In this document: positions 1 to 51,971 of the stretch, piece after piece
Layout of the letters: every line of letters begins with the position of its first letter
How positions within the stretch are numbered: the stretch's first letter is position 1
NCBI GenBank assembly: GCA_030539395.1
Contig: JAUNSC010000025.1
Coordinates: forward strand, 1 to 51,971
Source: Eubacteriales bacterium
GTDB lineage: Bacteria > Bacillota > Clostridia > Lachnospirales > Lachnospiraceae
Direction of reading: 5' to 3'
DNA: 51,971 bases
Position numbers and translations under genes: made by a program
The notes under the pieces: model-generated
What the model saw: the letters and a program-made list of their open reading frames with translations, nothing else
Told to the model about the DNA's origin: nothing
Databases searched by the model: none

Positions 1-60
1 ATACAGTCCTTGGAGAGGGACTATAAACACTACTACTTTATAATACGAGGAGGAATTTGT

Positions 61-1923
61 TTGAAAGATAAAAAAAGGACGGCCGGCATTACCATGGCTG
101 TCATACTGGGATGCACAGCGTTTTTCTATCTTGGCGGAATGCTTGGCCAATTGTTTTCAAATTACGCAGCATGGATGCAGGCGGATGGACTTGCCGGTGA
201 GGCGACCATGAAACCAGTCAGTTGGAACCCTGTGGTGTGCTTCCCAATGGCGTTTACCCCAGACGGGCTGAAAGGATTGCTCGGAATCTTGATTCTTGGC
301 GGAGGAGTCTTTGCATATGTCAAGCTTCATGATAAGTTTGACGGAAAAAGCTATGACCCCAGAGGTTTCACCAAAAGCAAGACCGGAATTTACGGAACCG
401 CCTCATGGATGGAAGAAAAAGAAATGCACGAGGTGCTGGAGGTGTCCTCCGTCGATAAAGCAGAAGGGACGATTCTGGGTGAGTATAAGGGAAAAGCGGT
501 CTGTATGCCGAAGGACACCAGACTCAACCGGCATATCGCCATATTCGGTGCATCGGGTACCATGAAATCACGCGCTGTCATCCGGAATTCATTATTTCAG
601 GCGCTGAAGCGTGGTGAGTCTGTGATTATCACGGACAGTAAGGCAGAATTATATGCCGATACGGCAGAGATGTACCGGCAGGCAGGCTACGAGGTAAAAA
701 TCTTTAACCTGGTCACGCCTGAGCATGGGGATTCGTGGAACTGCATGTCAGACTTAAACGGAGACACGCTGATGGCGCAGGTGCTCACCAACGTCATTAT
801 CGGCAATACCAGTTCCGGTAAAGGCGACCATTTTTGGGACAATGGAGAAGGAAACCTGTTAAAGTCTTTGATTCTTCTGGTAGACCAGGACAGAACCCGA
901 AGTCCCGATATGAAACACCTTACTGCAGTATATCAGCTCCTGACCCAGAACAGCGAGCGGCAGCTGACGGCAATGTTCGACAAGCTTCCACTTGACCATC
1001 CGGCAAGGGCGCCCTTTAATTTATTCGCCCAGTCCAGCGACACCGTGAAATCCGGCATTATCTTAGGACTCGGCACACGGCTGCAGGTACTGCAGAACCA
1101 GGCAGTGCAGCGGATCACAAGCCAGTCTGACATTGAGTTGACTTCCCCTGCCAGACACAAATGCGCATATTATATTATCCTGAGCGACCAGGACGCCACC
1201 ATGGCATTCCTGTCATCGCTCTTTTTTTCGTTTATGTTTATCAAACTGACCCGGTATGCAGACAGCCGGCCAAACGGCCGCTGCGATGTGCCTGTAAATT
1301 TAATCCTGGATGAGTTTAACAATGTGGGCCGCATTGGTGGTGCAGAAGACGGGTCGGATTTTGCCCGGTCTCTTTCGGTCGTCCGATCAAGGGACATCCG
1401 TGTGATGCTGGCAGTGCAGAGCTTGGGTCAGTTACAAAACCGGTATCCCAATAACCTGTGGGCCGAGATTATCGGCAACTGCGATATCCAGCTGATGCTT
1501 GGTTGTACTGACGAGGTTACGGCTGAGTATATCTCGGCAAGATCAGGAGATATGTCCGTGCAGGTAAATTCTACTATGACGGTGAGGCAGACCATTGCAA
1601 TCGCTCAGGTTATTCCCCAGTACCGTCATACTGAGGGACAGGGACGAAGGAGACTTCTGACTCCGGATGAGGTCCTGCGGCTTCCAAACGAAGAAATGCT
1701 CTGCGTCATACGAGGCTGTAATCTCTTGAAGCTCGAAAAACTGGATTTTACGAAGCATCCTATGTCGAAGCGGATTGTGAGGACATCCATTATGGATTAC
1801 CAGCCGGCAACAATATTTACGGCACCGATACTCAGTGAACCTATCCCAGTGACAGAGCCGGAGAAAAAGCCGGCCCGTAAAAAAAGTCTTTACAGCTCGG
1901 CAAAACCGCCGGCTGAATTTTAA
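61..1923 (+). CDS. VirD4/TraG-type conjugative coupling ATPase
   Basis: This is the type IV coupling protein that links the relaxosome to the mating channel at the membrane. Two hydrophobic segments lie near the N-terminus (about residues 8-33 and 75-95). A Walker A variant, GASGTMKS, covers residues 163-170, and a Walker B with DE, ILDEFNNVG, sits at about 415-423. The length of 620 residues is normal for the family in Clostridia ICEs. I place the start at TTG 61 because a strong AGGAGG lies 7 nt upstream (48-53). The frame stays open upstream to about position 10 but has no ribosome site there. It is followed 20 bp later by the S1-domain gene, so it is probably in the transfer operon. Family identity is sure; substrate range is unknown. 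Confidence 0.95.
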   Translation: MKDKKRTAGITMAVILGCTAFFYLGGMLGQLFSNYAAWMQADGLAGEATMKPVSWNPVVCFPMAFTPDGLKGLLGILILGGGVFAYVKLHDKFDGKSYDPRGFTKSKTGIYGTASWMEEKEMHEVLEVSSVDKAEGTILGEYKGKAVCMPKDTRLNRHIAIFGASGTMKSRAVIRNSLFQALKRGESVIITDSKAELYADTAEMYRQAGYEVKIFNLVTPEHGDSWNCMSDLNGDTLMAQVLTNVIIGNTSSGKGDHFWDNGEGNLLKSLILLVDQDRTRSPDMKHLTAVYQLLTQNSERQLTAMFDKLPLDHPARAPFNLFAQSSDTVKSGIILGLGTRLQVLQNQAVQRITSQSDIELTSPARHKCAYYIILSDQDATMAFLSSLFFSFMFIKLTRYADSRPNGRCDVPVNLILDEFNNVGRIGGAEDGSDFARSLSVVRSRDIRVMLAVQSLGQLQNRYPNNLWAEIIGNCDIQLMLGCTDEVTAEYISARSGDMSVQVNSTMTVRQTIAIAQVIPQYRHTEGQGRRRLLTPDEVLRLPNEEMLCVIRGCNLLKLEKLDFTKHPMSKRIVRTSIMDYQPATIFTAPILSEPIPVTEPEKKPARKKSLYSSAKPPAEF

Positions 1924-1943
1924 TTTTACAGGAGGTATTAACT

Positions 1944-3356
1944 ATGGCAACTAAAAAACAAGAACTGCTTCCCGAGGAGGAAGTTCTGCAGGAAGCAGCC
2001 CCTCAGACTGATGTGAATCCGGAGCTTGAGGAGATGCCCCAGCCTGAAGACAGCTCCCCGGATACGGCACTGCCCCAGACTGACTCTGAAATTTCAACAG
2101 AAGGCGCCTCTTCAGAGGAATTCAGGAATGCAGAAGCGGCAGAAGCCCCCGTCTCCCAGATTGATGTGGAAACGAATGACGGGCAGCCGCCTTCGGAGCC
2201 GGAAGAAGAAATATCTTCTCAGACGGATACGGAGAGCAGCGGAGACGACACCCCTTCAGAAAACGCATCGGACCAAACTACTCCCCAAGAGGGCTCTCCC
2301 CAGACTGAGCCGGAGAAGGTGAAAAAGCCCCGCGGGCGTAGGAAGACCAAGGAAAATCCATCCCAGTCTGACACAGAAGCGGATTCAGGGGAAAAGAATG
2401 CATCCGACGGCGTCGAAAAGGCGCCTAAGCCTAAAAGAAAGCGTGCGTCTGCCAGACCGGTTTCGCCGGTGCTGGCCATTGATGACCAGCTCAGCGTCGA
2501 GACAGATGCAGAAAAAGCCAAGAACGATTTGCTGGATTTACTGGAGTCCCAGAAAACCGGCCGCATTCTGACCGGAACCATCCAGGGTGTGGAGCGCCCC
2601 GAGGACAACCCCTCCCGTTCTTTCGCAGTCATTTACCACGGTGAGTTCAAAGTCATCATTCCTGCAGAGGAAGCGGTGGAGCCGCCAGCGGATTATCGCG
2701 GCAGGCTTCCGGAGGACGTGCTGCATTACATGCTTACCAAGCGTCTGGGTGCTGAGGTGGATTATATCGTCAAAGGGATCGACCCGGCATCTGGCATTGC
2801 GGCGGCGAGCCGTTTGGATGCGATGAAGGCAAAACGCAAGCAGTATTATCTGGGTACGGACAGGGATGGGAACAACCTGCTCTACTCAGGTGTGTGCGCA
2901 GAAGCCAGAATCGTGTCGGTGATTCGTGCCGGCATTTTCGTGGATCTGTTTGGTCTGGAGATTTATATCCCACTCAGAGAACTCAGTTATCAGAGATGGA
3001 TGGACGCAGCAGCGCATTTTCAGCCCGGGCAGAGAATCCTGGTAAAGGTGCTGGAGGTGGACCGCAGTGACCGGAACCATATCAAGGCGACAGCTTCGGT
3101 CAAGCAGTCTGGAGAGAACCCGTATGAAAAGGCGCTTCGCAGGTATTCCGTCGGCAACCGCTATGTGGGTACGGTCAGTATGGTGGACACCAACGGCGTG
3201 TTTGTGGCGCTGGACGGCGGCATCGACTGCTTGTGCAGTTATCCCAAGCGTGGCCGCCCGCCCAGAGGTTCGAGAGTAACCGTCAGAATACTGGGAATCA
3301 ACCATGATTCCAACCGGATCTGGGGCGCCATCACGCATATTGCTGCACCCAGATAA
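1944..3356 (+). CDS. ICE protein with acidic low-complexity N-terminus and S1-like RNA-binding C-terminus
   Basis: The protein has 470 residues. The first ~165 are low complexity, rich in Glu, Pro, Ser and Thr. A tetrapeptide of the form (S/P)Q(T/S/I)(D/E) recurs about every 20 residues, and Lys/Arg patches (PRGRRK, PKPKRKR) sit at about 128-165. From about residue 195 to the end there are OB-fold/S1-type repeats with typical phrases such as SVIRAGIFVDLFG and GTVSMVDTNGVFVAL. ATG 1944 has AGGAGG at the usual distance. S1 domains bind RNA or single-stranded nucleic acid. Placement right after the coupling protein suggests a transfer accessory role, possibly with the mobilised strand, but that is inference. 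Confidence 0.8.
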   Translation: MATKKQELLPEEEVLQEAAPQTDVNPELEEMPQPEDSSPDTALPQTDSEISTEGASSEEFRNAEAAEAPVSQIDVETNDGQPPSEPEEEISSQTDTESSGDDTPSENASDQTTPQEGSPQTEPEKVKKPRGRRKTKENPSQSDTEADSGEKNASDGVEKAPKPKRKRASARPVSPVLAIDDQLSVETDAEKAKNDLLDLLESQKTGRILTGTIQGVERPEDNPSRSFAVIYHGEFKVIIPAEEAVEPPADYRGRLPEDVLHYMLTKRLGAEVDYIVKGIDPASGIAAASRLDAMKAKRKQYYLGTDRDGNNLLYSGVCAEARIVSVIRAGIFVDLFGLEIYIPLRELSYQRWMDAAAHFQPGQRILVKVLEVDRSDRNHIKATASVKQSGENPYEKALRRYSVGNRYVGTVSMVDTNGVFVALDGGIDCLCSYPKRGRPPRGSRVTVRILGINHDSNRIWGAITHIAAPR

Positions 3357-3392
3357 TATAGGAAACTCAATCTGAGGGAAAGGAGGAACTCC

Positions 3393-3806
3393 ATGAACCA
3401 TTGTGATCTCAGCCAGGCTGAGCAGAAGAAGCGCAGAGAGATTGCCGAGCATACCCGGAAGATGATCCTGTCTGAACTGAAAATCGAAAGTCAGGACGAC
3501 ATATCCCTGATGGCGGGATACCGGGATTATTATCTGCAGATTTCGTTTTCTGAGCTTCATCCACTTTTGGTGTTCTGCCTGGCCAAGGCACTTGAGAAAC
3601 CGAGCACTGCCAGACAGAGACAGATGACAAACGAGCTGAATCTGCACAGCATCCTTGGCAGCCATGCCATCAATGATGAGGTCGGCTGTTATTCTTACCG
3701 TGCGACCCAGTGGCTTGACGCAGAACTGGATGCACCGCGTTTTTTTGAGATACTTGATAGGTGCGTCGATGAGGCGGACCGTGGGTTCTACAAGCTTGCG
3801 GGTTAA
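3393..3806 (+). CDS. Small conserved-looking ICE protein of unknown function
   Basis: The protein has 137 residues, with no signal peptide or membrane segment. The N-terminus is highly charged and helical (QKKRREIAEHTRKMI), and the rest looks like a compact alpha-helical domain. AAGGAGG lies 6-8 nt before ATG 3393. It sits 36 bp after the S1-domain gene and before the lipoprotein, all on the same strand, so it is probably cotranscribed in the transfer operon. I do not recognise a Pfam family. It is a real gene by codon use, ribosome site and tight operon packing. Confidence 0.75.
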   Translation: MNHCDLSQAEQKKRREIAEHTRKMILSELKIESQDDISLMAGYRDYYLQISFSELHPLLVFCLAKALEKPSTARQRQMTNELNLHSILGSHAINDEVGCYSYRATQWLDAELDAPRFFEILDRCVDEADRGFYKLAG

Positions 3807-3873
3807 GATGCGTTGTATTTCTCCATACTCAGTCGTGTAATGTAAGTAAAAGCGACAAAAGGAGGAATGCGTC

Positions 3874-4620
3874 ATGAAAAAATGCGTATTATTCGTGGTA
3901 CTGGCAATGCTTCTGGCACTTACGGCCTGTTCCAAAGATGTGGGTACTTCGGATGACCATGGGCAGGAATGTAAACATACCGCTCAGTCTCAGACAGAAA
4001 AAGAATCTGAAGATGAGGATCTGAAGGAGACTGCTTCAATAGAGGAACCAAAACCAGTTTCCCAGAATGATCCGAAAGAGGAGGTATCCCTTTCGGATCC
4101 GGTTCATGAAACGGATAAAAAGTCTGAGTCTGGGAAAGAGACGCAGAACCGGGCGGAGGAAAATGCTCCTGAACCAAAGCAGCCTGCCGCAGGCAATGGA
4201 CAGACCACGCCGGAGCCAAAACAACCAGAACCACCCAAACCCACAGAACCACCGGCAGAGCCGAAGCAGGAAGAAACTCCTGTATCTGCTGTCGAACCGG
4301 AGTCTCCGAAAACCATCTATGATTATGCGTTTGATGTAGAAGCCATACGCTCAGAGCTTATTGCACTTGGGCAGTCAATGGGTCTGACACATATTACGGA
4401 TGATGATGGGATTCCATGCACACCGGATACCTGTTCCTGGGCTTCTCCGGTAACAGCGTCCGAATCTTTTCAGGGCAATAACCTGAAACGGGCGCTTCAA
4501 AACTATGTGACCTCTATGCCGTCTACAATTGCTTCCTATGGAGGCACGCAGATTACCTGTTTTACCATTTATGTACGGGACAACGGAGGAGGAAGCTATA
4601 CATTTTATTTTCTATACTAA
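3874..4620 (+). CDS. Lipoprotein with Pro/Glu-rich linker
   Basis: The 248-residue protein has a type II signal peptide with a lipobox ending LALTAC (Cys19), so it should be lipid-anchored outside the membrane. Residues ~25-145 form a low-complexity linker rich in Glu, Lys, Pro and Gln (repeats like PEPKQPEPPKPTEPP), which could span the wall. The last ~100 residues look globular, with two Cys in IPCTPDTC and a Gly-rich C-terminus. AGGAGG precedes ATG 3874. A terminator follows, so it closes the upstream operon. It may be a surface component of the mating apparatus. The C-terminal domain is not recognised. Confidence 0.8.
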   Translation: MKKCVLFVVLAMLLALTACSKDVGTSDDHGQECKHTAQSQTEKESEDEDLKETASIEEPKPVSQNDPKEEVSLSDPVHETDKKSESGKETQNRAEENAPEPKQPAAGNGQTTPEPKQPEPPKPTEPPAEPKQEETPVSAVEPESPKTIYDYAFDVEAIRSELIALGQSMGLTHITDDDGIPCTPDTCSWASPVTASESFQGNNLKRALQNYVTSMPSTIASYGGTQITCFTIYVRDNGGGSYTFYFLY

Positions 4621-4631
4621 GCATAAGCCTG

Positions 4632-4661
4632 GCTCCCTGTATGATACGGGGAGCTTTTTTT
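4632..4661 (+). terminator. Rho-independent terminator after the lipoprotein gene
   Basis: A hairpin is formed by GCTCCC (4632-4637) with GGGAGC (4649-4654), extended inward by GTAT/ATAC, and followed at once by a run of seven T. It separates the transfer genes from the adhesin gene, whose start lies about 32 bp further on. Confidence 0.85.
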
Positions 4662-4692
4662 GTGCCCAAAATTGAAAGGAAGGTAAATCTTA

Positions 4693-7600
4693 ATGAAGAA
4701 GATCATCAAAGAAAAAAGCAAGCGCCTGCTTGCGGCATTTTTAAGTCTCCTGACCGTCATCGGCTTGATACCGACGACGGTTTTTGCTTTTACGCCATCG
4801 GAGGGTCAGACCGTATCCTCCTTTTATGGCGATTATTATGTCAGCGCGGACGGAAATTATTATTATTCCGCAAGTTCATACAGTTTTCTGGTGTATGACA
4901 GCGATGGCAATACTTCCGTGCAAACCATCTCTGCCGGAAATGCCAGAAAGAAATACATGATTTCCAATGGTTCGGAGAGCCGATTCGTGTATTGTATTGA
5001 GTCTGGCATTAATTACGGTACATCTGATAATGGATATAGATCTCAGAGCGGAAAGAACAGCGCATATTTTCAGAACCTCCCTTACAGCGCCCAGTATGGT
5101 ATTATGCTGACCAGCGTGTATGGATGGCAGCCGGGGAAAAGCTCTCCAGTGTCAGGCGCTAACGAGGATGACTATGCGGTGGCTACACAGGTTCTTCTGT
5201 GGGAGTACCAGCAGCAGCTCAGAACCAGTCCGCAGGATCTGCACGCCAATTCGGCAGGTATCCGTGCGGACAACTACCTGCGTACCATTCAGGGCCGCCC
5301 GGCGGAACAGTGCTATAACTGGATTTTAGGTCAGATGTCGCAGCATACGACCATTCCGAGCTTTGCATCGGGCAAAAGCAGTTCTGCACAGGTACATACG
5401 CTAAAGTATGACCCGGCAACCAAGAAATACTCCCTTACGCTCACAGATACCAATAATACGATGGCAGATCTTAAATTCAGCAGCAGTGATGGGATTACGG
5501 TAAGCCGTTCCGGAAACAAGTATACCTTCACCAGCAGTAAAATGATTACCAGCCCGGTATCCATCAGCGTGCAGAAGAATGTGCCTGGGGTGAAAAACGA
5601 TATGTTGATCTGGGGCCGCGTCGGTTTCCAGACGATGATGTGCGGCGCCGATGATCCGGTGGTATTCTACATGAAGATTGATACGGAGACCTATGGTACC
5701 GGGCGCATCCGCAAGACCTCAGAAGACGGCGTGGTATCCGGAATCAGTTTCCATATTTCCGGTAATGGTGTGGACAAGACTGTAACCACAAAAGAAGACG
5801 GTACCGTGGATATCCAGCTGATGCCTGGGACTTATACAGTAACAGAGCAGTCGATAGACCGCTATCTGCCGCAGGATACTCAGAAAATCACTATTGCCAG
5901 CGGACAGACTTCAACGGTAACATTTAACAATAAGCTCAAACGCGGCTCTCTGGAGGTTATCAAATCTTCAGAAGATAATTTCGTGGAAGGCGTTACATTC
6001 CATTTATTTGGCACTTCCCTCGCAGGCTTGCCCGTAGATGAGTATGCCGTCACAGATGCTTCCGGTGTAGCGAAATTTGAAAATGTCTTGATCAGTGGAA
6101 ATGAACCTTACACTGTGGAAGAAGTCGATACGGCAATCCGTTATGTCGTACCGGACGATCAGACAGCGCCGATTCAGTGGAAACAGGTGACAAAGAGAAA
6201 CTTCGAGAATATCCTGAAAAAATTCCGCGTTGAAGTGGTCAAAACGGACCGCGTAACCGGCTATGCTCAGGGCGATGCCAGTCTGGCAGGGGCGGTGTAC
6301 GGTCTGTATCAGGGCGATGAGTTAATCGCTTCTTATACAACAGATGCTGATGGAGCCTTTGTAAGTGATTATTTCATTTGTGATTCTAACTGGACGCTCC
6401 GTGAAATCAGTCCTTCTCCGGGATATCTTTTGGATGAGACCATTTATCCGATTCCGGCAGAACCTGGTAATTTTACGGTTGAACTGAACCAAATTCCGAT
6501 GGATGTTACGGAACAGGTTATCATGGGTCGTATCCGCCTGATCAAACACATTGATTCAGAACTGGAGGATCCTGAAAGCACACCTGCAGCAAGAGAACAG
6601 GAAGCGGGTATGGTAATGCTTGCGGCCGTAAGCATGGACGACCAGCCTGAAGAAGCCGTAGACGGCGCTGATGTCCAGACTGAGGAAACTGTAAGCGGCA
6701 ACGATGCCCAGACCGAGACAGAAAACACAGAACCTGAAGTAAGCGATGAAGAGGCTCAGGAACCTGAAGAATCCGGTACAGAAGAAAGTGCTGTCCCGGA
6801 AACTGAACCGGAAACAAATCCTTATGAGCCGGATCCGGTACCCATGGACGAAATCGAAGCCTCTGGAAATGAAGGTATAATCGAACAGCCTGAGAAAGGC
6901 GCCAAGTTCCAGATTTACCTTGCCAGCGCAGGCAGTTTTGAAAGTGCCCGCGAAGCAGAGCGAGACGAGCTGATTACCGATGCGGACGGGTTTGCCATCT
7001 CCAAAGATCTGCCTTATGGACGATATGTTGTCCATCAGACCGAGGGCATGGAGGGACAGGCATTCATACCGGATTTCACGGTGTTTATCCGTTCTGATGA
7101 GCAGACATATTCCTATATCCTGAACAACCTGACCCAGTCCAGCTTTATCCGCGTGGAGAAGCATGATGCAGAAACCGGAAAAATTATTCCTGCAGCGGGA
7201 GTCGGTTTTCAGGTACGAGACCTGTCTACAGGAGAAATTATTTCTCAGACAGTGTATTATCCGACGCCTGTTACCATCGACACATTTTTTACCAATGCCG
7301 AGGGCTGGCTGATGCTCCCCTGCGAGCTTTCCTACGGCCAGTATGAGCTGATTGAACAGGAAACCTGTTTTGGTTATGTTTTGGACAGTGAGCCGGTGCC
7401 GTTCACGGTAGATGGCACGCAGGATGTGGTCGTGGTCGAAAAGCATAATATGCCTCAGAAAGGCATCATCCATATCACGAAGACCGGCGAGGTTTTTGCC
7501 ACAGTTACAGAAACAGACGGTGTGGATAAGGATGGCGCAGAGGTCATGTACCAGCCAGTCTATGAAATCCGCGGACTTGAGGGAGCAACCTATGAAATCC

Positions 7601-9216
7601 GTGCAGCGGAAGACATCTATACGCCGGACGGAACCCTGAGAGCCGCAAAAGGCGATGTAGTCGATACCATTACGACCGCCGGAAACGGAATTGCCTCCAG
7701 CAAGGAGCTCTATCTTGGAAAATATGAGATCCGTGAGATTCAGGCGCCTTTTGGTATGGTACTCAATCAGGAAAGCAAGCAGGTAGAGCTTGTATACGCC
7801 GGCCAGGAGATCGACGTAACAGAAGTTTCTTCCGGTTTCTACAATGAACGCCAGAAAGTCCAGATGAGTCTGGAGAAAATGCTTGAGGTGAACGAGGTCT
7901 TTGGCATCGGCAATAACAATGAACTTACCAATGTCACATTTGGCCTGTATGCGGCGGAGGACATTACCGCAGCAGATGGTGCTGTCATCCCGGCAGACGG
8001 CCTCATCGAGGTTGTCGGCATTGATGCAGACGGCAATGGCGTGGTCAAAACAGACCTTCCTTTTGGAAGCTATTATCTGAGGGAGCATAGTACCGATGCC
8101 CACTACATTTTGAGTGATGAGAAGTATCCGGTTACATTCTCCTACGGCAGTCAAGAGGACGCTGTTATTACGGTGAAAGCCAATGATGGCGAAGCCATTG
8201 TCAATGAGCTGATCTATGGTTCGGTATCCGGCAGAAAAATTGATGAAAATGGAGACGCACTGGGCGGTGCCAAGATTGGCCTGTTTGCACCTTCCGTTAC
8301 AGAGTTTACGGAGGAGAATGCAATCGTTGTAACGACTTCTGCTGAGGATGGCACTTTCTCCTTCAGTGATATCCCATACGGAAAATGGATTGTCAGGGAG
8401 ATTGAGCAGCCGGAAGGTTTCGTGCTCTGCACAGAGCAGTTCCCGGTCGTAATCAACGAAGATGCCCAGGTAATTGAAGTGGAAATCACCAATGAGTTTA
8501 TCCGCGGCAACCTGCATCTGACCAAGTTTGACAAGGATTATCCGGAGAACAAGCTCAGCGGTGCAGTATTTGAGGTATATCGTGATACCAACGGCAACAA
8601 AGAGCTTGATAAAGAGGATGAGCTGCTTGGTGTAATGGAAGAGACAGATCCCGGTCAGTATGAGATGAAAGATCTCTTGTACGGCGGCGTGCTCATCAGA
8701 GAGAAGACAACTCCGGATGGTTTCTACCTTGATGAAAATACCTATTATATCATGATTGATACCGATGGAAAGACCTATGAAGTCGAGAATGAGGCTGGTA
8801 AGGGCTTCTATAATCAGGCGTTCAGAGGTAACTTAAAGATTGTCAAGACTTCTTCCGATGGAAAAGTGGAGGGCTTCAGCTTCCGCATTGTCGGTGATAA
8901 TTATGACAAGACGTTCCAGACTGATGCAAATGGTGAGATCTTCATCGAGAACCTGCGTGTGGGCAAGTACACCGTGACCGAAGTGGAGGACAGCGTCAGT
9001 GCAGGCTACAAACGTCCGGATCCGGTAACAGTAGAGCTGGTGAAGGATGAAACATTGACGGTGAATGTTCATAATGATAAAGTCACTGTGGATGTTCCGA
9101 AGACAGGCGATAACTTCAATCCGTGGATTTGGGTTGGCCTGATTGCCGCCAGCACTGCTGGACTGGGTGCGAGCATCTTCTGGGCCAAGAAACGCAAGAA
9201 GAAGGCAGCTAAGTAA
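4693..9216 (+). CDS. Large thioester-domain / Cna-B repeat surface adhesin, sortase-anchored
   Basis: The 1507-residue cell-wall protein has an N-terminal signal peptide (to about residue 32). It is followed by a domain with the marks of a thioester adhesin: Cys101 in YCIESG and Gln166 in ATQVLLWEYQ, which can form an internal thioester that bonds covalently to host or cell-surface amines. About ten Cna-B/SpaA-type beta-sandwich repeats follow from residue ~335, many ending in a (Y/F)GxYxxxE-like strand. An acidic Glu/Pro/Thr-rich insert of about 85 residues sits near 640-730. The C-terminus is classic: VPKTG (1468-1472), a hydrophobic span and a KKRKKK tail for sortase anchoring. It has its own ribosome site and terminator. 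Within an ICE it likely promotes donor-recipient or host attachment (inference). Confidence 0.92.
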   Translation: MKKIIKEKSKRLLAAFLSLLTVIGLIPTTVFAFTPSEGQTVSSFYGDYYVSADGNYYYSASSYSFLVYDSDGNTSVQTISAGNARKKYMISNGSESRFVYCIESGINYGTSDNGYRSQSGKNSAYFQNLPYSAQYGIMLTSVYGWQPGKSSPVSGANEDDYAVATQVLLWEYQQQLRTSPQDLHANSAGIRADNYLRTIQGRPAEQCYNWILGQMSQHTTIPSFASGKSSSAQVHTLKYDPATKKYSLTLTDTNNTMADLKFSSSDGITVSRSGNKYTFTSSKMITSPVSISVQKNVPGVKNDMLIWGRVGFQTMMCGADDPVVFYMKIDTETYGTGRIRKTSEDGVVSGISFHISGNGVDKTVTTKEDGTVDIQLMPGTYTVTEQSIDRYLPQDTQKITIASGQTSTVTFNNKLKRGSLEVIKSSEDNFVEGVTFHLFGTSLAGLPVDEYAVTDASGVAKFENVLISGNEPYTVEEVDTAIRYVVPDDQTAPIQWKQVTKRNFENILKKFRVEVVKTDRVTGYAQGDASLAGAVYGLYQGDELIASYTTDADGAFVSDYFICDSNWTLREISPSPGYLLDETIYPIPAEPGNFTVELNQIPMDVTEQVIMGRIRLIKHIDSELEDPESTPAAREQEAGMVMLAAVSMDDQPEEAVDGADVQTEETVSGNDAQTETENTEPEVSDEEAQEPEESGTEESAVPETEPETNPYEPDPVPMDEIEASGNEGIIEQPEKGAKFQIYLASAGSFESAREAERDELITDADGFAISKDLPYGRYVVHQTEGMEGQAFIPDFTVFIRSDEQTYSYILNNLTQSSFIRVEKHDAETGKIIPAAGVGFQVRDLSTGEIISQTVYYPTPVTIDTFFTNAEGWLMLPCELSYGQYELIEQETCFGYVLDSEPVPFTVDGTQDVVVVEKHNMPQKGIIHITKTGEVFATVTETDGVDKDGAEVMYQPVYEIRGLEGATYEIRAAEDIYTPDGTLRAAKGDVVDTITTAGNGIASSKELYLGKYEIREIQAPFGMVLNQESKQVELVYAGQEIDVTEVSSGFYNERQKVQMSLEKMLEVNEVFGIGNNNELTNVTFGLYAAEDITAADGAVIPADGLIEVVGIDADGNGVVKTDLPFGSYYLREHSTDAHYILSDEKYPVTFSYGSQEDAVITVKANDGEAIVNELIYGSVSGRKIDENGDALGGAKIGLFAPSVTEFTEENAIVVTTSAEDGTFSFSDIPYGKWIVREIEQPEGFVLCTEQFPVVINEDAQVIEVEITNEFIRGNLHLTKFDKDYPENKLSGAVFEVYRDTNGNKELDKEDELLGVMEETDPGQYEMKDLLYGGVLIREKTTPDGFYLDENTYYIMIDTDGKTYEVENEAGKGFYNQAFRGNLKIVKTSSDGKVEGFSFRIVGDNYDKTFQTDANGEIFIENLRVGKYTVTEVEDSVSAGYKRPDPVTVELVKDETLTVNVHNDKVTVDVPKTGDNFNPWIWVGLIAASTAGLGASIFWAKKRKKKAAK

Positions 9217-9238
9217 GGATCTATGAAGCAGGAAGGAG

Positions 9239-9270
9239 CCGGGTAGAAATTCTCTGCCCGGTTTTCCTTT
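9239..9270 (+). terminator. Terminator after the adhesin gene
   Basis: A hairpin CCGGGTAGA / TCTGCCCGG (9239-9247 with 9253-9261, one T-G pair) is followed by a T-rich stretch. Confidence 0.8.
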
Positions 9271-9364
9271 TCTCACATCCGTTGTTGCTATGAAATCAAA
9301 ATTAAAAAAGTTTTGGAGGATAAATATTATGACTTAAATGTGAAAATACTAATAAGAGAAAGCG

Positions 9365-9424
9365 TTATTTTGAATTAACTTGACAAATCAAAATAAAGGA
9401 GGTATAATAAGGGCGTTATTTTGA
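9365..9424 (+). promoter_or_regulatory. Sigma-70 promoter overlapped by three TTATTTTGA operator-like repeats
   Basis: TTGACA (9380-9385), a 17-nt spacer and TATAAT (9403-9408) form a near-perfect promoter for the fic gene. TTATTTTGA occurs at 9365-9373, inverted as TCAAAATAA at 9388-9396 (inside the spacer), and again direct at 9416-9424 (just after the start point). The spacing suggests binding sites for a repressor, most simply the winged-helix end of the Fic protein itself (inference). Confidence 0.7.
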
Positions 9425-9440
9425 CTTGGAGGTGTCCTTT

Positions 9441-10574
9441 ATGGGAAGAGCGGGAGAATATGTCAAGAATTTAAGCGGAGAGGCAGAATATAAATCTTTT
9501 TGTCCGGCGCCACTTCCACCGTTATTGGAAATGGATTCGGATATGATTGCTGCATTAATCGGAGCGACAAAAGCACTGGCTACACTGGACACTCTTTCTG
9601 CTAACATTCCCAATATGAGCCTTTTTATCTCCATGTATGTGCGTAAGGAGGCGTTGTTGTCCTCTCAGATCGAGGGTACACAGGCTACGCTGGAGGATGT
9701 ACTGGATCCACTCATTGAACAGAATGCAAACCAGAATGTGTCGGATGTCATCAATTATATCAAGGCTACCGAGTTTGCACTGAACCGGTTAGAAACTCTG
9801 CCGCTTTGCAATCGGCTGATTAAAGAGACTCACGCTGTTTTGATGGAAGGCGTCAGAGGCCAGGAAAAGAGTCCGGGCGAATTCCGGATCTCTCAGAACT
9901 GGATCGGAGCGGCAGGAAGCACGCTGAAAAATGCGAGATATATTCCGCCGCGTCCAGAAGACATGCAAAAAGCAATGTCCGATCTGGAAAAGTATATCCA
10001 TTCGGATGATACGCTGGATATCCTGATCCAAGCGGCGCTTCTTCATTATCAGTTTGAAACGATCCATCCGTTTTTAGATGGAAACGGCCGTGTAGGGAGA
10101 CTTCTGATTACTTTGTTTTTAATTGAGAAAAAAGCCTTGAAAACACCAGCTCTGTATATTTCCTATTTTCTGAAGAAAAACCGTATCGAATATTATGACC
10201 GTATGAGTGAAGTCAGAAACAAGGATAATTATGAGCAGTGGGTCAGGTTTTTCCTGCAGGCAGTGAAAGAATCTGCTGAGGATGCAACGGAGGCCATCCA
10301 TAAGCTTTCCGCTCTGCATGACCGTAACTATGCGGCCATTAAGCAGATGGGGCGTGCAGCGCAGACAGCAGAAAAACTGTTTTCCTATCTGGAGCAAAAC
10401 CCTATTATTGATATTAGGAAGACAGCAGATGAATTGGGACTCTCTTTTAGCACAGTATCCGCAGCAGTGGGCAGGTTTGTGAAAGAGGGAATCTTAATGC
10501 AGACCAACAACGCAAGCAGAAACAGGGTATTTGCTTATCAGGAATATCTGGATATTTTACGAAAAGACACTTAA
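9441..10574 (+). CDS. Fic-domain AMPylase with N-terminal inhibitory helix and C-terminal winged helix
   Basis: The protein has 377 residues. It carries an N-terminal Fic-associated region with the inhibitory-helix motif SSQIEG (residues 74-79, matching S/TxxxE-G/N). The complete catalytic Fic motif HPFLDGNGRVGR starts at His209. The C-terminal ~80 residues look like a winged helix (DIRKTADELGLSFSTVSAA). Fic proteins usually transfer AMP from ATP to a protein hydroxyl, and the inhibitory Glu78 keeps them off. All key residues are present, so it should be active. Start ATG 9441 has GGAGG 8 nt upstream. It is flanked by its own promoter and terminator, as expected for a self-regulated single gene. 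The target is unknown. Confidence 0.92.
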   Translation: MGRAGEYVKNLSGEAEYKSFCPAPLPPLLEMDSDMIAALIGATKALATLDTLSANIPNMSLFISMYVRKEALLSSQIEGTQATLEDVLDPLIEQNANQNVSDVINYIKATEFALNRLETLPLCNRLIKETHAVLMEGVRGQEKSPGEFRISQNWIGAAGSTLKNARYIPPRPEDMQKAMSDLEKYIHSDDTLDILIQAALLHYQFETIHPFLDGNGRVGRLLITLFLIEKKALKTPALYISYFLKKNRIEYYDRMSEVRNKDNYEQWVRFFLQAVKESAEDATEAIHKLSALHDRNYAAIKQMGRAAQTAEKLFSYLEQNPIIDIRKTADELGLSFSTVSAAVGRFVKEGILMQTNNASRNRVFAYQEYLDILRKDT

Positions 10575-10594
10575 AAATTCATATGATTATCATG

Positions 10595-10622
10595 GGCTGT
10601 CCTTAAAGGGGCAGCCTTTTTT
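10595..10622 (+). terminator. Terminator after fic
   Basis: The stem GGCTGTCC / GGGGCAGCC (10595-10602 with 10609-10616, one T-G pair) has a 6-nt loop and six T after it. Confidence 0.8.
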
Positions 10623-10636
10623 AGGAGGAAATGATC

Positions 10637-11191
10637 ATGAAGGTAAAATTGTTAAAAGGGGTTTTGACAGTCCTCTCTCTCATCTGTATCCTCTGTATTC
10701 CGGTTACGCCGATTCATGCGGAGCCGCAGGGGACAGATGGGACGGAAATGCAGGTTATAGAGCCCGAGAAACTGGAGATTCAGCTTGGTGCAGACTGGGC
10801 CGGCGTAGAGTTTCAGCTGAAAACGGATTCAGGGCTGTATCCTGGTACCATAGCCGTCGGAGAAGATGGTGTTCTGAGAATGGAACTGGGCGGCAGCAAA
10901 TCTTATGTGCTGACCTGTATGAATTCATCCGTATCTGCCCCAGAAGCGACGCAGGCCCCTGCCACAACAGAGGAAGCGCAAAATGAGAGCAATGAGAGCC
11001 AGGAAAGCGATGGCTCCAATAGCGGGCAAGATACAAAGGGCACAGTTGCCGGTATCCCAATCCTTCATCTGGTACTGTTTGCAGGCGGTATGGTTTTGGC
11101 CGTCGGCAGCCTGGTTGCAATGCGGGTGATGAAAAAACGCAGAGAAAGCGATGCGGAGTATGAGGATGAAGATGAATATGAGGATGATTAG
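10637..11191 (+). CDS. Type I membrane protein of the ICE (signal peptide, linker, TM, acidic tail)
   Basis: The 184-residue protein has a signal peptide ending near PIHAEPQ (about residue 30). A short extracellular domain follows, then a Ser/Asn/Glu-rich linker (~100-135), one transmembrane segment (about 139-163) with KKRR on its cytosolic side, and a strongly acidic tail rich in Glu, Asp and Tyr. This plan resembles membrane proteins of Tn1549-like elements, though I cannot name the family with confidence. ATG 10637 is preferred over ATG 10631 because AGGAGG (10623-10628) is 8 nt away from the former and only 2 nt from the latter. It may be cotranscribed weakly from upstream. Confidence 0.75.
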   Translation: MKVKLLKGVLTVLSLICILCIPVTPIHAEPQGTDGTEMQVIEPEKLEIQLGADWAGVEFQLKTDSGLYPGTIAVGEDGVLRMELGGSKSYVLTCMNSSVSAPEATQAPATTEEAQNESNESQESDGSNSGQDTKGTVAGIPILHLVLFAGGMVLAVGSLVAMRVMKKRRESDAEYEDEDEYEDD

Positions 11192-11273
11192 TCCCAGACT
11201 GAGTTCAAAATACGCGAAAAGCCCTAAAAGGAATATTATATATAAAAAATCAAAATAAATATTCCTATAAGGC

Positions 11274-11302
11274 TTGACGTGTGGGATTTTATTTGCTATA
11301 CT
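11274..11302 (+). promoter_or_regulatory. Strong sigma-70 promoter for the structured leader
   Basis: TTGACG (11274-11279), a 17-nt spacer and TATACT (11297-11302) predict a transcript start near 11309, about 260 nt before the DUF3268 gene. A TCAAAATAA nonamer identical to the fic operator unit lies just upstream at 11250-11258. Confidence 0.8.
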
Positions 11303-11308
11303 ATAACC

Positions 11309-11547
11309 GTGGCAGGGGCTTGCGTTCAGGCTCTCGGTACGTTTGTGGTATAGCGTCAGACCTGATTCAAGGGAATCAGGGAACCGTTACGGATTCTGCG
11401 CATTGAGCGGATCCACAACAACGCAAGTCAATTGAATATTAAAGCCGGAAGGCTGCTTAAATACTTACAGAGTCAATTTGCTGGATGAGACATTGAAATT
11501 CCAGTGCCTTGGCTCTGTATGCTTTTTTGCAGACCTTCCGGCTTTTT
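11309..11547 (+). ncRNA. Long structured 5' leader, candidate DUF3268 RNA motif with terminator
   Basis: The transcript from the promoter at 11274 folds in two parts. A closed domain is held by a 10-bp stem GGCTTGCGTT / AACGCAAGTC (11317-11326 with 11420-11429, one G-U). Inside it are a perfect hairpin CCTGATTC-AAGG-GAATCAGG (11361-11380) and a stem GGATTC/GGATCC (11391-11396 with 11409-11414). Next comes a long arm, AAAGCCGGAAGG (11441-11452) with CCTTCCGGCTTT (11534-11545), that contains further stems (11466-11472 with 11513-11519; 11481-11485 with 11500-11504) and ends in a T-rich run. It looks like an attenuator or riboswitch with a terminator as expression platform. A 'DUF3268 RNA motif' is known from comparative genomics upstream of genes of this type. 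I infer it is that motif but could not align it. Confidence 0.65.
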
Positions 11548-11572
11548 CTTTTATCCAAACGGAGGTAAGACG

Positions 11573-12046
11573 ATGAAAAAACAAAAAAAGAAAAGAAAGG
11601 GATTTCAGGCAGGTTCCATGCGATGCCCTTATTGTGGCAGCCCGGTGATCTATAGAAGCGCAGATGGGATTTATCATGACAACAGTAAAAAAACAATGCT
11701 CTATGTGTGCAGTCATTATCCGGAGTGTGACGCTTATGTAAGAGTCCATGCCGGAACCAATATCCCGGTGGGAAGTCTGGCCAATCATGAGCTTCGCACA
11801 CTCAGACGGACCGCACATCATTATTTTGATCAGCTGCACCAGTCTGGAATGATGAGCAAACAAGACGCCTATCAGTGGCTGGCGGATTTGATCTGCGCAC
11901 CTTTATCGGAGGCGCATATCGGTTATCTGGGCGAGTATTACTGCAAGCAGGTCATTGAGGAGAGCCGCAGGCTGTTGGAGCGCCAGAAATCAGGAAAGAA
12001 CAGGTGCCGATTTCGGGCATTAGAAGGGAGAGTGGCGGCTTCATGA
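11573..12046 (+). CDS. DUF3268 zinc-finger protein
   Basis: The 157-residue basic protein starts MKKQKKKRK. A zinc-ribbon lies near the N-terminus (CPYCG, then CSHYPECDAYV), giving four Cys ligands like those of topoisomerase-type zinc fingers. The rest is helical. ATG 11573 has GGAGG at 11561-11565. The gene directly follows the leader RNA terminator, so its expression is probably controlled by readthrough. Its stop overlaps the sigma-factor start (ATGA), so the two are translationally coupled. Function is unknown; nucleic-acid binding is likely from the ribbon. Confidence 0.85.
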   Translation: MKKQKKKRKGFQAGSMRCPYCGSPVIYRSADGIYHDNSKKTMLYVCSHYPECDAYVRVHAGTNIPVGSLANHELRTLRRTAHHYFDQLHQSGMMSKQDAYQWLADLICAPLSEAHIGYLGEYYCKQVIEESRRLLERQKSGKNRCRFRALEGRVAAS

Positions 12047-12597
12047 CACTGACTGAGAAAGAACGGGAAAAGATTGAAAAAAATATCGGTCTGGTACATA
12101 CGGTGATTCGGGATAAGCTGCAGCCTCCATATCAGGTGGGTATGTATTCCTACGAGGATCTTTTCCAGATCGGCTGCATTGGGCTTTGTAAAGCAGCGTC
12201 AACAGACAAAGGCGGGACATTTTCGACCTATGCCTACCGGTTGATCTGGCACCAAATCTGTGATGCCATGATTTATGCAACCAGGCGGCAGACGAAGGAG
12301 ACCGCTTGTGATGTGACGCCGTACATTGCTGCAAAACAGGAAACCCCAGAGGAGCTGTCGGATTTCCGCATGGATATCAAACGGGCACTCGAACAGGCAA
12401 AGGCTGATGCACCGCCTTCCACCAGGAAAGGCATAGATGCTATCTGCATGATGTCGAAAGGGTATACAAGCAGCGAAATTGGAGAAAAAATGGATGCTTC
12501 GGCAAAGCTTGTGTGTGCATGGGTATCCAAGGCACGGAAGTTTTTGAAGAGCCGGCCGGAGTTTGCACAGATTGCAGCTGCCTATCACTTGGAATGA
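12043..12597 (+). CDS. Sigma-70 family sigma factor (ICE-encoded)
   Basis: The protein has 184 residues. Region 2 is clear (EDLFQIGCIGLCKAA, then GTFSTYAYRLIWHQI). A C-terminal helix-turn-helix (GYTSSEIGEKMDASAKLVCAW) stands where region 4 binds the -35 box. The start at ATG 12043 overlaps the previous stop by 4 nt. A frame extension back to 12004 lacks a ribosome site. The size fits the small sigma factors of Tn1549/Tn916-type elements that switch on element genes. Together with the DUF3268 gene and the leader RNA it probably forms a regulatory operon of the ICE. Confidence 0.85.
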   Translation: MTLTEKEREKIEKNIGLVHTVIRDKLQPPYQVGMYSYEDLFQIGCIGLCKAASTDKGGTFSTYAYRLIWHQICDAMIYATRRQTKETACDVTPYIAAKQETPEELSDFRMDIKRALEQAKADAPPSTRKGIDAICMMSKGYTSSEIGEKMDASAKLVCAWVSKARKFLKSRPEFAQIAAAYHLE

Positions 12598-12614
12598 TGA
12601 CGGGCAGAACATAA

Positions 12615-12659
12615 GGGATGCTGACAGCCTTGTTTGGTTTTCAGCATCCCGTTTTTTTT
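12615..12659 (+). terminator. Terminator after the sigma-factor gene
   Basis: A 10-bp perfect stem GGGATGCTGA / TCAGCATCCC (12615-12624 with 12641-12650) is followed by eight T. Confidence 0.9.
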
Positions 12660-12675
12660 ATTTTGGAGGCAAATT

Positions 12676-13074
12676 ATGAATATAAGAAAAAAGAATATCT
12701 GGATATGGCTAATTCCATTTCTTATTATGGCCATTACGCTGATTTTATTTAAGGCAGTATTTTTGTTGGGCTATGTGCCAACAGAGTCCATGGAACCGAC
12801 GTTGAAAAAAGACAGTTATATCGTTGGAACCCGGATTTTCTCCAAACTTGAAATAGGCGATATCATTATTTTCCATCATGACGGGAAGCTGCTGGTCAAG
12901 CGTATTGCAGCTGAGGAAGGTGAACAGGTAGAGCATAACGGAGCCAGTCTGACAGTGCCGGAAGGCTGTTATTATGTTCTTGGGGATAATGCGGAGCATT
13001 CACTGGATTCAAGGTACTGGGAAAATCCTTTTGTAAAGCAAGAGGATATTGTGGCGAGATTGATTTGGCCATAA
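12676..13074 (+). CDS. Small type I signal peptidase (S26)
   Basis: The 132-residue membrane protease has a single N-terminal transmembrane segment (residues 8-31). The catalytic Ser38 lies in ESMEPTL and the general-base Lys75 in LLVKRI. The conserved late box GDNAEHSLDSRYW is also present, so the Ser-Lys dyad is intact. ATG 12676 is chosen for GGAGG at 12665-12669. Although short, it has every S26 box. It sits after a terminator at the right edge of the ICE module, which also encodes several exported proteins (adhesin, lipoprotein, membrane protein) that it could process. Confidence 0.92.
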   Translation: MNIRKKNIWIWLIPFLIMAITLILFKAVFLLGYVPTESMEPTLKKDSYIVGTRIFSKLEIGDIIIFHHDGKLLVKRIAAEEGEQVEHNGASLTVPEGCYYVLGDNAEHSLDSRYWENPFVKQEDIVARLIWP

Positions 13075-13225
13075 GATTTTTTACTCCGTTTCATATGAAA
13101 ACAGACATTATGAAATAGGCTGTATTTGAATTAAGCAGCAGTGTAGTTTTGACATTATAGATGAAAAAGAATAAATATAGGATATTTCGAGGAACAATCT
13201 AGGAACACATAAGAGATAATAATAA

Positions 13226-13254
13226 GAAAAAGCAGCCAACCTGCGTGTGGCTAC
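13226..13254 (-). terminator. Terminator of the XRE repressor gene
   Basis: Read on the - strand, the stem GTAGCCA / TGGCTGC (imperfect at one pair) is followed by a run of five T (A-run at 13227-13231 on the + strand). It lies right after the stop of the - strand gene. Confidence 0.6.
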
Positions 13255-13255
13255 T

Positions 13256-13570
13256 TTACTTCTTACTGTTTAGTTCCTTCATAATGCCGAGGAGATAAGC
13301 CATCGACTTGGGATCCAGTTTCTTTCCCTCTTCGATAAACTCCTGCAGGGCCGTCGGATAAAGGTTTCCTTCATCGAAGAATTCCTGCGGCGTTACACCT
13401 AAATATTCACAGATGTAAAAGAAGGATTGCATGGCCGGAAGTGACTTTTTATTTTCAATGTTATTGATGTAGTTGTTTGCTTGCCCCAACGACAGTGACA
13501 TGTCGCGTGCGGACACACCTTTTTGTGCTCTCAGTTTTGCCAGCCGTTCCGGGACAAAATCTTCATACAT
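13256..13570 (-). CDS. XRE-family helix-turn-helix repressor
   Basis: The protein has 104 residues. An N-terminal XRE HTH (RLAKLRAQKGVSARDMSLSL, then INNIENKK) is followed by a short helical dimerisation region. Start ATG 13570 is chosen because GGGAGGTG stands just upstream on the - strand; an open frame back to 13612 has no such site. It is the only - strand gene in the first 27.9 kb and lies divergent from the promoter of the SLOG gene at 13648, so it probably controls the boundary between the ICE module and the gene array. Confidence 0.85.
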   Translation of the reverse strand: MYEDFVPERLAKLRAQKGVSARDMSLSLGQANNYINNIENKKSLPAMQSFFYICEYLGVTPQEFFDEGNLYPTALQEFIEEGKKLDPKSMAYLLGIMKELNSKK

Positions 13571-13647
13571 CGCCTTCACCTCCCATTCTATAGTAGATTG
13601 TACCTTACACATATGTCTTATTCGCAGATTTGAAAGGGGTGTTTGAA

Positions 13648-13676
13648 TTGACTTGAAGAAATAAATCTATTATAAT
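13648..13676 (+). promoter_or_regulatory. Sigma-70 promoter for the SLOG gene
   Basis: TTGACT (13648-13653), a 17-nt spacer and TATAAT (13671-13676) lie 42 bp before the start codon. It is the clearest promoter in front of the long run of small + strand genes. Confidence 0.75.
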
Positions 13677-13718
13677 TAGATTAGGTGAAAAAATATAACT
13701 ATCGACTGGAGATATCAG

Positions 13719-14234
13719 ATGAAAGTTAAAACCTGTTGTGTTACCGGACACAGGGATATGCCTTGTGAGGAAATTGGTAGCATAAAAAAAGCTCTGCATA
13801 AGGAAATAAAAAAAGCAGTGAAGGATGGCTTCACTGTCTTTCTATCCGGATTTGCCGATGGTGTGGATCAATACTTTGCAGAAATCGTTATTGAGCTGCA
13901 GAAAGAAAATCAGAATTTAAAACTGATCGCAGTACTCCCATACAGGGATCGTGTGAAGGGACTAAATCGCAAAGAACAAACAAGTGCTTTGCTGAATGCC
14001 TGTACTGAGATGGTGGTAATTCAAGAGGAATACCAACCCAGCGTCTATTCACAGCGTAACCGTTATATGGTTGAGCATTCGGACCGCGTGATCGCTGTGT
14101 ACGATGGGAGGGAGACAGGCGGTACGGTGAAGACGATCCGTTTTGCGCACCGCTTTCATAAAGAATTGCGTGAAATTCCGGTAGGACTAAACTTGGACAA
14201 AAAAAGGATAAATCTTGGAAGCAATGATGTATAA
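13719..14234 (+). CDS. SLOG-family protein (DUF1273/YpsA-like)
   Basis: The protein has 171 residues. It shows the Rossmann-like SLOG fold marks: TGHRD near the N-terminus, LSGFADGVDQ in the middle (nucleotide-binding Gly loop) and VYDGRETGGT late. SLOG proteins bind nucleotide-derived ligands and many sit in stress or phage-conflict loci, but YpsA-type members have no settled reaction. GGAG lies 8 nt before ATG 13719. It is the first gene after the promoter at 13648. Confidence 0.85.
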   Translation: MKVKTCCVTGHRDMPCEEIGSIKKALHKEIKKAVKDGFTVFLSGFADGVDQYFAEIVIELQKENQNLKLIAVLPYRDRVKGLNRKEQTSALLNACTEMVVIQEEYQPSVYSQRNRYMVEHSDRVIAVYDGRETGGTVKTIRFAHRFHKELREIPVGLNLDKKRINLGSNDV

Positions 14235-14321
14235 AAAGAGTGGAGCCGCAGGCAGTTCCATGATATAATAAAGCCTTTAAAAATGATAATTGTCTGAAAA
14301 ATGATGGGATGGAGGTCATTC

Positions 14322-14669
14322 ATGAAAAAATGGTATGACGAAGAATACGAATTTGAAATTGAGGTAACAGGGTTTCTTCGTGGTGATCACACAGAGCGGT
14401 ATTGCCGAAACGGAGAGGAAGTCGGAGATAAATACACCTGTACTTATGGATGTCCTGTAAATGCGGATGGGCAAGGAATTTGTTCCAAGGTAATGATGAT
14501 GCTGTTTCCTATTATGGAGGCAGTCAGAAGTGGCGGGGATTTAGAAAACATTGGCGGTATCGGTAAATACTGCAAGGAAATCGTATGCCCGGATGGATGT
14601 GTGATGTTCCGCTTGACAGCGAAAAAACTTGGAAATGAGAACTTTTTTAAAGGAAAGTTTTTTGATTAG
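14322..14669 (+). CDS. TIGR04076 family protein
   Basis: The small 115-residue protein has a Cys cluster (RYCRNGEEVG, then CTYGCPVNADGQGIC) and the phrase SGGDLENIG typical of this uncharacterised family, which is common in Clostridia. ATG 14322 follows GGAGG with a 6-7 nt gap; an in-frame ATG at 14301 has no ribosome site. Function unknown; the Cys pattern hints at metal or redox use. A 17-bp piece of this gene (14532-14548) recurs exactly at 26104-26120. Confidence 0.8.
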   Translation: MKKWYDEEYEFEIEVTGFLRGDHTERYCRNGEEVGDKYTCTYGCPVNADGQGICSKVMMMLFPIMEAVRSGGDLENIGGIGKYCKEIVCPDGCVMFRLTAKKLGNENFFKGKFFD

Positions 14670-14696
14670 AAAAAGATAAAAGAAGGGAAACCGGAT

Positions 14697-15110
14697 ATGC
14701 TTGATAAAATACCAAATATGGACGATATGACCGCCCTGGTTGGACAGTCTTTATATGACGTGTGGCAAAAGCTATGCACTGCGATTGACAAGCAATATGA
14801 TATGGACTGCATTTGGAACAGCGGCGGTAAGGCATGGACCTATGAATACAAATACCGCAGGGGCGGAAAAACACTCTGCGCCCTATACGCAAGAGAGAAC
14901 TGCATTGGTTTTATGGTAATCTTGGGAAAAGACGAGCGGGCGAAATTTGAAGCCGGCCGAAGTGAGTATTCGGAAAGCGTTCAGAAGGTTTACGATGACT
15001 CAAAAACCTATCATGATGGGAAATGGCTGATGTTTGAGCCTGTTGACACATCTATGTTTGGAGATTTCATGCAGCTGTTGGCTGTTAAGAGAAGGCCGAA
15101 CAGGAAATAA
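14697..15110 (+). CDS. DUF3788 family protein, copy 1
   Basis: The 137-residue protein is typical of DUF3788: an N-terminal helix (LYDVWQKLCTAID), the core phrase WTYEYKYRRGGKTLCALY, and a C-terminal WLMFEPVDTS segment. A second, divergent DUF3788 protein is encoded at 16471. Function is unknown. AGAAGGG precedes ATG 14697. About 200 bp of non-coding DNA follows (15111-15310), holding a good ribosome site before a six-codon frame (ATG 15129). That looks like the stub of a lost gene. Confidence 0.8.
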   Translation: MLDKIPNMDDMTALVGQSLYDVWQKLCTAIDKQYDMDCIWNSGGKAWTYEYKYRRGGKTLCALYARENCIGFMVILGKDERAKFEAGRSEYSESVQKVYDDSKTYHDGKWLMFEPVDTSMFGDFMQLLAVKRRPNRK

Positions 15111-15310
15111 AGGATCGTGGAGGAGAAGATGTCAAAAAATCTGAGATAAGGTTGCTGACAGCTGTGAGAACAAGGACTTGACGGACAGTATGATGATTGG
15201 CATATCGGCAATCACAAACGTGGAAGTTGATGGAGCATGAAATACGCAAAAAAAGCTTTCGTTTTTTGTCGATAGCCAGACTGGAAACGATAAGCCAGGA
15301 GGTAGTTAAT

Positions 15311-15904
15311 ATGATATCTGCAATTTACGAAAGGCGGAGCACAAGAAAATTTTTAACAAGAGACATATCGAAAAGTGATATGACAGATATTATCCAAAGC
15401 GGAATGAAAGCGCCTTCATCTAAAAACAGACAGCCCTGGAAGTACATTGTGGTACAGGGAGATGCGAAAGAAGAAATGTTAAGGGTTTTCCGTCAGGGAA
15501 TTGCAAGGGAAGAAAACGAATGTGCGTTGCTGCCTCAGAGTAAACGCTATATTGCCGCAGCGAAACATACTGTTGATGTAATGGAAGCAGCACCGACAAT
15601 CGTTTTCGTTGTTAATTCATTGGGAAAAAATGAAATGGGGGAAATGACGCCGGAAGAACGTGTTTATGAGATCTGCAATATACAGTCCATAGGCGCCTCT
15701 GTTCAAAATATGCTTCTTGCCGCTACGGAAAAAGGAATAGGCAGCCTTTGGATATGTGATATCTATTTCGCATATTCGGAATTATGTGAATGGCTGAATA
15801 GCGAAGGACAACTTATTGCCGCTATTGCATTTGGTTATCCGGACGAATTCCCAGAAGAAAGACCACGCAAAAGAATAGAAGATATTGTTGAGTGGAGAAA
15901 TTAA
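15311..15904 (+). CDS. Nitroreductase-family oxidoreductase
   Basis: The FMN-dependent enzyme has 197 residues. The hallmark N-terminus ERRSTRKF and the flavin-binding PSSKNRQPWKY are present, with an Ala/Gly-rich C-terminal GQLIAAIAFGYP before PEERPRK. Such enzymes reduce nitro groups, quinones or related electrophiles with NAD(P)H. The start at ATG 15311 is set by CAGGAGG (15296-15302) with an 8-nt gap. The frame is open further upstream to 15197, but that part is not like the family. It is followed by a PNPOx-like gene, giving a flavin-linked pair. Confidence 0.88.
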   Translation: MISAIYERRSTRKFLTRDISKSDMTDIIQSGMKAPSSKNRQPWKYIVVQGDAKEEMLRVFRQGIAREENECALLPQSKRYIAAAKHTVDVMEAAPTIVFVVNSLGKNEMGEMTPEERVYEICNIQSIGASVQNMLLAATEKGIGSLWICDIYFAYSELCEWLNSEGQLIAAIAFGYPDEFPEERPRKRIEDIVEWRN

Positions 15905-15974
15905 GCGATATATTCAAGTAAACTTTACTAAGATGAATAGAAAATAATGATTGGTATTAAGGAGGAATATGTTT

Positions 15975-16409
15975 ATGAGTGAAAAATTCCCGCTGGAAGC
16001 GAAAAAGATAATGGATGAAAGATTTGGGCACGATACCTTACTGTCACTTGCCACTACGGACCAAAATATCCCGCATGTGAGAACTGTGAATGCTTATTAT
16101 GAGGATGGCTGTTTTTATATCATCACATACGCTGCCTCCAACAAGATGAAGCAGATAGGTAATAACCCCATAGTAGCGGTGGCTGGCGAATGGTTTACTG
16201 CGCATGGCAAGGGGGTAAACCTTGGGTGGTTCTGCAAAAAGGAAAACTATGAAATGGCCCAAAAGCTGAGACAGGCATTCAGCGAATGGATTGATAACGG
16301 ACACAACAATTTTGATGATGAAAATACGATCATCTTATGTGTTCAATTAACAGAGGGAATTCTTTTCTCTCATGGCACGAGGTATGACATAGATTTCGCT
16401 GGAAACTGA
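15975..16409 (+). CDS. Pyridoxamine 5'-phosphate oxidase-like FMN-binding protein
   Basis: The split-barrel protein has 144 residues: opening MDERFGHDTLLSLATTD, core IPHVRTVNAYYEDGCFYIIT and AASNKMKQIGNNP, the usual FMN-contact strands of the PNPOx-like superfamily. Such proteins bind FMN, F420 or haem; the substrate cannot be read from sequence. ATG 15975 is preferred over ATG 15969 because GGAGG (15961-15965) is 9 nt away rather than 3. It lies 70 bp after the nitroreductase. Confidence 0.85.
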   Translation: MSEKFPLEAKKIMDERFGHDTLLSLATTDQNIPHVRTVNAYYEDGCFYIITYAASNKMKQIGNNPIVAVAGEWFTAHGKGVNLGWFCKKENYEMAQKLRQAFSEWIDNGHNNFDDENTIILCVQLTEGILFSHGTRYDIDFAGN

Positions 16410-16470
16410 TTGCAACCTGCAGAAGCTATGTCTGTGCTATTGTAATTGGAAAGGGGGACTGTGAATCAGT

Positions 16471-16893
16471 ATGTTGGATTTGAAGGATATAAATTATATG
16501 CCAGATATATTTGAAATAAGTAATTACATCGGGAATCCGCTGTTTGATTCGTTTTGTGAATTTATGGATAGAGAGTATAAAGCATTGCGTAAAATTGAAT
16601 ACAGCAAGGACGTTTGGGCCCGTGGATGGAATATAAAGTTGAGAAAAGCAGGAAAATCTTTATGTGTAATCTATCCCAAAGAGAATTACTTCACTGTGCT
16701 GGTGGTTATCGGCAATAAGGAGAAAGAAAAGGTTGAAGGAATATTGCCTCAGTTATCTGATGAAATGCAGACAATCTACCGTGAAACAAAAGAAGGCAAC
16801 GGACAAAGGTGGCTTATGATTGAACTGCATTCAAATGATTGTATATATCAGGACACCTTGAAACTGATCCGCATTCGCAGAGAAAGTAAATAA
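16471..16893 (+). CDS. DUF3788 family protein, copy 2
   Basis: The 140-residue protein has the same layout as the gene at 14697: early FDSFCEFMDREY helix, core WNIKLRKAGKSLCVIYPKEN and late RWLMIELHSND. The two are clearly divergent rather than a recent duplication. AAGGGGG stands upstream of ATG 16471 with a long gap. Together the two DUF3788 genes bracket the nitroreductase/PNPOx pair. Function unknown. Confidence 0.78.
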   Translation: MLDLKDINYMPDIFEISNYIGNPLFDSFCEFMDREYKALRKIEYSKDVWARGWNIKLRKAGKSLCVIYPKENYFTVLVVIGNKEKEKVEGILPQLSDEMQTIYRETKEGNGQRWLMIELHSNDCIYQDTLKLIRIRRESK

Positions 16894-16924
16894 AAAGACT
16901 GAATCATAAATGGGAGGTGTTTCT

Positions 16925-17530
16925 GTGACAGAGTTAGAAAAATGTATGGCCGGCGAATTATATAATTGTCACGATGAAATCTTTCTGCAATATAAGAAAC
17001 AGGCAAAAGAGCTGCTTGACATTTATAACAGACTGACCTATGACCAGAAAGAAGAGAAGAAAGGGATTTTACATAAGCTGTTCGGCGGGATTGGAACAAA
17101 CGTGTCGGTAGGGGCGCCGTTCCTGTGTGATTATGGGTGTAATATTATTACCGGCAGCAATGTGTCGATCAATATGAACTGCTCCTTTATCGACTGCAAT
17201 CAGATAAAAATCGGAAATAACGTCATGATTGCTTCCAATGTGCAGATTTATACGGCAACGCATCCCGTGGAACTGGCAGAACGCCTGACACCAGACTGGA
17301 CCCCGGAGAGCGGAAAGCACTTTTGCCAGGTATATGCACTGCCCGTTGAGATCGGGGACGGGTGCTGGATCGGCGGTGGCGTCATCATACTTCCCGGGAT
17401 TAAAATCGGGGCTGGCAGTGTGATTGGAGCAGGCAGCGTTGTTACCCGAGATATCCCGCCAAATTGTGTGGCGGTCGGAAATCCATGCAGAGTGATTCGC
17501 AGAATTAACGGGGAACCAAAGCATGATTAA
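16925..17530 (+). CDS. Hexapeptide-repeat O-acetyltransferase (maltose/galactoside acetyltransferase type)
   Basis: The left-handed beta-helix acetyltransferase has 201 residues: N-terminal helical Mac domain (CMAGELYNCHDEIF), hexapeptide turns, the catalytic-site phrase IYTATHPVE, and the C-terminal GAGSVVTRDIPPNCVAVGNP signature. It should transfer acetyl from acetyl-CoA to a sugar hydroxyl. GTG 16925 is the start: GGGAGG (16912-16917) lies 8 nt before it and overlaps the alternative ATG 16910. It overlaps the HAD gene by 8 bp, so the two are cotranscribed. Confidence 0.9.
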   Translation: MTELEKCMAGELYNCHDEIFLQYKKQAKELLDIYNRLTYDQKEEKKGILHKLFGGIGTNVSVGAPFLCDYGCNIITGSNVSINMNCSFIDCNQIKIGNNVMIASNVQIYTATHPVELAERLTPDWTPESGKHFCQVYALPVEIGDGCWIGGGVIILPGIKIGAGSVIGAGSVVTRDIPPNCVAVGNPCRVIRRINGEPKHD

Positions 17531-18164
17531 ATTGGTGGCATTTGACTTGGATGGAACAATCGGAGATACGATACCAATGTGTATAAAGGCGTTCAGACAG
17601 GCAGTATCCCCTTATGCAGGGCATTTGCTGACAGACAGGGAGATTGTTGAAACCTTTGGATTGAACGAAATCGGAATGATAAAATCCATCGTTCCGGAGA
17701 ATTGGGAGCAGGCGTTACGTGATTTCTATTCTCTATATGAGAAACTGCATTATGAGTGCTCCCAGCCTTATGAGGGCATCCGGGAGTTAATTGCCGCTCT
17801 GCGGGCAAAAGGATTTATCCTTGCATTGATAACGGGAAAGGGCGAAAGAAGCTGCCGGATTACTTTGAATGAGTTTGGGATGGAACATGATTTTGATGAA
17901 ATCCTGACGGGCAGTGAAAGTGAAAATGTTAAGGCGCAGTCATTAAGGCTGCTACTAAAGAAATATGATTTGCTTCCTGCACAATGTGTGTATATAGGGG
18001 ATGCGGTATCAGATGTGTCAGAGGCAGGAAAAGCCGGAGTCGTATGCTTGTCTGCTTTGTGGGGAACAACTGCAAAGGCAGAAGAATTGAAAAGCATCAA
18101 TGCCGATTATATCTTTGAAACGGTAGGAGAGTTAAAAGATTACTTGCTCTCTGTGCCAGCATAA
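17523..18164 (+). CDS. HAD-superfamily hydrolase (phosphoglycolate phosphatase-like)
   Basis: The 213-residue HAD phosphatase has motif I FDLDGTIGDT (nucleophile Asp at residue 8), motif II ALITGKG and motif IV VYIGDAVSDV. An alpha-helical type 1 cap lies between motifs I and II. All catalytic residues are present. Likely a small-molecule phosphatase; the substrate is undetermined. It starts within the last codons of the acetyltransferase gene (8-bp overlap). Confidence 0.88.
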   Translation: MIKLVAFDLDGTIGDTIPMCIKAFRQAVSPYAGHLLTDREIVETFGLNEIGMIKSIVPENWEQALRDFYSLYEKLHYECSQPYEGIRELIAALRAKGFILALITGKGERSCRITLNEFGMEHDFDEILTGSESENVKAQSLRLLLKKYDLLPAQCVYIGDAVSDVSEAGKAGVVCLSALWGTTAKAEELKSINADYIFETVGELKDYLLSVPA

Positions 18165-18191
18165 AAAATCAAAATTACGGAGGTGAAGAGG

Positions 18192-18332
18192 TTGAATATT
18201 ATAGGTATCGGTTCCATATTTTGTCTCATCGCCGCGCTTTTAATGTGTGCAAGATATTTGACGGCTGCGATTTTTATGAGTGGCGGATTTTGGAAGCATG
18301 ATTTAAGGAAGCCTGTGAGGATAAACCCCTAA
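18192..18332 (+). CDS. Small membrane peptide
   Basis: This is a 46-codon frame starting at TTG 18192 with GGAGG at 18179-18183, 8 nt away. The product opens MNIIGIGSIF and has one hydrophobic span (about residues 3-31) and a basic tail (WKHDLRKPVR). It lies just after the HAD gene. Ribosome site and hydrophobic pattern support a real gene, but it could be the 5' remnant of a longer membrane protein. Confidence 0.5.
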   Translation: MNIIGIGSIFCLIAALLMCARYLTAAIFMSGGFWKHDLRKPVRINP

Positions 18333-18375
18333 CTTTAGGCTTGATCAGCCGGGCTGAGTTAGATTGATAAGAGAA

Positions 18376-18892
18376 CTGACAAACTTGAATTTGTAGGAGA
18401 GAATACGATATGAATTTAACATACAAGAGAGCAACGCTTGAAGATATAGATATATTGACAGAAACAAGAATAGAGGTATTAAGAGCAGCTAATAAACTTT
18501 CTGCTGATACTGATATGAGTGAAGTTGAAAGACAATCTTATAATTATTATCAAAAAGCTCTTTGTGACGGCTCTCATATTGCATATTTGGTTCTTGATGA
18601 AAATCGTTTTGTAGGGGCTGGTGGTGTTAGTTTTTTTCAAGTAATGCCGACTTACCACAATCCAAGTGGAAACAAGGCTTATATCATGAATATGTATACT
18701 AATCCTGAATATAGAAGACTGGGAATTGCTTATAAAACATTAGATATGCTGATTAGAGATACTAAAAGCAAGGGTATTACAGCTATTTCATTAGAAGCAA
18801 CTGATATGGGGCGACCATTGTATGAAAAGTATGGATTTGTAAAAATGAATGATGAAATGGAATTACCAGAGAGATAAATCCCAGTTTGTCAG
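18376..18892. repeat. 10-bp inverted repeat bracketing the GNAT gene
   Basis: CTGACAAACT at 18376-18385 and its exact reverse complement AGTTTGTCAG at 18883-18892 flank the AT-rich GNAT gene. No transposase lies between them. Chance is possible for 10 bp. Confidence 0.4.
18410..18877 (+). CDS. GNAT-family N-acetyltransferase
   Basis: The GNAT enzyme has 155 residues: strand and loop IMNMYTNPEYRRLGIAYKTL carries the acetyl-CoA pyrophosphate-binding RRxGIA motif, and RPLYEKYGFVKM is the usual C-terminal end. The substrate cannot be inferred. The gene is visibly more AT-rich than its neighbours, and a 10-bp inverted repeat brackets it (18376-18385 and 18883-18892), both consistent with independent acquisition. 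AGGAGAG precedes ATG 18410. Confidence 0.9.
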   Translation: MNLTYKRATLEDIDILTETRIEVLRAANKLSADTDMSEVERQSYNYYQKALCDGSHIAYLVLDENRFVGAGGVSFFQVMPTYHNPSGNKAYIMNMYTNPEYRRLGIAYKTLDMLIRDTKSKGITAISLEATDMGRPLYEKYGFVKMNDEMELPER

Positions 18893-18964
18893 CTTGTGAA
18901 AACAAGCATCATGTACAGCATAGGTTAGCTGGAATGGCTGGGTACAAGCTAGTTAGGAGGTATC

Positions 18965-19513
18965 ATGAAAGGATTTAACCGAAAAAATCAATTATTTTCC
19001 CTTTGCGGATTGAACTGCGGGCTTTGCCCCATGTTTTTGAGTAAACACTGCCCCGGTTGCGGGGGCGGCGAGGGAAATCAGTCCTGTAAAATTGCAAGAT
19101 GCAGCATGGAGCATAATGATGTGGAATACTGCTTTCAGTGCGATGAATACCCTTGTCCAAAATACGAGCATATGGATGACTTTGATTCCTTTATGACACA
19201 CCAGGGCCGAAAATCTGATATGGAGAGGGCCCGGCAGTTGGGAATAGAAGCTTATAATGCAGAGCAGGTGGAAAAGACAAAAATACTGGACATTCTCCTG
19301 TCCGATTTTAATGACGGGCGCAAAAAGACACTGTTTTGTACAGCAGTATCTCTTTTGGACCTGCGAGAGCTGCAGGCGGTACTCAGGCAAATTGAGGACA
19401 GAGCTGATTTGGAAACGCTGACGCTTAAAGAAAAAAGCGCTTTTGCCGCATGGCTGCTGAAGGCAGCAGCAGCGAAGAACAATATTGAGTTGAAACTGCG
19501 AAAGAAAAAGTGA
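18965..19513 (+). CDS. DUF3795 cysteine-rich protein
   Basis: The 182-residue protein has a dense Cys set in the first 70 residues (LCGLNCGLCP, CPGCGGG, SCKIARC, YCFQCDEYPCP). This is characteristic of DUF3795, which probably binds zinc or an iron-sulfur cluster. The C-terminal half is helical and Lys/Ala-rich. TAGGAGG lies just before ATG 18965. No reaction is established for the family. Confidence 0.85.
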   Translation: MKGFNRKNQLFSLCGLNCGLCPMFLSKHCPGCGGGEGNQSCKIARCSMEHNDVEYCFQCDEYPCPKYEHMDDFDSFMTHQGRKSDMERARQLGIEAYNAEQVEKTKILDILLSDFNDGRKKTLFCTAVSLLDLRELQAVLRQIEDRADLETLTLKEKSAFAAWLLKAAAAKNNIELKLRKKK

Positions 19514-19613
19514 GAATTTGGATATAGCCATCATTCATTAAGGGATGAAAATAAAGAACCGAAGTCGGAATATATCCGGTTCTTAGAAAGGACAGAAGAA
19601 GAGAGGTTTATTT

Positions 19614-20945
19614 TTGGTAAGAGAGTATCTACATACGAATGTTTATGATGCGTTTTTAGCACGAGTGCATTTTCTCTTTGAAGAGTTTGATCATATTTAT
19701 GTTTCCTTCTCCGGGGGAAAAGACAGCGGTCTGCTGCTCAATCTGGTTCTGGATTACCGGAATCAGCACTATCCGGAAAGAACCATTGGCGTGTTCCATC
19801 AGGATTTTGAGGCACAGTATACGGTGACGACTGAGTATGTGGAACGCACCTTTGAACGGATCAAGGATCAGGTGGAGCCTTATTGGGTCTGCTTGCCCAT
19901 GGCGACCAGAACCGCATTAAGCAGCTATGAGATGTACTGGTATCCATGGGATGATACGAAGAAGGAACTTTGGGTTCGGGAGATGCCTCAAAAAGAATAT
20001 GTCATCAATCTGGAAAATAACAGAATGACTACATACCGTTACCGGATGCACCAGGAAGATTTGGCAAAACAATTCGGGCGCTGGTACCGGGACGCCCATG
20101 ACGGCGGAAAAACAGTATGCCTGCTTGGAATGCGGGCAGATGAATCCCTGCAGCGGTACAGCGGGTTCCTGAATAAAAAATATGGGTATAAGGATACCTG
20201 CTGGATCAGCAAACAGTTTAAGGATGTCTGGTGTGCCTCCCCTTTATATGACTGGTCTACGGATGATGTATGGCATGCCACCTATTTATTTGGTTATGAC
20301 TATAACCGTCTGTATGATCTCTATTATATGGCTGGCCTGAAGCCCTCGCAGATGCGTGTGGCCTCCCCGTTTAATGACTATGCGAAGGATGCCCTGAATC
20401 TATACCGCGTCATAGACCCGGAGATGTGGTGCAAGCTTGTAGGTCGTGTACAGGGAGCAAATTTCGCCTCCATTTATGGAAAGAGCAAAGCGATGGGCTA
20501 CCGGAACATTACTTTGCCGGAGGGGCATACGTGGAAATCCTATACAAAGTTTTTGTTGGATACGCTGCCTAAAAGGCTGCGGAATAATTATGTGAAGAAA
20601 TTTAACACCTCTATCCGGTTCTGGCACGAGACAGGCGGCGGATTGGATGAGTCTGTGATTCAGGAGCTTCAGGAGAAAGGGTATCAAATCAGACGAAACG
20701 GTGTTTCCAATTATACACTGAACCAGAAATCACGGATTGTATTTGTGGGCTCCATACCGGATCACACGGACGATATCAAATCCACAAAGGATATCCCCAG
20801 CTGGAAGCGGATGTGTTACTGCATTTTGAAAAATGACCATATCTGCCGCTTCATGGGATTTGGGATGACACGGCAGCAACAGAAACGGTTGGATATGATA
20901 CGCCGTAAATACAAAAGCATAGAGGAATTCGATTATGAAGTATAA
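19614..20945 (+). CDS. IbrA-like PAPS-reductase family protein (DUF3440)
   Basis: The 443-residue protein opens with an adenine-nucleotide alpha-hydrolase PP-loop, SGGKDS (residues 33-38), as in PAPS reductases and DndC. A long C-terminal part typical of the DUF3440/IbrA group follows. It likely activates or transfers sulfur using ATP, but the true substrate is unknown. Start is TTG 19614 with a GAGAGG ribosome site. The next gene, a ParB-like IbrB homologue, starts 11 bp before this one stops, so the pair is translationally coupled. The same pair is known as IbrA/IbrB in E. coli, linked to activation of prophage genes. Confidence 0.85.
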   Translation: MVREYLHTNVYDAFLARVHFLFEEFDHIYVSFSGGKDSGLLLNLVLDYRNQHYPERTIGVFHQDFEAQYTVTTEYVERTFERIKDQVEPYWVCLPMATRTALSSYEMYWYPWDDTKKELWVREMPQKEYVINLENNRMTTYRYRMHQEDLAKQFGRWYRDAHDGGKTVCLLGMRADESLQRYSGFLNKKYGYKDTCWISKQFKDVWCASPLYDWSTDDVWHATYLFGYDYNRLYDLYYMAGLKPSQMRVASPFNDYAKDALNLYRVIDPEMWCKLVGRVQGANFASIYGKSKAMGYRNITLPEGHTWKSYTKFLLDTLPKRLRNNYVKKFNTSIRFWHETGGGLDESVIQELQEKGYQIRRNGVSNYTLNQKSRIVFVGSIPDHTDDIKSTKDIPSWKRMCYCILKNDHICRFMGFGMTRQQQKRLDMIRRKYKSIEEFDYEV

Positions 20946-21468
20946 AAGCCCAGTTTATAATGTAACAGCTGTTCCAATAGAAAAGGTACGGCCCAATACC
21001 TACAATCCAAATAAGGTTGCTCCGCCTGAAATGAGGCTGCTTTATGAGAGCATCAAAGAAGACGGATATACGATGCCGGTCGTATGCTATTATGTAAAAT
21101 CGCAGGACGTTTATTTGATTGTGGATGGTTTCCACCGGTATCAGGTGATGATGGATCATCCGGATATTTACGAGAGAGAACAGGGATTGCTGCCGGTTTC
21201 CGTCATTGAGAAACCGATTGATAAACGTATGGCCAGCACCGTTCGCCATAACAGGGCACGAGGCACTCATGATGTGGATCTGATGAGCAACATCGTAAAG
21301 GAACTTCATGAGTTTGGGCGATCAGACGCATGGATCTCAAAGCATTTGGGAATGGATAGAGATGAAATTTTGCGTCTCAAGCAAATTACAGGTCTTGCCG
21401 CTCTATTCAGGGATATAAAATTTGGAGAGGCGTGGCGCCCTGTAGAGGAAGAGACGGCAAAAGAGTAA
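20935..21468 (+). CDS. IbrB-like ParB/sulfiredoxin-fold protein
   Basis: The protein has 177 residues. A ParB N-terminal-like domain fills residues ~10-95 (VPIEKVRPNTYNPNKV, then IVDGFHRYQVM, the nucleotide-binding GxHR-type box). A helical DNA-binding-like segment follows (GRSDAWISKHLGMDRDEILRL). It overlaps the IbrA-like gene by 11 bp. ParB-fold domains can be CTPases or act on DNA. In this pairing the role is unclear, possibly a DNA or nucleotide modification switch. Confidence 0.83.
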   Translation: MKYKSPVYNVTAVPIEKVRPNTYNPNKVAPPEMRLLYESIKEDGYTMPVVCYYVKSQDVYLIVDGFHRYQVMMDHPDIYEREQGLLPVSVIEKPIDKRMASTVRHNRARGTHDVDLMSNIVKELHEFGRSDAWISKHLGMDRDEILRLKQITGLAALFRDIKFGEAWRPVEEETAKE

Positions 21469-21567
21469 ATAATATAGATGAGTGAAAGTAATAAATGCCC
21501 CTTGGCAGAAAAATAAGTGATGTTCTGCAAAGAAAATCAGATATTAATTATGGAGGTATGCTTGCAA

Positions 21568-22329
21568 ATGGAAAAATGGTTCACGATTGATCAGATTGAT
21601 GAGGATACATATATTATCAGCGAATACCGGCATTGGGAGGAGACGCATTGCTATCTGTTAAATGGCTCCAGCCGCAGCTTATTGATTGATACGGGTCTGG
21701 GAATCTGCAATATTTATGATGAAGTAATGAAGCTGACAAATAAGCCTGTCACGGCCGTTGCCACCCATATTCATTGGGATCATATTGGCGGCCATAAGTA
21801 TTTTCCGGACTTTTATGCCCATTCGGAAGAATTGAGCTGGCTGAACGGTGAGTTTCCGCTGACAATAGAAACAATCAGAGAGATGGTGGCAGACCGCTGC
21901 GATTTACCAGACGGTTACGATACAGGCACTTATGAGTTTTTCCAGGGGACACCAACAAAGGTACTGGAGGATGGAGAGAATATTGAATTAGGTGGACGGA
22001 ATATACAGGTATTGCATACCCCGGGCCATGCTCCGGGGCATATGTGTTTCTGGGAATCAGACAGAGGTTATCTGTTTACCGGAGACTTGGTTTACAAGGA
22101 CACTTTATTTGCCTATTATCCGTCAACAGACCCAGACGCATACCTTGCTTCTCTTGAAAAGATTTCGGAGCTTCCGGTCAAAAAGGTTTTTCCTGCGCAT
22201 CATAGTTTGGATATTCAGCCGGAGATTTTAAGCAGAATGAGAAATGCGTTCAGGCAGTTACGGGAAGATGGTAAATTACATCACGGCAGCGGTACATTTG
22301 ACTATGGAGATTGGGCAGTATGGTTATAA
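21568..22329 (+). CDS. MBL-fold metallo-hydrolase
   Basis: The metallo-beta-lactamase-fold enzyme has 253 residues with the metal box THIHWDHIGGH and further ligands HTPGHAPGH, FTGDLVY and a late PAHH. Two-metal catalysis should be intact. Glyoxalase-II-like or lactonase-like activity is typical; the substrate is unknown. I use ATG 21568 because homology begins at MEKWFT. GGAGG at 21552-21556 is 11 nt away, so TTG 21562 is an alternative start two codons earlier. Confidence 0.88.
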   Translation: MEKWFTIDQIDEDTYIISEYRHWEETHCYLLNGSSRSLLIDTGLGICNIYDEVMKLTNKPVTAVATHIHWDHIGGHKYFPDFYAHSEELSWLNGEFPLTIETIREMVADRCDLPDGYDTGTYEFFQGTPTKVLEDGENIELGGRNIQVLHTPGHAPGHMCFWESDRGYLFTGDLVYKDTLFAYYPSTDPDAYLASLEKISELPVKKVFPAHHSLDIQPEILSRMRNAFRQLREDGKLHHGSGTFDYGDWAVWL

Positions 22330-22424
22330 AGAGAAGGAAGCAGTATAATTTCATTTAGTTGTGTTATGCAAAAGGCTTTATCAGAACGAAAGAACAGCGA
22401 AAGAGGCTTGAAAGGAGCATTTAT

Positions 22425-22889
22425 ATGAAGTATGTATGTACAGTTATATCGGTAGCGGACATCAGCGCCGCAAGAAAGTTTTATGAGGAACTGTTCGGGC
22501 TAGAGGTCTATCAGGATTACGGAAAGAATATCGCTTTTACCTGTGGTCTGGCATTACAGCAGGATTTTGACTGGCTGGTAAGTATACCAAAAGAAAAGGT
22601 ATTGAAGAAATCCAACAACGCGGAAATCGTCTTTGAGGAACAGGATTTTGACGGTTTCCTGAATAAGCTGAAAGCATACTCGGACATCGAATATTTGGGA
22701 GAAGTTATTGAGCATAGCTGGGGACAACGTGTGATCCGGTTCTACGATCTGGACGAGCATCTCATAGAGGTTGGAGAAGATATGAAAATGGTAGTAAAGC
22801 GGTTCCTTGCTTCTGGAATGACTATGGAAGAAGTATCTGCAAAAATGGACGTATCTATTGAGGATTTGACAAAACTTCTAAACAACTAA
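22425..22889 (+). CDS. VOC (glyoxalase/bleomycin-resistance fold) protein
   Basis: The 154-residue VOC-fold protein has the paired beta-alpha-beta start VADISAARKFYEELFGLEV and the metal-site end FYDLDEHLIEVGED. A C-terminal HTH-like extension (FLASGMTMEEVSAKMDVSIEDL) is also present. ATG 22425 follows AAAGGAG. The 3' 144 bp of this gene (22746-22889) is the parent-like copy of a family of tail repeats that recurs downstream at four places. Likely a small-molecule dioxygenase, isomerase or drug-binding protein. Confidence 0.88.
   Translation: MKYVCTVISVADISAARKFYEELFGLEVYQDYGKNIAFTCGLALQQDFDWLVSIPKEKVLKKSNNAEIVFEEQDFDGFLNKLKAYSDIEYLGEVIEHSWGQRVIRFYDLDEHLIEVGEDMKMVVKRFLASGMTMEEVSAKMDVSIEDLTKLLNN
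22746..22889 (+). repeat. VOC tail repeat A (in the intact gene)
   Basis: This is the 3' end of the intact VOC gene, used here as reference. Copies of this tail occur at 23513-23656 (about 90 percent identical by eye, gap-free), 24031-24129 (more diverged), 24670-24711 (nearly identical but cut) and 26079-26105 (short). Confidence 0.85.
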
Positions 22890-22936
22890 TATATGGTAAG
22901 GGAATAAACAATCGGGATTTTGGGGGGAGAAGTGCG

Positions 22937-23467
22937 ATGTGTAAAATATTGTTAGTCAGACCGTCTAAACAATATGCAGACCAAGTTATGTCATATAAAG
23001 AAGAAATGTCACAAAATGGAGATAGTTTTGACGGTTGTGCTGGTCTTGAAAATGTACAATCATTTGAGGAATGGATTGATTTTGAAGCAAGATTAAAAGC
23101 AAAATACAAGGACGGATATGTTCCATCAGAAGTGTTTTTGGCTATACGAAAAAAAGATAACTATGTTGTTGGCATGATTGATTTTCGACACCCATTATCC
23201 GACTTCCTCTTTAATTTTGGAGGTAATATCGGATATAGTGTTCGTCCATCGGAACGGCAGAAAGGCTATGCGTCCGAAATGTTAAGATTGATTTTACCTA
23301 TCTGTCGTGAGTTTGGAGAAAGCAAAGTTTTACTAACATGCGATAAAAAGAATGAAGCATCACAAAAAACGATTGTAAAAAATGGGGGCATGTTGGAAAA
23401 AGAAATCCCTGATACAGTAGGACTTAGTGAAAGTGGAATTATTCAACGATACTGGATTTCAATATAG
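22937..23467 (+). CDS. GNAT-family acetyltransferase
   Basis: The protein has 176 residues. The acetyl-CoA site is read in YSVRPSERQKGYASEMLRL, and the late NEASQKTIVKNGGM is the usual GNAT alpha-helix. GGGGGGAG lies upstream of ATG 22937. The gene is AT-rich and sits alone between the intact VOC gene and tail repeat B, i.e. as a one-gene insert of the array. Confidence 0.88.
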   Translation: MCKILLVRPSKQYADQVMSYKEEMSQNGDSFDGCAGLENVQSFEEWIDFEARLKAKYKDGYVPSEVFLAIRKKDNYVVGMIDFRHPLSDFLFNFGGNIGYSVRPSERQKGYASEMLRLILPICREFGESKVLLTCDKKNEASQKTIVKNGGMLEKEIPDTVGLSESGIIQRYWISI

Positions 23468-23489
23468 ACCCTCTTTCATCAATTTAAAT

Positions 23490-23656
23490 TTGCCGGTAAG
23501 TAACACAATAGAGATCTGGATGGGCATCTCATAGAGGTTGGAGAGGATATGCAGATGGTAGTAAAGCGGTTCCTTGCTTCTGGAATGACTATGGAAGAGG
23601 TATCTGCAAAAATGGACGTATCCATTGAGGACCTAACAAAACTTCTGAATAGTTAA
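23490..23656 (+). repeat. VOC tail repeat B with joined 23-bp non-VOC leader
   Basis: Positions 23513-23656 match the VOC tail 22746-22889 base for base in length (constant offset 767, about 14 differences) and still end in a stop. Positions 23490-23512 are not VOC sequence. They and the following 29 bp recur at 26054-26105 with 49 of 52 bases identical. No start codon or ribosome site belongs to this fragment. Confidence 0.85.
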
Positions 23657-23693
23657 TTTGCAGTAGACAAATAAGTTGAAAGTTGGTGAGGTA

Positions 23694-24013
23694 ATGAATT
23701 TTGCAGATGTATCAGCGGGTGAATGGATTGTAATAGTTTTAGGGATATTACTTTCAATCATTCTAATTTCAGGACACGGCAAATGGTTTATTGCAGGATA
23801 TAATACGAGTTCTGCGGAAGAAAGAAAAAGATATAACTCTAAAAATTGTGCAGAACGGTAGGTGTTGGAATGGCTGTTATAGTTGTTCTGACTACGATTC
23901 ATCTATTGTTTAAAAATGTATTACCTACAGTATTTGAGTATATCATGGGAGTAATTATATTTGCAGATATTATAATCATATTAATTTTCTCAAATACAAT
24001 TTGCAGAAAATAA
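23694..24013 (+). pseudogene. DUF3784-like small membrane protein, frameshifted
   Basis: Frame 1 from ATG 23694 gives MNFADVSAGEWIVIVLG and the family phrase WFIAGYNTSSAEERKRY, then stops at 23860. The continuation (KKLCRTVGVGMAVIVVLTT, then a second hydrophobic helix ending NTICRK) lies in the -1 frame up to a stop at 24011-24013. The break falls in the A5 run at about 23841, where six A would restore the frame. Two membrane spans result. It is either a real pseudogene, a phase-variable tract or a sequencing slip. It is the cargo between tail repeats B and C. Confidence 0.7.
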
Positions 24014-24030
24014 GTAGCTATATAACGCTT

Positions 24031-24129
24031 GAGATATGCAGAATTCTTGCATCCGGCATGATGATGGAGGAAGTTTCTGTGAAGATGGATGCTTCCGTTG
24101 AGGATTTAACAAAACTTCTGAATAACTAG
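24031..24129 (+). repeat. VOC tail repeat C (diverged)
   Basis: It translates to ILASGMMMEEVSVKMDAS and then VEDLTKLLNN plus stop, the VOC C-terminal extension, with many third-base changes against copy A. It has no upstream VOC part. Confidence 0.75.
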
Positions 24130-24176
24130 AGAAAAAATAAAATTTTCAAATATGCTCTAAAGCAGAGGAGGATAAA

Positions 24177-24668
24177 ATGCCATATACATTTCAATCAGTG
24201 AAAAGCATGGGAAAATTAACAGATAACAGTAAACTATATAATTTCATCGAAGACTTTTCAGATTATGGAAATAAGTTTTCACTCATATGCGGTAAAATCA
24301 AAGCGCTATTTGGTCAACCGATTTATGAAACGGAAAATCTGGAGAATCTTTTTTCATACTGTATTCTGGCGACATCGGAAGAAGCGGAAGAAGTTTACTT
24401 AGATATTTACTGTGCAGGCTCAGGTCTTGCAGTTGGCGGTATATCGGACGAAAAATCCAGAAAGGCAGCAAAGGCTTTAGTAGATTATGTCCGACAAGCA
24501 AAAGCAATTGACTACGCACATAAAGCTTACAACTTAGATGGACCTACTGCTCTTGAATTCGGAATCAAAGATGGTACTCCTTATTATAACGAAACAGAGT
24601 TAAGTCTTTCGGAGAAAGAATTTAGAGAACTGTTTTTCAATATGTACAAAAACGGGGATACAAAATAA
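24177..24668 (+). CDS. Unrecognised small soluble protein
   Basis: The protein has 163 residues. AGAGGAGG precedes ATG 24177, so it is a real gene. There is no signal peptide or membrane span. The sequence is mixed alpha/beta, with Cys pairs (SLICGKIK, IYCAGSG) and a late acidic helix SLSEKEFRELFF. I recognise no family; size and style fit an immunity-like or effector-accessory protein, but that is only impression. Its stop codon (24666-24668) directly abuts VOC tail repeat D, so the gene body was joined exactly at its end. Confidence 0.65.
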   Translation: MPYTFQSVKSMGKLTDNSKLYNFIEDFSDYGNKFSLICGKIKALFGQPIYETENLENLFSYCILATSEEAEEVYLDIYCAGSGLAVGGISDEKSRKAAKALVDYVRQAKAIDYAHKAYNLDGPTALEFGIKDGTPYYNETELSLSEKEFRELFFNMYKNGDTK

Positions 24669-24669
24669 A

Positions 24670-24711
24670 AAAGCGGTTCCTTGCTTCTGGAATGATTATG
24701 GAAGAAGTATA
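24670..24711 (+). repeat. VOC tail repeat D (truncated)
   Basis: These 42 bases differ at one position from the tail of the intact VOC gene (FLASGM, MEEV phrase). The match begins one base after the stop of the preceding gene and fades at about 24711, 26 bp before the HD gene starts. Confidence 0.8.
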
Positions 24712-24737
24712 TTCAAAATTTATGACGGAGGTAGAAA

Positions 24738-25184
24738 ATGGTCTATACACAAATGACAATGAAAGCTTTGAAGTTTGCATATAATGCGCATTCCGAGCAA
24801 GTGGATCTTAATGATATTCCATATATATTTCATCCGTATCATTTGGCGGAACAGATGGACGATGAAATTTCTTGTACAGTTGCGCTACTACATGACGTTG
24901 TAGAAAATACCAAAATTACATTGGAAGATTTGAAATCAGAATTTCCCCATGAAGTAGTCGAAGCGGTTGCGATTTTGACGCATGATGAGTCTGTTGATTA
25001 TTTTGAGTATATAAAAGGTATTAAAGTAAATCCTGTTGCATTAAAAGTCAAATTAGCAGATTTGGCTCACAATTCAGATGACAGCCGATGGATAGGAACC
25101 ACGCACATTGTAGAACTGGACTTCAATCGACGAAAAGAAAGGTATTTGAAAGCAAAAGAATTTTTATTAAATACGCTACATTAA
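24738..25184 (+). CDS. HD-domain phosphohydrolase (RelA/SpoT hydrolase-like)
   Basis: The protein has 148 residues. The HD signature is in ALLHDVVENT (His52-Asp53), with an earlier His at 32 and the late KLADLAHNS box carrying the last metal ligand. This is the pattern of Mn-dependent (p)ppGpp hydrolase-type HD domains. There is no synthetase domain, so it would be a small alarmone- or nucleotide-hydrolase. CGGAGG lies before ATG 24738. Confidence 0.85.
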   Translation: MVYTQMTMKALKFAYNAHSEQVDLNDIPYIFHPYHLAEQMDDEISCTVALLHDVVENTKITLEDLKSEFPHEVVEAVAILTHDESVDYFEYIKGIKVNPVALKVKLADLAHNSDDSRWIGTTHIVELDFNRRKERYLKAKEFLLNTLH

Positions 25185-25259
25185 CATTAGAAAATGAGTG
25201 TTTATCAAAAGAGTTGGCTTATAACTATTATAATAAATCGGTGTTTAAGGAGATGTGGT

Positions 25260-26045
25260 ATGAAGATAGCCAATAAAAATATAGATAGCGGAAAAGCATT
25301 TGATTGGGGGAAAACATCTCCAGATTATGCAAAGTTTCGTGACATCTACCCACAAGAATTTTATCAGAAAATTATTGACAGGGGTTTATGTATAAACGGA
25401 CAATCTGTTCTCGATATTGGAACAGGGACAGGTGTTCTTCCCAGAAATATGTATAAGTTTGGGGCAAAGTGGACTGCTACGGATATTTCAGAGAAGCAGA
25501 TTGAACAGGCAAAAATTCTTTCAGAAGGTATGGATATAGTTTATTATACTATATCAACAGAAAATATAAATTTTCCGAACAATTCATTTGATGTGATTAC
25601 AGCCTGCCAATGTTTTTGGTATTTCGACCATGAAACAGTTATGCCTAAATTCTATAGTATGCTTAAAACAGGAGGAAGCGTTCTTGTTCTATATATGGCG
25701 TGGCTGCCTTATGAAGATATGATTGCAGGTGCAAGTGAAAAACTTGTGTTGAAATATAGTCCAAATTGGAGTGGTGCAGGAGAAACAGTTCATCAAATAG
25801 AAATACCTGATTGTTACAAGGAGAATTTTAAACTTGTGTACCATGAGGAATTTACTTTAAAAGTGCCATTTACCCGTGACAGTTGGAACGGGAGAATGAA
25901 AGCCTGTCGTGGTGTAGGCGCTTCATTGACAGAAAAAGAAATTTCCATGTGGGAACAAGAGCATAGAAAGCTTCTGAAACAGATTGCCCCTGATGAATTT
26001 GATATTTTGCATTATGGGGCTATCGCCGAAATTAGAAAGAATTAA
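25260..26045 (+). CDS. Class I SAM-dependent methyltransferase
   Basis: The protein has 261 residues. Motif I VLDIGTGTGVLPRNM binds SAM; ATDISEKQIEQA is motif II, and ITACQCFWYFD stands at motif IV. It resembles UbiE/YcgJ-type small-molecule methyltransferases. I choose ATG 25260 with GGAGATG upstream; an open frame back to 25194 overlaps nothing recognisable. It follows the HD gene by 75 bp, so both may be one insert unit. Confidence 0.88.
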   Translation: MKIANKNIDSGKAFDWGKTSPDYAKFRDIYPQEFYQKIIDRGLCINGQSVLDIGTGTGVLPRNMYKFGAKWTATDISEKQIEQAKILSEGMDIVYYTISTENINFPNNSFDVITACQCFWYFDHETVMPKFYSMLKTGGSVLVLYMAWLPYEDMIAGASEKLVLKYSPNWSGAGETVHQIEIPDCYKENFKLVYHEEFTLKVPFTRDSWNGRMKACRGVGASLTEKEISMWEQEHRKLLKQIAPDEFDILHYGAIAEIRKN

Positions 26046-26053
26046 ATTCTCAT

Positions 26054-26120
26054 TTGTCGGTGAGTAACACAATAGAGATCTGAATGGGCATCTCATAGAG
26101 GTTGGCGGGGATTTAGAAAA
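26054..26120 (+). repeat. Junction repeat E: shared 52-bp module, then a TIGR04076-gene match
   Basis: Bases 26054-26105 match 23490-23541 at 49 of 52 positions, including the exact switch point into VOC tail sequence. At 26104 it switches again: 26104-26120 equals 14532-14548 of the TIGR04076 gene (17 of 17). Confidence 0.75.
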
Positions 26121-26242
26121 GCTGCCGTGTAGCTGAGCGGAAAAGAAAATAAGAAGTTGTGTGGCTTGAAAATTGTAAGTTGCTTTTATGCGTTCTTGGC
26201 GTAAAAAGGTGTATTTTAAATTGAAAGGATGGTCGGGTGCTA

Positions 26243-26848
26243 ATGAAAGAAATCATCAACTTCATTGAAGCGAATGTGGATGGCAAAACGCTGTTTACAA
26301 AGGAATTAGTTTACGAACTTGAAAATGGTGCGTTACAGGGCGTTTACTCAGATCAAATATCTTTCTCTAATCTAAAATATTCTCAGAGCGGATTTCAGTT
26401 GGATATGTTTATTGTATCTAATGAGAAGATATGGCTCATGGGAAAGGATGGAGAACGGGAAAAATTGCGAAAAGATTTCAGTGGTGTATCCCTGTTCCGA
26501 TTTGAACTGGCGGAGCGAAAAAGCACGGATAGTTTGACTGGCTGTTTTCGTTTCATTTCAGCTTCAGGGAAAAATGTGGCAGCAGAGGCTATCGTAAGTG
26601 GAATTTATGATGTGCGTCTTGAAAATGATGTGCTGAAGTTATCGGAAGATCAGGTCTTGTATCGGGATCAGCCGATACAAGAAGGGCATTTTAAGCCCGT
26701 TGCATTTCAATCGGAACATCGTTTTTATGTTAAAGCTAATAAGCTGCACTATGAATACAACGGCAAGTGTTTTGATGTGGACTCAAAAACTATGCGGCGT
26801 AACGATAGCTCCGATACCTTTCCTCCGTTTATTTCAATCGAAAAGTAA
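26243..26848 (+). CDS. Unrecognised protein, beta-rich
   Basis: The product has 201 residues from ATG 26243. The composition and alternation suggest beta strands. There is no signal peptide or membrane helix. It contains WLMGKDGEREKLRKDFSG and a late HYEYNGKCFDVD. A weak GGATGG ribosome site lies upstream, hence moderate confidence in the start (GTG 26237 is possible). No family recognised. It lies between junction repeat E and a 5'-truncated TudS-like gene. Confidence 0.6.
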   Translation: MKEIINFIEANVDGKTLFTKELVYELENGALQGVYSDQISFSNLKYSQSGFQLDMFIVSNEKIWLMGKDGEREKLRKDFSGVSLFRFELAERKSTDSLTGCFRFISASGKNVAAEAIVSGIYDVRLENDVLKLSEDQVLYRDQPIQEGHFKPVAFQSEHRFYVKANKLHYEYNGKCFDVDSKTMRRNDSSDTFPPFISIEK

Positions 26849-26880
26849 GAAATAACGAATCAGTTTGACAGGAGTGCAGG

Positions 26881-27318
26881 GATGTTGATTTTTTCTTAAA
26901 TGCAGATATTGGTATTGTCCAAATGCCCTGTCCGGAGTTTTGCTGTTTAGGACTTGATAGGGGAAATATTCATGGCGCTGATAGCCCGGTAGTGGTAGAG
27001 AATACACGCATACGTTCAGCAATGCAAAATGCCGACTCGAATTTGAAACTAACAAGACTGGCTGATTATGTAGTGCAACATATCATGGAATATAAGAAAT
27101 ATGGATTTGAAGTTATCGGTATTATTGGGGCAAATCGTTCTCCCAATTGTGGTGTCGAAACAACATCGGACAATGATGCAGAAATCAATGGTATGGGACT
27201 ATTTATAGAAAAAATTTTTCACCAGCTTTTGCGAGAAAACATATCTATTCCCATGATAGGCATAAAGGGAACGGACATTCAAGAAAAACTTCAGCAGTTA
27301 ATACGAGCTAAAGGATAA
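26881..27318 (+). pseudogene. 5'-truncated TudS-related (CD3072-type/DUF523-like) desulfidase gene
   Basis: The open frame reads DIGIVQMPCPEF, then IGIIGANRSPNCG and a helical C-terminus, as in TudS-related thiouracil-desulfidase-like proteins. The N-terminal ~40 residues, with the first cluster-binding Cys (normally in an SHC-like motif), are missing. A TGA at 26866-26868 closes the frame upstream. The internal ATG 26923 has no ribosome site. With one of the Fe-S ligands gone it should be inactive. The missing 5' end lies close to the rearranged stretch around junction E. Confidence 0.7.
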
Positions 27319-27379
27319 GGACAAACATGATCTTTCCGTCCTTGAGAGTATATCAGAATAAGGCGAAATGGAGATTTGC

Positions 27380-27928
27380 ATGAAGGAAGCAACGAGATAT
27401 ATTGCGCTTTTGCGCGGTGTCAATATAAGTGGCAAAAATAAAGTTCCGATGGCTGAACTAAAGAAAGCTTTTGAGGAGCTTGGGTTCGGAGCGGTTAAGA
27501 CCTATCTGAACAGTGGCAATGTGATTTTTTCAAGTAATGAAGAGAATATAGGGAGCCTTACAGACCGGATTGAAACAACGATAAAAAAGTGGTTTGGTCT
27601 GGATATTCCGGTTTTCGTCATATCAAAAGAGGATCTCGAAGATATTTTGCAACACGCGCCTGACTGGTGGGGTGATGAAAATAAGGAAATCTATGATAAT
27701 CTGATTTTTATTATGCCTCCGGCTACATTTGCTGAAGTGTGGGACGAGATCGGGGACCCCAGGGAGGAATTGGAAAAGATTCAGGATTATAAAGAAGCGG
27801 TATTCTGGTCGTTCAGCCGGAAGGATTATCAAAAAACAAACTGGTGGAAGGAGACGGCACGTGCGGATATCAGCGGCAAACTGACAATCAGAACGGCAAA
27901 CACAGACAGAAAAATAGTTGGAAAGTAG
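27380..27928 (+). CDS. DUF1697 family protein
   Basis: The protein has 182 residues with the usual DUF1697 opening RYIALLRGVNISGKNKVPM and KTYLNSGNVIFSS, and a late W-rich ENKEIYDNLIFIMP to TNWWKETARAD end. It is widespread but its function is unknown. ATG 27380 has GGAG six nt before it. It is the last gene of the + strand array and converges on the GntR gene with a 29-bp gap. Confidence 0.87.
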   Translation: MKEATRYIALLRGVNISGKNKVPMAELKKAFEELGFGAVKTYLNSGNVIFSSNEENIGSLTDRIETTIKKWFGLDIPVFVISKEDLEDILQHAPDWWGDENKEIYDNLIFIMPPATFAEVWDEIGDPREELEKIQDYKEAVFWSFSRKDYQKTNWWKETARADISGKLTIRTANTDRKIVGK

Positions 27929-27957
27929 CTGTTTTCCACATACCAACTGATTGACAC

Positions 27958-29418
27958 TTATTTTAAGGAATCCCTGTCGGGGACCTGAACCGATAAAGCC
28001 TCGGTAAAATTGTACTGATCAACCATATATGCCTGAACAGAGGCTAAAATCATACGGTAAGAGTCAGCCAGATTCTCAGCAAACTCTGCGTTTTTTCCAG
28101 AACGCAGACAGTGATACGCTCTCCGAGTGATTGCATTGAGCTGTTCGATTGCATCGGCTCCATGCGGATAAAATGCAAGATAGAACCCCCATTCTGTGAT
28201 TTGGCTCGTTTCATGCCAAATGACTTGTAATGGCTCTAAAGACAGGTGTTTAGAAATCATCTGAAACAAACTCGTGAGCGCAATCCTTGGCTTTTTAATT
28301 TGGTCAGCCAATACTATTAAATCATTTTCGCTAAAATGAGGTGCAGCGTAGGCTGCAACCGGATAGGACAATAGCACCATGAGCTGCAATGAATAAAGAT
28401 ATGTAAGGGCATCTCGCTTCGTAGTAAAATCCATCAGTGACAGTTCGGTGTTGAGCTGATCGGGAGTCAGAACCATTGTACCCTTGCCATTTAAAGTCTT
28501 TGTATAGCCTCTTTGTTCCAGCAGGCCCAATGCCTTTCTGACCGTATAAGCAGACACGCCATACTGCTTTGCCAGTTGTGCCTCATAGGGCAAATAAGCC
28601 CCGGCCTGGTAGATGCCTGTTCCGATTTTTCGAGTCAAGTCACGGACAATACGGGAATAGTAGTAATCCTTGCCTCTTAGAGGATTCCATTCAAATGCAG
28701 CTGGCGTCCGGGCGGGAACCTTGGCAACGCTGTCTGACAGCTGAATGAAAATTTCTGTAATGATGGCAGACATGTCCTGATAAAGTGCTTTTAAATGATG
28801 GTACTGTTCCACTGGATTGCGTTCTGATAATACCTCAATGATTGATCGAGGTTCAAAAGTTGGCCTCCGGTACATGATATCTTGGGAAAAGCTGCATTTT
28901 TCTAAAAAGTACGCAAAATTCCCCTGAAGATCAAAGGCTGTATGCAGATCACATAACAGAGGATTATGGCTGGCGCTTAAAATATCCCTTGTCAACGCAA
29001 TCAGAGCCTTCCAGCTCTCGAAACAGATTCCCTGCTGTGCCGCTCTTTGCGCCTGCCGATAATGAGGCATGGACTCAACCGAGCAGTTATGCGAGGCAAA
29101 TACAAGCAGATAAGGTAACAATCGTCCATAAGTTTCATATACCTGTAAGATAGAATCCCGCTGCTCTAAAATTGCAGTTATTCCGGGGCCTGTTAAGTTG
29201 TGCGGAAGGACTACGGGGGCCTGCCGGATTTGAATATCAATAAATTTTTCAGCCTTTAAGGTATCCAGTACCCGCGTAATGGTCGCAATCCCTACATTGT
29301 ATTCTTCACATAGATTTCTGGAAGAAGGGAGTTTGCTGCCGGTCTGGAATTGCCCTGAAACAATACGTTTTTTTAAATCTTCATATACATAAGAAAAACG
29401 AGTTTCCTGTCGTTTCAT
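27958..29418 (-). CDS. GntR-family regulator with two winged-helix domains
   Basis: The protein has 486 residues. A GntR winged helix at the N-terminus (VYEDLKKRIVSGQFQTGSKL, then YNVGIATITRVL) and a second, equally complete one in the middle (RIVRDLTRKIGTGIYQAGA, then YGVSAYTVRKALGLLEQRG) alternate with helical regions that may bind ligand. Two DNA-binding domains in one chain is unusual. Start ATG 29418 has GGAC-type spacing upstream; a longer frame to 29451 is less likely. It is divergent from the c-di-GMP operon across a 287-bp gap and is the obvious candidate regulator. Confidence 0.88.
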   Translation of the reverse strand: MKRQETRFSYVYEDLKKRIVSGQFQTGSKLPSSRNLCEEYNVGIATITRVLDTLKAEKFIDIQIRQAPVVLPHNLTGPGITAILEQRDSILQVYETYGRLLPYLLVFASHNCSVESMPHYRQAQRAAQQGICFESWKALIALTRDILSASHNPLLCDLHTAFDLQGNFAYFLEKCSFSQDIMYRRPTFEPRSIIEVLSERNPVEQYHHLKALYQDMSAIITEIFIQLSDSVAKVPARTPAAFEWNPLRGKDYYYSRIVRDLTRKIGTGIYQAGAYLPYEAQLAKQYGVSAYTVRKALGLLEQRGYTKTLNGKGTMVLTPDQLNTELSLMDFTTKRDALTYLYSLQLMVLLSYPVAAYAAPHFSENDLIVLADQIKKPRIALTSLFQMISKHLSLEPLQVIWHETSQITEWGFYLAFYPHGADAIEQLNAITRRAYHCLRSGKNAEFAENLADSYRMILASVQAYMVDQYNFTEALSVQVPDRDSLK

Positions 29419-29705
29419 AATATAAATGTCCTTTCTAAAGCTCAAACACATATTGCTTTTAGTATACTACAAAATTCAGAATAGTGGTAATGGAACTTGA
29501 AGCAAAGCGGTGTATGGGTGAGTTTATTCAGCAATTTCTTCTTGTGTATGATGGGGTGTAACAGTAAAATATAGATGAGACGTTGACAAATAAAAATTAA
29601 GAAGTGCGGCTGAAAAGGCCGTAAAATTTTTTTCTGATACCTATTTGCTAAGGTGGGCAGAATGGTATGAGAAAAAGTAATATAAAAATTCACTGGAGTG
29701 ATGAT

Positions 29706-31745
29706 ATGTTGAAAGTCAGACCAAAATTAAGGGTTTTAATTGTGGACGATTTTGAATTAAATCGTGAGATGCTGGGCTCTATGCTTGGGGATGAATATGA
29801 GATTCTGGAAGCGGAGAATGGGGTGCAGGCTGTTGAAATAATGCGGGAACATGTATCAAATCTGTCTCTTATTCTGCTGGATGTTCAAATGCCGCAGATG
29901 GACGGACTGGAGCTTCTGAAACATATGGGCCGGTTACATTGGATTGATGTGATTCCGGTCATCATGATATCCAGTGAAACTGCGCCCCAATTTATAGAGC
30001 GTGCGTATGATCTTGGAGCAACAGATTATATTGCCCGGCCTTATAACACGATGATTGTACGCCGCCGTGTAGCCAATGTTATTCTATCCTTTGCAAGACA
30101 ACGTCAGTTGATGGAGATCATTACCCAACAGATAAGTAAAAAGGAAAAAGACAATCGGCTCATGCTTTCCATCTTGTCCCATATCGTGGAATTCCGCAAT
30201 GGAGAAAGTGGGCTTCATGTGATACATATCAATATTATTACTGACCTTCTGCTTCGGCAGTATATGTTAAAAATCGGCAGTAATAAAATCACCAGTGAAG
30301 ATATTTCTCTGATCAGTATGGCTTCGGCGCTGCACGATATTGGCAAGATCGCCATTCCAGAAGAAATCCTCAATAAGCCCGGCCGTCTTTCAGTAGGGGA
30401 ATACCAGATTATGCAGGGACATTGTATGGCAGGAGCGAATATACTCATGGATCTGCCCATTGACCGGAATGAGCCTTTGCTCAAAACGGCATATGAAATC
30501 TGCCGATGGCATCATGAGCGGTATGATGGAAGCGGCTATCCGGATGGGTTGAAGGGAGATACCATTCCGCTCTCTGCACAGGTGGTCGCCTTGGCGGATG
30601 TTTATGATGCGCTTACCAGTGAACGGTGTTATAAGTCAGCGTATTCCCATGATACAGCAATGAAAATGATCTTTGATGGGCAGTGTGGAGTGTTCCATCC
30701 CTTGTTACTGGAATGTCTGCGTGATATGGGAGATACACTCCAACGGGAGCTGACGGCCAAAGATACCTTTGACTTTGAGAACACAATAAATGAAACCAGC
30801 TATATAACGGAACAACTACAGCACTATGAAAAAAAGCGAACAGACCATTGTTCCATGAGTGGCCCGGAGGCCAGGATATTATTGCAGTATCTCAACAAAG
30901 TCTTTGATGTTGTCCGATTGGTTGACGCCACGAAAAACTGTCAAGTTAACATTGATGAGGCGGGTAATCATCAAGACTCAGAATACCGCTGCTATGACAT
31001 GTGGAGCAAAGAAGATCGGTGTGAAAACTGTATCTCAGCGAAATGTATGTCAAGTAAGGGAAGCCTAACCAAATTGAAGTTTGTAGACGAGTGTATCTAT
31101 CATGTTCGAGCGACTTATGTGGAGGTGGACGGTCTGCCCTATTCGCTGGAGTTGGTTGATAAGATTACAGAAGAAACCTTGCTGGGCGGTCATGGAAAAG
31201 AAGACGTGGTAAAGTATATTACGGCTCATAACCACAGACTTTATGTAGATATCCTAACCGGGTGTTATAATCGCCGCTATTACGAGGAGCAGCTGCGTGA
31301 CATGTTTCATATTTCGGCGGCAGCCATGCTGGATCTGGATCATTTCAAAGCTGTCAATGATACCTATGGCCATCTGGTTGGGGACATGACATTGAAGCAG
31401 GCAGCCATCGCCATAAAAAACAGTGTAAGAAAAACGGACGATGTTGTTCGTTTAGGCGGAGATGAGTTTTTCATTGTTTTTCGGGAGATACCGTTTCATA
31501 TGCTGCAGAAAAAATTGGAAGCCATAAGAGCCTGTGTTGAAAACATCGTTTTTTCTGATTATCCACAGCTGCACTTTACTATCAGTATTGGTGGAGTTTA
31601 CGGACCGGGGAAAACTTCGGATTTATTGAATATAGCAGACAAATTATTATATCAGGCAAAGAGAGAGCAAGTGGGATTGCGGGTGGAACGCTTGGCGGGC
31701 AACAGTCTGATGAAAGAAAAAGGAGAAGAAAATGAAGCGACATAA
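29706..31745 (+). CDS. Response regulator with HD-GYP and GGDEF output (c-di-GMP turnover)
   Basis: The protein has 679 residues. A REC domain (phospho-acceptor Asp59 in LLDVQMP) is followed by HD-GYP (His210-Asp211 in LHDIGKIAIPEE; HH269-270; GYP 277-279). A Cys-containing PAS-like linker comes next (CYDMWSKEDRCENC, then CM), and last a GGDEF domain (GGDEF 584-588) with an intact RxxD inhibitory I-site five residues upstream (RKTD). Both c-di-GMP hydrolysis and synthesis sites look complete, so it is likely bifunctional and switched by phosphorylation. GGAG lies 7 nt before ATG 29706. It overlaps the next gene by 14 bp. Confidence 0.93.
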   Translation: MLKVRPKLRVLIVDDFELNREMLGSMLGDEYEILEAENGVQAVEIMREHVSNLSLILLDVQMPQMDGLELLKHMGRLHWIDVIPVIMISSETAPQFIERAYDLGATDYIARPYNTMIVRRRVANVILSFARQRQLMEIITQQISKKEKDNRLMLSILSHIVEFRNGESGLHVIHINIITDLLLRQYMLKIGSNKITSEDISLISMASALHDIGKIAIPEEILNKPGRLSVGEYQIMQGHCMAGANILMDLPIDRNEPLLKTAYEICRWHHERYDGSGYPDGLKGDTIPLSAQVVALADVYDALTSERCYKSAYSHDTAMKMIFDGQCGVFHPLLLECLRDMGDTLQRELTAKDTFDFENTINETSYITEQLQHYEKKRTDHCSMSGPEARILLQYLNKVFDVVRLVDATKNCQVNIDEAGNHQDSEYRCYDMWSKEDRCENCISAKCMSSKGSLTKLKFVDECIYHVRATYVEVDGLPYSLELVDKITEETLLGGHGKEDVVKYITAHNHRLYVDILTGCYNRRYYEEQLRDMFHISAAAMLDLDHFKAVNDTYGHLVGDMTLKQAAIAIKNSVRKTDDVVRLGGDEFFIVFREIPFHMLQKKLEAIRACVENIVFSDYPQLHFTISIGGVYGPGKTSDLLNIADKLLYQAKREQVGLRVERLAGNSLMKEKGEENEAT

Positions 31746-32997
31746 AGCTATTATATCCATTTTTTTAATTTTAACTTTGCTGTCAGGCTGCAGCCAGTAT
31801 TCCAGTGAAGTCATGCTGATTGAGAATGAACCGCCTGTAGAACAGGAGCATTTGTTTCTTTCTATTTTTGGATATAAAGCAGACGCGCTCAATCTGACAG
31901 CGATTGAAAACATATTGAACCTTCATATGGAACAAAACCCGGATATTGTCGTAACTTACGAGGGCGTGAAAGGGGCGGACTACTGGAATGCGTTGGAAAG
32001 ACGGGCGCAGGCCAATGGGCTTGACGATGTGTTTATGGTGGATCATGACCACGTGATCGAATTGACCGGACAGTGTAAGTTGGCGGATTTATCCGGGCTG
32101 CCTGCGATTGAAAAGTATCAGGATATTATGAAAGAGCAGTTTATCAACAAAGACGGTTCTGTATATTTCCTGCCGATATGTATATCTGCCTACGGATTGT
32201 ATATCAATTACGATCTGTTGGAAGCACATGGACAGAAAGTTCCGGAAAACTGGTCTGATTTTATGGGTGTCTGTAACTATTTTGTAAAAAAAGGAATAAC
32301 GCCCATTGTTGCTAATAACTATGCTTCGCTCAGATACCTTATTGTGGCCAGATCGCTGTATTCCGTTTACCAGCAGGATTCTGCGGCGGCAATCGAAAGA
32401 TTCAATTGTGAACCGGAAGAATTGGCAAACGCACTGCGCCCGGGAGTCAAAATGGTTGAGGAAATGATCGACTATAAATGGATCGACTGCGCAGAGATTT
32501 TGACGACAGAACAGACTTCCGATGACCTCAAGCTATTCGTTGGCGGAGACCGGCCATTTATGGTGACCGGAGGCTGGGCGACTTCCAGAGTAGCTGCTAT
32601 GAAACCTGAGTTTTCTTATGGCGTGCATCCATTTCCCATTCTGGATGATGGTGGTGTGCTCGTAATCGACGCGAACACCTGTATCAGCGTTAACGCTGCC
32701 AGCGAGCATTTAGATGAGGCCATGCAGCTTGTGGAATGTATCACCCAACCGGATTGCATATGGGAATACTGTGAAAGCCAAAGTTCCTATACGCCGCTGC
32801 AGGATGACAGAATTCCCGCCGATAAAACGATCCTTCCCGCTTCTGCGTGTTTAGAACGAGGGCAGATTGTGATAGGCTCTGATTACAGGCTGAATCTGCC
32901 ATTGGACACTTCTCTTTCTGAGATAACACAGCAGATGTTAATGGGAATGTCTGCAAATGAGGCTGTTACCCTGTTAAACCAACTTTTGGAACAGTAG
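31732..32997 (+). CDS. Extracellular solute-binding lipoprotein (ABC family 1 type)
   Basis: The protein has 421 residues. The lipobox LLSGC puts the lipid on Cys20. The rest has the two-lobe fold of sugar-binding proteins (LNLHMEQNPDIVVTYEGV, then YGLYINYDLLEAHGQKVPENW). No ABC permease or ATPase gene is near. It is embedded in the kinase operon (14-bp overlap upstream, 18 bp downstream), so it probably presents a ligand to the histidine kinase sensor domain rather than feeding a transporter. The ligand is unknown, possibly a sugar. Confidence 0.9.
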   Translation: MKRHKAIISIFLILTLLSGCSQYSSEVMLIENEPPVEQEHLFLSIFGYKADALNLTAIENILNLHMEQNPDIVVTYEGVKGADYWNALERRAQANGLDDVFMVDHDHVIELTGQCKLADLSGLPAIEKYQDIMKEQFINKDGSVYFLPICISAYGLYINYDLLEAHGQKVPENWSDFMGVCNYFVKKGITPIVANNYASLRYLIVARSLYSVYQQDSAAAIERFNCEPEELANALRPGVKMVEEMIDYKWIDCAEILTTEQTSDDLKLFVGGDRPFMVTGGWATSRVAAMKPEFSYGVHPFPILDDGGVLVIDANTCISVNAASEHLDEAMQLVECITQPDCIWEYCESQSSYTPLQDDRIPADKTILPASACLERGQIVIGSDYRLNLPLDTSLSEITQQMLMGMSANEAVTLLNQLLEQ

Positions 32998-33015
32998 CTC
33001 CCGGAGGAAATAGAA

Positions 33016-35934
33016 ATGAAAATGAAACGATTTGTGGTAAATGGTCTGATCGTAGTCATTCTTAGCAGTATTCTTTTAGGCTGCTATTATTATACGAAGA
33101 GCGTTCAGACCTCCCTGTGGATGCAAAATGCAGAACAGACCCTGGAGATTACCAGTCAGGGCGGGCACGCATTTGAGACTTATATTACAATAGAACAGGA
33201 ACGGGTACATAGTTTAGTCAATAAGATGTCGGAAATAGAGTCTTATGAGGAAAGCAAGATACAGAATAATCTGAATCTACTGGGCGGAGAGACATCCAAT
33301 TATATCGTTGTTGATCTGGGCAATGGAATTTTATACTCAAACCGTCTGGAGGAGCGGCGCTTTTTAAGCGCGGAGGAGCTGGAATTTTATCGTACCTTTT
33401 CCGGCAAAGGCATCAGGGAAAACTATTTGAATATTTATGATGGACAGAATACTATGGGGGCCTATGAATGCTTCATGTTTGCCGATGGAGTTCAAGGTTT
33501 AATGCAAAAAGGTGAGAAAGTTTCTAAGCTTTCAAAAGAGTTCTCCATATCCTTTTATAATGAAAGTGGTTTTTCCTATATAACAAATCAGAACGGAGAC
33601 GTTTTGATCCGTCCATACCATAAAAACAGTAACCGGACGTTTTTAAATATTTTTGATATGATTGCAGAGGAAAATGATGAGGAGGATATTCAGACCTTCA
33701 GGGAAAGCCTGTCAAAGGGGCATTCCGGCGTTATCCAATTTTCCTTTAACGGCTCAGAGAACATCATTACCTTCTCTCCCATAAAGGCCGTGGAAGGATG
33801 GTATATTATATCGATCATTCCAAGCAGTGTCGTTATGGAAAATACAGACCATATACTGCGTTCGTCCCAAATATTTATTTTTGCGGTCTTTATCGTGTTA
33901 ATCATAGGACTAATATTTCTGCTTTTTGAACGGCAAAGCCGCAAACGTATTGAAAGTAAGGAACAGGATATACAATACCGTGAACAGCTATTCAGCATTC
34001 TTTCGGAAAATATAGATGATGTGTTTTTAATGCTCAACAGTAAGTCTTATGCAGTGGAATATGTGACGCCGAACGTGAATCGTGTCCTCGGCATTTCCAA
34101 GGAAGAGGTCACGGCGGATCTTAAAACATTAGGAAAAGCTGCATACATAGGAGGAAAGATCATTTCTTATCCAGAGCTGGATCTGATGCAGCCGGGCCAG
34201 TCGATTACGCTGGAAAGTGAGCGTACTCATAGAAAAACAGCAGAAAAGCGTTGGTTTTACGAATCTGTTTATCGTGTGGGTGACGGCCAATCTGATAAAT
34301 TTATCGTAGTGCTGTCAGACAGGACCAAGGACAGACAAAACAAGATCACGTTGGAAACAGCGTTGAATGCAGCAAATGCTGCCAATAGGGCCAAGAGTAC
34401 TTTTTTAAATAATATAAGCCATGATATCCGGACGCCTATGAATGCAATCGTGGGCCTTACCGTACTGCTGAATCATGATTCCGGCGATCAGGAGCGGGTA
34501 AAGGAATATACCCGTAAGATTACGGCTTCCAGTCAGTACCTTCTGGGTCTGATAAACGATGTGCTGGACATGAGTAAGATCGAGAGCGGAAAAACCACGT
34601 TGAACATCACCGAAATCAATCTGGCAGAACTGATCGACGAACTGGGGACCATGATCCGGCCGCAGGCCAAAGCAAAGCAGCAGGAATTTGAACTTTTTCT
34701 GAAAAATGTAACAACGGAACACCTGATCGGTGACAGGATGAGAATCAATCAGGTGCTGATCAATATTCTGTCGAATGCAGTAAAATACACACCGGCTGGC
34801 GGCAGGATTCAAATGACCGTAACCCAGCTTCCGCAAAAAACAAAAGATTTTGTCCGTCTGCGGTTTGAGGTTCAGGATAACGGTATTGGCATGTCGGAGG
34901 AGTTTTTAGCTGTTATTTTTGAACCCTTCGCCCGTGAAATCAATAGTGTGACGAACCAGATACAGGGAACCGGTCTTGGAATGCCGATTGTAAAAAATCT
35001 GGTTGAGCTGATGGGCGGGACGATTGATGTAAAGAGCAAACAGGGTGAGGGCAGCCTTTTTACGGTTGATTTGGAGCTGCGCATTCAGGAGCAGAATATA
35101 GATGAAGAATTTTGGGAAAACCACAGGATAACCCGTGTACTGGTTGTGGATGATGATGAAAACATTTGCACAAATGTGGTCCGTGCCATGGAAGGTACCG
35201 GGGTGCTGATGCAATACGCATTGGGCGGCAGCAATGCCATCTGGCAGATTGGGCAGGCACATCAGGAGGGCGTACTCTTTGACCTTGTGCTTTTGGATTG
35301 GAAAATGCCCGGTATGGACGGTATTCAAACGGCCAGAGAAATTCGGGCCATGCTGCCGGAGCATATTCCGATTATCCTTCTTACCGCTTACGAATGGGAT
35401 GAGATTGAGGAGGAGGCTCTTGCGGCAGGCATTGATGGGTTCCTGGCAAAACCGTTTTTCCTGACCAGCTTTAAGCAGGCGATTGTAACGGTTCAGGCAA
35501 AGGATCAAAAAATGCCGGATACAGAGGCGCCCGATGACATACTGACAGGCATAACAATACTTGCTGCGGAAGATAATGAGCTGAACGCAGAGATCTTGCA
35601 GGAGCTGCTGAATATGAACAACGTAGCGTGTGATTTCGTCAGCAATGGGCAGGAACTGCTGGAGGCGTTTGAGAAGTCCGAACCGGATCAGTATGATTTG
35701 ATTTTGACGGATATCCAGATGCCTGTCATGAATGGCTATGATGCTACCAGAGCCATTCGGAGCTGTGGCCATCCTTGTGGGAAGATAATCCCAATCGTGG
35801 CGATGACAGCAAATGCGTTTGCAGAAGATGTTAAGGAAGCGCTGGACGCAGGCATGAACGCTCATGTGCCTAAGCCCATTGACATGAGAAATCTGGAATC
35901 AGTGATTGCAGAGCTTACAAAAAAGAAACAATAG
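33016..35934 (+). CDS. Hybrid sensor histidine kinase with two receiver domains
   Basis: The protein has 972 residues. TM1 covers ~6-25, an extracellular Cache-like sensor ~26-275 and TM2 ~283-303. A PAS-like domain at ~320-430 is followed by HisKA with phospho-acceptor His469 in ISHDIRTPMN. The HATPase has its N box LINILSNAVKY, G1 DNGIGM and G2 GTGLGMPI. REC1 has Asp761 (LLDWKMP), and REC2 has Asp899 (LTDIQMP). All catalytic residues are present. It would autophosphorylate, pass phosphate to its own REC, then to the HPt protein encoded next. GGAGG lies before ATG 33016. Confidence 0.95.
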   Translation: MKMKRFVVNGLIVVILSSILLGCYYYTKSVQTSLWMQNAEQTLEITSQGGHAFETYITIEQERVHSLVNKMSEIESYEESKIQNNLNLLGGETSNYIVVDLGNGILYSNRLEERRFLSAEELEFYRTFSGKGIRENYLNIYDGQNTMGAYECFMFADGVQGLMQKGEKVSKLSKEFSISFYNESGFSYITNQNGDVLIRPYHKNSNRTFLNIFDMIAEENDEEDIQTFRESLSKGHSGVIQFSFNGSENIITFSPIKAVEGWYIISIIPSSVVMENTDHILRSSQIFIFAVFIVLIIGLIFLLFERQSRKRIESKEQDIQYREQLFSILSENIDDVFLMLNSKSYAVEYVTPNVNRVLGISKEEVTADLKTLGKAAYIGGKIISYPELDLMQPGQSITLESERTHRKTAEKRWFYESVYRVGDGQSDKFIVVLSDRTKDRQNKITLETALNAANAANRAKSTFLNNISHDIRTPMNAIVGLTVLLNHDSGDQERVKEYTRKITASSQYLLGLINDVLDMSKIESGKTTLNITEINLAELIDELGTMIRPQAKAKQQEFELFLKNVTTEHLIGDRMRINQVLINILSNAVKYTPAGGRIQMTVTQLPQKTKDFVRLRFEVQDNGIGMSEEFLAVIFEPFAREINSVTNQIQGTGLGMPIVKNLVELMGGTIDVKSKQGEGSLFTVDLELRIQEQNIDEEFWENHRITRVLVVDDDENICTNVVRAMEGTGVLMQYALGGSNAIWQIGQAHQEGVLFDLVLLDWKMPGMDGIQTAREIRAMLPEHIPIILLTAYEWDEIEEEALAAGIDGFLAKPFFLTSFKQAIVTVQAKDQKMPDTEAPDDILTGITILAAEDNELNAEILQELLNMNNVACDFVSNGQELLEAFEKSEPDQYDLILTDIQMPVMNGYDATRAIRSCGHPCGKIIPIVAMTANAFAEDVKEALDAGMNAHVPKPIDMRNLESVIAELTKKKQ

Positions 35935-35954
35935 TTTAAGAAGCGGAGATATTT

Positions 35955-36305
35955 ATGGATCTGAAAGAATGTTATGTAAAGCTGGGCGGGAATTATGACG
36001 AAGTATTGGCCCGTCTGTATAGTGAAGATATGATAAGGCGGTTTCTCATTAAATTTTTAAACGATGGAACCTACGACCTTTTGACAGAGCAGCTTTTATT
36101 GGAGAATTATTTGGAGGCATTTCGCGCTGCCCATACGTTGAAAGGAGTCTGTGAAAACCTGGGGTTGTCAGATCTCTGTAAATCCAGCAGCATGCTCACG
36201 GAAGCGTTGCGGGCGGGGGAACGGCCGGAAAACTTGGCTGTTTTAAAAGCTCAAGTCTGTGCCGACTATGAGCGGGCCGCTTCTGCCATTCAAATGCTTA
36301 GTTGA
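35955..36305 (+). CDS. Stand-alone HPt phosphotransfer protein
   Basis: The protein has 116 residues and is all helical. The HPt motif AAHTLKGVCENLG has the phospho-accepting His60. It follows the hybrid kinase by 20 bp and has a GGAG ribosome site. It is the expected shuttle from the kinase REC to the REC of the HD-GYP/GGDEF protein, closing the relay. Last gene of the operon. Confidence 0.92.
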   Translation: MDLKECYVKLGGNYDEVLARLYSEDMIRRFLIKFLNDGTYDLLTEQLLLENYLEAFRAAHTLKGVCENLGLSDLCKSSSMLTEALRAGERPENLAVLKAQVCADYERAASAIQMLS

Positions 36306-36314
36306 TTCTTATTA

Positions 36315-36543
36315 GCCCAAGGGAAAGACTGCTCCATCGCTGAGTGTTTGACGATTGACGAAAGCTTGGGTGTTCAGATTATGCACATAGGGTCCTATGA
36401 TACTGAGCCGGAAACAGTGGCTGTACTGGATGCGTTTCTTTGGGAGAATGGGTATGAAAATGATATGTCAGATGGACGGCTGCTATTTATCAGACCCGAA
36501 AAAGAGTGCTCCGGAAAAGATAAAAACGTATCCAATAAAATGA
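36315..36543 (+). pseudogene. C-terminal remnant of a GyrI-like small-molecule-binding protein
   Basis: Frame 1 reads GVQIMHIGSYDTEPETVAV, then ENGYENDMSDGRL, the C-terminal half of the Clostridia GyrI-like family. The expected ending (LSDPKKSAPEKIKTYPIK, stop at 36541-36543) lies in the +1 frame after a break near 36480. There is no N-terminal half and no start site. It is a doubly damaged remnant beginning about 10 bp after the HPt gene. Confidence 0.75.
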
Positions 36544-36684
36544 GTCTGACGATTGGCTTTATCATTACGATTTTACCACACGCAGATAGATGGTGCCCAT
36601 GTGGGTAGGTTCTTAGCGAACCTGCAAAATGTAATCAATGAAATGAAATAGAGATATCAGAAATTTACGGGAGGAGTTTATTAT
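36544..36684 (+). other. Gap with a possible gene tail
   Basis: There is no intact gene. A short open stretch ending at a TAG near 36650 (reads HVGRFLANLQNVINEMK) looks like the end of some flavodoxin-like or other small protein, but it is too short to assign. Confidence 0.25.
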
Positions 36685-36895
36685 ATGAATAGTAAAACAA
36701 CAGGAACCGTTGTTTCCGTTTCAAAACAATGGTGGTTGAAAGTAAATCGGAAACCGGTCAGAATGCATACGCTTGACGGTGCAGAGTTTCCCTATAGTCC
36801 GATATACTGTTGACGGAATAGAATACACAAAAAGGAAATGGATCTCAGCAGGAAAACCTGTGCCGAACACAGCTTCCTCTGTCACAGTTTTTATG
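36685..36895 (+). pseudogene. Small Clostridia domain of unknown function, frameshifted and 3'-truncated
   Basis: ATG 36685 has a strong GGGAGGAG site. The frame reads MNSKTTGTVVSVSKQWWLKV to EFPYSP and stops at 36811-36813. The expected continuation (VRYTVDGIEYTKRKWISAG, then PVPNTASSVTVF) lies in another frame after a small deletion near 36793. This resembles a short Lachnospiraceae protein often mislabelled as a sugar transporter part. After VTVF the sequence becomes pyrophosphatase-like. Confidence 0.6.
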
Positions 36896-37236
36896 ACAAA
36901 ACTTATCTCGGAAAAATGGTTGATATTAAAATAGACAGACCCATCGGAAGCGTACATCCTAACCATCCCAACTTCACTTATCCTATCAATTATGGATCTA
37001 TACTCAATGTCTTAGGCGGTGATGGAGAAGAGCTTGATGTATATTTGCTCGGCGTAGGCGTTCCGATTGAGGAATATTTTGCCCGTATTATCGGAATTAT
37101 CCATCGTCATAACGATGTTGAGGATAAACTCGTGGCAGCGCCCGAGGGAATTTACTTTACGAAAGAGGAAGTCGCAAAGGCGGTAGATTTTCAGGAACAA
37201 TATTTTGAATATCACATTGAGATGTGTTCACAGTAA
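36838..37236 (+). CDS. Inorganic pyrophosphatase-like protein with a fused, non-native N-terminus
   Basis: From YLGK (codon at 36904) the protein reads IDRPIGSVHPNHPNFTYP, GGDGEELDVYLLGV and HRHNDVEDKLVAAPEG. This is a recognisable family-I-pyrophosphatase-like Clostridia protein with its acidic metal box. The first ~22 codons from ATG 36838 come from the out-of-frame end of the preceding pseudogene and lack a proper ribosome site; the native start seems lost. ATG 36916 would cut into the conserved core. It may be translated poorly or not at all. Confidence 0.55.
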   Translation: MDLSRKTCAEHSFLCHSFYDKTYLGKMVDIKIDRPIGSVHPNHPNFTYPINYGSILNVLGGDGEELDVYLLGVGVPIEEYFARIIGIIHRHNDVEDKLVAAPEGIYFTKEEVAKAVDFQEQYFEYHIEMCSQ

Positions 37237-37264
37237 AAATACCCTGTAAGGATTTTGAAACGGC

Positions 37265-37462
37265 TTGGTGCTGGGACTATTCAGCATGGGGATCGCCCTG
37301 CTGGGCGTGGTAGTTCTGGTGACATACTCCCCGCAAAACGGTCTCATCCTGTTACTAATCGCTTTTCTCAACAGCCCGTTTGGGCTGCCCAAACGGGCCT
37401 TCTGGTTGCTGGGAAAAGTACAGGATTTGAAATTCGCCATCCAAGACAGCGTATATGGTTAA
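37265..37462 (+). pseudogene. CD1845-like small membrane protein, 5'-truncated ICE remnant
   Basis: It reads GIALLGVVVLVTYSP, then LLIAFLNSPFGLPKRAFWLLG and an amphipathic QDLKFAIQDSVYG tail. This strongly resembles the C-terminal part of CD1845-type proteins of Tn1549-like elements. The usual N-terminal hydrophobic region is missing and no ribosome site precedes TTG 37265. It marks a deleted conjugative element here. Confidence 0.6.
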
Positions 37463-37499
37463 ATTATGGGAGGAACTGCAAAATCGTAGCCTCGCCCAC

Positions 37500-37534
37500 T
37501 TTACTTTTAGACTAATATTGCGTATAATATTAGT
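37500..37534 (+). promoter_or_regulatory. abiE promoter with palindromic operator
   Basis: TTTACT (37500-37505), a 17-nt spacer and TATAAT (37523-37528) form the promoter. A 9-bp inverted repeat ACTAATATT-GCGTAT-AATATTAGT (37511-37534) covers the -10 box, as expected for autorepression by the AbiEi antitoxin. Confidence 0.8.
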
Positions 37535-37552
37535 GTGAAAGGAAGTGAAGCT

Positions 37553-38146
37553 ATGGGACAATATGAACAGTTGGACAGGATGCTGGCGGCTCAGGATGGG
37601 ATGCTGCAAACCGCCCAGGTGGTATCTGCCGGAATTTCCAAACCGGTTTTCTATCATTATGTACAGGACCGGGAATTGGAACGGGTTGCACATGGCGTTT
37701 ATCTTTCCAAAGATTCCTGGGTAGATGCGATGTACCTGATCCATCTGCGGTTTGAACAGGCGGTATTTTCCCATGAGACAGCCCTGTTTTTTCACGATTT
37801 GACAGACCGTGAGCCAACCGAGTACACGGTTACGGTAAAGACCGGCTACAATCCCACCAGACTAAAAGCGGAAGGGGTTCAGGTCTTTACCATCAAGGCA
37901 GAGCTGCATGATGTAGGATTGATAACGGCGCAGACCCCCTTTGGGCATACTGTACCGGCTTATGATATGGAGCGAACGATCTGCGACCTGTTACGAAGCC
38001 GGAACAGTTTGGAGATGCAGACGTTCCAGGGGGCGCTCAAAATGTATGCCAGAAGAAAGGACAAAAATCTGCGGACGTTGATGCGCTATGCAAAGCTGTT
38101 CCGGGTAGAGAAAATTTTGCGGCAGTATTTGGAGGTACTACTATGA
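37553..38146 (+). CDS. AbiEi-type antitoxin/transcriptional repressor (type IV TA)
   Basis: The protein has 197 residues: an N-terminal winged helix (MLAAQDGMLQTAQVVSAGIS, then YVQDRELERVAHGVY) and an AbiEi C-terminal domain (PTEYTVTVKTGYNPTR, then YDMERTICDLLRS). AbiEi represses its own promoter and neutralises the AbiEii nucleotidyltransferase without direct binding. ATG 37553 follows AAGGAAGTG. Its stop overlaps the toxin start (ATGA). It is intact although the toxin gene is frameshifted. Confidence 0.92.
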   Translation: MGQYEQLDRMLAAQDGMLQTAQVVSAGISKPVFYHYVQDRELERVAHGVYLSKDSWVDAMYLIHLRFEQAVFSHETALFFHDLTDREPTEYTVTVKTGYNPTRLKAEGVQVFTIKAELHDVGLITAQTPFGHTVPAYDMERTICDLLRSRNSLEMQTFQGALKMYARRKDKNLRTLMRYAKLFRVEKILRQYLEVLL

Positions 38147-38980
38147 TAAAGACAGCAAAGCAGTTAAAAGACCTGGTCCGCAACCTCTCAAAAAAGAAGT
38201 CTGCGGACGCACAGATTTTGATGCGGAACTACATGATGGAGCGATTTCTTGAGCGCATTTCCCTTTCGGAGTACCGGGACAAATTTATTTTGAGGGGCGG
38301 GATGCTGGTAGCGGCGATGGTTGGCCTGGATGCCCGTTCCACCATGGACCTGGATGCAACGGTCAAAGGGGTCAATGTGAATGTCGATGATGTGTCGGAT
38401 TTGATTGCAGGGATTGTTTCTGTCCCTATTGATGACGGCGTGACCTTTCGGGTCAATAAGGTTTCGGAGATTATGGATGAATCGGAATATCCAGGGATTC
38501 GTGTAAGCATGACTACAGTTTTCGACGGAGTGGTAACGCCCTTGAAGATTGACATTTCTACCGGGGATGCCATTACACCGAGGAAAGTCCGGTACAGCTT
38601 CAAGCTGATGCTGGAGGACCGTTCCATTGACATCTGGGCATACAATTTGGAAACCGTGCTGGCTGAGAAATTGGAGAACCAGAGCAACGACCAATACCCG
38701 CATGAGGGATTTCTACGACATTTATATTCTGGAACAGCTTCAAGGGAACACACTGAACGCAGAGATCCTCCATGATGCGATGCTGGCAACTGCCCGAAAA
38801 CGGGAAACGGAGGCCCATTTGACAGAGGCAAAAGAAGTCTTTCACGAGGTGGAGGACAGTCCGGCGATGCAGCAGCTTTGGATAGCGTATCGGAAAAAGT
38901 TTTCTTATGCGGCTGACCTGGAGTGGAATATCGTGATGAAAGCAGTCCGCAAGCTGTATTCTCTTGCGGAGGAAGGTTAA
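38143..38980 (+). pseudogene. AbiEii-type nucleotidyltransferase toxin, frameshifted
   Basis: Frame 1 gives the AbiEii fold with RGGMLVAAMVGLDARSTMDLD (minus first R; nucleotidyltransferase GG...DLD core) up to ETVLAEKLE, then runs into junk and stops at 38775. The proper continuation (TRATTNTRMRDFYDIYILEQ and the whole C-terminal helical domain) is in another frame, ending at 38980. The break is near 38673-38677, where several bases of the conserved EKLETIISR region seem deleted. The catalytic N-terminal core is present, but the C-terminal third is lost, so the toxin is probably inactive. Confidence 0.85.
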
Positions 38981-38984
38981 GAAA

Positions 38985-39323
38985 TTGAAAAAGCACGGCC
39001 ATTACTGTAAAATTTGTGGGGAATATAAAGCCAATGAGAAATTCTCCGGGAAAGGTCACGCTGCGCATATCTGTAAGGCCTGTGCCGCCCTGCCGTTAGA
39101 AGAAAGAACTGAGCGGATGGCGGTCAACCGGCTCTTGAATCTTCCCTGGCGTCTTTCCAAAGAACAACTCGCCTGGCTGAAAAACAGGATGAAGGATAAG
39201 CACCCGGAAGTGCGTATGCTGGCGAAAGAACAATATGAACAGCGATTTCCACCGGTTCATTTGGAACTGGAGGAAAACGAAGATGATTGGGACGTTCTTG
39301 ATGAGGACGAACGAATGGAATGA
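38985..39323 (+). CDS. Zinc-ribbon protein of the abiE operon
   Basis: The 112-residue protein starts at TTG 38985 with GGAGGAAGG upstream. Two CxxC knuckles (YCKICGEYK and ICKACAA) form a zinc ribbon, followed by a charged helical region and an acidic tail (DDWDVLDEDERME). It starts 5 bp after the AbiEii frame ends, so it belongs to the operon. Function is unknown. The next base after its stop begins the VanY tail fragment. Confidence 0.75.
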   Translation: MKKHGHYCKICGEYKANEKFSGKGHAAHICKACAALPLEERTERMAVNRLLNLPWRLSKEQLAWLKNRMKDKHPEVRMLAKEQYEQRFPPVHLELEENEDDWDVLDEDERME

Positions 39324-39464
39324 TTGGGGCAGTCTAGCTACCCAGATGACAAAAGCGATATTACCGGAATCATTTATGAGCCGTGGCATTATCGTTATGT
39401 AGGGAAAGAAGCGGCGAAAGAAATATATGATTTGGATGTCTGTCAGGAGGAATATTTGTACTGA
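39324..39464 (+). pseudogene. VanY-type D-Ala-D-Ala carboxypeptidase, 3' fragment 1
   Basis: About 45 codons in frame read DITGIIYEPWHYRYVG and EAAKEIYDLDVC, ending at TGA 39462. This is the C-terminus of VanY-like carboxypeptidases, with the catalytic Glu and zinc His in EPWH. No upstream part is present. The fragment begins directly after the zinc-ribbon stop. Bases 39412-39443 are identical to 48221-48252, and similarity continues weakly past the stop. Confidence 0.85.
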
Positions 39465-39502
39465 TTTCGTCACGGACTTTATAATAGATTCCCTTTCCTT
39501 AT

Positions 39503-39552
39503 GAAAATAAAACAGAGCCGAAACCACATCAATCAATGGGTTATCGGCTCTG
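39503..39552 (-). terminator. Strong hairpin, terminator-like on the - strand
   Basis: CAGAGCCGA / TCGGCTCTG (39513-39521 with 39544-39552), extended by AACC/GGTT. On the - strand it is followed by a T-rich run (39503-39512). No - strand gene currently ends here, so it is either orphaned or a barrier for the + strand. Confidence 0.5.
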
Positions 39553-39694
39553 CGTCTTTGCGTCTAGCTCTGTGATAACGGAAATTTTAAGTTGTATTAC
39601 ATTGATTAGACTTTCCTTCTTGCATTTTGGACAAAATAAAGGAAAGTTTCTCAGTTCAGTATCACTTTTTATCTTATTGCGGGTTGAAAGAGAT

Positions 39695-39820
39695 GAACGA
39701 CGGTTTGATTTTCACGATATAGGGCTCGCCATCAAGCAGGCGCGGGAGGCCAGCGGGATGACGCAGGAGCAACTGGCCTATATTGTTGACCGAGCTCCGC
39801 GCACTATCATGTATAATGAG
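39695..39820 (+). pseudogene. XRE-type HTH fragment of a Tn916/Tn1549-like element
   Basis: The frame reads RRFDFHDIGLAIKQAREASG and MTQEQLAYIVDRAPRTIMYNE, an HTH_3 domain as in small regulators of Tn916-like elements. The usual ENKG continuation is cut. From about 39821 the same open frame runs into IS1182 transposase sequence. The frame is open from 39536 but the start is not native. Confidence 0.65.
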
Positions 39821-40253
39821 AGAGAGAAAACCGTCAATCAGACAGATCCGGATGCTGGAATTCTGAAACGACCGGGCAAACCAGAGGGGCCGCATTATTT
39901 GAGTCACCAGAGTGTGGATAGCAGACATGGAATCATCGTGGATGTGGAAGTAACTCCTGGAAACGTGAATGATTCCCATCCATATCTGGAACGGATAGAG
40001 TATATGCGGAATCATCTGGGACTGCTAATAGAAGCAGCGGGCGCAGATAAGGCATATGGGAGGAGCCTGATCTGCCGGAGGCTTCAGGAAATGGTAATCC
40101 GTTTCTATACACCCAGAGTAGCCAGCGGCATCCACTATCAGGCAGAGTTCACACGTAAAGAATTCCAATATGAGGAGGAAACGGACAGCTTTGTTTGTCC
40201 TGGCGGAAAGCGTCTGGTATTGAGAAGCCTGGAGAGGGAAGAGTACAATAATG
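39821..40253 (+). pseudogene. IS1182-family transposase, internal fragment
   Basis: It reads KTVNQTDPDAGILKRPGK, VDSRHGIIVDVEVTPGNVND, GADKAYGRSLICRRLQE and FVCPGGKRLVL, the central DDE region of IS1182-type transposases. Both the N-terminal domain and the final catalytic part are gone. It is fused in frame with the HTH fragment upstream and joins Tn916-like sigma leader DNA at about 40253. It is a dead element. Confidence 0.8.
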
Positions 40254-40293
40254 TTGGCCCGAAGTTATTCCCCGGTGCCGCTCCCCGCCGCTT

Positions 40294-40329
40294 CCGTTTC
40301 GGTCACTCGTCAACCACCAACCGAAACGG
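40294..40329 (+). promoter_or_regulatory. Perfect 10-bp hairpin against the ribosome site of the sigma gene
   Basis: CCGTTTCGGT (40294-40303) and ACCGAAACGG (40320-40329) can pair with a 16-nt loop. The right arm ends in the first bases of ACGGAGG, the ribosome site of ATG 40338, so the hairpin could limit translation. The downstream gene is now broken. Confidence 0.65.
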
Positions 40330-40337
40330 AGGTCAAT

Positions 40338-40730
40338 ATGGCTATTATCAATCTTCGGGACTATTACCCGTTTTATACATCGGATTGCTTCATGGAAGTA
40401 TCGGACGAAGTTGCTGAAATGTTCAAAGAGTTTGACCGTAAGGAGGCTGCTTTACTATTCCCTTGACCGGGATGATGGGCTGGAGCATGAGGCTGTTTTT
40501 GTCGCACTTTCGCCCCATGAACTGTACGAGCGGAAAGTAACCATGCAGGAACTTCACGCTGCTATTGCTACTCTGCCGGACAAACAGGCCAAAAGGATTT
40601 ACGCCACTTCATTCTTGGAATGAGCCAGACAGAGATCGCACAGGCTGAAAAAGTGGCAAAAAGCCGTATCTCCGAGAGCATCCAGCGCGGTCTGCGGAGC
40701 TTGGAAAAAATTTTAAAAAATTCTTTTTGA
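40338..40730 (+). pseudogene. Tn916/Tn1549-type sigma factor, two frameshifts
   Basis: ATG 40338 (GGAGG upstream) begins MAIINLRDYYPFYTSDCFME as in Tn916-family sigma factors. The frame breaks near 40445 where about ten residues (the RLRTYRHKA region) are deleted, resumes as YYSLDRDDGLEHEAVF to KQAKRIYA, breaks again near 40601 by about one base, and ends HFILGMSQTEIAQAEKVAK, then LRSLEKILKNSF, at 40730. Region 4 is readable but no single frame covers it, so it is inactive. Confidence 0.85.
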
Positions 40731-40744
40731 GGCGGAACTTTAGG

Positions 40745-41000
40745 CTGGAAAATGAAATGGTTTATCATAGTAAAACGATTGCATATTCAATTTGGCATAT
40801 TTTCCGTACTGAAGATATAGTTGCCCATACATTGATAAATGAGAGCGAGCAAGTTTTTTGTGGGTAATTATCAAGAACGTATCAATTCGCCTATAATTAC
40901 AACAGGAAATGAACTGGTAAAAGAGCATTTGATTATGATAAGAAATGCAGAACAAATTCGGTATTCTTATCTGAGAGAAGCGAAAAGATGGGAGAGCAGT
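40745..41000 (+). pseudogene. DinB-like (DinB_2/DUF664 type) fragment, frameshifted
   Basis: Frame 1 reads MVYHSKTIAYSIWHIFRTED and stops at 40865-40867. The continuation VGNYQERINSPIITTGNEL is in another frame that starts inside the T6 run at about 40851. The order IWHIxRxED then TGNEL matches DinB-superfamily proteins. Both ends are incomplete and the 3' part abuts the WYL regulator. Confidence 0.55.
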
Positions 41001-41001
41001 G

Positions 41002-41922
41002 ATGAAAATAGACCGTTTATTAGAAATTATCATATATTTGCTGAATCATGACCATGTTCCTGCAAGTTATTTGGCAGAGCGTTTTCATGTATCGGTCAGA
41101 ACGATACAGAGAGATATGGTCAGCATTGCAGAAGCGGGAATTCCTGTATATTCTAATCAGGGGAAGAGTGGAGGATATTCCATTTTACCGTCCTATAAGG
41201 TCAGAAACTGCAATATCCGTCAGGAAGAACAGCAGTTGATCCGTCAGGCGCTGGAAAGCCTTGCAACCTCGTATGCAAATGAAACACTGGCAGGCTTAAT
41301 TGAAAAGTATCATCTGCTTCTGGACAGGAATCAGGAGCAGAGTGTCTTTTTTGATTTTGGAATCGCAAGAGAAAACCAGCAGGTGCAAAAAATGAATCAA
41401 ATACTGGAGCGGGCAATTAGAACAAATGTATTGGTTGAATTCTTTTACAGGGATGCACAAGGAAAGGAAACGCAGCGCCTGGTTGAGCCTCTCGCCATGC
41501 AGTATAAATGGTATTCATGGTATTTGTTTGCATGGTCAGTTCCGCAGGAGGCTTACCGTACTTTTAAAGTTGCACGAATCCGCAGGCTTCGGATTACGCC
41601 GGGAAAATCTGACAAAAAGCATCCGGCGGTGCAAGAGCTTATGGAGCAATCAGACAGGGCATATGGTGAAACTTGTGTAACACTGGAAGTGGATTTTGAT
41701 AAAAAAGATACATGTCTGATGGAAGAATACTTTCCAGACAGCAGAATAGAAGAGAGGTCAGAGGAAAAATCAAGAATATGGATTCAGGTTCCTCCGGGGG
41801 AGCGTTTTTGGAAAGCGCTGCTTTTGAGCATGGGAAGCCATGTGGAAATTATTTCGCCGGAGATTTATCGCAACGAGCTGATCAGGACAGCTCAAGATTT
41901 TTTATCTAATTACGACATATAG
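41002..41922 (+). CDS. HTH_11/WYL-domain transcriptional regulator
   Basis: The protein has 306 residues. A winged helix covers residues 1-55 (LLNHDHVPASYLAERFHVS, then VRTIQRDMVSIAEAGIPVY). A WYL domain with its signature KWYSWYLFAW lies at ~170, and a WCX C-terminal region follows. WYL proteins sense nucleic acids or small ligands and often control stress or defence genes. ATG 41002 lies 5 nt after GGAGAG. It is divergent from nothing and is followed by a GNAT gene. Confidence 0.9.
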   Translation: MKIDRLLEIIIYLLNHDHVPASYLAERFHVSVRTIQRDMVSIAEAGIPVYSNQGKSGGYSILPSYKVRNCNIRQEEQQLIRQALESLATSYANETLAGLIEKYHLLLDRNQEQSVFFDFGIARENQQVQKMNQILERAIRTNVLVEFFYRDAQGKETQRLVEPLAMQYKWYSWYLFAWSVPQEAYRTFKVARIRRLRITPGKSDKKHPAVQELMEQSDRAYGETCVTLEVDFDKKDTCLMEEYFPDSRIEERSEEKSRIWIQVPPGERFWKALLLSMGSHVEIISPEIYRNELIRTAQDFLSNYDI

Positions 41923-42015
41923 CTGTCGCAGAAGCATGGTATGATGAAGTTGTTTTATAGAACACATAATATTTTGCGCTTACGGTGGCAGTGAAAAAGA
42001 AAGAAGGAAAATAAG

Positions 42016-42615
42016 ATGAGTGAACTTATGAACGCGTCGATTGTAAATTGTGGGGATGTGTATCAGGACTGTCCGGTTTTTGATGATGGAAACTATTGCC
42101 TGCGTTTGGTCGCAGGAGACGATGCCGAGGATTTGTTGAAGGTCTATTCGGACGACAAGGCGGTTTCGTTTTTTAACAGTGACAATTGCGGTGGGGATGA
42201 CTTCCATTATACATCGCTGGAGAGGATGAGGGAGGCAATCAGATACTGGCTTTGGGAGTATGAAAGAAGGGGATTTGTAAGATGGTGCATTTTCAGTTAT
42301 AAAGAGGAAGCGGTCATAGGAACGGTTGAGTTATTCCACAGGGATTCTGAGGATTATTTCACAGATTGTGGGCTGCTGCGGCTGGATTTGCGGAGTGACT
42401 ATGAAAAAGCGGATGTAATAACGGAGATTTTACAGCAGATAGGCACCCCGGCGTTTGACATGTTTTCCTGCCGGATGTTGGCAACGAAAGCGGTACCAGC
42501 GGCAAAAGAACGCATTCGGGCATTGATGGAACTGGGGTATGAAAAATCGGATCATGTGCTGATTGGACACAATGGCAGCCAGTATAAATTTTATTGGATT
42601 CTAAATAAGAAATAG
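42016..42615 (+). CDS. GNAT-like acetyltransferase
   Basis: The protein has 199 residues: YCLRLVAGDDAEDLLKVYSD at the start, then RWCIFSYKEEAVIGTVELF, the usual GNAT beta4 region, and a C-terminal RIRALMELGYEKS. The acetyl-CoA loop is weak (LDLRSDYEKADVITEIL lacks a clear GxGxA), so it may be a degenerate or specialised member. AGAAGG precedes ATG 42016. It lies 93 bp after the WYL regulator. Confidence 0.75.
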   Translation: MSELMNASIVNCGDVYQDCPVFDDGNYCLRLVAGDDAEDLLKVYSDDKAVSFFNSDNCGGDDFHYTSLERMREAIRYWLWEYERRGFVRWCIFSYKEEAVIGTVELFHRDSEDYFTDCGLLRLDLRSDYEKADVITEILQQIGTPAFDMFSCRMLATKAVPAAKERIRALMELGYEKSDHVLIGHNGSQYKFYWILNKK

Positions 42616-42692
42616 GAAACGTGATGGCAGAATCCGTCATAGCAGCATGATGATGGATCGTGGCACTTCCTGTGTTAGCGGAGGGAGGGTTA

Positions 42693-43859
42693 ATGGACAG
42701 AATTTATTTTACGAAAAAGCAGGCGCGGCAGTTTTTGTTATTAAAGCATGGCTTGCTGGGAGATTATAAATTTGTTGGAAAAGAAGGAATTCTTTCTTTT
42801 GTCCGTCAGGCAGGATGTATTCAGTTTGATCCGGTGGATGTCTGCGGCAGAAATGCGGATCTGGTTTTTCAGTCCAGAATAAAAGGCTATCAAAAGACGA
42901 TGCTTTATGAGCTTTTATACGTTGACCGGAAGCTGGTGGATTATTTTGATAAAAATCTTGCGATTGTTCCGATAGAAAATTGGAAATATTTTGGGCGTGA
43001 ACGGCAGGCTCACCGGAGCTGGGAGATAAGCCATACAGAAATTTTGGAAGTACAGGAACGGGTGTGTGAGGAAATTGCACGGCGGGGGCCGCTGTGCAGT
43101 GCAGATCTGGACATATCGGGAAAGGTTTCCTGGTATTGGAGTGATACCAAGTTGTCGAGAGCGGCATTGGAACATATGTATTTTGTCGGAGAACTGGGAA
43201 TCCATCATAAGAGCGGGACACTGAAATATTATGATTTGATTGAAAAATGCATTCCTGCGGAGCTTTTGAATCAACCGGAGCCTTATACTTCGGATTTTGA
43301 TTACAGAAAATGGCTGGTATCAGAGCGCATTGGCTCTGTAGGGCTTTTGTGGAACCGTGCTTCTGATGCGTGGCTGGGCATACGGGGGCTGAAGGCAGCA
43401 CAGAGAAACGATATTTTCGAGACGCTGTTAAAAGAAGAAAAGATTATTGAAGTGGAAGTGGAGGAGATTGAGGAGCCGTTGTATTGCCGCAGGGAGGATG
43501 CAGGACTCGCAGAATTTACATTGGAAAATCCCCAGATTAAAAAACGCTGCGAATTCATCGCACCGTTGGACAATCTGCTCTGGGACAGAAAGCTTATTGG
43601 AGCAGTTTTTGATTTTTCGTATAAATGGGAAATCTATACGCCAAAGGAGCAGCGTAAATATGGTCACTATGTTTTGCCGATTCTCTATGGGGACAGATTT
43701 GTGGGCAGGATTGAAATGGCCTATGATAAAAAGCAAGTAAAGCTGGATATAAAAAATATCTGGTATGAGCCGGACGTGCGCTTGACAAAAGCACTGCAGC
43801 GCGATGTGGATAGACGCATCAGACGGTTTGAACGTTTTTGCAGAAACGGTGACATGTGA
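42693..43859 (+). CDS. Winged-helix HTH_42 protein, YcaQ/AlkX-like DNA glycosylase
   Basis: The protein has 388 residues, matching the YcaQ/HTH_42 family: N-terminal QARQFLLLKHGLLG, the catalytic-type QxD motif in CIQFDPVDVCGRNAD, a winged helix (WSDTKLSRAALEHMYFVGEL), and a C-terminal FIAPLDNLLWDRKL to YGHYVLPILYGDRFVGRIE. Family members excise alkylated bases and unhook interstrand cross-links, and many sit in self-protection or resistance loci. GGAGGGAGG precedes ATG 42693. The catalytic QxD looks intact. Confidence 0.87.
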   Translation: MDRIYFTKKQARQFLLLKHGLLGDYKFVGKEGILSFVRQAGCIQFDPVDVCGRNADLVFQSRIKGYQKTMLYELLYVDRKLVDYFDKNLAIVPIENWKYFGRERQAHRSWEISHTEILEVQERVCEEIARRGPLCSADLDISGKVSWYWSDTKLSRAALEHMYFVGELGIHHKSGTLKYYDLIEKCIPAELLNQPEPYTSDFDYRKWLVSERIGSVGLLWNRASDAWLGIRGLKAAQRNDIFETLLKEEKIIEVEVEEIEEPLYCRREDAGLAEFTLENPQIKKRCEFIAPLDNLLWDRKLIGAVFDFSYKWEIYTPKEQRKYGHYVLPILYGDRFVGRIEMAYDKKQVKLDIKNIWYEPDVRLTKALQRDVDRRIRRFERFCRNGDM

Positions 43860-44065
43860 ATCGTGTGTACAGAGATTGGAGATGCGTCATCCTTCAGGGA
43901 TTAAAATGTTAGGAAACGTGCAAAAGGGTAAGGGGTATGGCTGGTAGAGTTTTCTTTGATATGACGGTATGCTTTTTTGTCAAAATGAATAGTCTGCAAT
44001 TCTAAAACCTGGAGAAAGGCCGGAGAATAACGGAACATAGAATACTAGAGAGTCATCTGGGTAAA
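43860..44065. other. Non-coding gap left of the IS element
   Basis: No gene, promoter of clear quality or terminator was seen in these 206 bp. The sequence continues at 45734 on the far side of the IS. Confidence 0.5.
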
Positions 44066-44070
44066 CTATT

Positions 44071-45728
44071 CCTAAATTATTCACGGAACAGTATCTGAAG
44101 CGATAACTGTGCCATGAATCTAAAAATTGATCCATGCAGCCATAACATCACTCAATTAACCCGTCAAAAGGGTATAAAATCCCTGTGGCAGAGTTCAGAG
44201 TGCAATTGTTAAGCTATCAAGGTTCGTTAATAGTTGCTATTCCAGCTGTACATTCAGCTTACCGATATTTGAAAGTGTCTCATAGAATTCATTCTTATAA
44301 GGGCAGCTACTGCACAGCTTGAATGTGATATATCTTGCTGAACGAATTATTTTTGCAGCAATCTTCAGCAGTTTTAAACGGACGGTATCTATGCGTTGTT
44401 TTCGCATGTTTGCTGATAACGCCAATCGTCTAAACCAATTAAATATGTTATACGCAAGAGCGTGTACCTGAAGTCTGTTGGCATTTACGATTCTAGCATG
44501 GCTACTTACAGAAGCGAAATCAAAACCAGATTTGCTTTCTTTGATGAAGTTTTCCATCCGTCCTCTTTTGCAGTAAAATTTTATGAGATACTCTGGTGAG
44601 GAATCCATGTTTGTGACAACAAATGTATACATGTAAACCATCTGGTTTTCCGGCTTTTCAACCTTGCAAACCACACGCCTTTCATAAGGCCATGGACCTG
44701 CTTTGTACATGAATTCACCATAAACTACCGCATAATCAACTTTGTTATTCCTGGTGATTTCATCAAGCTCATCCACAAGATGGGATGCTTTTTCACGGAG
44801 AATACCATTCTCCTTCAGCCGGATGACATAGCTTGTGCCATTTTCCTCGCACTGCTTGTAAAGGTCAGGCGTAGCAAAACCGCTGTCACCCCGAAGCAGA
44901 ATTTGGATTGTTGAATAATCATTCAGATATTCATCAAGTATCAGTTGCAGGAAGTCAACCACTCCAGTGCAGGAATACTGTGTTCCATCACGAAGTTGGA
45001 TTTTTATCAGATCCCCAGTCATTCCATCATAACAGACAAGTGGATGGTATCCATTGCTCCGATAATGAAAGTTAAAGGCTCTGCCTTCCTGTTTACCGTA
45101 TGCATCAAGAAGAGTGGAATCCAGATCCAGAATAACAGCTTGTGGCATCTGAATACTGTAAACTCTTTTTCGAAGTATTCTGCCAATCGTAAGGAATTGG
45201 TTTACAGTATCTTCATCCATACGGTTAAAGAATCTTGATACCGTAGGTTGTGATGCTAAAGCATCTTTATTTAGTACTGCTTTAAATACTGGGTCATTTG
45301 TAAGTTCATCTGAAGCATCATCTTCAAAATAACCTGCAATAATCATATAGATTATCTGAAGGAGATTCTCCTTGTCAGTGTGATATCTAAATGATGCAGA
45401 ATCATTAGTCTTAAATGAGCGACTGAAAAGTTTATCAATGTCAAGTTTACTTACGAATTCTTTGATAAGAAGCAGGCCTGCATCGGAGGATAAATCTCCT
45501 CCATCAAAATTTATTTTAATCTGTCTATTGCTTTCTAGTGATAAGGTGTTTACAATACTCATGAAGGGCTCCTTTGTTTGTATTATTAATGGCTTTGAAC
45601 ACCTTAATTTTACCACAAACGGATGCTCTTTTTTTATTCACTTGATAAGTGAAAAGCAATATTCAATTAAAATACAGTAACTATGTGGCTTTCAGCCACT
45701 TTCACGGCTACGCCGTGAATAATCCAGG
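44071..45728 (-). mobile_element. Complete IS1380-family insertion sequence
   Basis: A 1658-bp element. The left end is CCTAAATTATTCACGG (44071-44086); the right end, read inward, is CCTGGATTATTCACGG (45728-45713), 14 of 16 identical. The flanks carry the same 5-bp target duplication CTATT (44066-44070 and 45729-45733). One full-length transposase gene is on the - strand. Intact ends and duplication point to a recent insertion into non-coding DNA. Confidence 0.93.
44237..45562 (-). CDS. IS1380-family transposase
   Basis: The DDE transposase has 441 residues: start MSIVNTLSLESN, first Asp in AVILDLDSTLLDAYGKQEG, second in LLRGDSGFATPDLYKQCEE, and a late Glu region around RMENFIKESKSGFDFAS, with the RNANRLQVHALAYNI tail typical of the family. 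AAAGGAG lies just upstream of ATG 45562 on the - strand. No internal stop, so the element should be mobile. Confidence 0.95.
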   Translation of the reverse strand: MSIVNTLSLESNRQIKINFDGGDLSSDAGLLLIKEFVSKLDIDKLFSRSFKTNDSASFRYHTDKENLLQIIYMIIAGYFEDDASDELTNDPVFKAVLNKDALASQPTVSRFFNRMDEDTVNQFLTIGRILRKRVYSIQMPQAVILDLDSTLLDAYGKQEGRAFNFHYRSNGYHPLVCYDGMTGDLIKIQLRDGTQYSCTGVVDFLQLILDEYLNDYSTIQILLRGDSGFATPDLYKQCEENGTSYVIRLKENGILREKASHLVDELDEITRNNKVDYAVVYGEFMYKAGPWPYERRVVCKVEKPENQMVYMYTFVVTNMDSSPEYLIKFYCKRGRMENFIKESKSGFDFASVSSHARIVNANRLQVHALAYNIFNWFRRLALSANMRKQRIDTVRLKLLKIAAKIIRSARYITFKLCSSCPYKNEFYETLSNIGKLNVQLE

Positions 45729-45824
45729 CTATTTATTACTTTTTAAGAATTTTAGCATGAGGATTTTAAGATTTATCCGGTATTCTGTTCACAGGAAATA
45801 ATTCAGAGTAAGAGGATTTTGCAT

Positions 45825-46493
45825 ATGGATGTTGTTTCAAGTAGTCAATCAAGTGTCGAAATTCAAATTGGGTTGTTCGACACTATCATAGACTTATTGT
45901 TGATTAAACCCATTTTTTTGTTGGGGATTATCTTTATCGGTATTTTATTAGTTGTAATTTTTAGAAAAGACAGCAGTATCCCTAAAGTTAGAACATCTAT
46001 TCTGTCATTGGTAATGTATTACTACTTATGTGTAATGTTGACACATATCATAGGTATTCCTACACTTAGTGAATATAAAAGACTGTCAAGGTTGGGAGAA
46101 GCGTTTTTTAATCCAAATATAAACCTTATTCCTTTCAGTGACGGATTTAGTTTGAGTTTTATTTTGAATATTTTCCTTTTTATCCCGTTAGGCTTTCTGT
46201 GTCCGCTTATATGTAAAACATTTGAGCGTGCGAGAAATACTTTATTTATTGGTTTTGGATTATCCCTTTTTATTGAAATTATTCAGCTATTTACATTATA
46301 CCGGGCAACAGATATAGATGACATTCTTACAAATGTAATCGGAACAATGGTAGGCTATCTTTGTTTTAGACTGATTGCAAAGCTGAGAATTGTAAAATTG
46401 CATTCAAATAACAGAATCGAGGAACGGGACTATACAGTATATATTCTTATTGTCATTATGATAGTTACCGTTGTGTTAGGATTTTTTAGCTGA
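45825..46493 (+). CDS. VanZ-like membrane protein
   Basis: The protein has 222 residues and about five transmembrane segments. The VanZ core is read in NLIPFSDGFSLSFILNIFLF (loop NLIPF), IPLGFLCPL, IEIIQLFTLYRATDIDDILTN and IGTMVGYL. VanZ proteins give modest teicoplanin or lipoglycopeptide tolerance by an unclear mechanism. ATG 45825 follows AGAGG with a 10-nt gap. The gene is AT-rich. The IS1380 element lies immediately upstream and may have moved its promoter away. Confidence 0.9.
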   Translation: MDVVSSSQSSVEIQIGLFDTIIDLLLIKPIFLLGIIFIGILLVVIFRKDSSIPKVRTSILSLVMYYYLCVMLTHIIGIPTLSEYKRLSRLGEAFFNPNINLIPFSDGFSLSFILNIFLFIPLGFLCPLICKTFERARNTLFIGFGLSLFIEIIQLFTLYRATDIDDILTNVIGTMVGYLCFRLIAKLRIVKLHSNNRIEERDYTVYILIVIMIVTVVLGFFS

Positions 46494-46784
46494 TTTTCAG
46501 ATTGCCTGGTAGAGAGAATGAGTGAAATGATTTTTTGGGGGAAAAAGAGCAGAAAAATTTAACGATTGGGTGCAGTCCCCACTACGAAAAACGCCCTAAC
46601 CATTGGCGTTTTCGCATGCGCATAAAACGATAGCTTCTATTTTTAAATTGTATCTAATAGATTTCCTTTGAGTATGCCATGATAGAAGGAGTCGGATGCA
46701 GACTTACAAAGCTGCATCCGACTTTTCCTGCTCTCTCCAGGACGAGGTAAATACGGGTTTTTGGTTCAGTTTCATGTAGTTATC
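46494..46784 (+). other. Non-coding region with a hairpin and the left HipBA flank repeat
   Basis: After VanZ there is a hairpin CGAAAAACGCC / GGCGTTTTCG (about 46586-46613, one bulged A). Then at 46655-46743 lies a segment similar to 48293-48381. It includes a strong stem GTCGGATGCAG / CTGCATCCGAC (46691-46701 with 46711-46721) followed by TTTT, which can act as a terminator. No gene was seen. Confidence 0.7.
46655..46743. repeat. Imperfect direct repeat, left of hipBA
   Basis: About 80 percent identical by eye to 48293-48381, in the same orientation, including a terminator hairpin at the same place with compensating changes in both arms. Confidence 0.8.
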
Positions 46785-46813
46785 TTGACATTATTTCGGC
46801 ATACCGATATAAT
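46785..46813 (+). promoter_or_regulatory. Consensus promoter and operator of hipBA
   Basis: TTGACA (46785-46790), a 17-nt spacer and TATAAT (46808-46813) match the sigma-70 consensus exactly. Within the spacer, TCGG-CATA-CCGA forms a short palindrome that could be the HipB operator. Confidence 0.85.
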
Positions 46814-46837
46814 AATAGCAGAGAGGATGTGACAGGA

Positions 46838-47242
46838 ATGATGATCGAGAGTTTGCTGAAAAAGCGAAACATGACAAAATACCGATTAGCCGTAGACGCG
46901 GGAATCCCTCACGCTACGCTCAACGATATATGCAGCGGTAAGACAAAGCTTGAAAAATGCTCCGCGGAAACGGTGTATAAACTGGCAAAGACGCTTGGTG
47001 TGTCGATGGAGCTTCTGACTTCCGAAGGAATCCATCAGACGGAAAAGGAACGCTCTTATGAATACGGGCTGCCCGGATATCTGCAGCATGATTTGGACGC
47101 ATACAAGGACGGATTGAAAAACAAATCTCCTCTGCTTGACTGCCTATGGGGAGAACTCTATGGCAGTATCAATATTGCTGAGATCAACGACGGCGTAATC
47201 ACAAAGGAACATGCCGATTATCTCAGAGCAAAATATCTTTAA
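46838..47242 (+). CDS. HipB-like XRE antitoxin
   Basis: The protein has 134 residues. An XRE HTH covers residues 3-60 (SLLKKRNMTKYRLAVDAGIP, then HATLNDICSGKTKL). A C-terminal extension (LDCLWGELYGSINIAEINDG, then VITKEHADYLRAKY) may contact the toxin. It would repress the promoter at 46785 and neutralise the kinase encoded 14 bp downstream. GTG 46829 and ATG 46841 are alternative starts; the ribosome site is weak. Confidence 0.85.
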   Translation: MMIESLLKKRNMTKYRLAVDAGIPHATLNDICSGKTKLEKCSAETVYKLAKTLGVSMELLTSEGIHQTEKERSYEYGLPGYLQHDLDAYKDGLKNKSPLLDCLWGELYGSINIAEINDGVITKEHADYLRAKYL

Positions 47243-47256
47243 GGAAATAATGACGA

Positions 47257-48186
47257 ATGGCTGAAAAAATTGATTTTACAAACTGTCGGGTGGTACCCGG
47301 CAGAGCATACAACGGAGCAAACGGCAAGAAGATCGCCGTAGAATATGACGGCACACTGTATATGCTGAAATTCCCACCCTCCGGCAAGAATAAACCCACT
47401 GGGCTTTCCTATACCAATAGCTGTTTCAGCGAGCATATCGCAAGCAGTATCTTCAATCTGATCGGTGTAAGGGCGCACGAAACCATGCTTGGCACATTTA
47501 AGGTTGGCGGCAAGGAGAAGATTGTCTGTGCCTGCAAGGACTTTACAACAGACGGAAAGAGATTTTTTGATTTCTGTTCCATAAAGAATACGATTCTGGA
47601 ATCAGATTCAAATGGTACGGGAACAGAGCTTGAAGATATACTTGATACGATTGGAAAGCAGCAGTACGTTTCGCCGGAGGTATTGGAACGGCACTTTTGG
47701 GATGTATTTGTTGTAGATGCCTTACTTGGAAACTTCGACCGTCATAACGGAAATTGGGGATTCCTGTTTGATGAAATAACGGGAGAATCAAGCATTGCAC
47801 CCATCTATGACTGCGGAAGCTGTCTGCTGCCGCAGGCTGACGAGAAGATCATGAATGAAGTGCTGTCAAACGAGGATGCGCTGCATTCGAGAGTTTATCT
47901 GTATCCGACCTCTGCCATAAAGCAGAACGACAGAAAAATTAACTACCGTGACTTTCTAATGAGTTCGGAATATGAAGGCTGCAGTGAGGCGGTCAAACGG
48001 ATTGTTCACCGGGTTGATATGGAAGTAATTAGTGAATTCATAGATTCCACACCGTATCTGTCGGATCTGCAAAAAGCCTTTTACAAGCACTATATAAAGG
48101 CGAGATACAATCTAATCCTTGTTCCGGCTTTTGATTTGGCAGTCAGTCTTGAACAGGAGCCGAACAAGCCGATAATGGGAATGTAA
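47257..48186 (+). CDS. HipA-like Ser/Thr kinase toxin
   Basis: The protein has 309 residues. The HipA-type catalytic loop is GNFDRHNGNWG (Asp161, Asn164) and the metal-binding Asp185 lies in PIYDCGSCL. A Lys is present in the nucleotide-binding strand (YMLKFPPSG). HipA toxins phosphorylate aminoacyl-tRNA synthetases or other targets to cause dormancy. It is shorter than E. coli HipA because the N-terminal extension is absent, as in many Firmicutes members. It forms an operon with the XRE gene. The frame is intact. Confidence 0.88.
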   Translation: MAEKIDFTNCRVVPGRAYNGANGKKIAVEYDGTLYMLKFPPSGKNKPTGLSYTNSCFSEHIASSIFNLIGVRAHETMLGTFKVGGKEKIVCACKDFTTDGKRFFDFCSIKNTILESDSNGTGTELEDILDTIGKQQYVSPEVLERHFWDVFVVDALLGNFDRHNGNWGFLFDEITGESSIAPIYDCGSCLLPQADEKIMNEVLSNEDALHSRVYLYPTSAIKQNDRKINYRDFLMSSEYEGCSEAVKRIVHRVDMEVISEFIDSTPYLSDLQKAFYKHYIKARYNLILVPAFDLAVSLEQEPNKPIMGM

Positions 48187-48220
48187 CAACAGAATACTTT
48201 ATCAGAGGACGCTGAAAAAC

Positions 48221-48276
48221 CGGCGAAAGAAATATATGATTTGGATGTCTGTTTAGAGGAGTATTTGAATGAATAG
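48221..48276 (+). pseudogene. VanY-type carboxypeptidase, 3' fragment 2
   Basis: Frame AKEIYDLDVCLEEYLNE ends at TAG 48274. The first 32 bases equal 39412-39443 of VanY fragment 1; after that the two tails are similar but not identical. It starts 35 bp after the hipA stop. There is no other VanY sequence nearby. Confidence 0.8.
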
Positions 48277-48292
48277 CTACGTCTCAGACTTT

Positions 48293-48381
48293 ATTATAGA
48301 TTTTCTTTGGGTATAGCATGATAGAAGAAGTCGGGTGCAGCCTTGCAGGGCCGCATCCGGCTTTTTCTGTTCTATCCAGAC
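48293..48381. repeat. Imperfect direct repeat, right of hipBA, with terminator
   Basis: Pairs with 46655-46743. It holds the hairpin GTCGGGTGCAGCC / GGCCGCATCCGGC (about 48330-48361) and TTTTT after it, which probably terminates hipBA transcripts. Confidence 0.8.
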
Positions 48382-48428
48382 TGAAAAAGCCTTGAGAGAG
48401 CGGTGATTTTCTGCGTTCAATGCCCGGT

Positions 48429-48471
48429 TTGTATTTTCTAATCAAATAAGGTATAATATTTATTAGATTAG
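48429..48471 (+). promoter_or_regulatory. TetR gene promoter with 12-bp palindromic operator
   Basis: TTGTAT (48429-48434), a 17-nt spacer and TATAAT (48452-48457). The inverted repeat CTAATCAAATAA (48438-48449) / TTATTAGATTAG (48460-48471), one mismatch, straddles the -10 box. This is a typical TetR autoregulatory site. Confidence 0.8.
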
Positions 48472-48489
48472 GTTGGGGAGAGGATGGCT

Positions 48490-49059
48490 ATGTCACGGAT
48501 GAAAATTGGCAAAGATGCAATCATATGCAGAGCAGCGCAGATGGCAAATGAGTCTGGGGAACAGAGTATTTCATTGAAACTCTTGGCTCAGGATTTAGGG
48601 ATTCAATCCCCATCATTGTACTACTATTTCAAAAGTTTGGACGACCTCAAGCGGGAGCTGATGCTCTATGGATGGCATCAAATGGAAGAACAGCTTCTCC
48701 GCTCCATGATTGGAGTAAGCGGCTATGATGCGATCCGGGCGGTCTCCTATGCCTTTTACAAGTTCGCTGTCGATAATCCGGGTGTATTTAATGTGATGCT
48801 TTGGTACAACCAATATGAGGATGAGGAAACTTCAGAGAACACCTCTGAACTGTTTGCCACCCTCCATAGAATCATGGATTCGCTGAATATTTCTGAGGAA
48901 AGCCGCCTGCATCTAATCCGAACCGTAAGGGGCTTTCTGCAGGGGTTTATCCTGCTGATCAATCATAAGGCTTTTGGAGATACGCCTTCCATAGAGGACA
49001 GTTTTGAATTTTCACTTAATGTTCTTATAGAGGGGATGAAATCGCTGGAGGGAAAATAG
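48490..49059 (+). CDS. TetR-family transcriptional regulator
   Basis: The protein has 189 residues. The N-terminal TetR HTH is clear (AAQMANESGEQSISLKLLAQ, then DLGIQSPSLYYYFKSLDDLK). The helical C-terminal ligand domain resembles the WHG/TetR_C_33 type (VRGFLQGFILLINHKAFGD). ATG 48490 lies 9 nt after GGGGAG, whereas ATG 48484 is only 3 nt away. It probably represses itself through the operator at 48438-48471 and may have controlled a lost downstream transporter. Confidence 0.9.
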   Translation: MSRMKIGKDAIICRAAQMANESGEQSISLKLLAQDLGIQSPSLYYYFKSLDDLKRELMLYGWHQMEEQLLRSMIGVSGYDAIRAVSYAFYKFAVDNPGVFNVMLWYNQYEDEETSENTSELFATLHRIMDSLNISEESRLHLIRTVRGFLQGFILLINHKAFGDTPSIEDSFEFSLNVLIEGMKSLEGK

Positions 49060-49070
49060 GAGCGGAGAAG

Positions 49071-49157
49071 ATGGATAAAATGCACACCATGATAACGAAC
49101 AGTTACAGACCTTTGAAGAAAACTAGAATGGGCAGCAGCTCAAATTATGGGATTTGA
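49071..49157 (+). pseudogene. 28-codon stub after tetR
   Basis: ATG 49071 has GGAGCGGAG at a good distance and lies 12 bp after the tetR stop, as for a coupled second gene. The product (MDKMHTMITNSYRPLKKT, then RMGSSSNYGI) stops after 28 residues and is not followed by a matching frame. It could be the start of a deleted transporter or a real peptide. Confidence 0.35.
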
Positions 49158-49217
49158 ATGGCTTACAAAACGGATTTTGAAATATAGTTACGCAGTGTAA
49201 AAAGAGGGTGTTTTTGA

Positions 49218-49922
49218 ATGAAGAATAAAATACTGTTGATTGATGATGAGAAAGATATTGTGGATCTGATTGCAGAAGCGTTACAGCAGGACAGCTTTGA
49301 GTCCATTGAGAAAGCCTATACAGGTGCGGACGCAATCCGCATATGCAGGGAATACCAGCCGGATGTGATCGTTTTGGATGTGATGCTCCCGGATATGGAT
49401 GGCTTTGAGGTGTGTAAAGCCATCCGGGAATTTTCTATCTGCTCTATCTTGTTTCTATCCTCCAGGAGCGATGATGTGGACAAGATATTGGGGCTTTCCT
49501 GCGGCGGCGATGATTACATTACAAAGCCCTTTAGTCCGCGGGAAATCGTATACCGTATCAAGGCGCAGCTTCGCCGCCAGCAGTACACAAGTGTTCCTGC
49601 ACCGGAGGGCAAAGTTTTGCTGCAGGCCGGCTCGTTGGTGCTGGATAAAGAGAGCGGCCGCATTTATAAAGATAACCGGGAAATCGAACTGACAGGCCGT
49701 GAATTCCTGCTTTTATCCTACCTTATGGAAAATACAGATAAAATTATCAGTAAGGAAAGGCTGTATGAACAGGTCTGGGGCGAGTACAGCGCTATTTGCG
49801 ACAATACCATTATGGTGCATATCCGGCACCTGCGGGAAAAAATCGAAGATACGCCGTCCAAGCCAAGACAGCTCATCACAATAAAAGGCTTGGGATATAA
49901 GCTCAAAAAGAGGGTTGACTAA
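49218..49922 (+). CDS. OmpR/PhoB-family response regulator
   Basis: The protein has 234 residues. A REC domain (acidic DDEK near residue 8, phospho-Asp54 in VLDVMLPDMDG, Lys in YITKPFSPRE) is followed by a winged-helix DNA-binding domain (LTGREFLLLSYLMENTDK, then YSAICDNTIMVHIRHLREKI). ATG 49218 follows AGAGGG. Its stop directly touches the ATG of the kinase gene. All phosphorylation residues are present. Target genes are unknown. Confidence 0.95.
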   Translation: MKNKILLIDDEKDIVDLIAEALQQDSFESIEKAYTGADAIRICREYQPDVIVLDVMLPDMDGFEVCKAIREFSICSILFLSSRSDDVDKILGLSCGGDDYITKPFSPREIVYRIKAQLRRQQYTSVPAPEGKVLLQAGSLVLDKESGRIYKDNREIELTGREFLLLSYLMENTDKIISKERLYEQVWGEYSAICDNTIMVHIRHLREKIEDTPSKPRQLITIKGLGYKLKKRVD

Positions 49923-51335
49923 ATGAAGCAATCAGGACACCGTACCATATTTCATATTTACCTGCTCTTTTTTCTGTCATTGCTTGTGACAGTTGTGCTG
50001 GCAGGATATTTTTTCTTCCTGATGATTTCCGTTCAGACACCGGACGGCAAAAGCGTAAGGAGCGACTGGCCCAAAGTATTTACAGAGGATTTCAAAGATC
50101 AGATTATTTTCATAGATAACATTCCGCAGGTCAAGCAGTCCGGGCTTGAGCAGCTTCAGAAGCACAAGGTCGGCATTCAGATCATTGACAGCTCCGGAAA
50201 GGTGGTATTTGGTTATCAGGAGCCGGAGCAGTCCGATGAAGCGTATTCCGGTACGGAGCTTCTGCAGCTTGTTCTTGCCGGAAAATCAGCGGATGGAGAA
50301 ATGACTGTCTTTTCAGGTGTAGCCTTTGACACCGAAAAAGAATATGCTTATCTCTTATATTTTCCCGTGAATGTGTCCAAAGTTACCATGTATGTAAATG
50401 GGGAACGGTTTGCAGGCGGAAAAACTATCATGATACCGGTGCTGTTGGTACTGCTCCTGCTGGTACTGATTTCAGGAATCTTGTATGGATTTTTTACAAC
50501 AAAAGCAATGAAGCGCCTGACAACTGCTGTTCATGAGATTTCGGTCCGGGAGTATCTTCCTGTTCAGGAGCAGGGGGCATTCCATGATCTGTATGACAGC
50601 CTGAACACGCTGGATGCTGAAATCAGAGCCAGTGATCATCTGCGAGCGCAGACAGAAAAGACACGGGAGGAATGGATCGCAAACATTACCCACGATCTCA
50701 AGACGCCGCTCTCTCCAATTAGGGGATATGCTGAGATTTTGCAGGAAACAGATGGGGGCAGCCGGGAACGCCGCAGGCATTATGCTGAGGTGATGCTGAA
50801 AAATATCTCTTATATGGAAAAGCTGGTTGACGATCTGAAGCTGACCTATCAATTAGAAAACGGGATGCTCCCCATACACAGGGAGAATAAGAATATCGTC
50901 CGTTTTCTGAAAGAGCTGGTCATAGACATTTTGAATACTCCGGAATATGAAACACGCAACATCCATTTTGAAAGTGAAGATGAAACGGTGATGTTCCCGT
51001 TTGACCAGATGCTTTTTACCAGGGCGTTTCGGAATTTAATCATCAATGCCTTTGTGCATGGAGAGGAGCACACGGAAGTTACAGTAAGCATACTGGCGTC
51101 TCAAACTGCATTAAAAATCAAGGTTGCTGATAATGGAAGGGGCATGAATGAGGAAGCTGCCTGGCCTCTTTTTGACCGCTATTACCGTGGGACGAATACG
51201 GAACAAAAGCCAGAAGGAACCGGGCTGGGCCTTGCAATCGCTAAAGGAATTATCGACCTGCATGGTGGCATAATCTCTGTTTCCAGCATTCCGGATGTGG
51301 GTACTGCTTTTCAAATTGAATTTGTTATCAGTTAA
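49923..51335 (+). CDS. Membrane sensor histidine kinase
   Basis: The protein has 470 residues. TM1 lies at about 11-36, an extracellular sensor of ~130 residues follows, and TM2 at about 168-190. A HAMP-like linker leads to HisKA with His257 in NITHDLKTPLSPI. The HATPase carries FRNLIINAFVHGE (N box), DNGRGM and EGTGLGLAIAKG. Complete catalytic set. It partners the OmpR regulator encoded with zero spacing. The layout is like BaeS/VanS-type kinases, but no resistance genes follow it in the window. Confidence 0.94.
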   Translation: MKQSGHRTIFHIYLLFFLSLLVTVVLAGYFFFLMISVQTPDGKSVRSDWPKVFTEDFKDQIIFIDNIPQVKQSGLEQLQKHKVGIQIIDSSGKVVFGYQEPEQSDEAYSGTELLQLVLAGKSADGEMTVFSGVAFDTEKEYAYLLYFPVNVSKVTMYVNGERFAGGKTIMIPVLLVLLLLVLISGILYGFFTTKAMKRLTTAVHEISVREYLPVQEQGAFHDLYDSLNTLDAEIRASDHLRAQTEKTREEWIANITHDLKTPLSPIRGYAEILQETDGGSRERRRHYAEVMLKNISYMEKLVDDLKLTYQLENGMLPIHRENKNIVRFLKELVIDILNTPEYETRNIHFESEDETVMFPFDQMLFTRAFRNLIINAFVHGEEHTEVTVSILASQTALKIKVADNGRGMNEEAAWPLFDRYYRGTNTEQKPEGTGLGLAIAKGIIDLHGGIISVSSIPDVGTAFQIEFVIS

Positions 51336-51367
51336 GGTTAATTAAGGTTGCCTAAAAATTAGATTAA

Positions 51368-51414
51368 GGTTGGCACGCTATTCTGTTTTATATGATAGGT
51401 GCCAGCCTTTTTTT
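51368..51414 (+). terminator. Terminator after the two-component operon
   Basis: The stem GGTTGGCAC / GTGCCAGCC (51368-51376 with 51399-51407, one T-G pair) is followed by seven T. Confidence 0.85.
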
Positions 51415-51431
51415 AGTTTGGAGGTGAGAGG

Positions 51432-51536
51432 ATGAAAGGTAAGTGGAAAAAAGCGGTTTCTTATCTAATCACGATTGCGGTTACAATCTGTGTCTGTTTT
51501 GCGATTGTCGCATTTGTGTTACGCCCACAGATGTAG
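51432..51536 (+). CDS. 34-residue membrane peptide
   Basis: ATG 51432 with GGAGG at 51419-51423 and eight bases between. MKGKWKKAVSYLITIAVT, then ICVCFAIVAFVLRPQM: a basic start followed by one hydrophobic helix. It resembles the N-terminal anchor of a signal peptidase I cut by TAG 51534, but may be a genuine small membrane protein. It is followed by TnpV. Confidence 0.5.
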   Translation: MKGKWKKAVSYLITIAVTICVCFAIVAFVLRPQM

Positions 51537-51587
51537 GACGAATTTTGCGGACATTCAAAATAAAAAAGAATGTGGAGGTAACAGACA

Positions 51588-51962
51588 ATGGCAAAGACAA
51601 TTTTTGAGGAAATGGGCGGCAAATACGAAAGGCAAGGCGATTATTTAATACCGTGCGTAACTGTACCCGCCGAAGAAGAACAGCCGATAGGCATCTGGGG
51701 ACAGAGGCATTTGGATTATCTGAAGCATCACTGTAAAGTTACATACACCAATCTTCTTACAAGCGGCAGACTTAACGCTTACCTTGCCGACATCGACAGG
51801 CAGGCACAGGAACGCTTTGAGCGGCTCATAGAGAGCATGAAACAGGCACAGGGCATAACGGAACGCCTAAAGGAAGAAAACGCCTTAGAATGGACAGGGC
51901 AGCTTAATAACATAAAGGCTTGTGCGAGGGAGATTGTGGAAAAGGAAATTATTTTTGCATAA
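51588..51962 (+). CDS. TnpV-family transposon protein (Tn4451-like)
   Basis: The protein has 124 residues: TIFEEMGGKYERQGDYLIP, WGQRHLDYLKHHCKVTYTNL and LLTSGRLNAYLADIDRQAQE, the usual TnpV sequence of Tn4451/Tn4453-type mobilisable elements, with a C-terminal helical IVEKEIIFA end. Its role is undefined; it often lies beside the large resolvase and accessory genes of such elements. GGAGGTAA precedes ATG 51588. It suggests another mobile element begins at or beyond the right edge. Confidence 0.85.
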   Translation: MAKTIFEEMGGKYERQGDYLIPCVTVPAEEEQPIGIWGQRHLDYLKHHCKVTYTNLLTSGRLNAYLADIDRQAQERFERLIESMKQAQGITERLKEENALEWTGQLNNIKACAREIVEKEIIFA

Positions 51963-51971
51963 ACAGATGAT

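Follow-up and report, generated by a model that had tools for sequence, protein, structure and literature searches.

Integron cassettes, including the integrase-less arrays known as CALIN, are small single genes on one strand, separated by short gaps with a near-palindromic junction sequence, and their order is reshuffled. The boxes of their attC sites have the forms RYYYAAC and GTTRRRY. The dif modules of Acinetobacter plasmids are also small, reshuffled gene modules and are bounded by short recombination sites, while conjugative elements have cargo regions. Integrons are described as extremely rare in Firmicutes (PMC9024848), and the pdif sites are described as 28 bp long, with XerC and XerD arms and in alternating orientation (PMC13141974). 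The locus considered here lies on a contig of a Eubacteriales bacterium of the Lachnospiraceae, and we will use the term "window" for the whole stretch of 51,971 nucleotides that was analysed.

The window contains an array of ~22 small same-strand genes, some of them remnants, which occupies positions 13719..27928 of the plus strand according to gene calls and domain matches, and which reaches well beyond the stretch with the five VOC tails described below. The families represented are YpsA, DUF3788 (two genes), nitroreductase, PNPOx, hexapeptide acetyltransferase, HAD, GNAT (two genes), DUF3795, DUF3440, ParB-like, MBL, VOC, HD, methyltransferase, and DUF1697, together with unassigned genes. 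The gene at 26923–27318 has a weak, below-cut-off match to 2-thiouracil desulfurase (PF04463), is shorter than the relatives of its cluster, and is probably a remnant. As in integrons, same-strand single-gene cassettes are reordered between genomes: many of the same families recur in other orders at related loci, judging from the part of the gene lists shown.

Like cargo carried by conjugative elements, the array has a conjugation-type module as its neighbour. Domain matches identify in this module a T4SS coupling protein (10..1923, plus strand), a SpaA/thioester surface protein (4693–9216), and a sigma-70 region 2 protein (12004–12597). On its right, according to gene calls and domain matches, the array is bordered by a GntR-family gene (27958..29451, minus strand), which is followed by a response regulator. 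The order is the same in Blautia parvula (G062), where, with gene names assigned by eye, a module of similar type is followed by an array and then by GntR/response-regulator genes, and where a second array starts ~87 kb further on. A short VOC array was also seen by eye directly after a lysS-like gene at locus L148 (about 4779–8826), and likewise near the B. parvula element. Further along the window there is a 53-nt direct repeat (39406–39458 and 48215–48267, 89% identical, 8.8 kb apart), and transposase-like sequences are present at 39536–40414, with a DDE_Tnp_1 match just over the cut-off, and at 44237–45616, recognized by eye only. A search of seven loci for RNA elements gave one match, the DUF3268 RNA (RF02966) upstream of the array in L028 (2636–2754). 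A known RNA element was rejected for the window stretch, where the only matches to RNA families are far below gathering scores.

In the preliminary description, an intact VOC gene followed by four partial copies of its 3′ end was reported within the array. All five places have been recovered both by a repeat search within the window and by querying the genome to which the window belongs with positions 22746–22889 (E = 2.6e-70, 1.2e-51, 4.7e-13, 6.0e-15, and 2.2e-4 in order, the last being the weakest). Copy A (22425..22889; all five are on the plus strand) is the intact gene, a Glyoxalase_2 protein, and is defined by gene calls and the own-genome search. Copy B (23489..23656) is a 5′-truncated VOC unit formed by a non-VOC leader and a VOC tail, and positions 22746–22907 and 23513–23674 are 86% identical over 162 nt. 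Copy E (26053..26120) has the same leader and a short VOC stretch, and positions 26045–26112 and 23481–23548 are 88% identical over 68 nt; both B and E are defined by repeats, the own-genome search, and relatives. The leader common to these two copies is ~24 nt of non-VOC sequence (TTTGYCGGTRAGTAACACAATAGA) preceding the VOC part. Copy C (24046..24128), defined by repeats and comparison with L053, is a decayed VOC tail with 78% identity over 83 nt. Copy D (24670..24718), defined by repeats and the own-genome search, is a VOC fragment without the leader; its identity, previously put at about 98%, was measured as 94% over 49 nt. The genes between the tails, all on the plus strand, are a GNAT gene, a putative DUF3784 gene, a 163-aa gene without a Pfam match, an HD gene, and a methyltransferase gene. 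The putative DUF3784 gene (23694–24013) is split over two overlapping frames, with ORFs of 61 and 55 aa, and thus looks frameshifted.

The recurrence of tails between unrelated single genes has been observed in other genomes too. One contig scan with a 50-aa tail gave 291 pattern stretches and 110 relatives, 80 of which were kept, and the leader is joined to VOC sequence in 10 of the 80 kept loci (L008, L009, L010, L012–L015, L017, L018, and L043). In those ten loci, a VOC gene precedes the leader–VOC unit, and the genes that separate the two differ. A search of 397 genomes from the window's family with the 205-nt leader-plus-tail unit of L008 gave matches in 21, the window's own included; most of these matches cover the VOC part only, and three reach into the leader (own genome, G148, and G353). 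A class-level draw gave matches in 3 of 391 genomes, namely the window's own and two with matches of 26–30 nt. The scan of viral contigs gave 33 pattern stretches and no relative, and among plasmid and phage records there were partial, distant matches to three plasmids and one phage, one of them a Monoglobus plasmid that carries two GNAT genes next to a methyltransferase gene. A viral, plasmid, or phage origin was rejected.

Leader-bearing tails, in the window and in relatives, join the leader to the VOC part at one identical place, which points, on the sequence evidence, to one truncated VOC ancestor for all of them, including copies B and E. The leader-bearing tail starts at the junction site described below. 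Upstream of it stand gene ends of ten classes, in two cases with another site intervening, and downstream of it come genes of several types, so that it acts as an independent unit instead of closing off each cargo. Copy C is, by comparison with relatives, a decayed VOC, since in locus L053 the same 163-aa gene is immediately preceded, across the same junction, by a full-length VOC gene. An intermediate is present in L014. No full-length counterpart of copy D was found.

The junction site has been identified by motif discovery (EM) on 262 non-redundant gaps of related loci, with VOC tails removed; whole loci were used, and some of the gaps lie outside the arrays. The strongest de novo motif is a 16-nt near-palindrome, about AAATYCCAGTTTGTC. 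The best 16-mer, AAAT[TC][CT]CAGTTTG[TC][CA]G, exceeds 7 nats in 59 of 262 gaps versus 5 of 74 control gaps, and the five control hits may themselves be sites, from stretches of B. parvula that look array-like. By strand, the motif is present in 65 of 278 gaps in the forward orientation and 21 of 278 in reverse, compared with 2.4 of 278 in shuffled sequence, and it often overlaps stop codons or sits within 25 nt of them. At loci outside the training set, the results vary: the new array L142 has the site in 3 of 10 gaps versus 0.1 in shuffles, L145 has it in 2 of 9 gaps on the printed list and shares 1.6 kb with a training region, the chromosomal L143 has it in 0 of 8 gaps, and the printed list for the new locus L148 has no site in gaps. 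A strict form of the pattern gives 65 matches in 14 genomes versus 6 for the reversed pattern. With a single strand read, 12 of 30 strict-pattern places were located, and 8 of these 12 are inside an ORF.

Five places in the window, all on the plus strand, exceed 7 nats, and most gaps of the window do not. The best is the junction site between GNAT and DUF3795 genes (18876..18891, 14.3 nats), followed by the sites before copy E (26044..26059, 10.5 nats), before copy B (23480..23495, 8.3 nats), and between HAD and GNAT genes (18381..18396, 8.1 nats). A weaker, junction-like match lies between the ParB-like and MBL genes (21493..21508, 8.1 nats). In addition, the VOC gene has a right-hand junction, AACAATCGGGATTTTG, 17 nt past its stop codon (22907..22922, plus strand), which is recognized from the VOC 3′ ends of relatives. 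The 17 nt past the VOC stop are kept, and then AACAAATC/GGAATTTG runs into different genes. There are 66 VOC 3′ ends, whole or truncated, that fit this pattern, with 28 distinct continuations; a wider list holds 91 VOC ends, several of them lacking the pattern form. Conservation at the VOC 3′ ends is 1.0–1.8 bits and drops below 0.5 beyond the site.

The partners on the two sides of the site are mixed. A table of 133 sites gives 56 classes upstream and 55 downstream, and two or more partners are seen for 15 of the former and 13 of the latter; classes were formed by single linkage and some have merged, so these counts are approximate. One gene end meets different leaders at the site, and one leader follows different genes. 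The gene end U8, for example, meets leader D0 in L009 and leader D8 in L010, and D8 follows four gene-end classes, the one at 18876 in the window among them. The switch among U8, D0, and D8 falls a few bases past AAAT. Where the continuations of gene ends are otherwise unrelated, the change from one to another is confined to a few bases inside this same motif, and the sequence in common is at most about 16 nt.

It is possible, although we regard it with considerably more doubt than confidence, that no dedicated system is at work, and that the arrays are shaped by homologous recombination in repeats (VOC genes and tails) and by short-repeat deletions, with the motif serving as short homology, by chance or in general repair. 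The cleanest single-gene difference, that between loci L028 and L029, is in keeping with such a process. Over the compared 11.7 kb, these loci have 15 base differences outside a 396-bp insert, five of them in the 3′ part of the VOC gene, and there are three more differences at the junction where the 396-bp gene was gained. Because of this cluster in the VOC tail and at the junction, a clean insertion at the site was rejected for this pair, and the difference points, again from sequence, to homologous import. The near-identical 12-kb regions of L028 and L029 occur in records named as different bacteria, which suggests a very recent transfer. Among the indels listed (at most 80 of 240 non-redundant), many have their breaks within genes, where short direct repeats occur. 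Most breakpoints also lie away from the motif, though those near it are enriched (right breakpoint clusters, 75 of 1065 versus 17.9 expected; left breakpoint clusters, 92 of 1604 versus 29.6 expected). A best-event breakpoint test separated poorly (above 6 nats, 22 of 57 versus 14; above 4 nats, 22 versus 24) and was set aside for its biased control. The cross-validated test used in its place gave 5.9 of 57 families versus 1.7, a modest result obtained with a blurred, in-sample start matrix. Against homologous recombination and deletion as the whole explanation stand the unrelated continuations that switch inside so short a shared sequence and the discovery of the motif without prior knowledge of it.

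The near-palindromic form of the motif, its proximity to stop codons, and its strict-pattern matches elsewhere in the genomes would also fit a regulatory or 3′-end element (e.g., a processing or protein-binding site) that is passively carried by gene ends, but the switch between unrelated partners falls inside the motif, and we consider this explanation unlikely. The preliminary description had proposed repeated insertion of "cargo + replacement tail" units at the VOC 3′ end, in the manner of islands that restore a tRNA end. VOC 3′ ends are indeed intact before many different genes. However, the sequences after the VOC gene diverge from 17 nt beyond the stop codon onward, which leaves no tail in need of restoration, and inserts each closed by a copy of the target 3′ end were looked for and not found. 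With the tail being a separate unit that has ten upstream classes and several downstream genes as partners, and with the full-length VOC of L053 at the place of copy C, a finding that the preliminary description had itself named as contrary, this proposal is largely refuted and has become very improbable. Equally improbable is a degenerate form of a known system, either CALIN cassettes or Xer dif modules, which would account for the same-strand, single-gene, cassette-like layout and the near-palindromic junctions. IntI (TIGR02249) gives hits in all 14 genomes, each of them below the 265-bit cut-off, so the array is no known integron. The attC boxes are present in 0 of 27 paired sites, a comparison of short strings in which some pairs may be chance, and only 3 of 12 folded sites have z below −3; an attC-like hairpin, suggested by paired arms, was dropped after these two tests. 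The best match in the window to a dif of the B. subtilis type has mismatches at 9 of its 28 positions. Thus, the array differs from integrons and CALIN in having no IntI over the cut-off, no attC boxes, no consistent hairpin, and a 16-nt site, and from dif modules in having a 16-nt site and genes on one strand instead of 28-bp pdif sites in alternating orientation (PMC13141974).

The explanation we propose, to which we assign an even chance, is cassette-like exchange at the site by a putative recombinase, combined with homologous recombination and decay. Single genes would be exchanged by recombination within the 16-nt near-palindromic site, with the switch point between AAAT and CAGTTTG, leaving a gene end free to meet different leaders and a leader free to follow different genes. 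The VOC gene would be one common cassette, copies B and E would represent one defective cassette (leader plus 5′-truncated VOC) that has spread through the arrays, and copies C and D would be further decayed VOC pieces. The arrays, lying next to conjugation-type modules, would also change through homologous recombination between stretches they have in common, the VOC tail for example, and through deletions at short repeats. The sequences themselves show the motif, the mixing of partners at it, the sharp point of divergence, a single truncated form in several settings, and the VOC origin of copy C. No recombinase is present within the window's array, and we infer that a site-specific recombinase acting at the motif is supplied in trans from elsewhere. 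Weighing against the proposal are the many breakpoints away from the motif, the poor and modest results of the two breakpoint tests, the indels at short repeats, the L028/L029 difference, the strict-pattern places inside ORFs, the gaps of L148 without a site, and the lack of a recombinase hit next to the arrays. Among the matches listed, none of the recombinase families is found beside the arrays in every one of the three complete genomes inspected. In B. parvula, ~47 kb separate the array region from the nearest listed tyrosine recombinase, and in G061 and G063 the distance exceeds 150 kb. As for serine recombinases, a small resolvase was seen ~13 kb from the array in G063 and a fragment close to the arrays of G062, with none in the G061 stretch examined.

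The array may resemble an integron or dif-module array in its working, but it failed the defining tests made. More tentatively, and with somewhat less than even confidence, the arrays may represent a distinct integron-like gene-capture system of the Lachnospiraceae, with a 16-nt site and a recombinase in trans, with conjugation modules as neighbours, and with no relationship to IntI/attC or dif modules. No description of such arrays was found among the literature matches listed, from a coverage that leaves out preprints and most subscription papers. If the proposal is true, the junction site would provide a defined short sequence for seeking a recombinase, and gut Lachnospiraceae would have their own means of collecting and reordering single genes, which would help to explain the spread of small enzymes such as acetyltransferases, VOC proteins, nitroreductases, and DUF3795 proteins.
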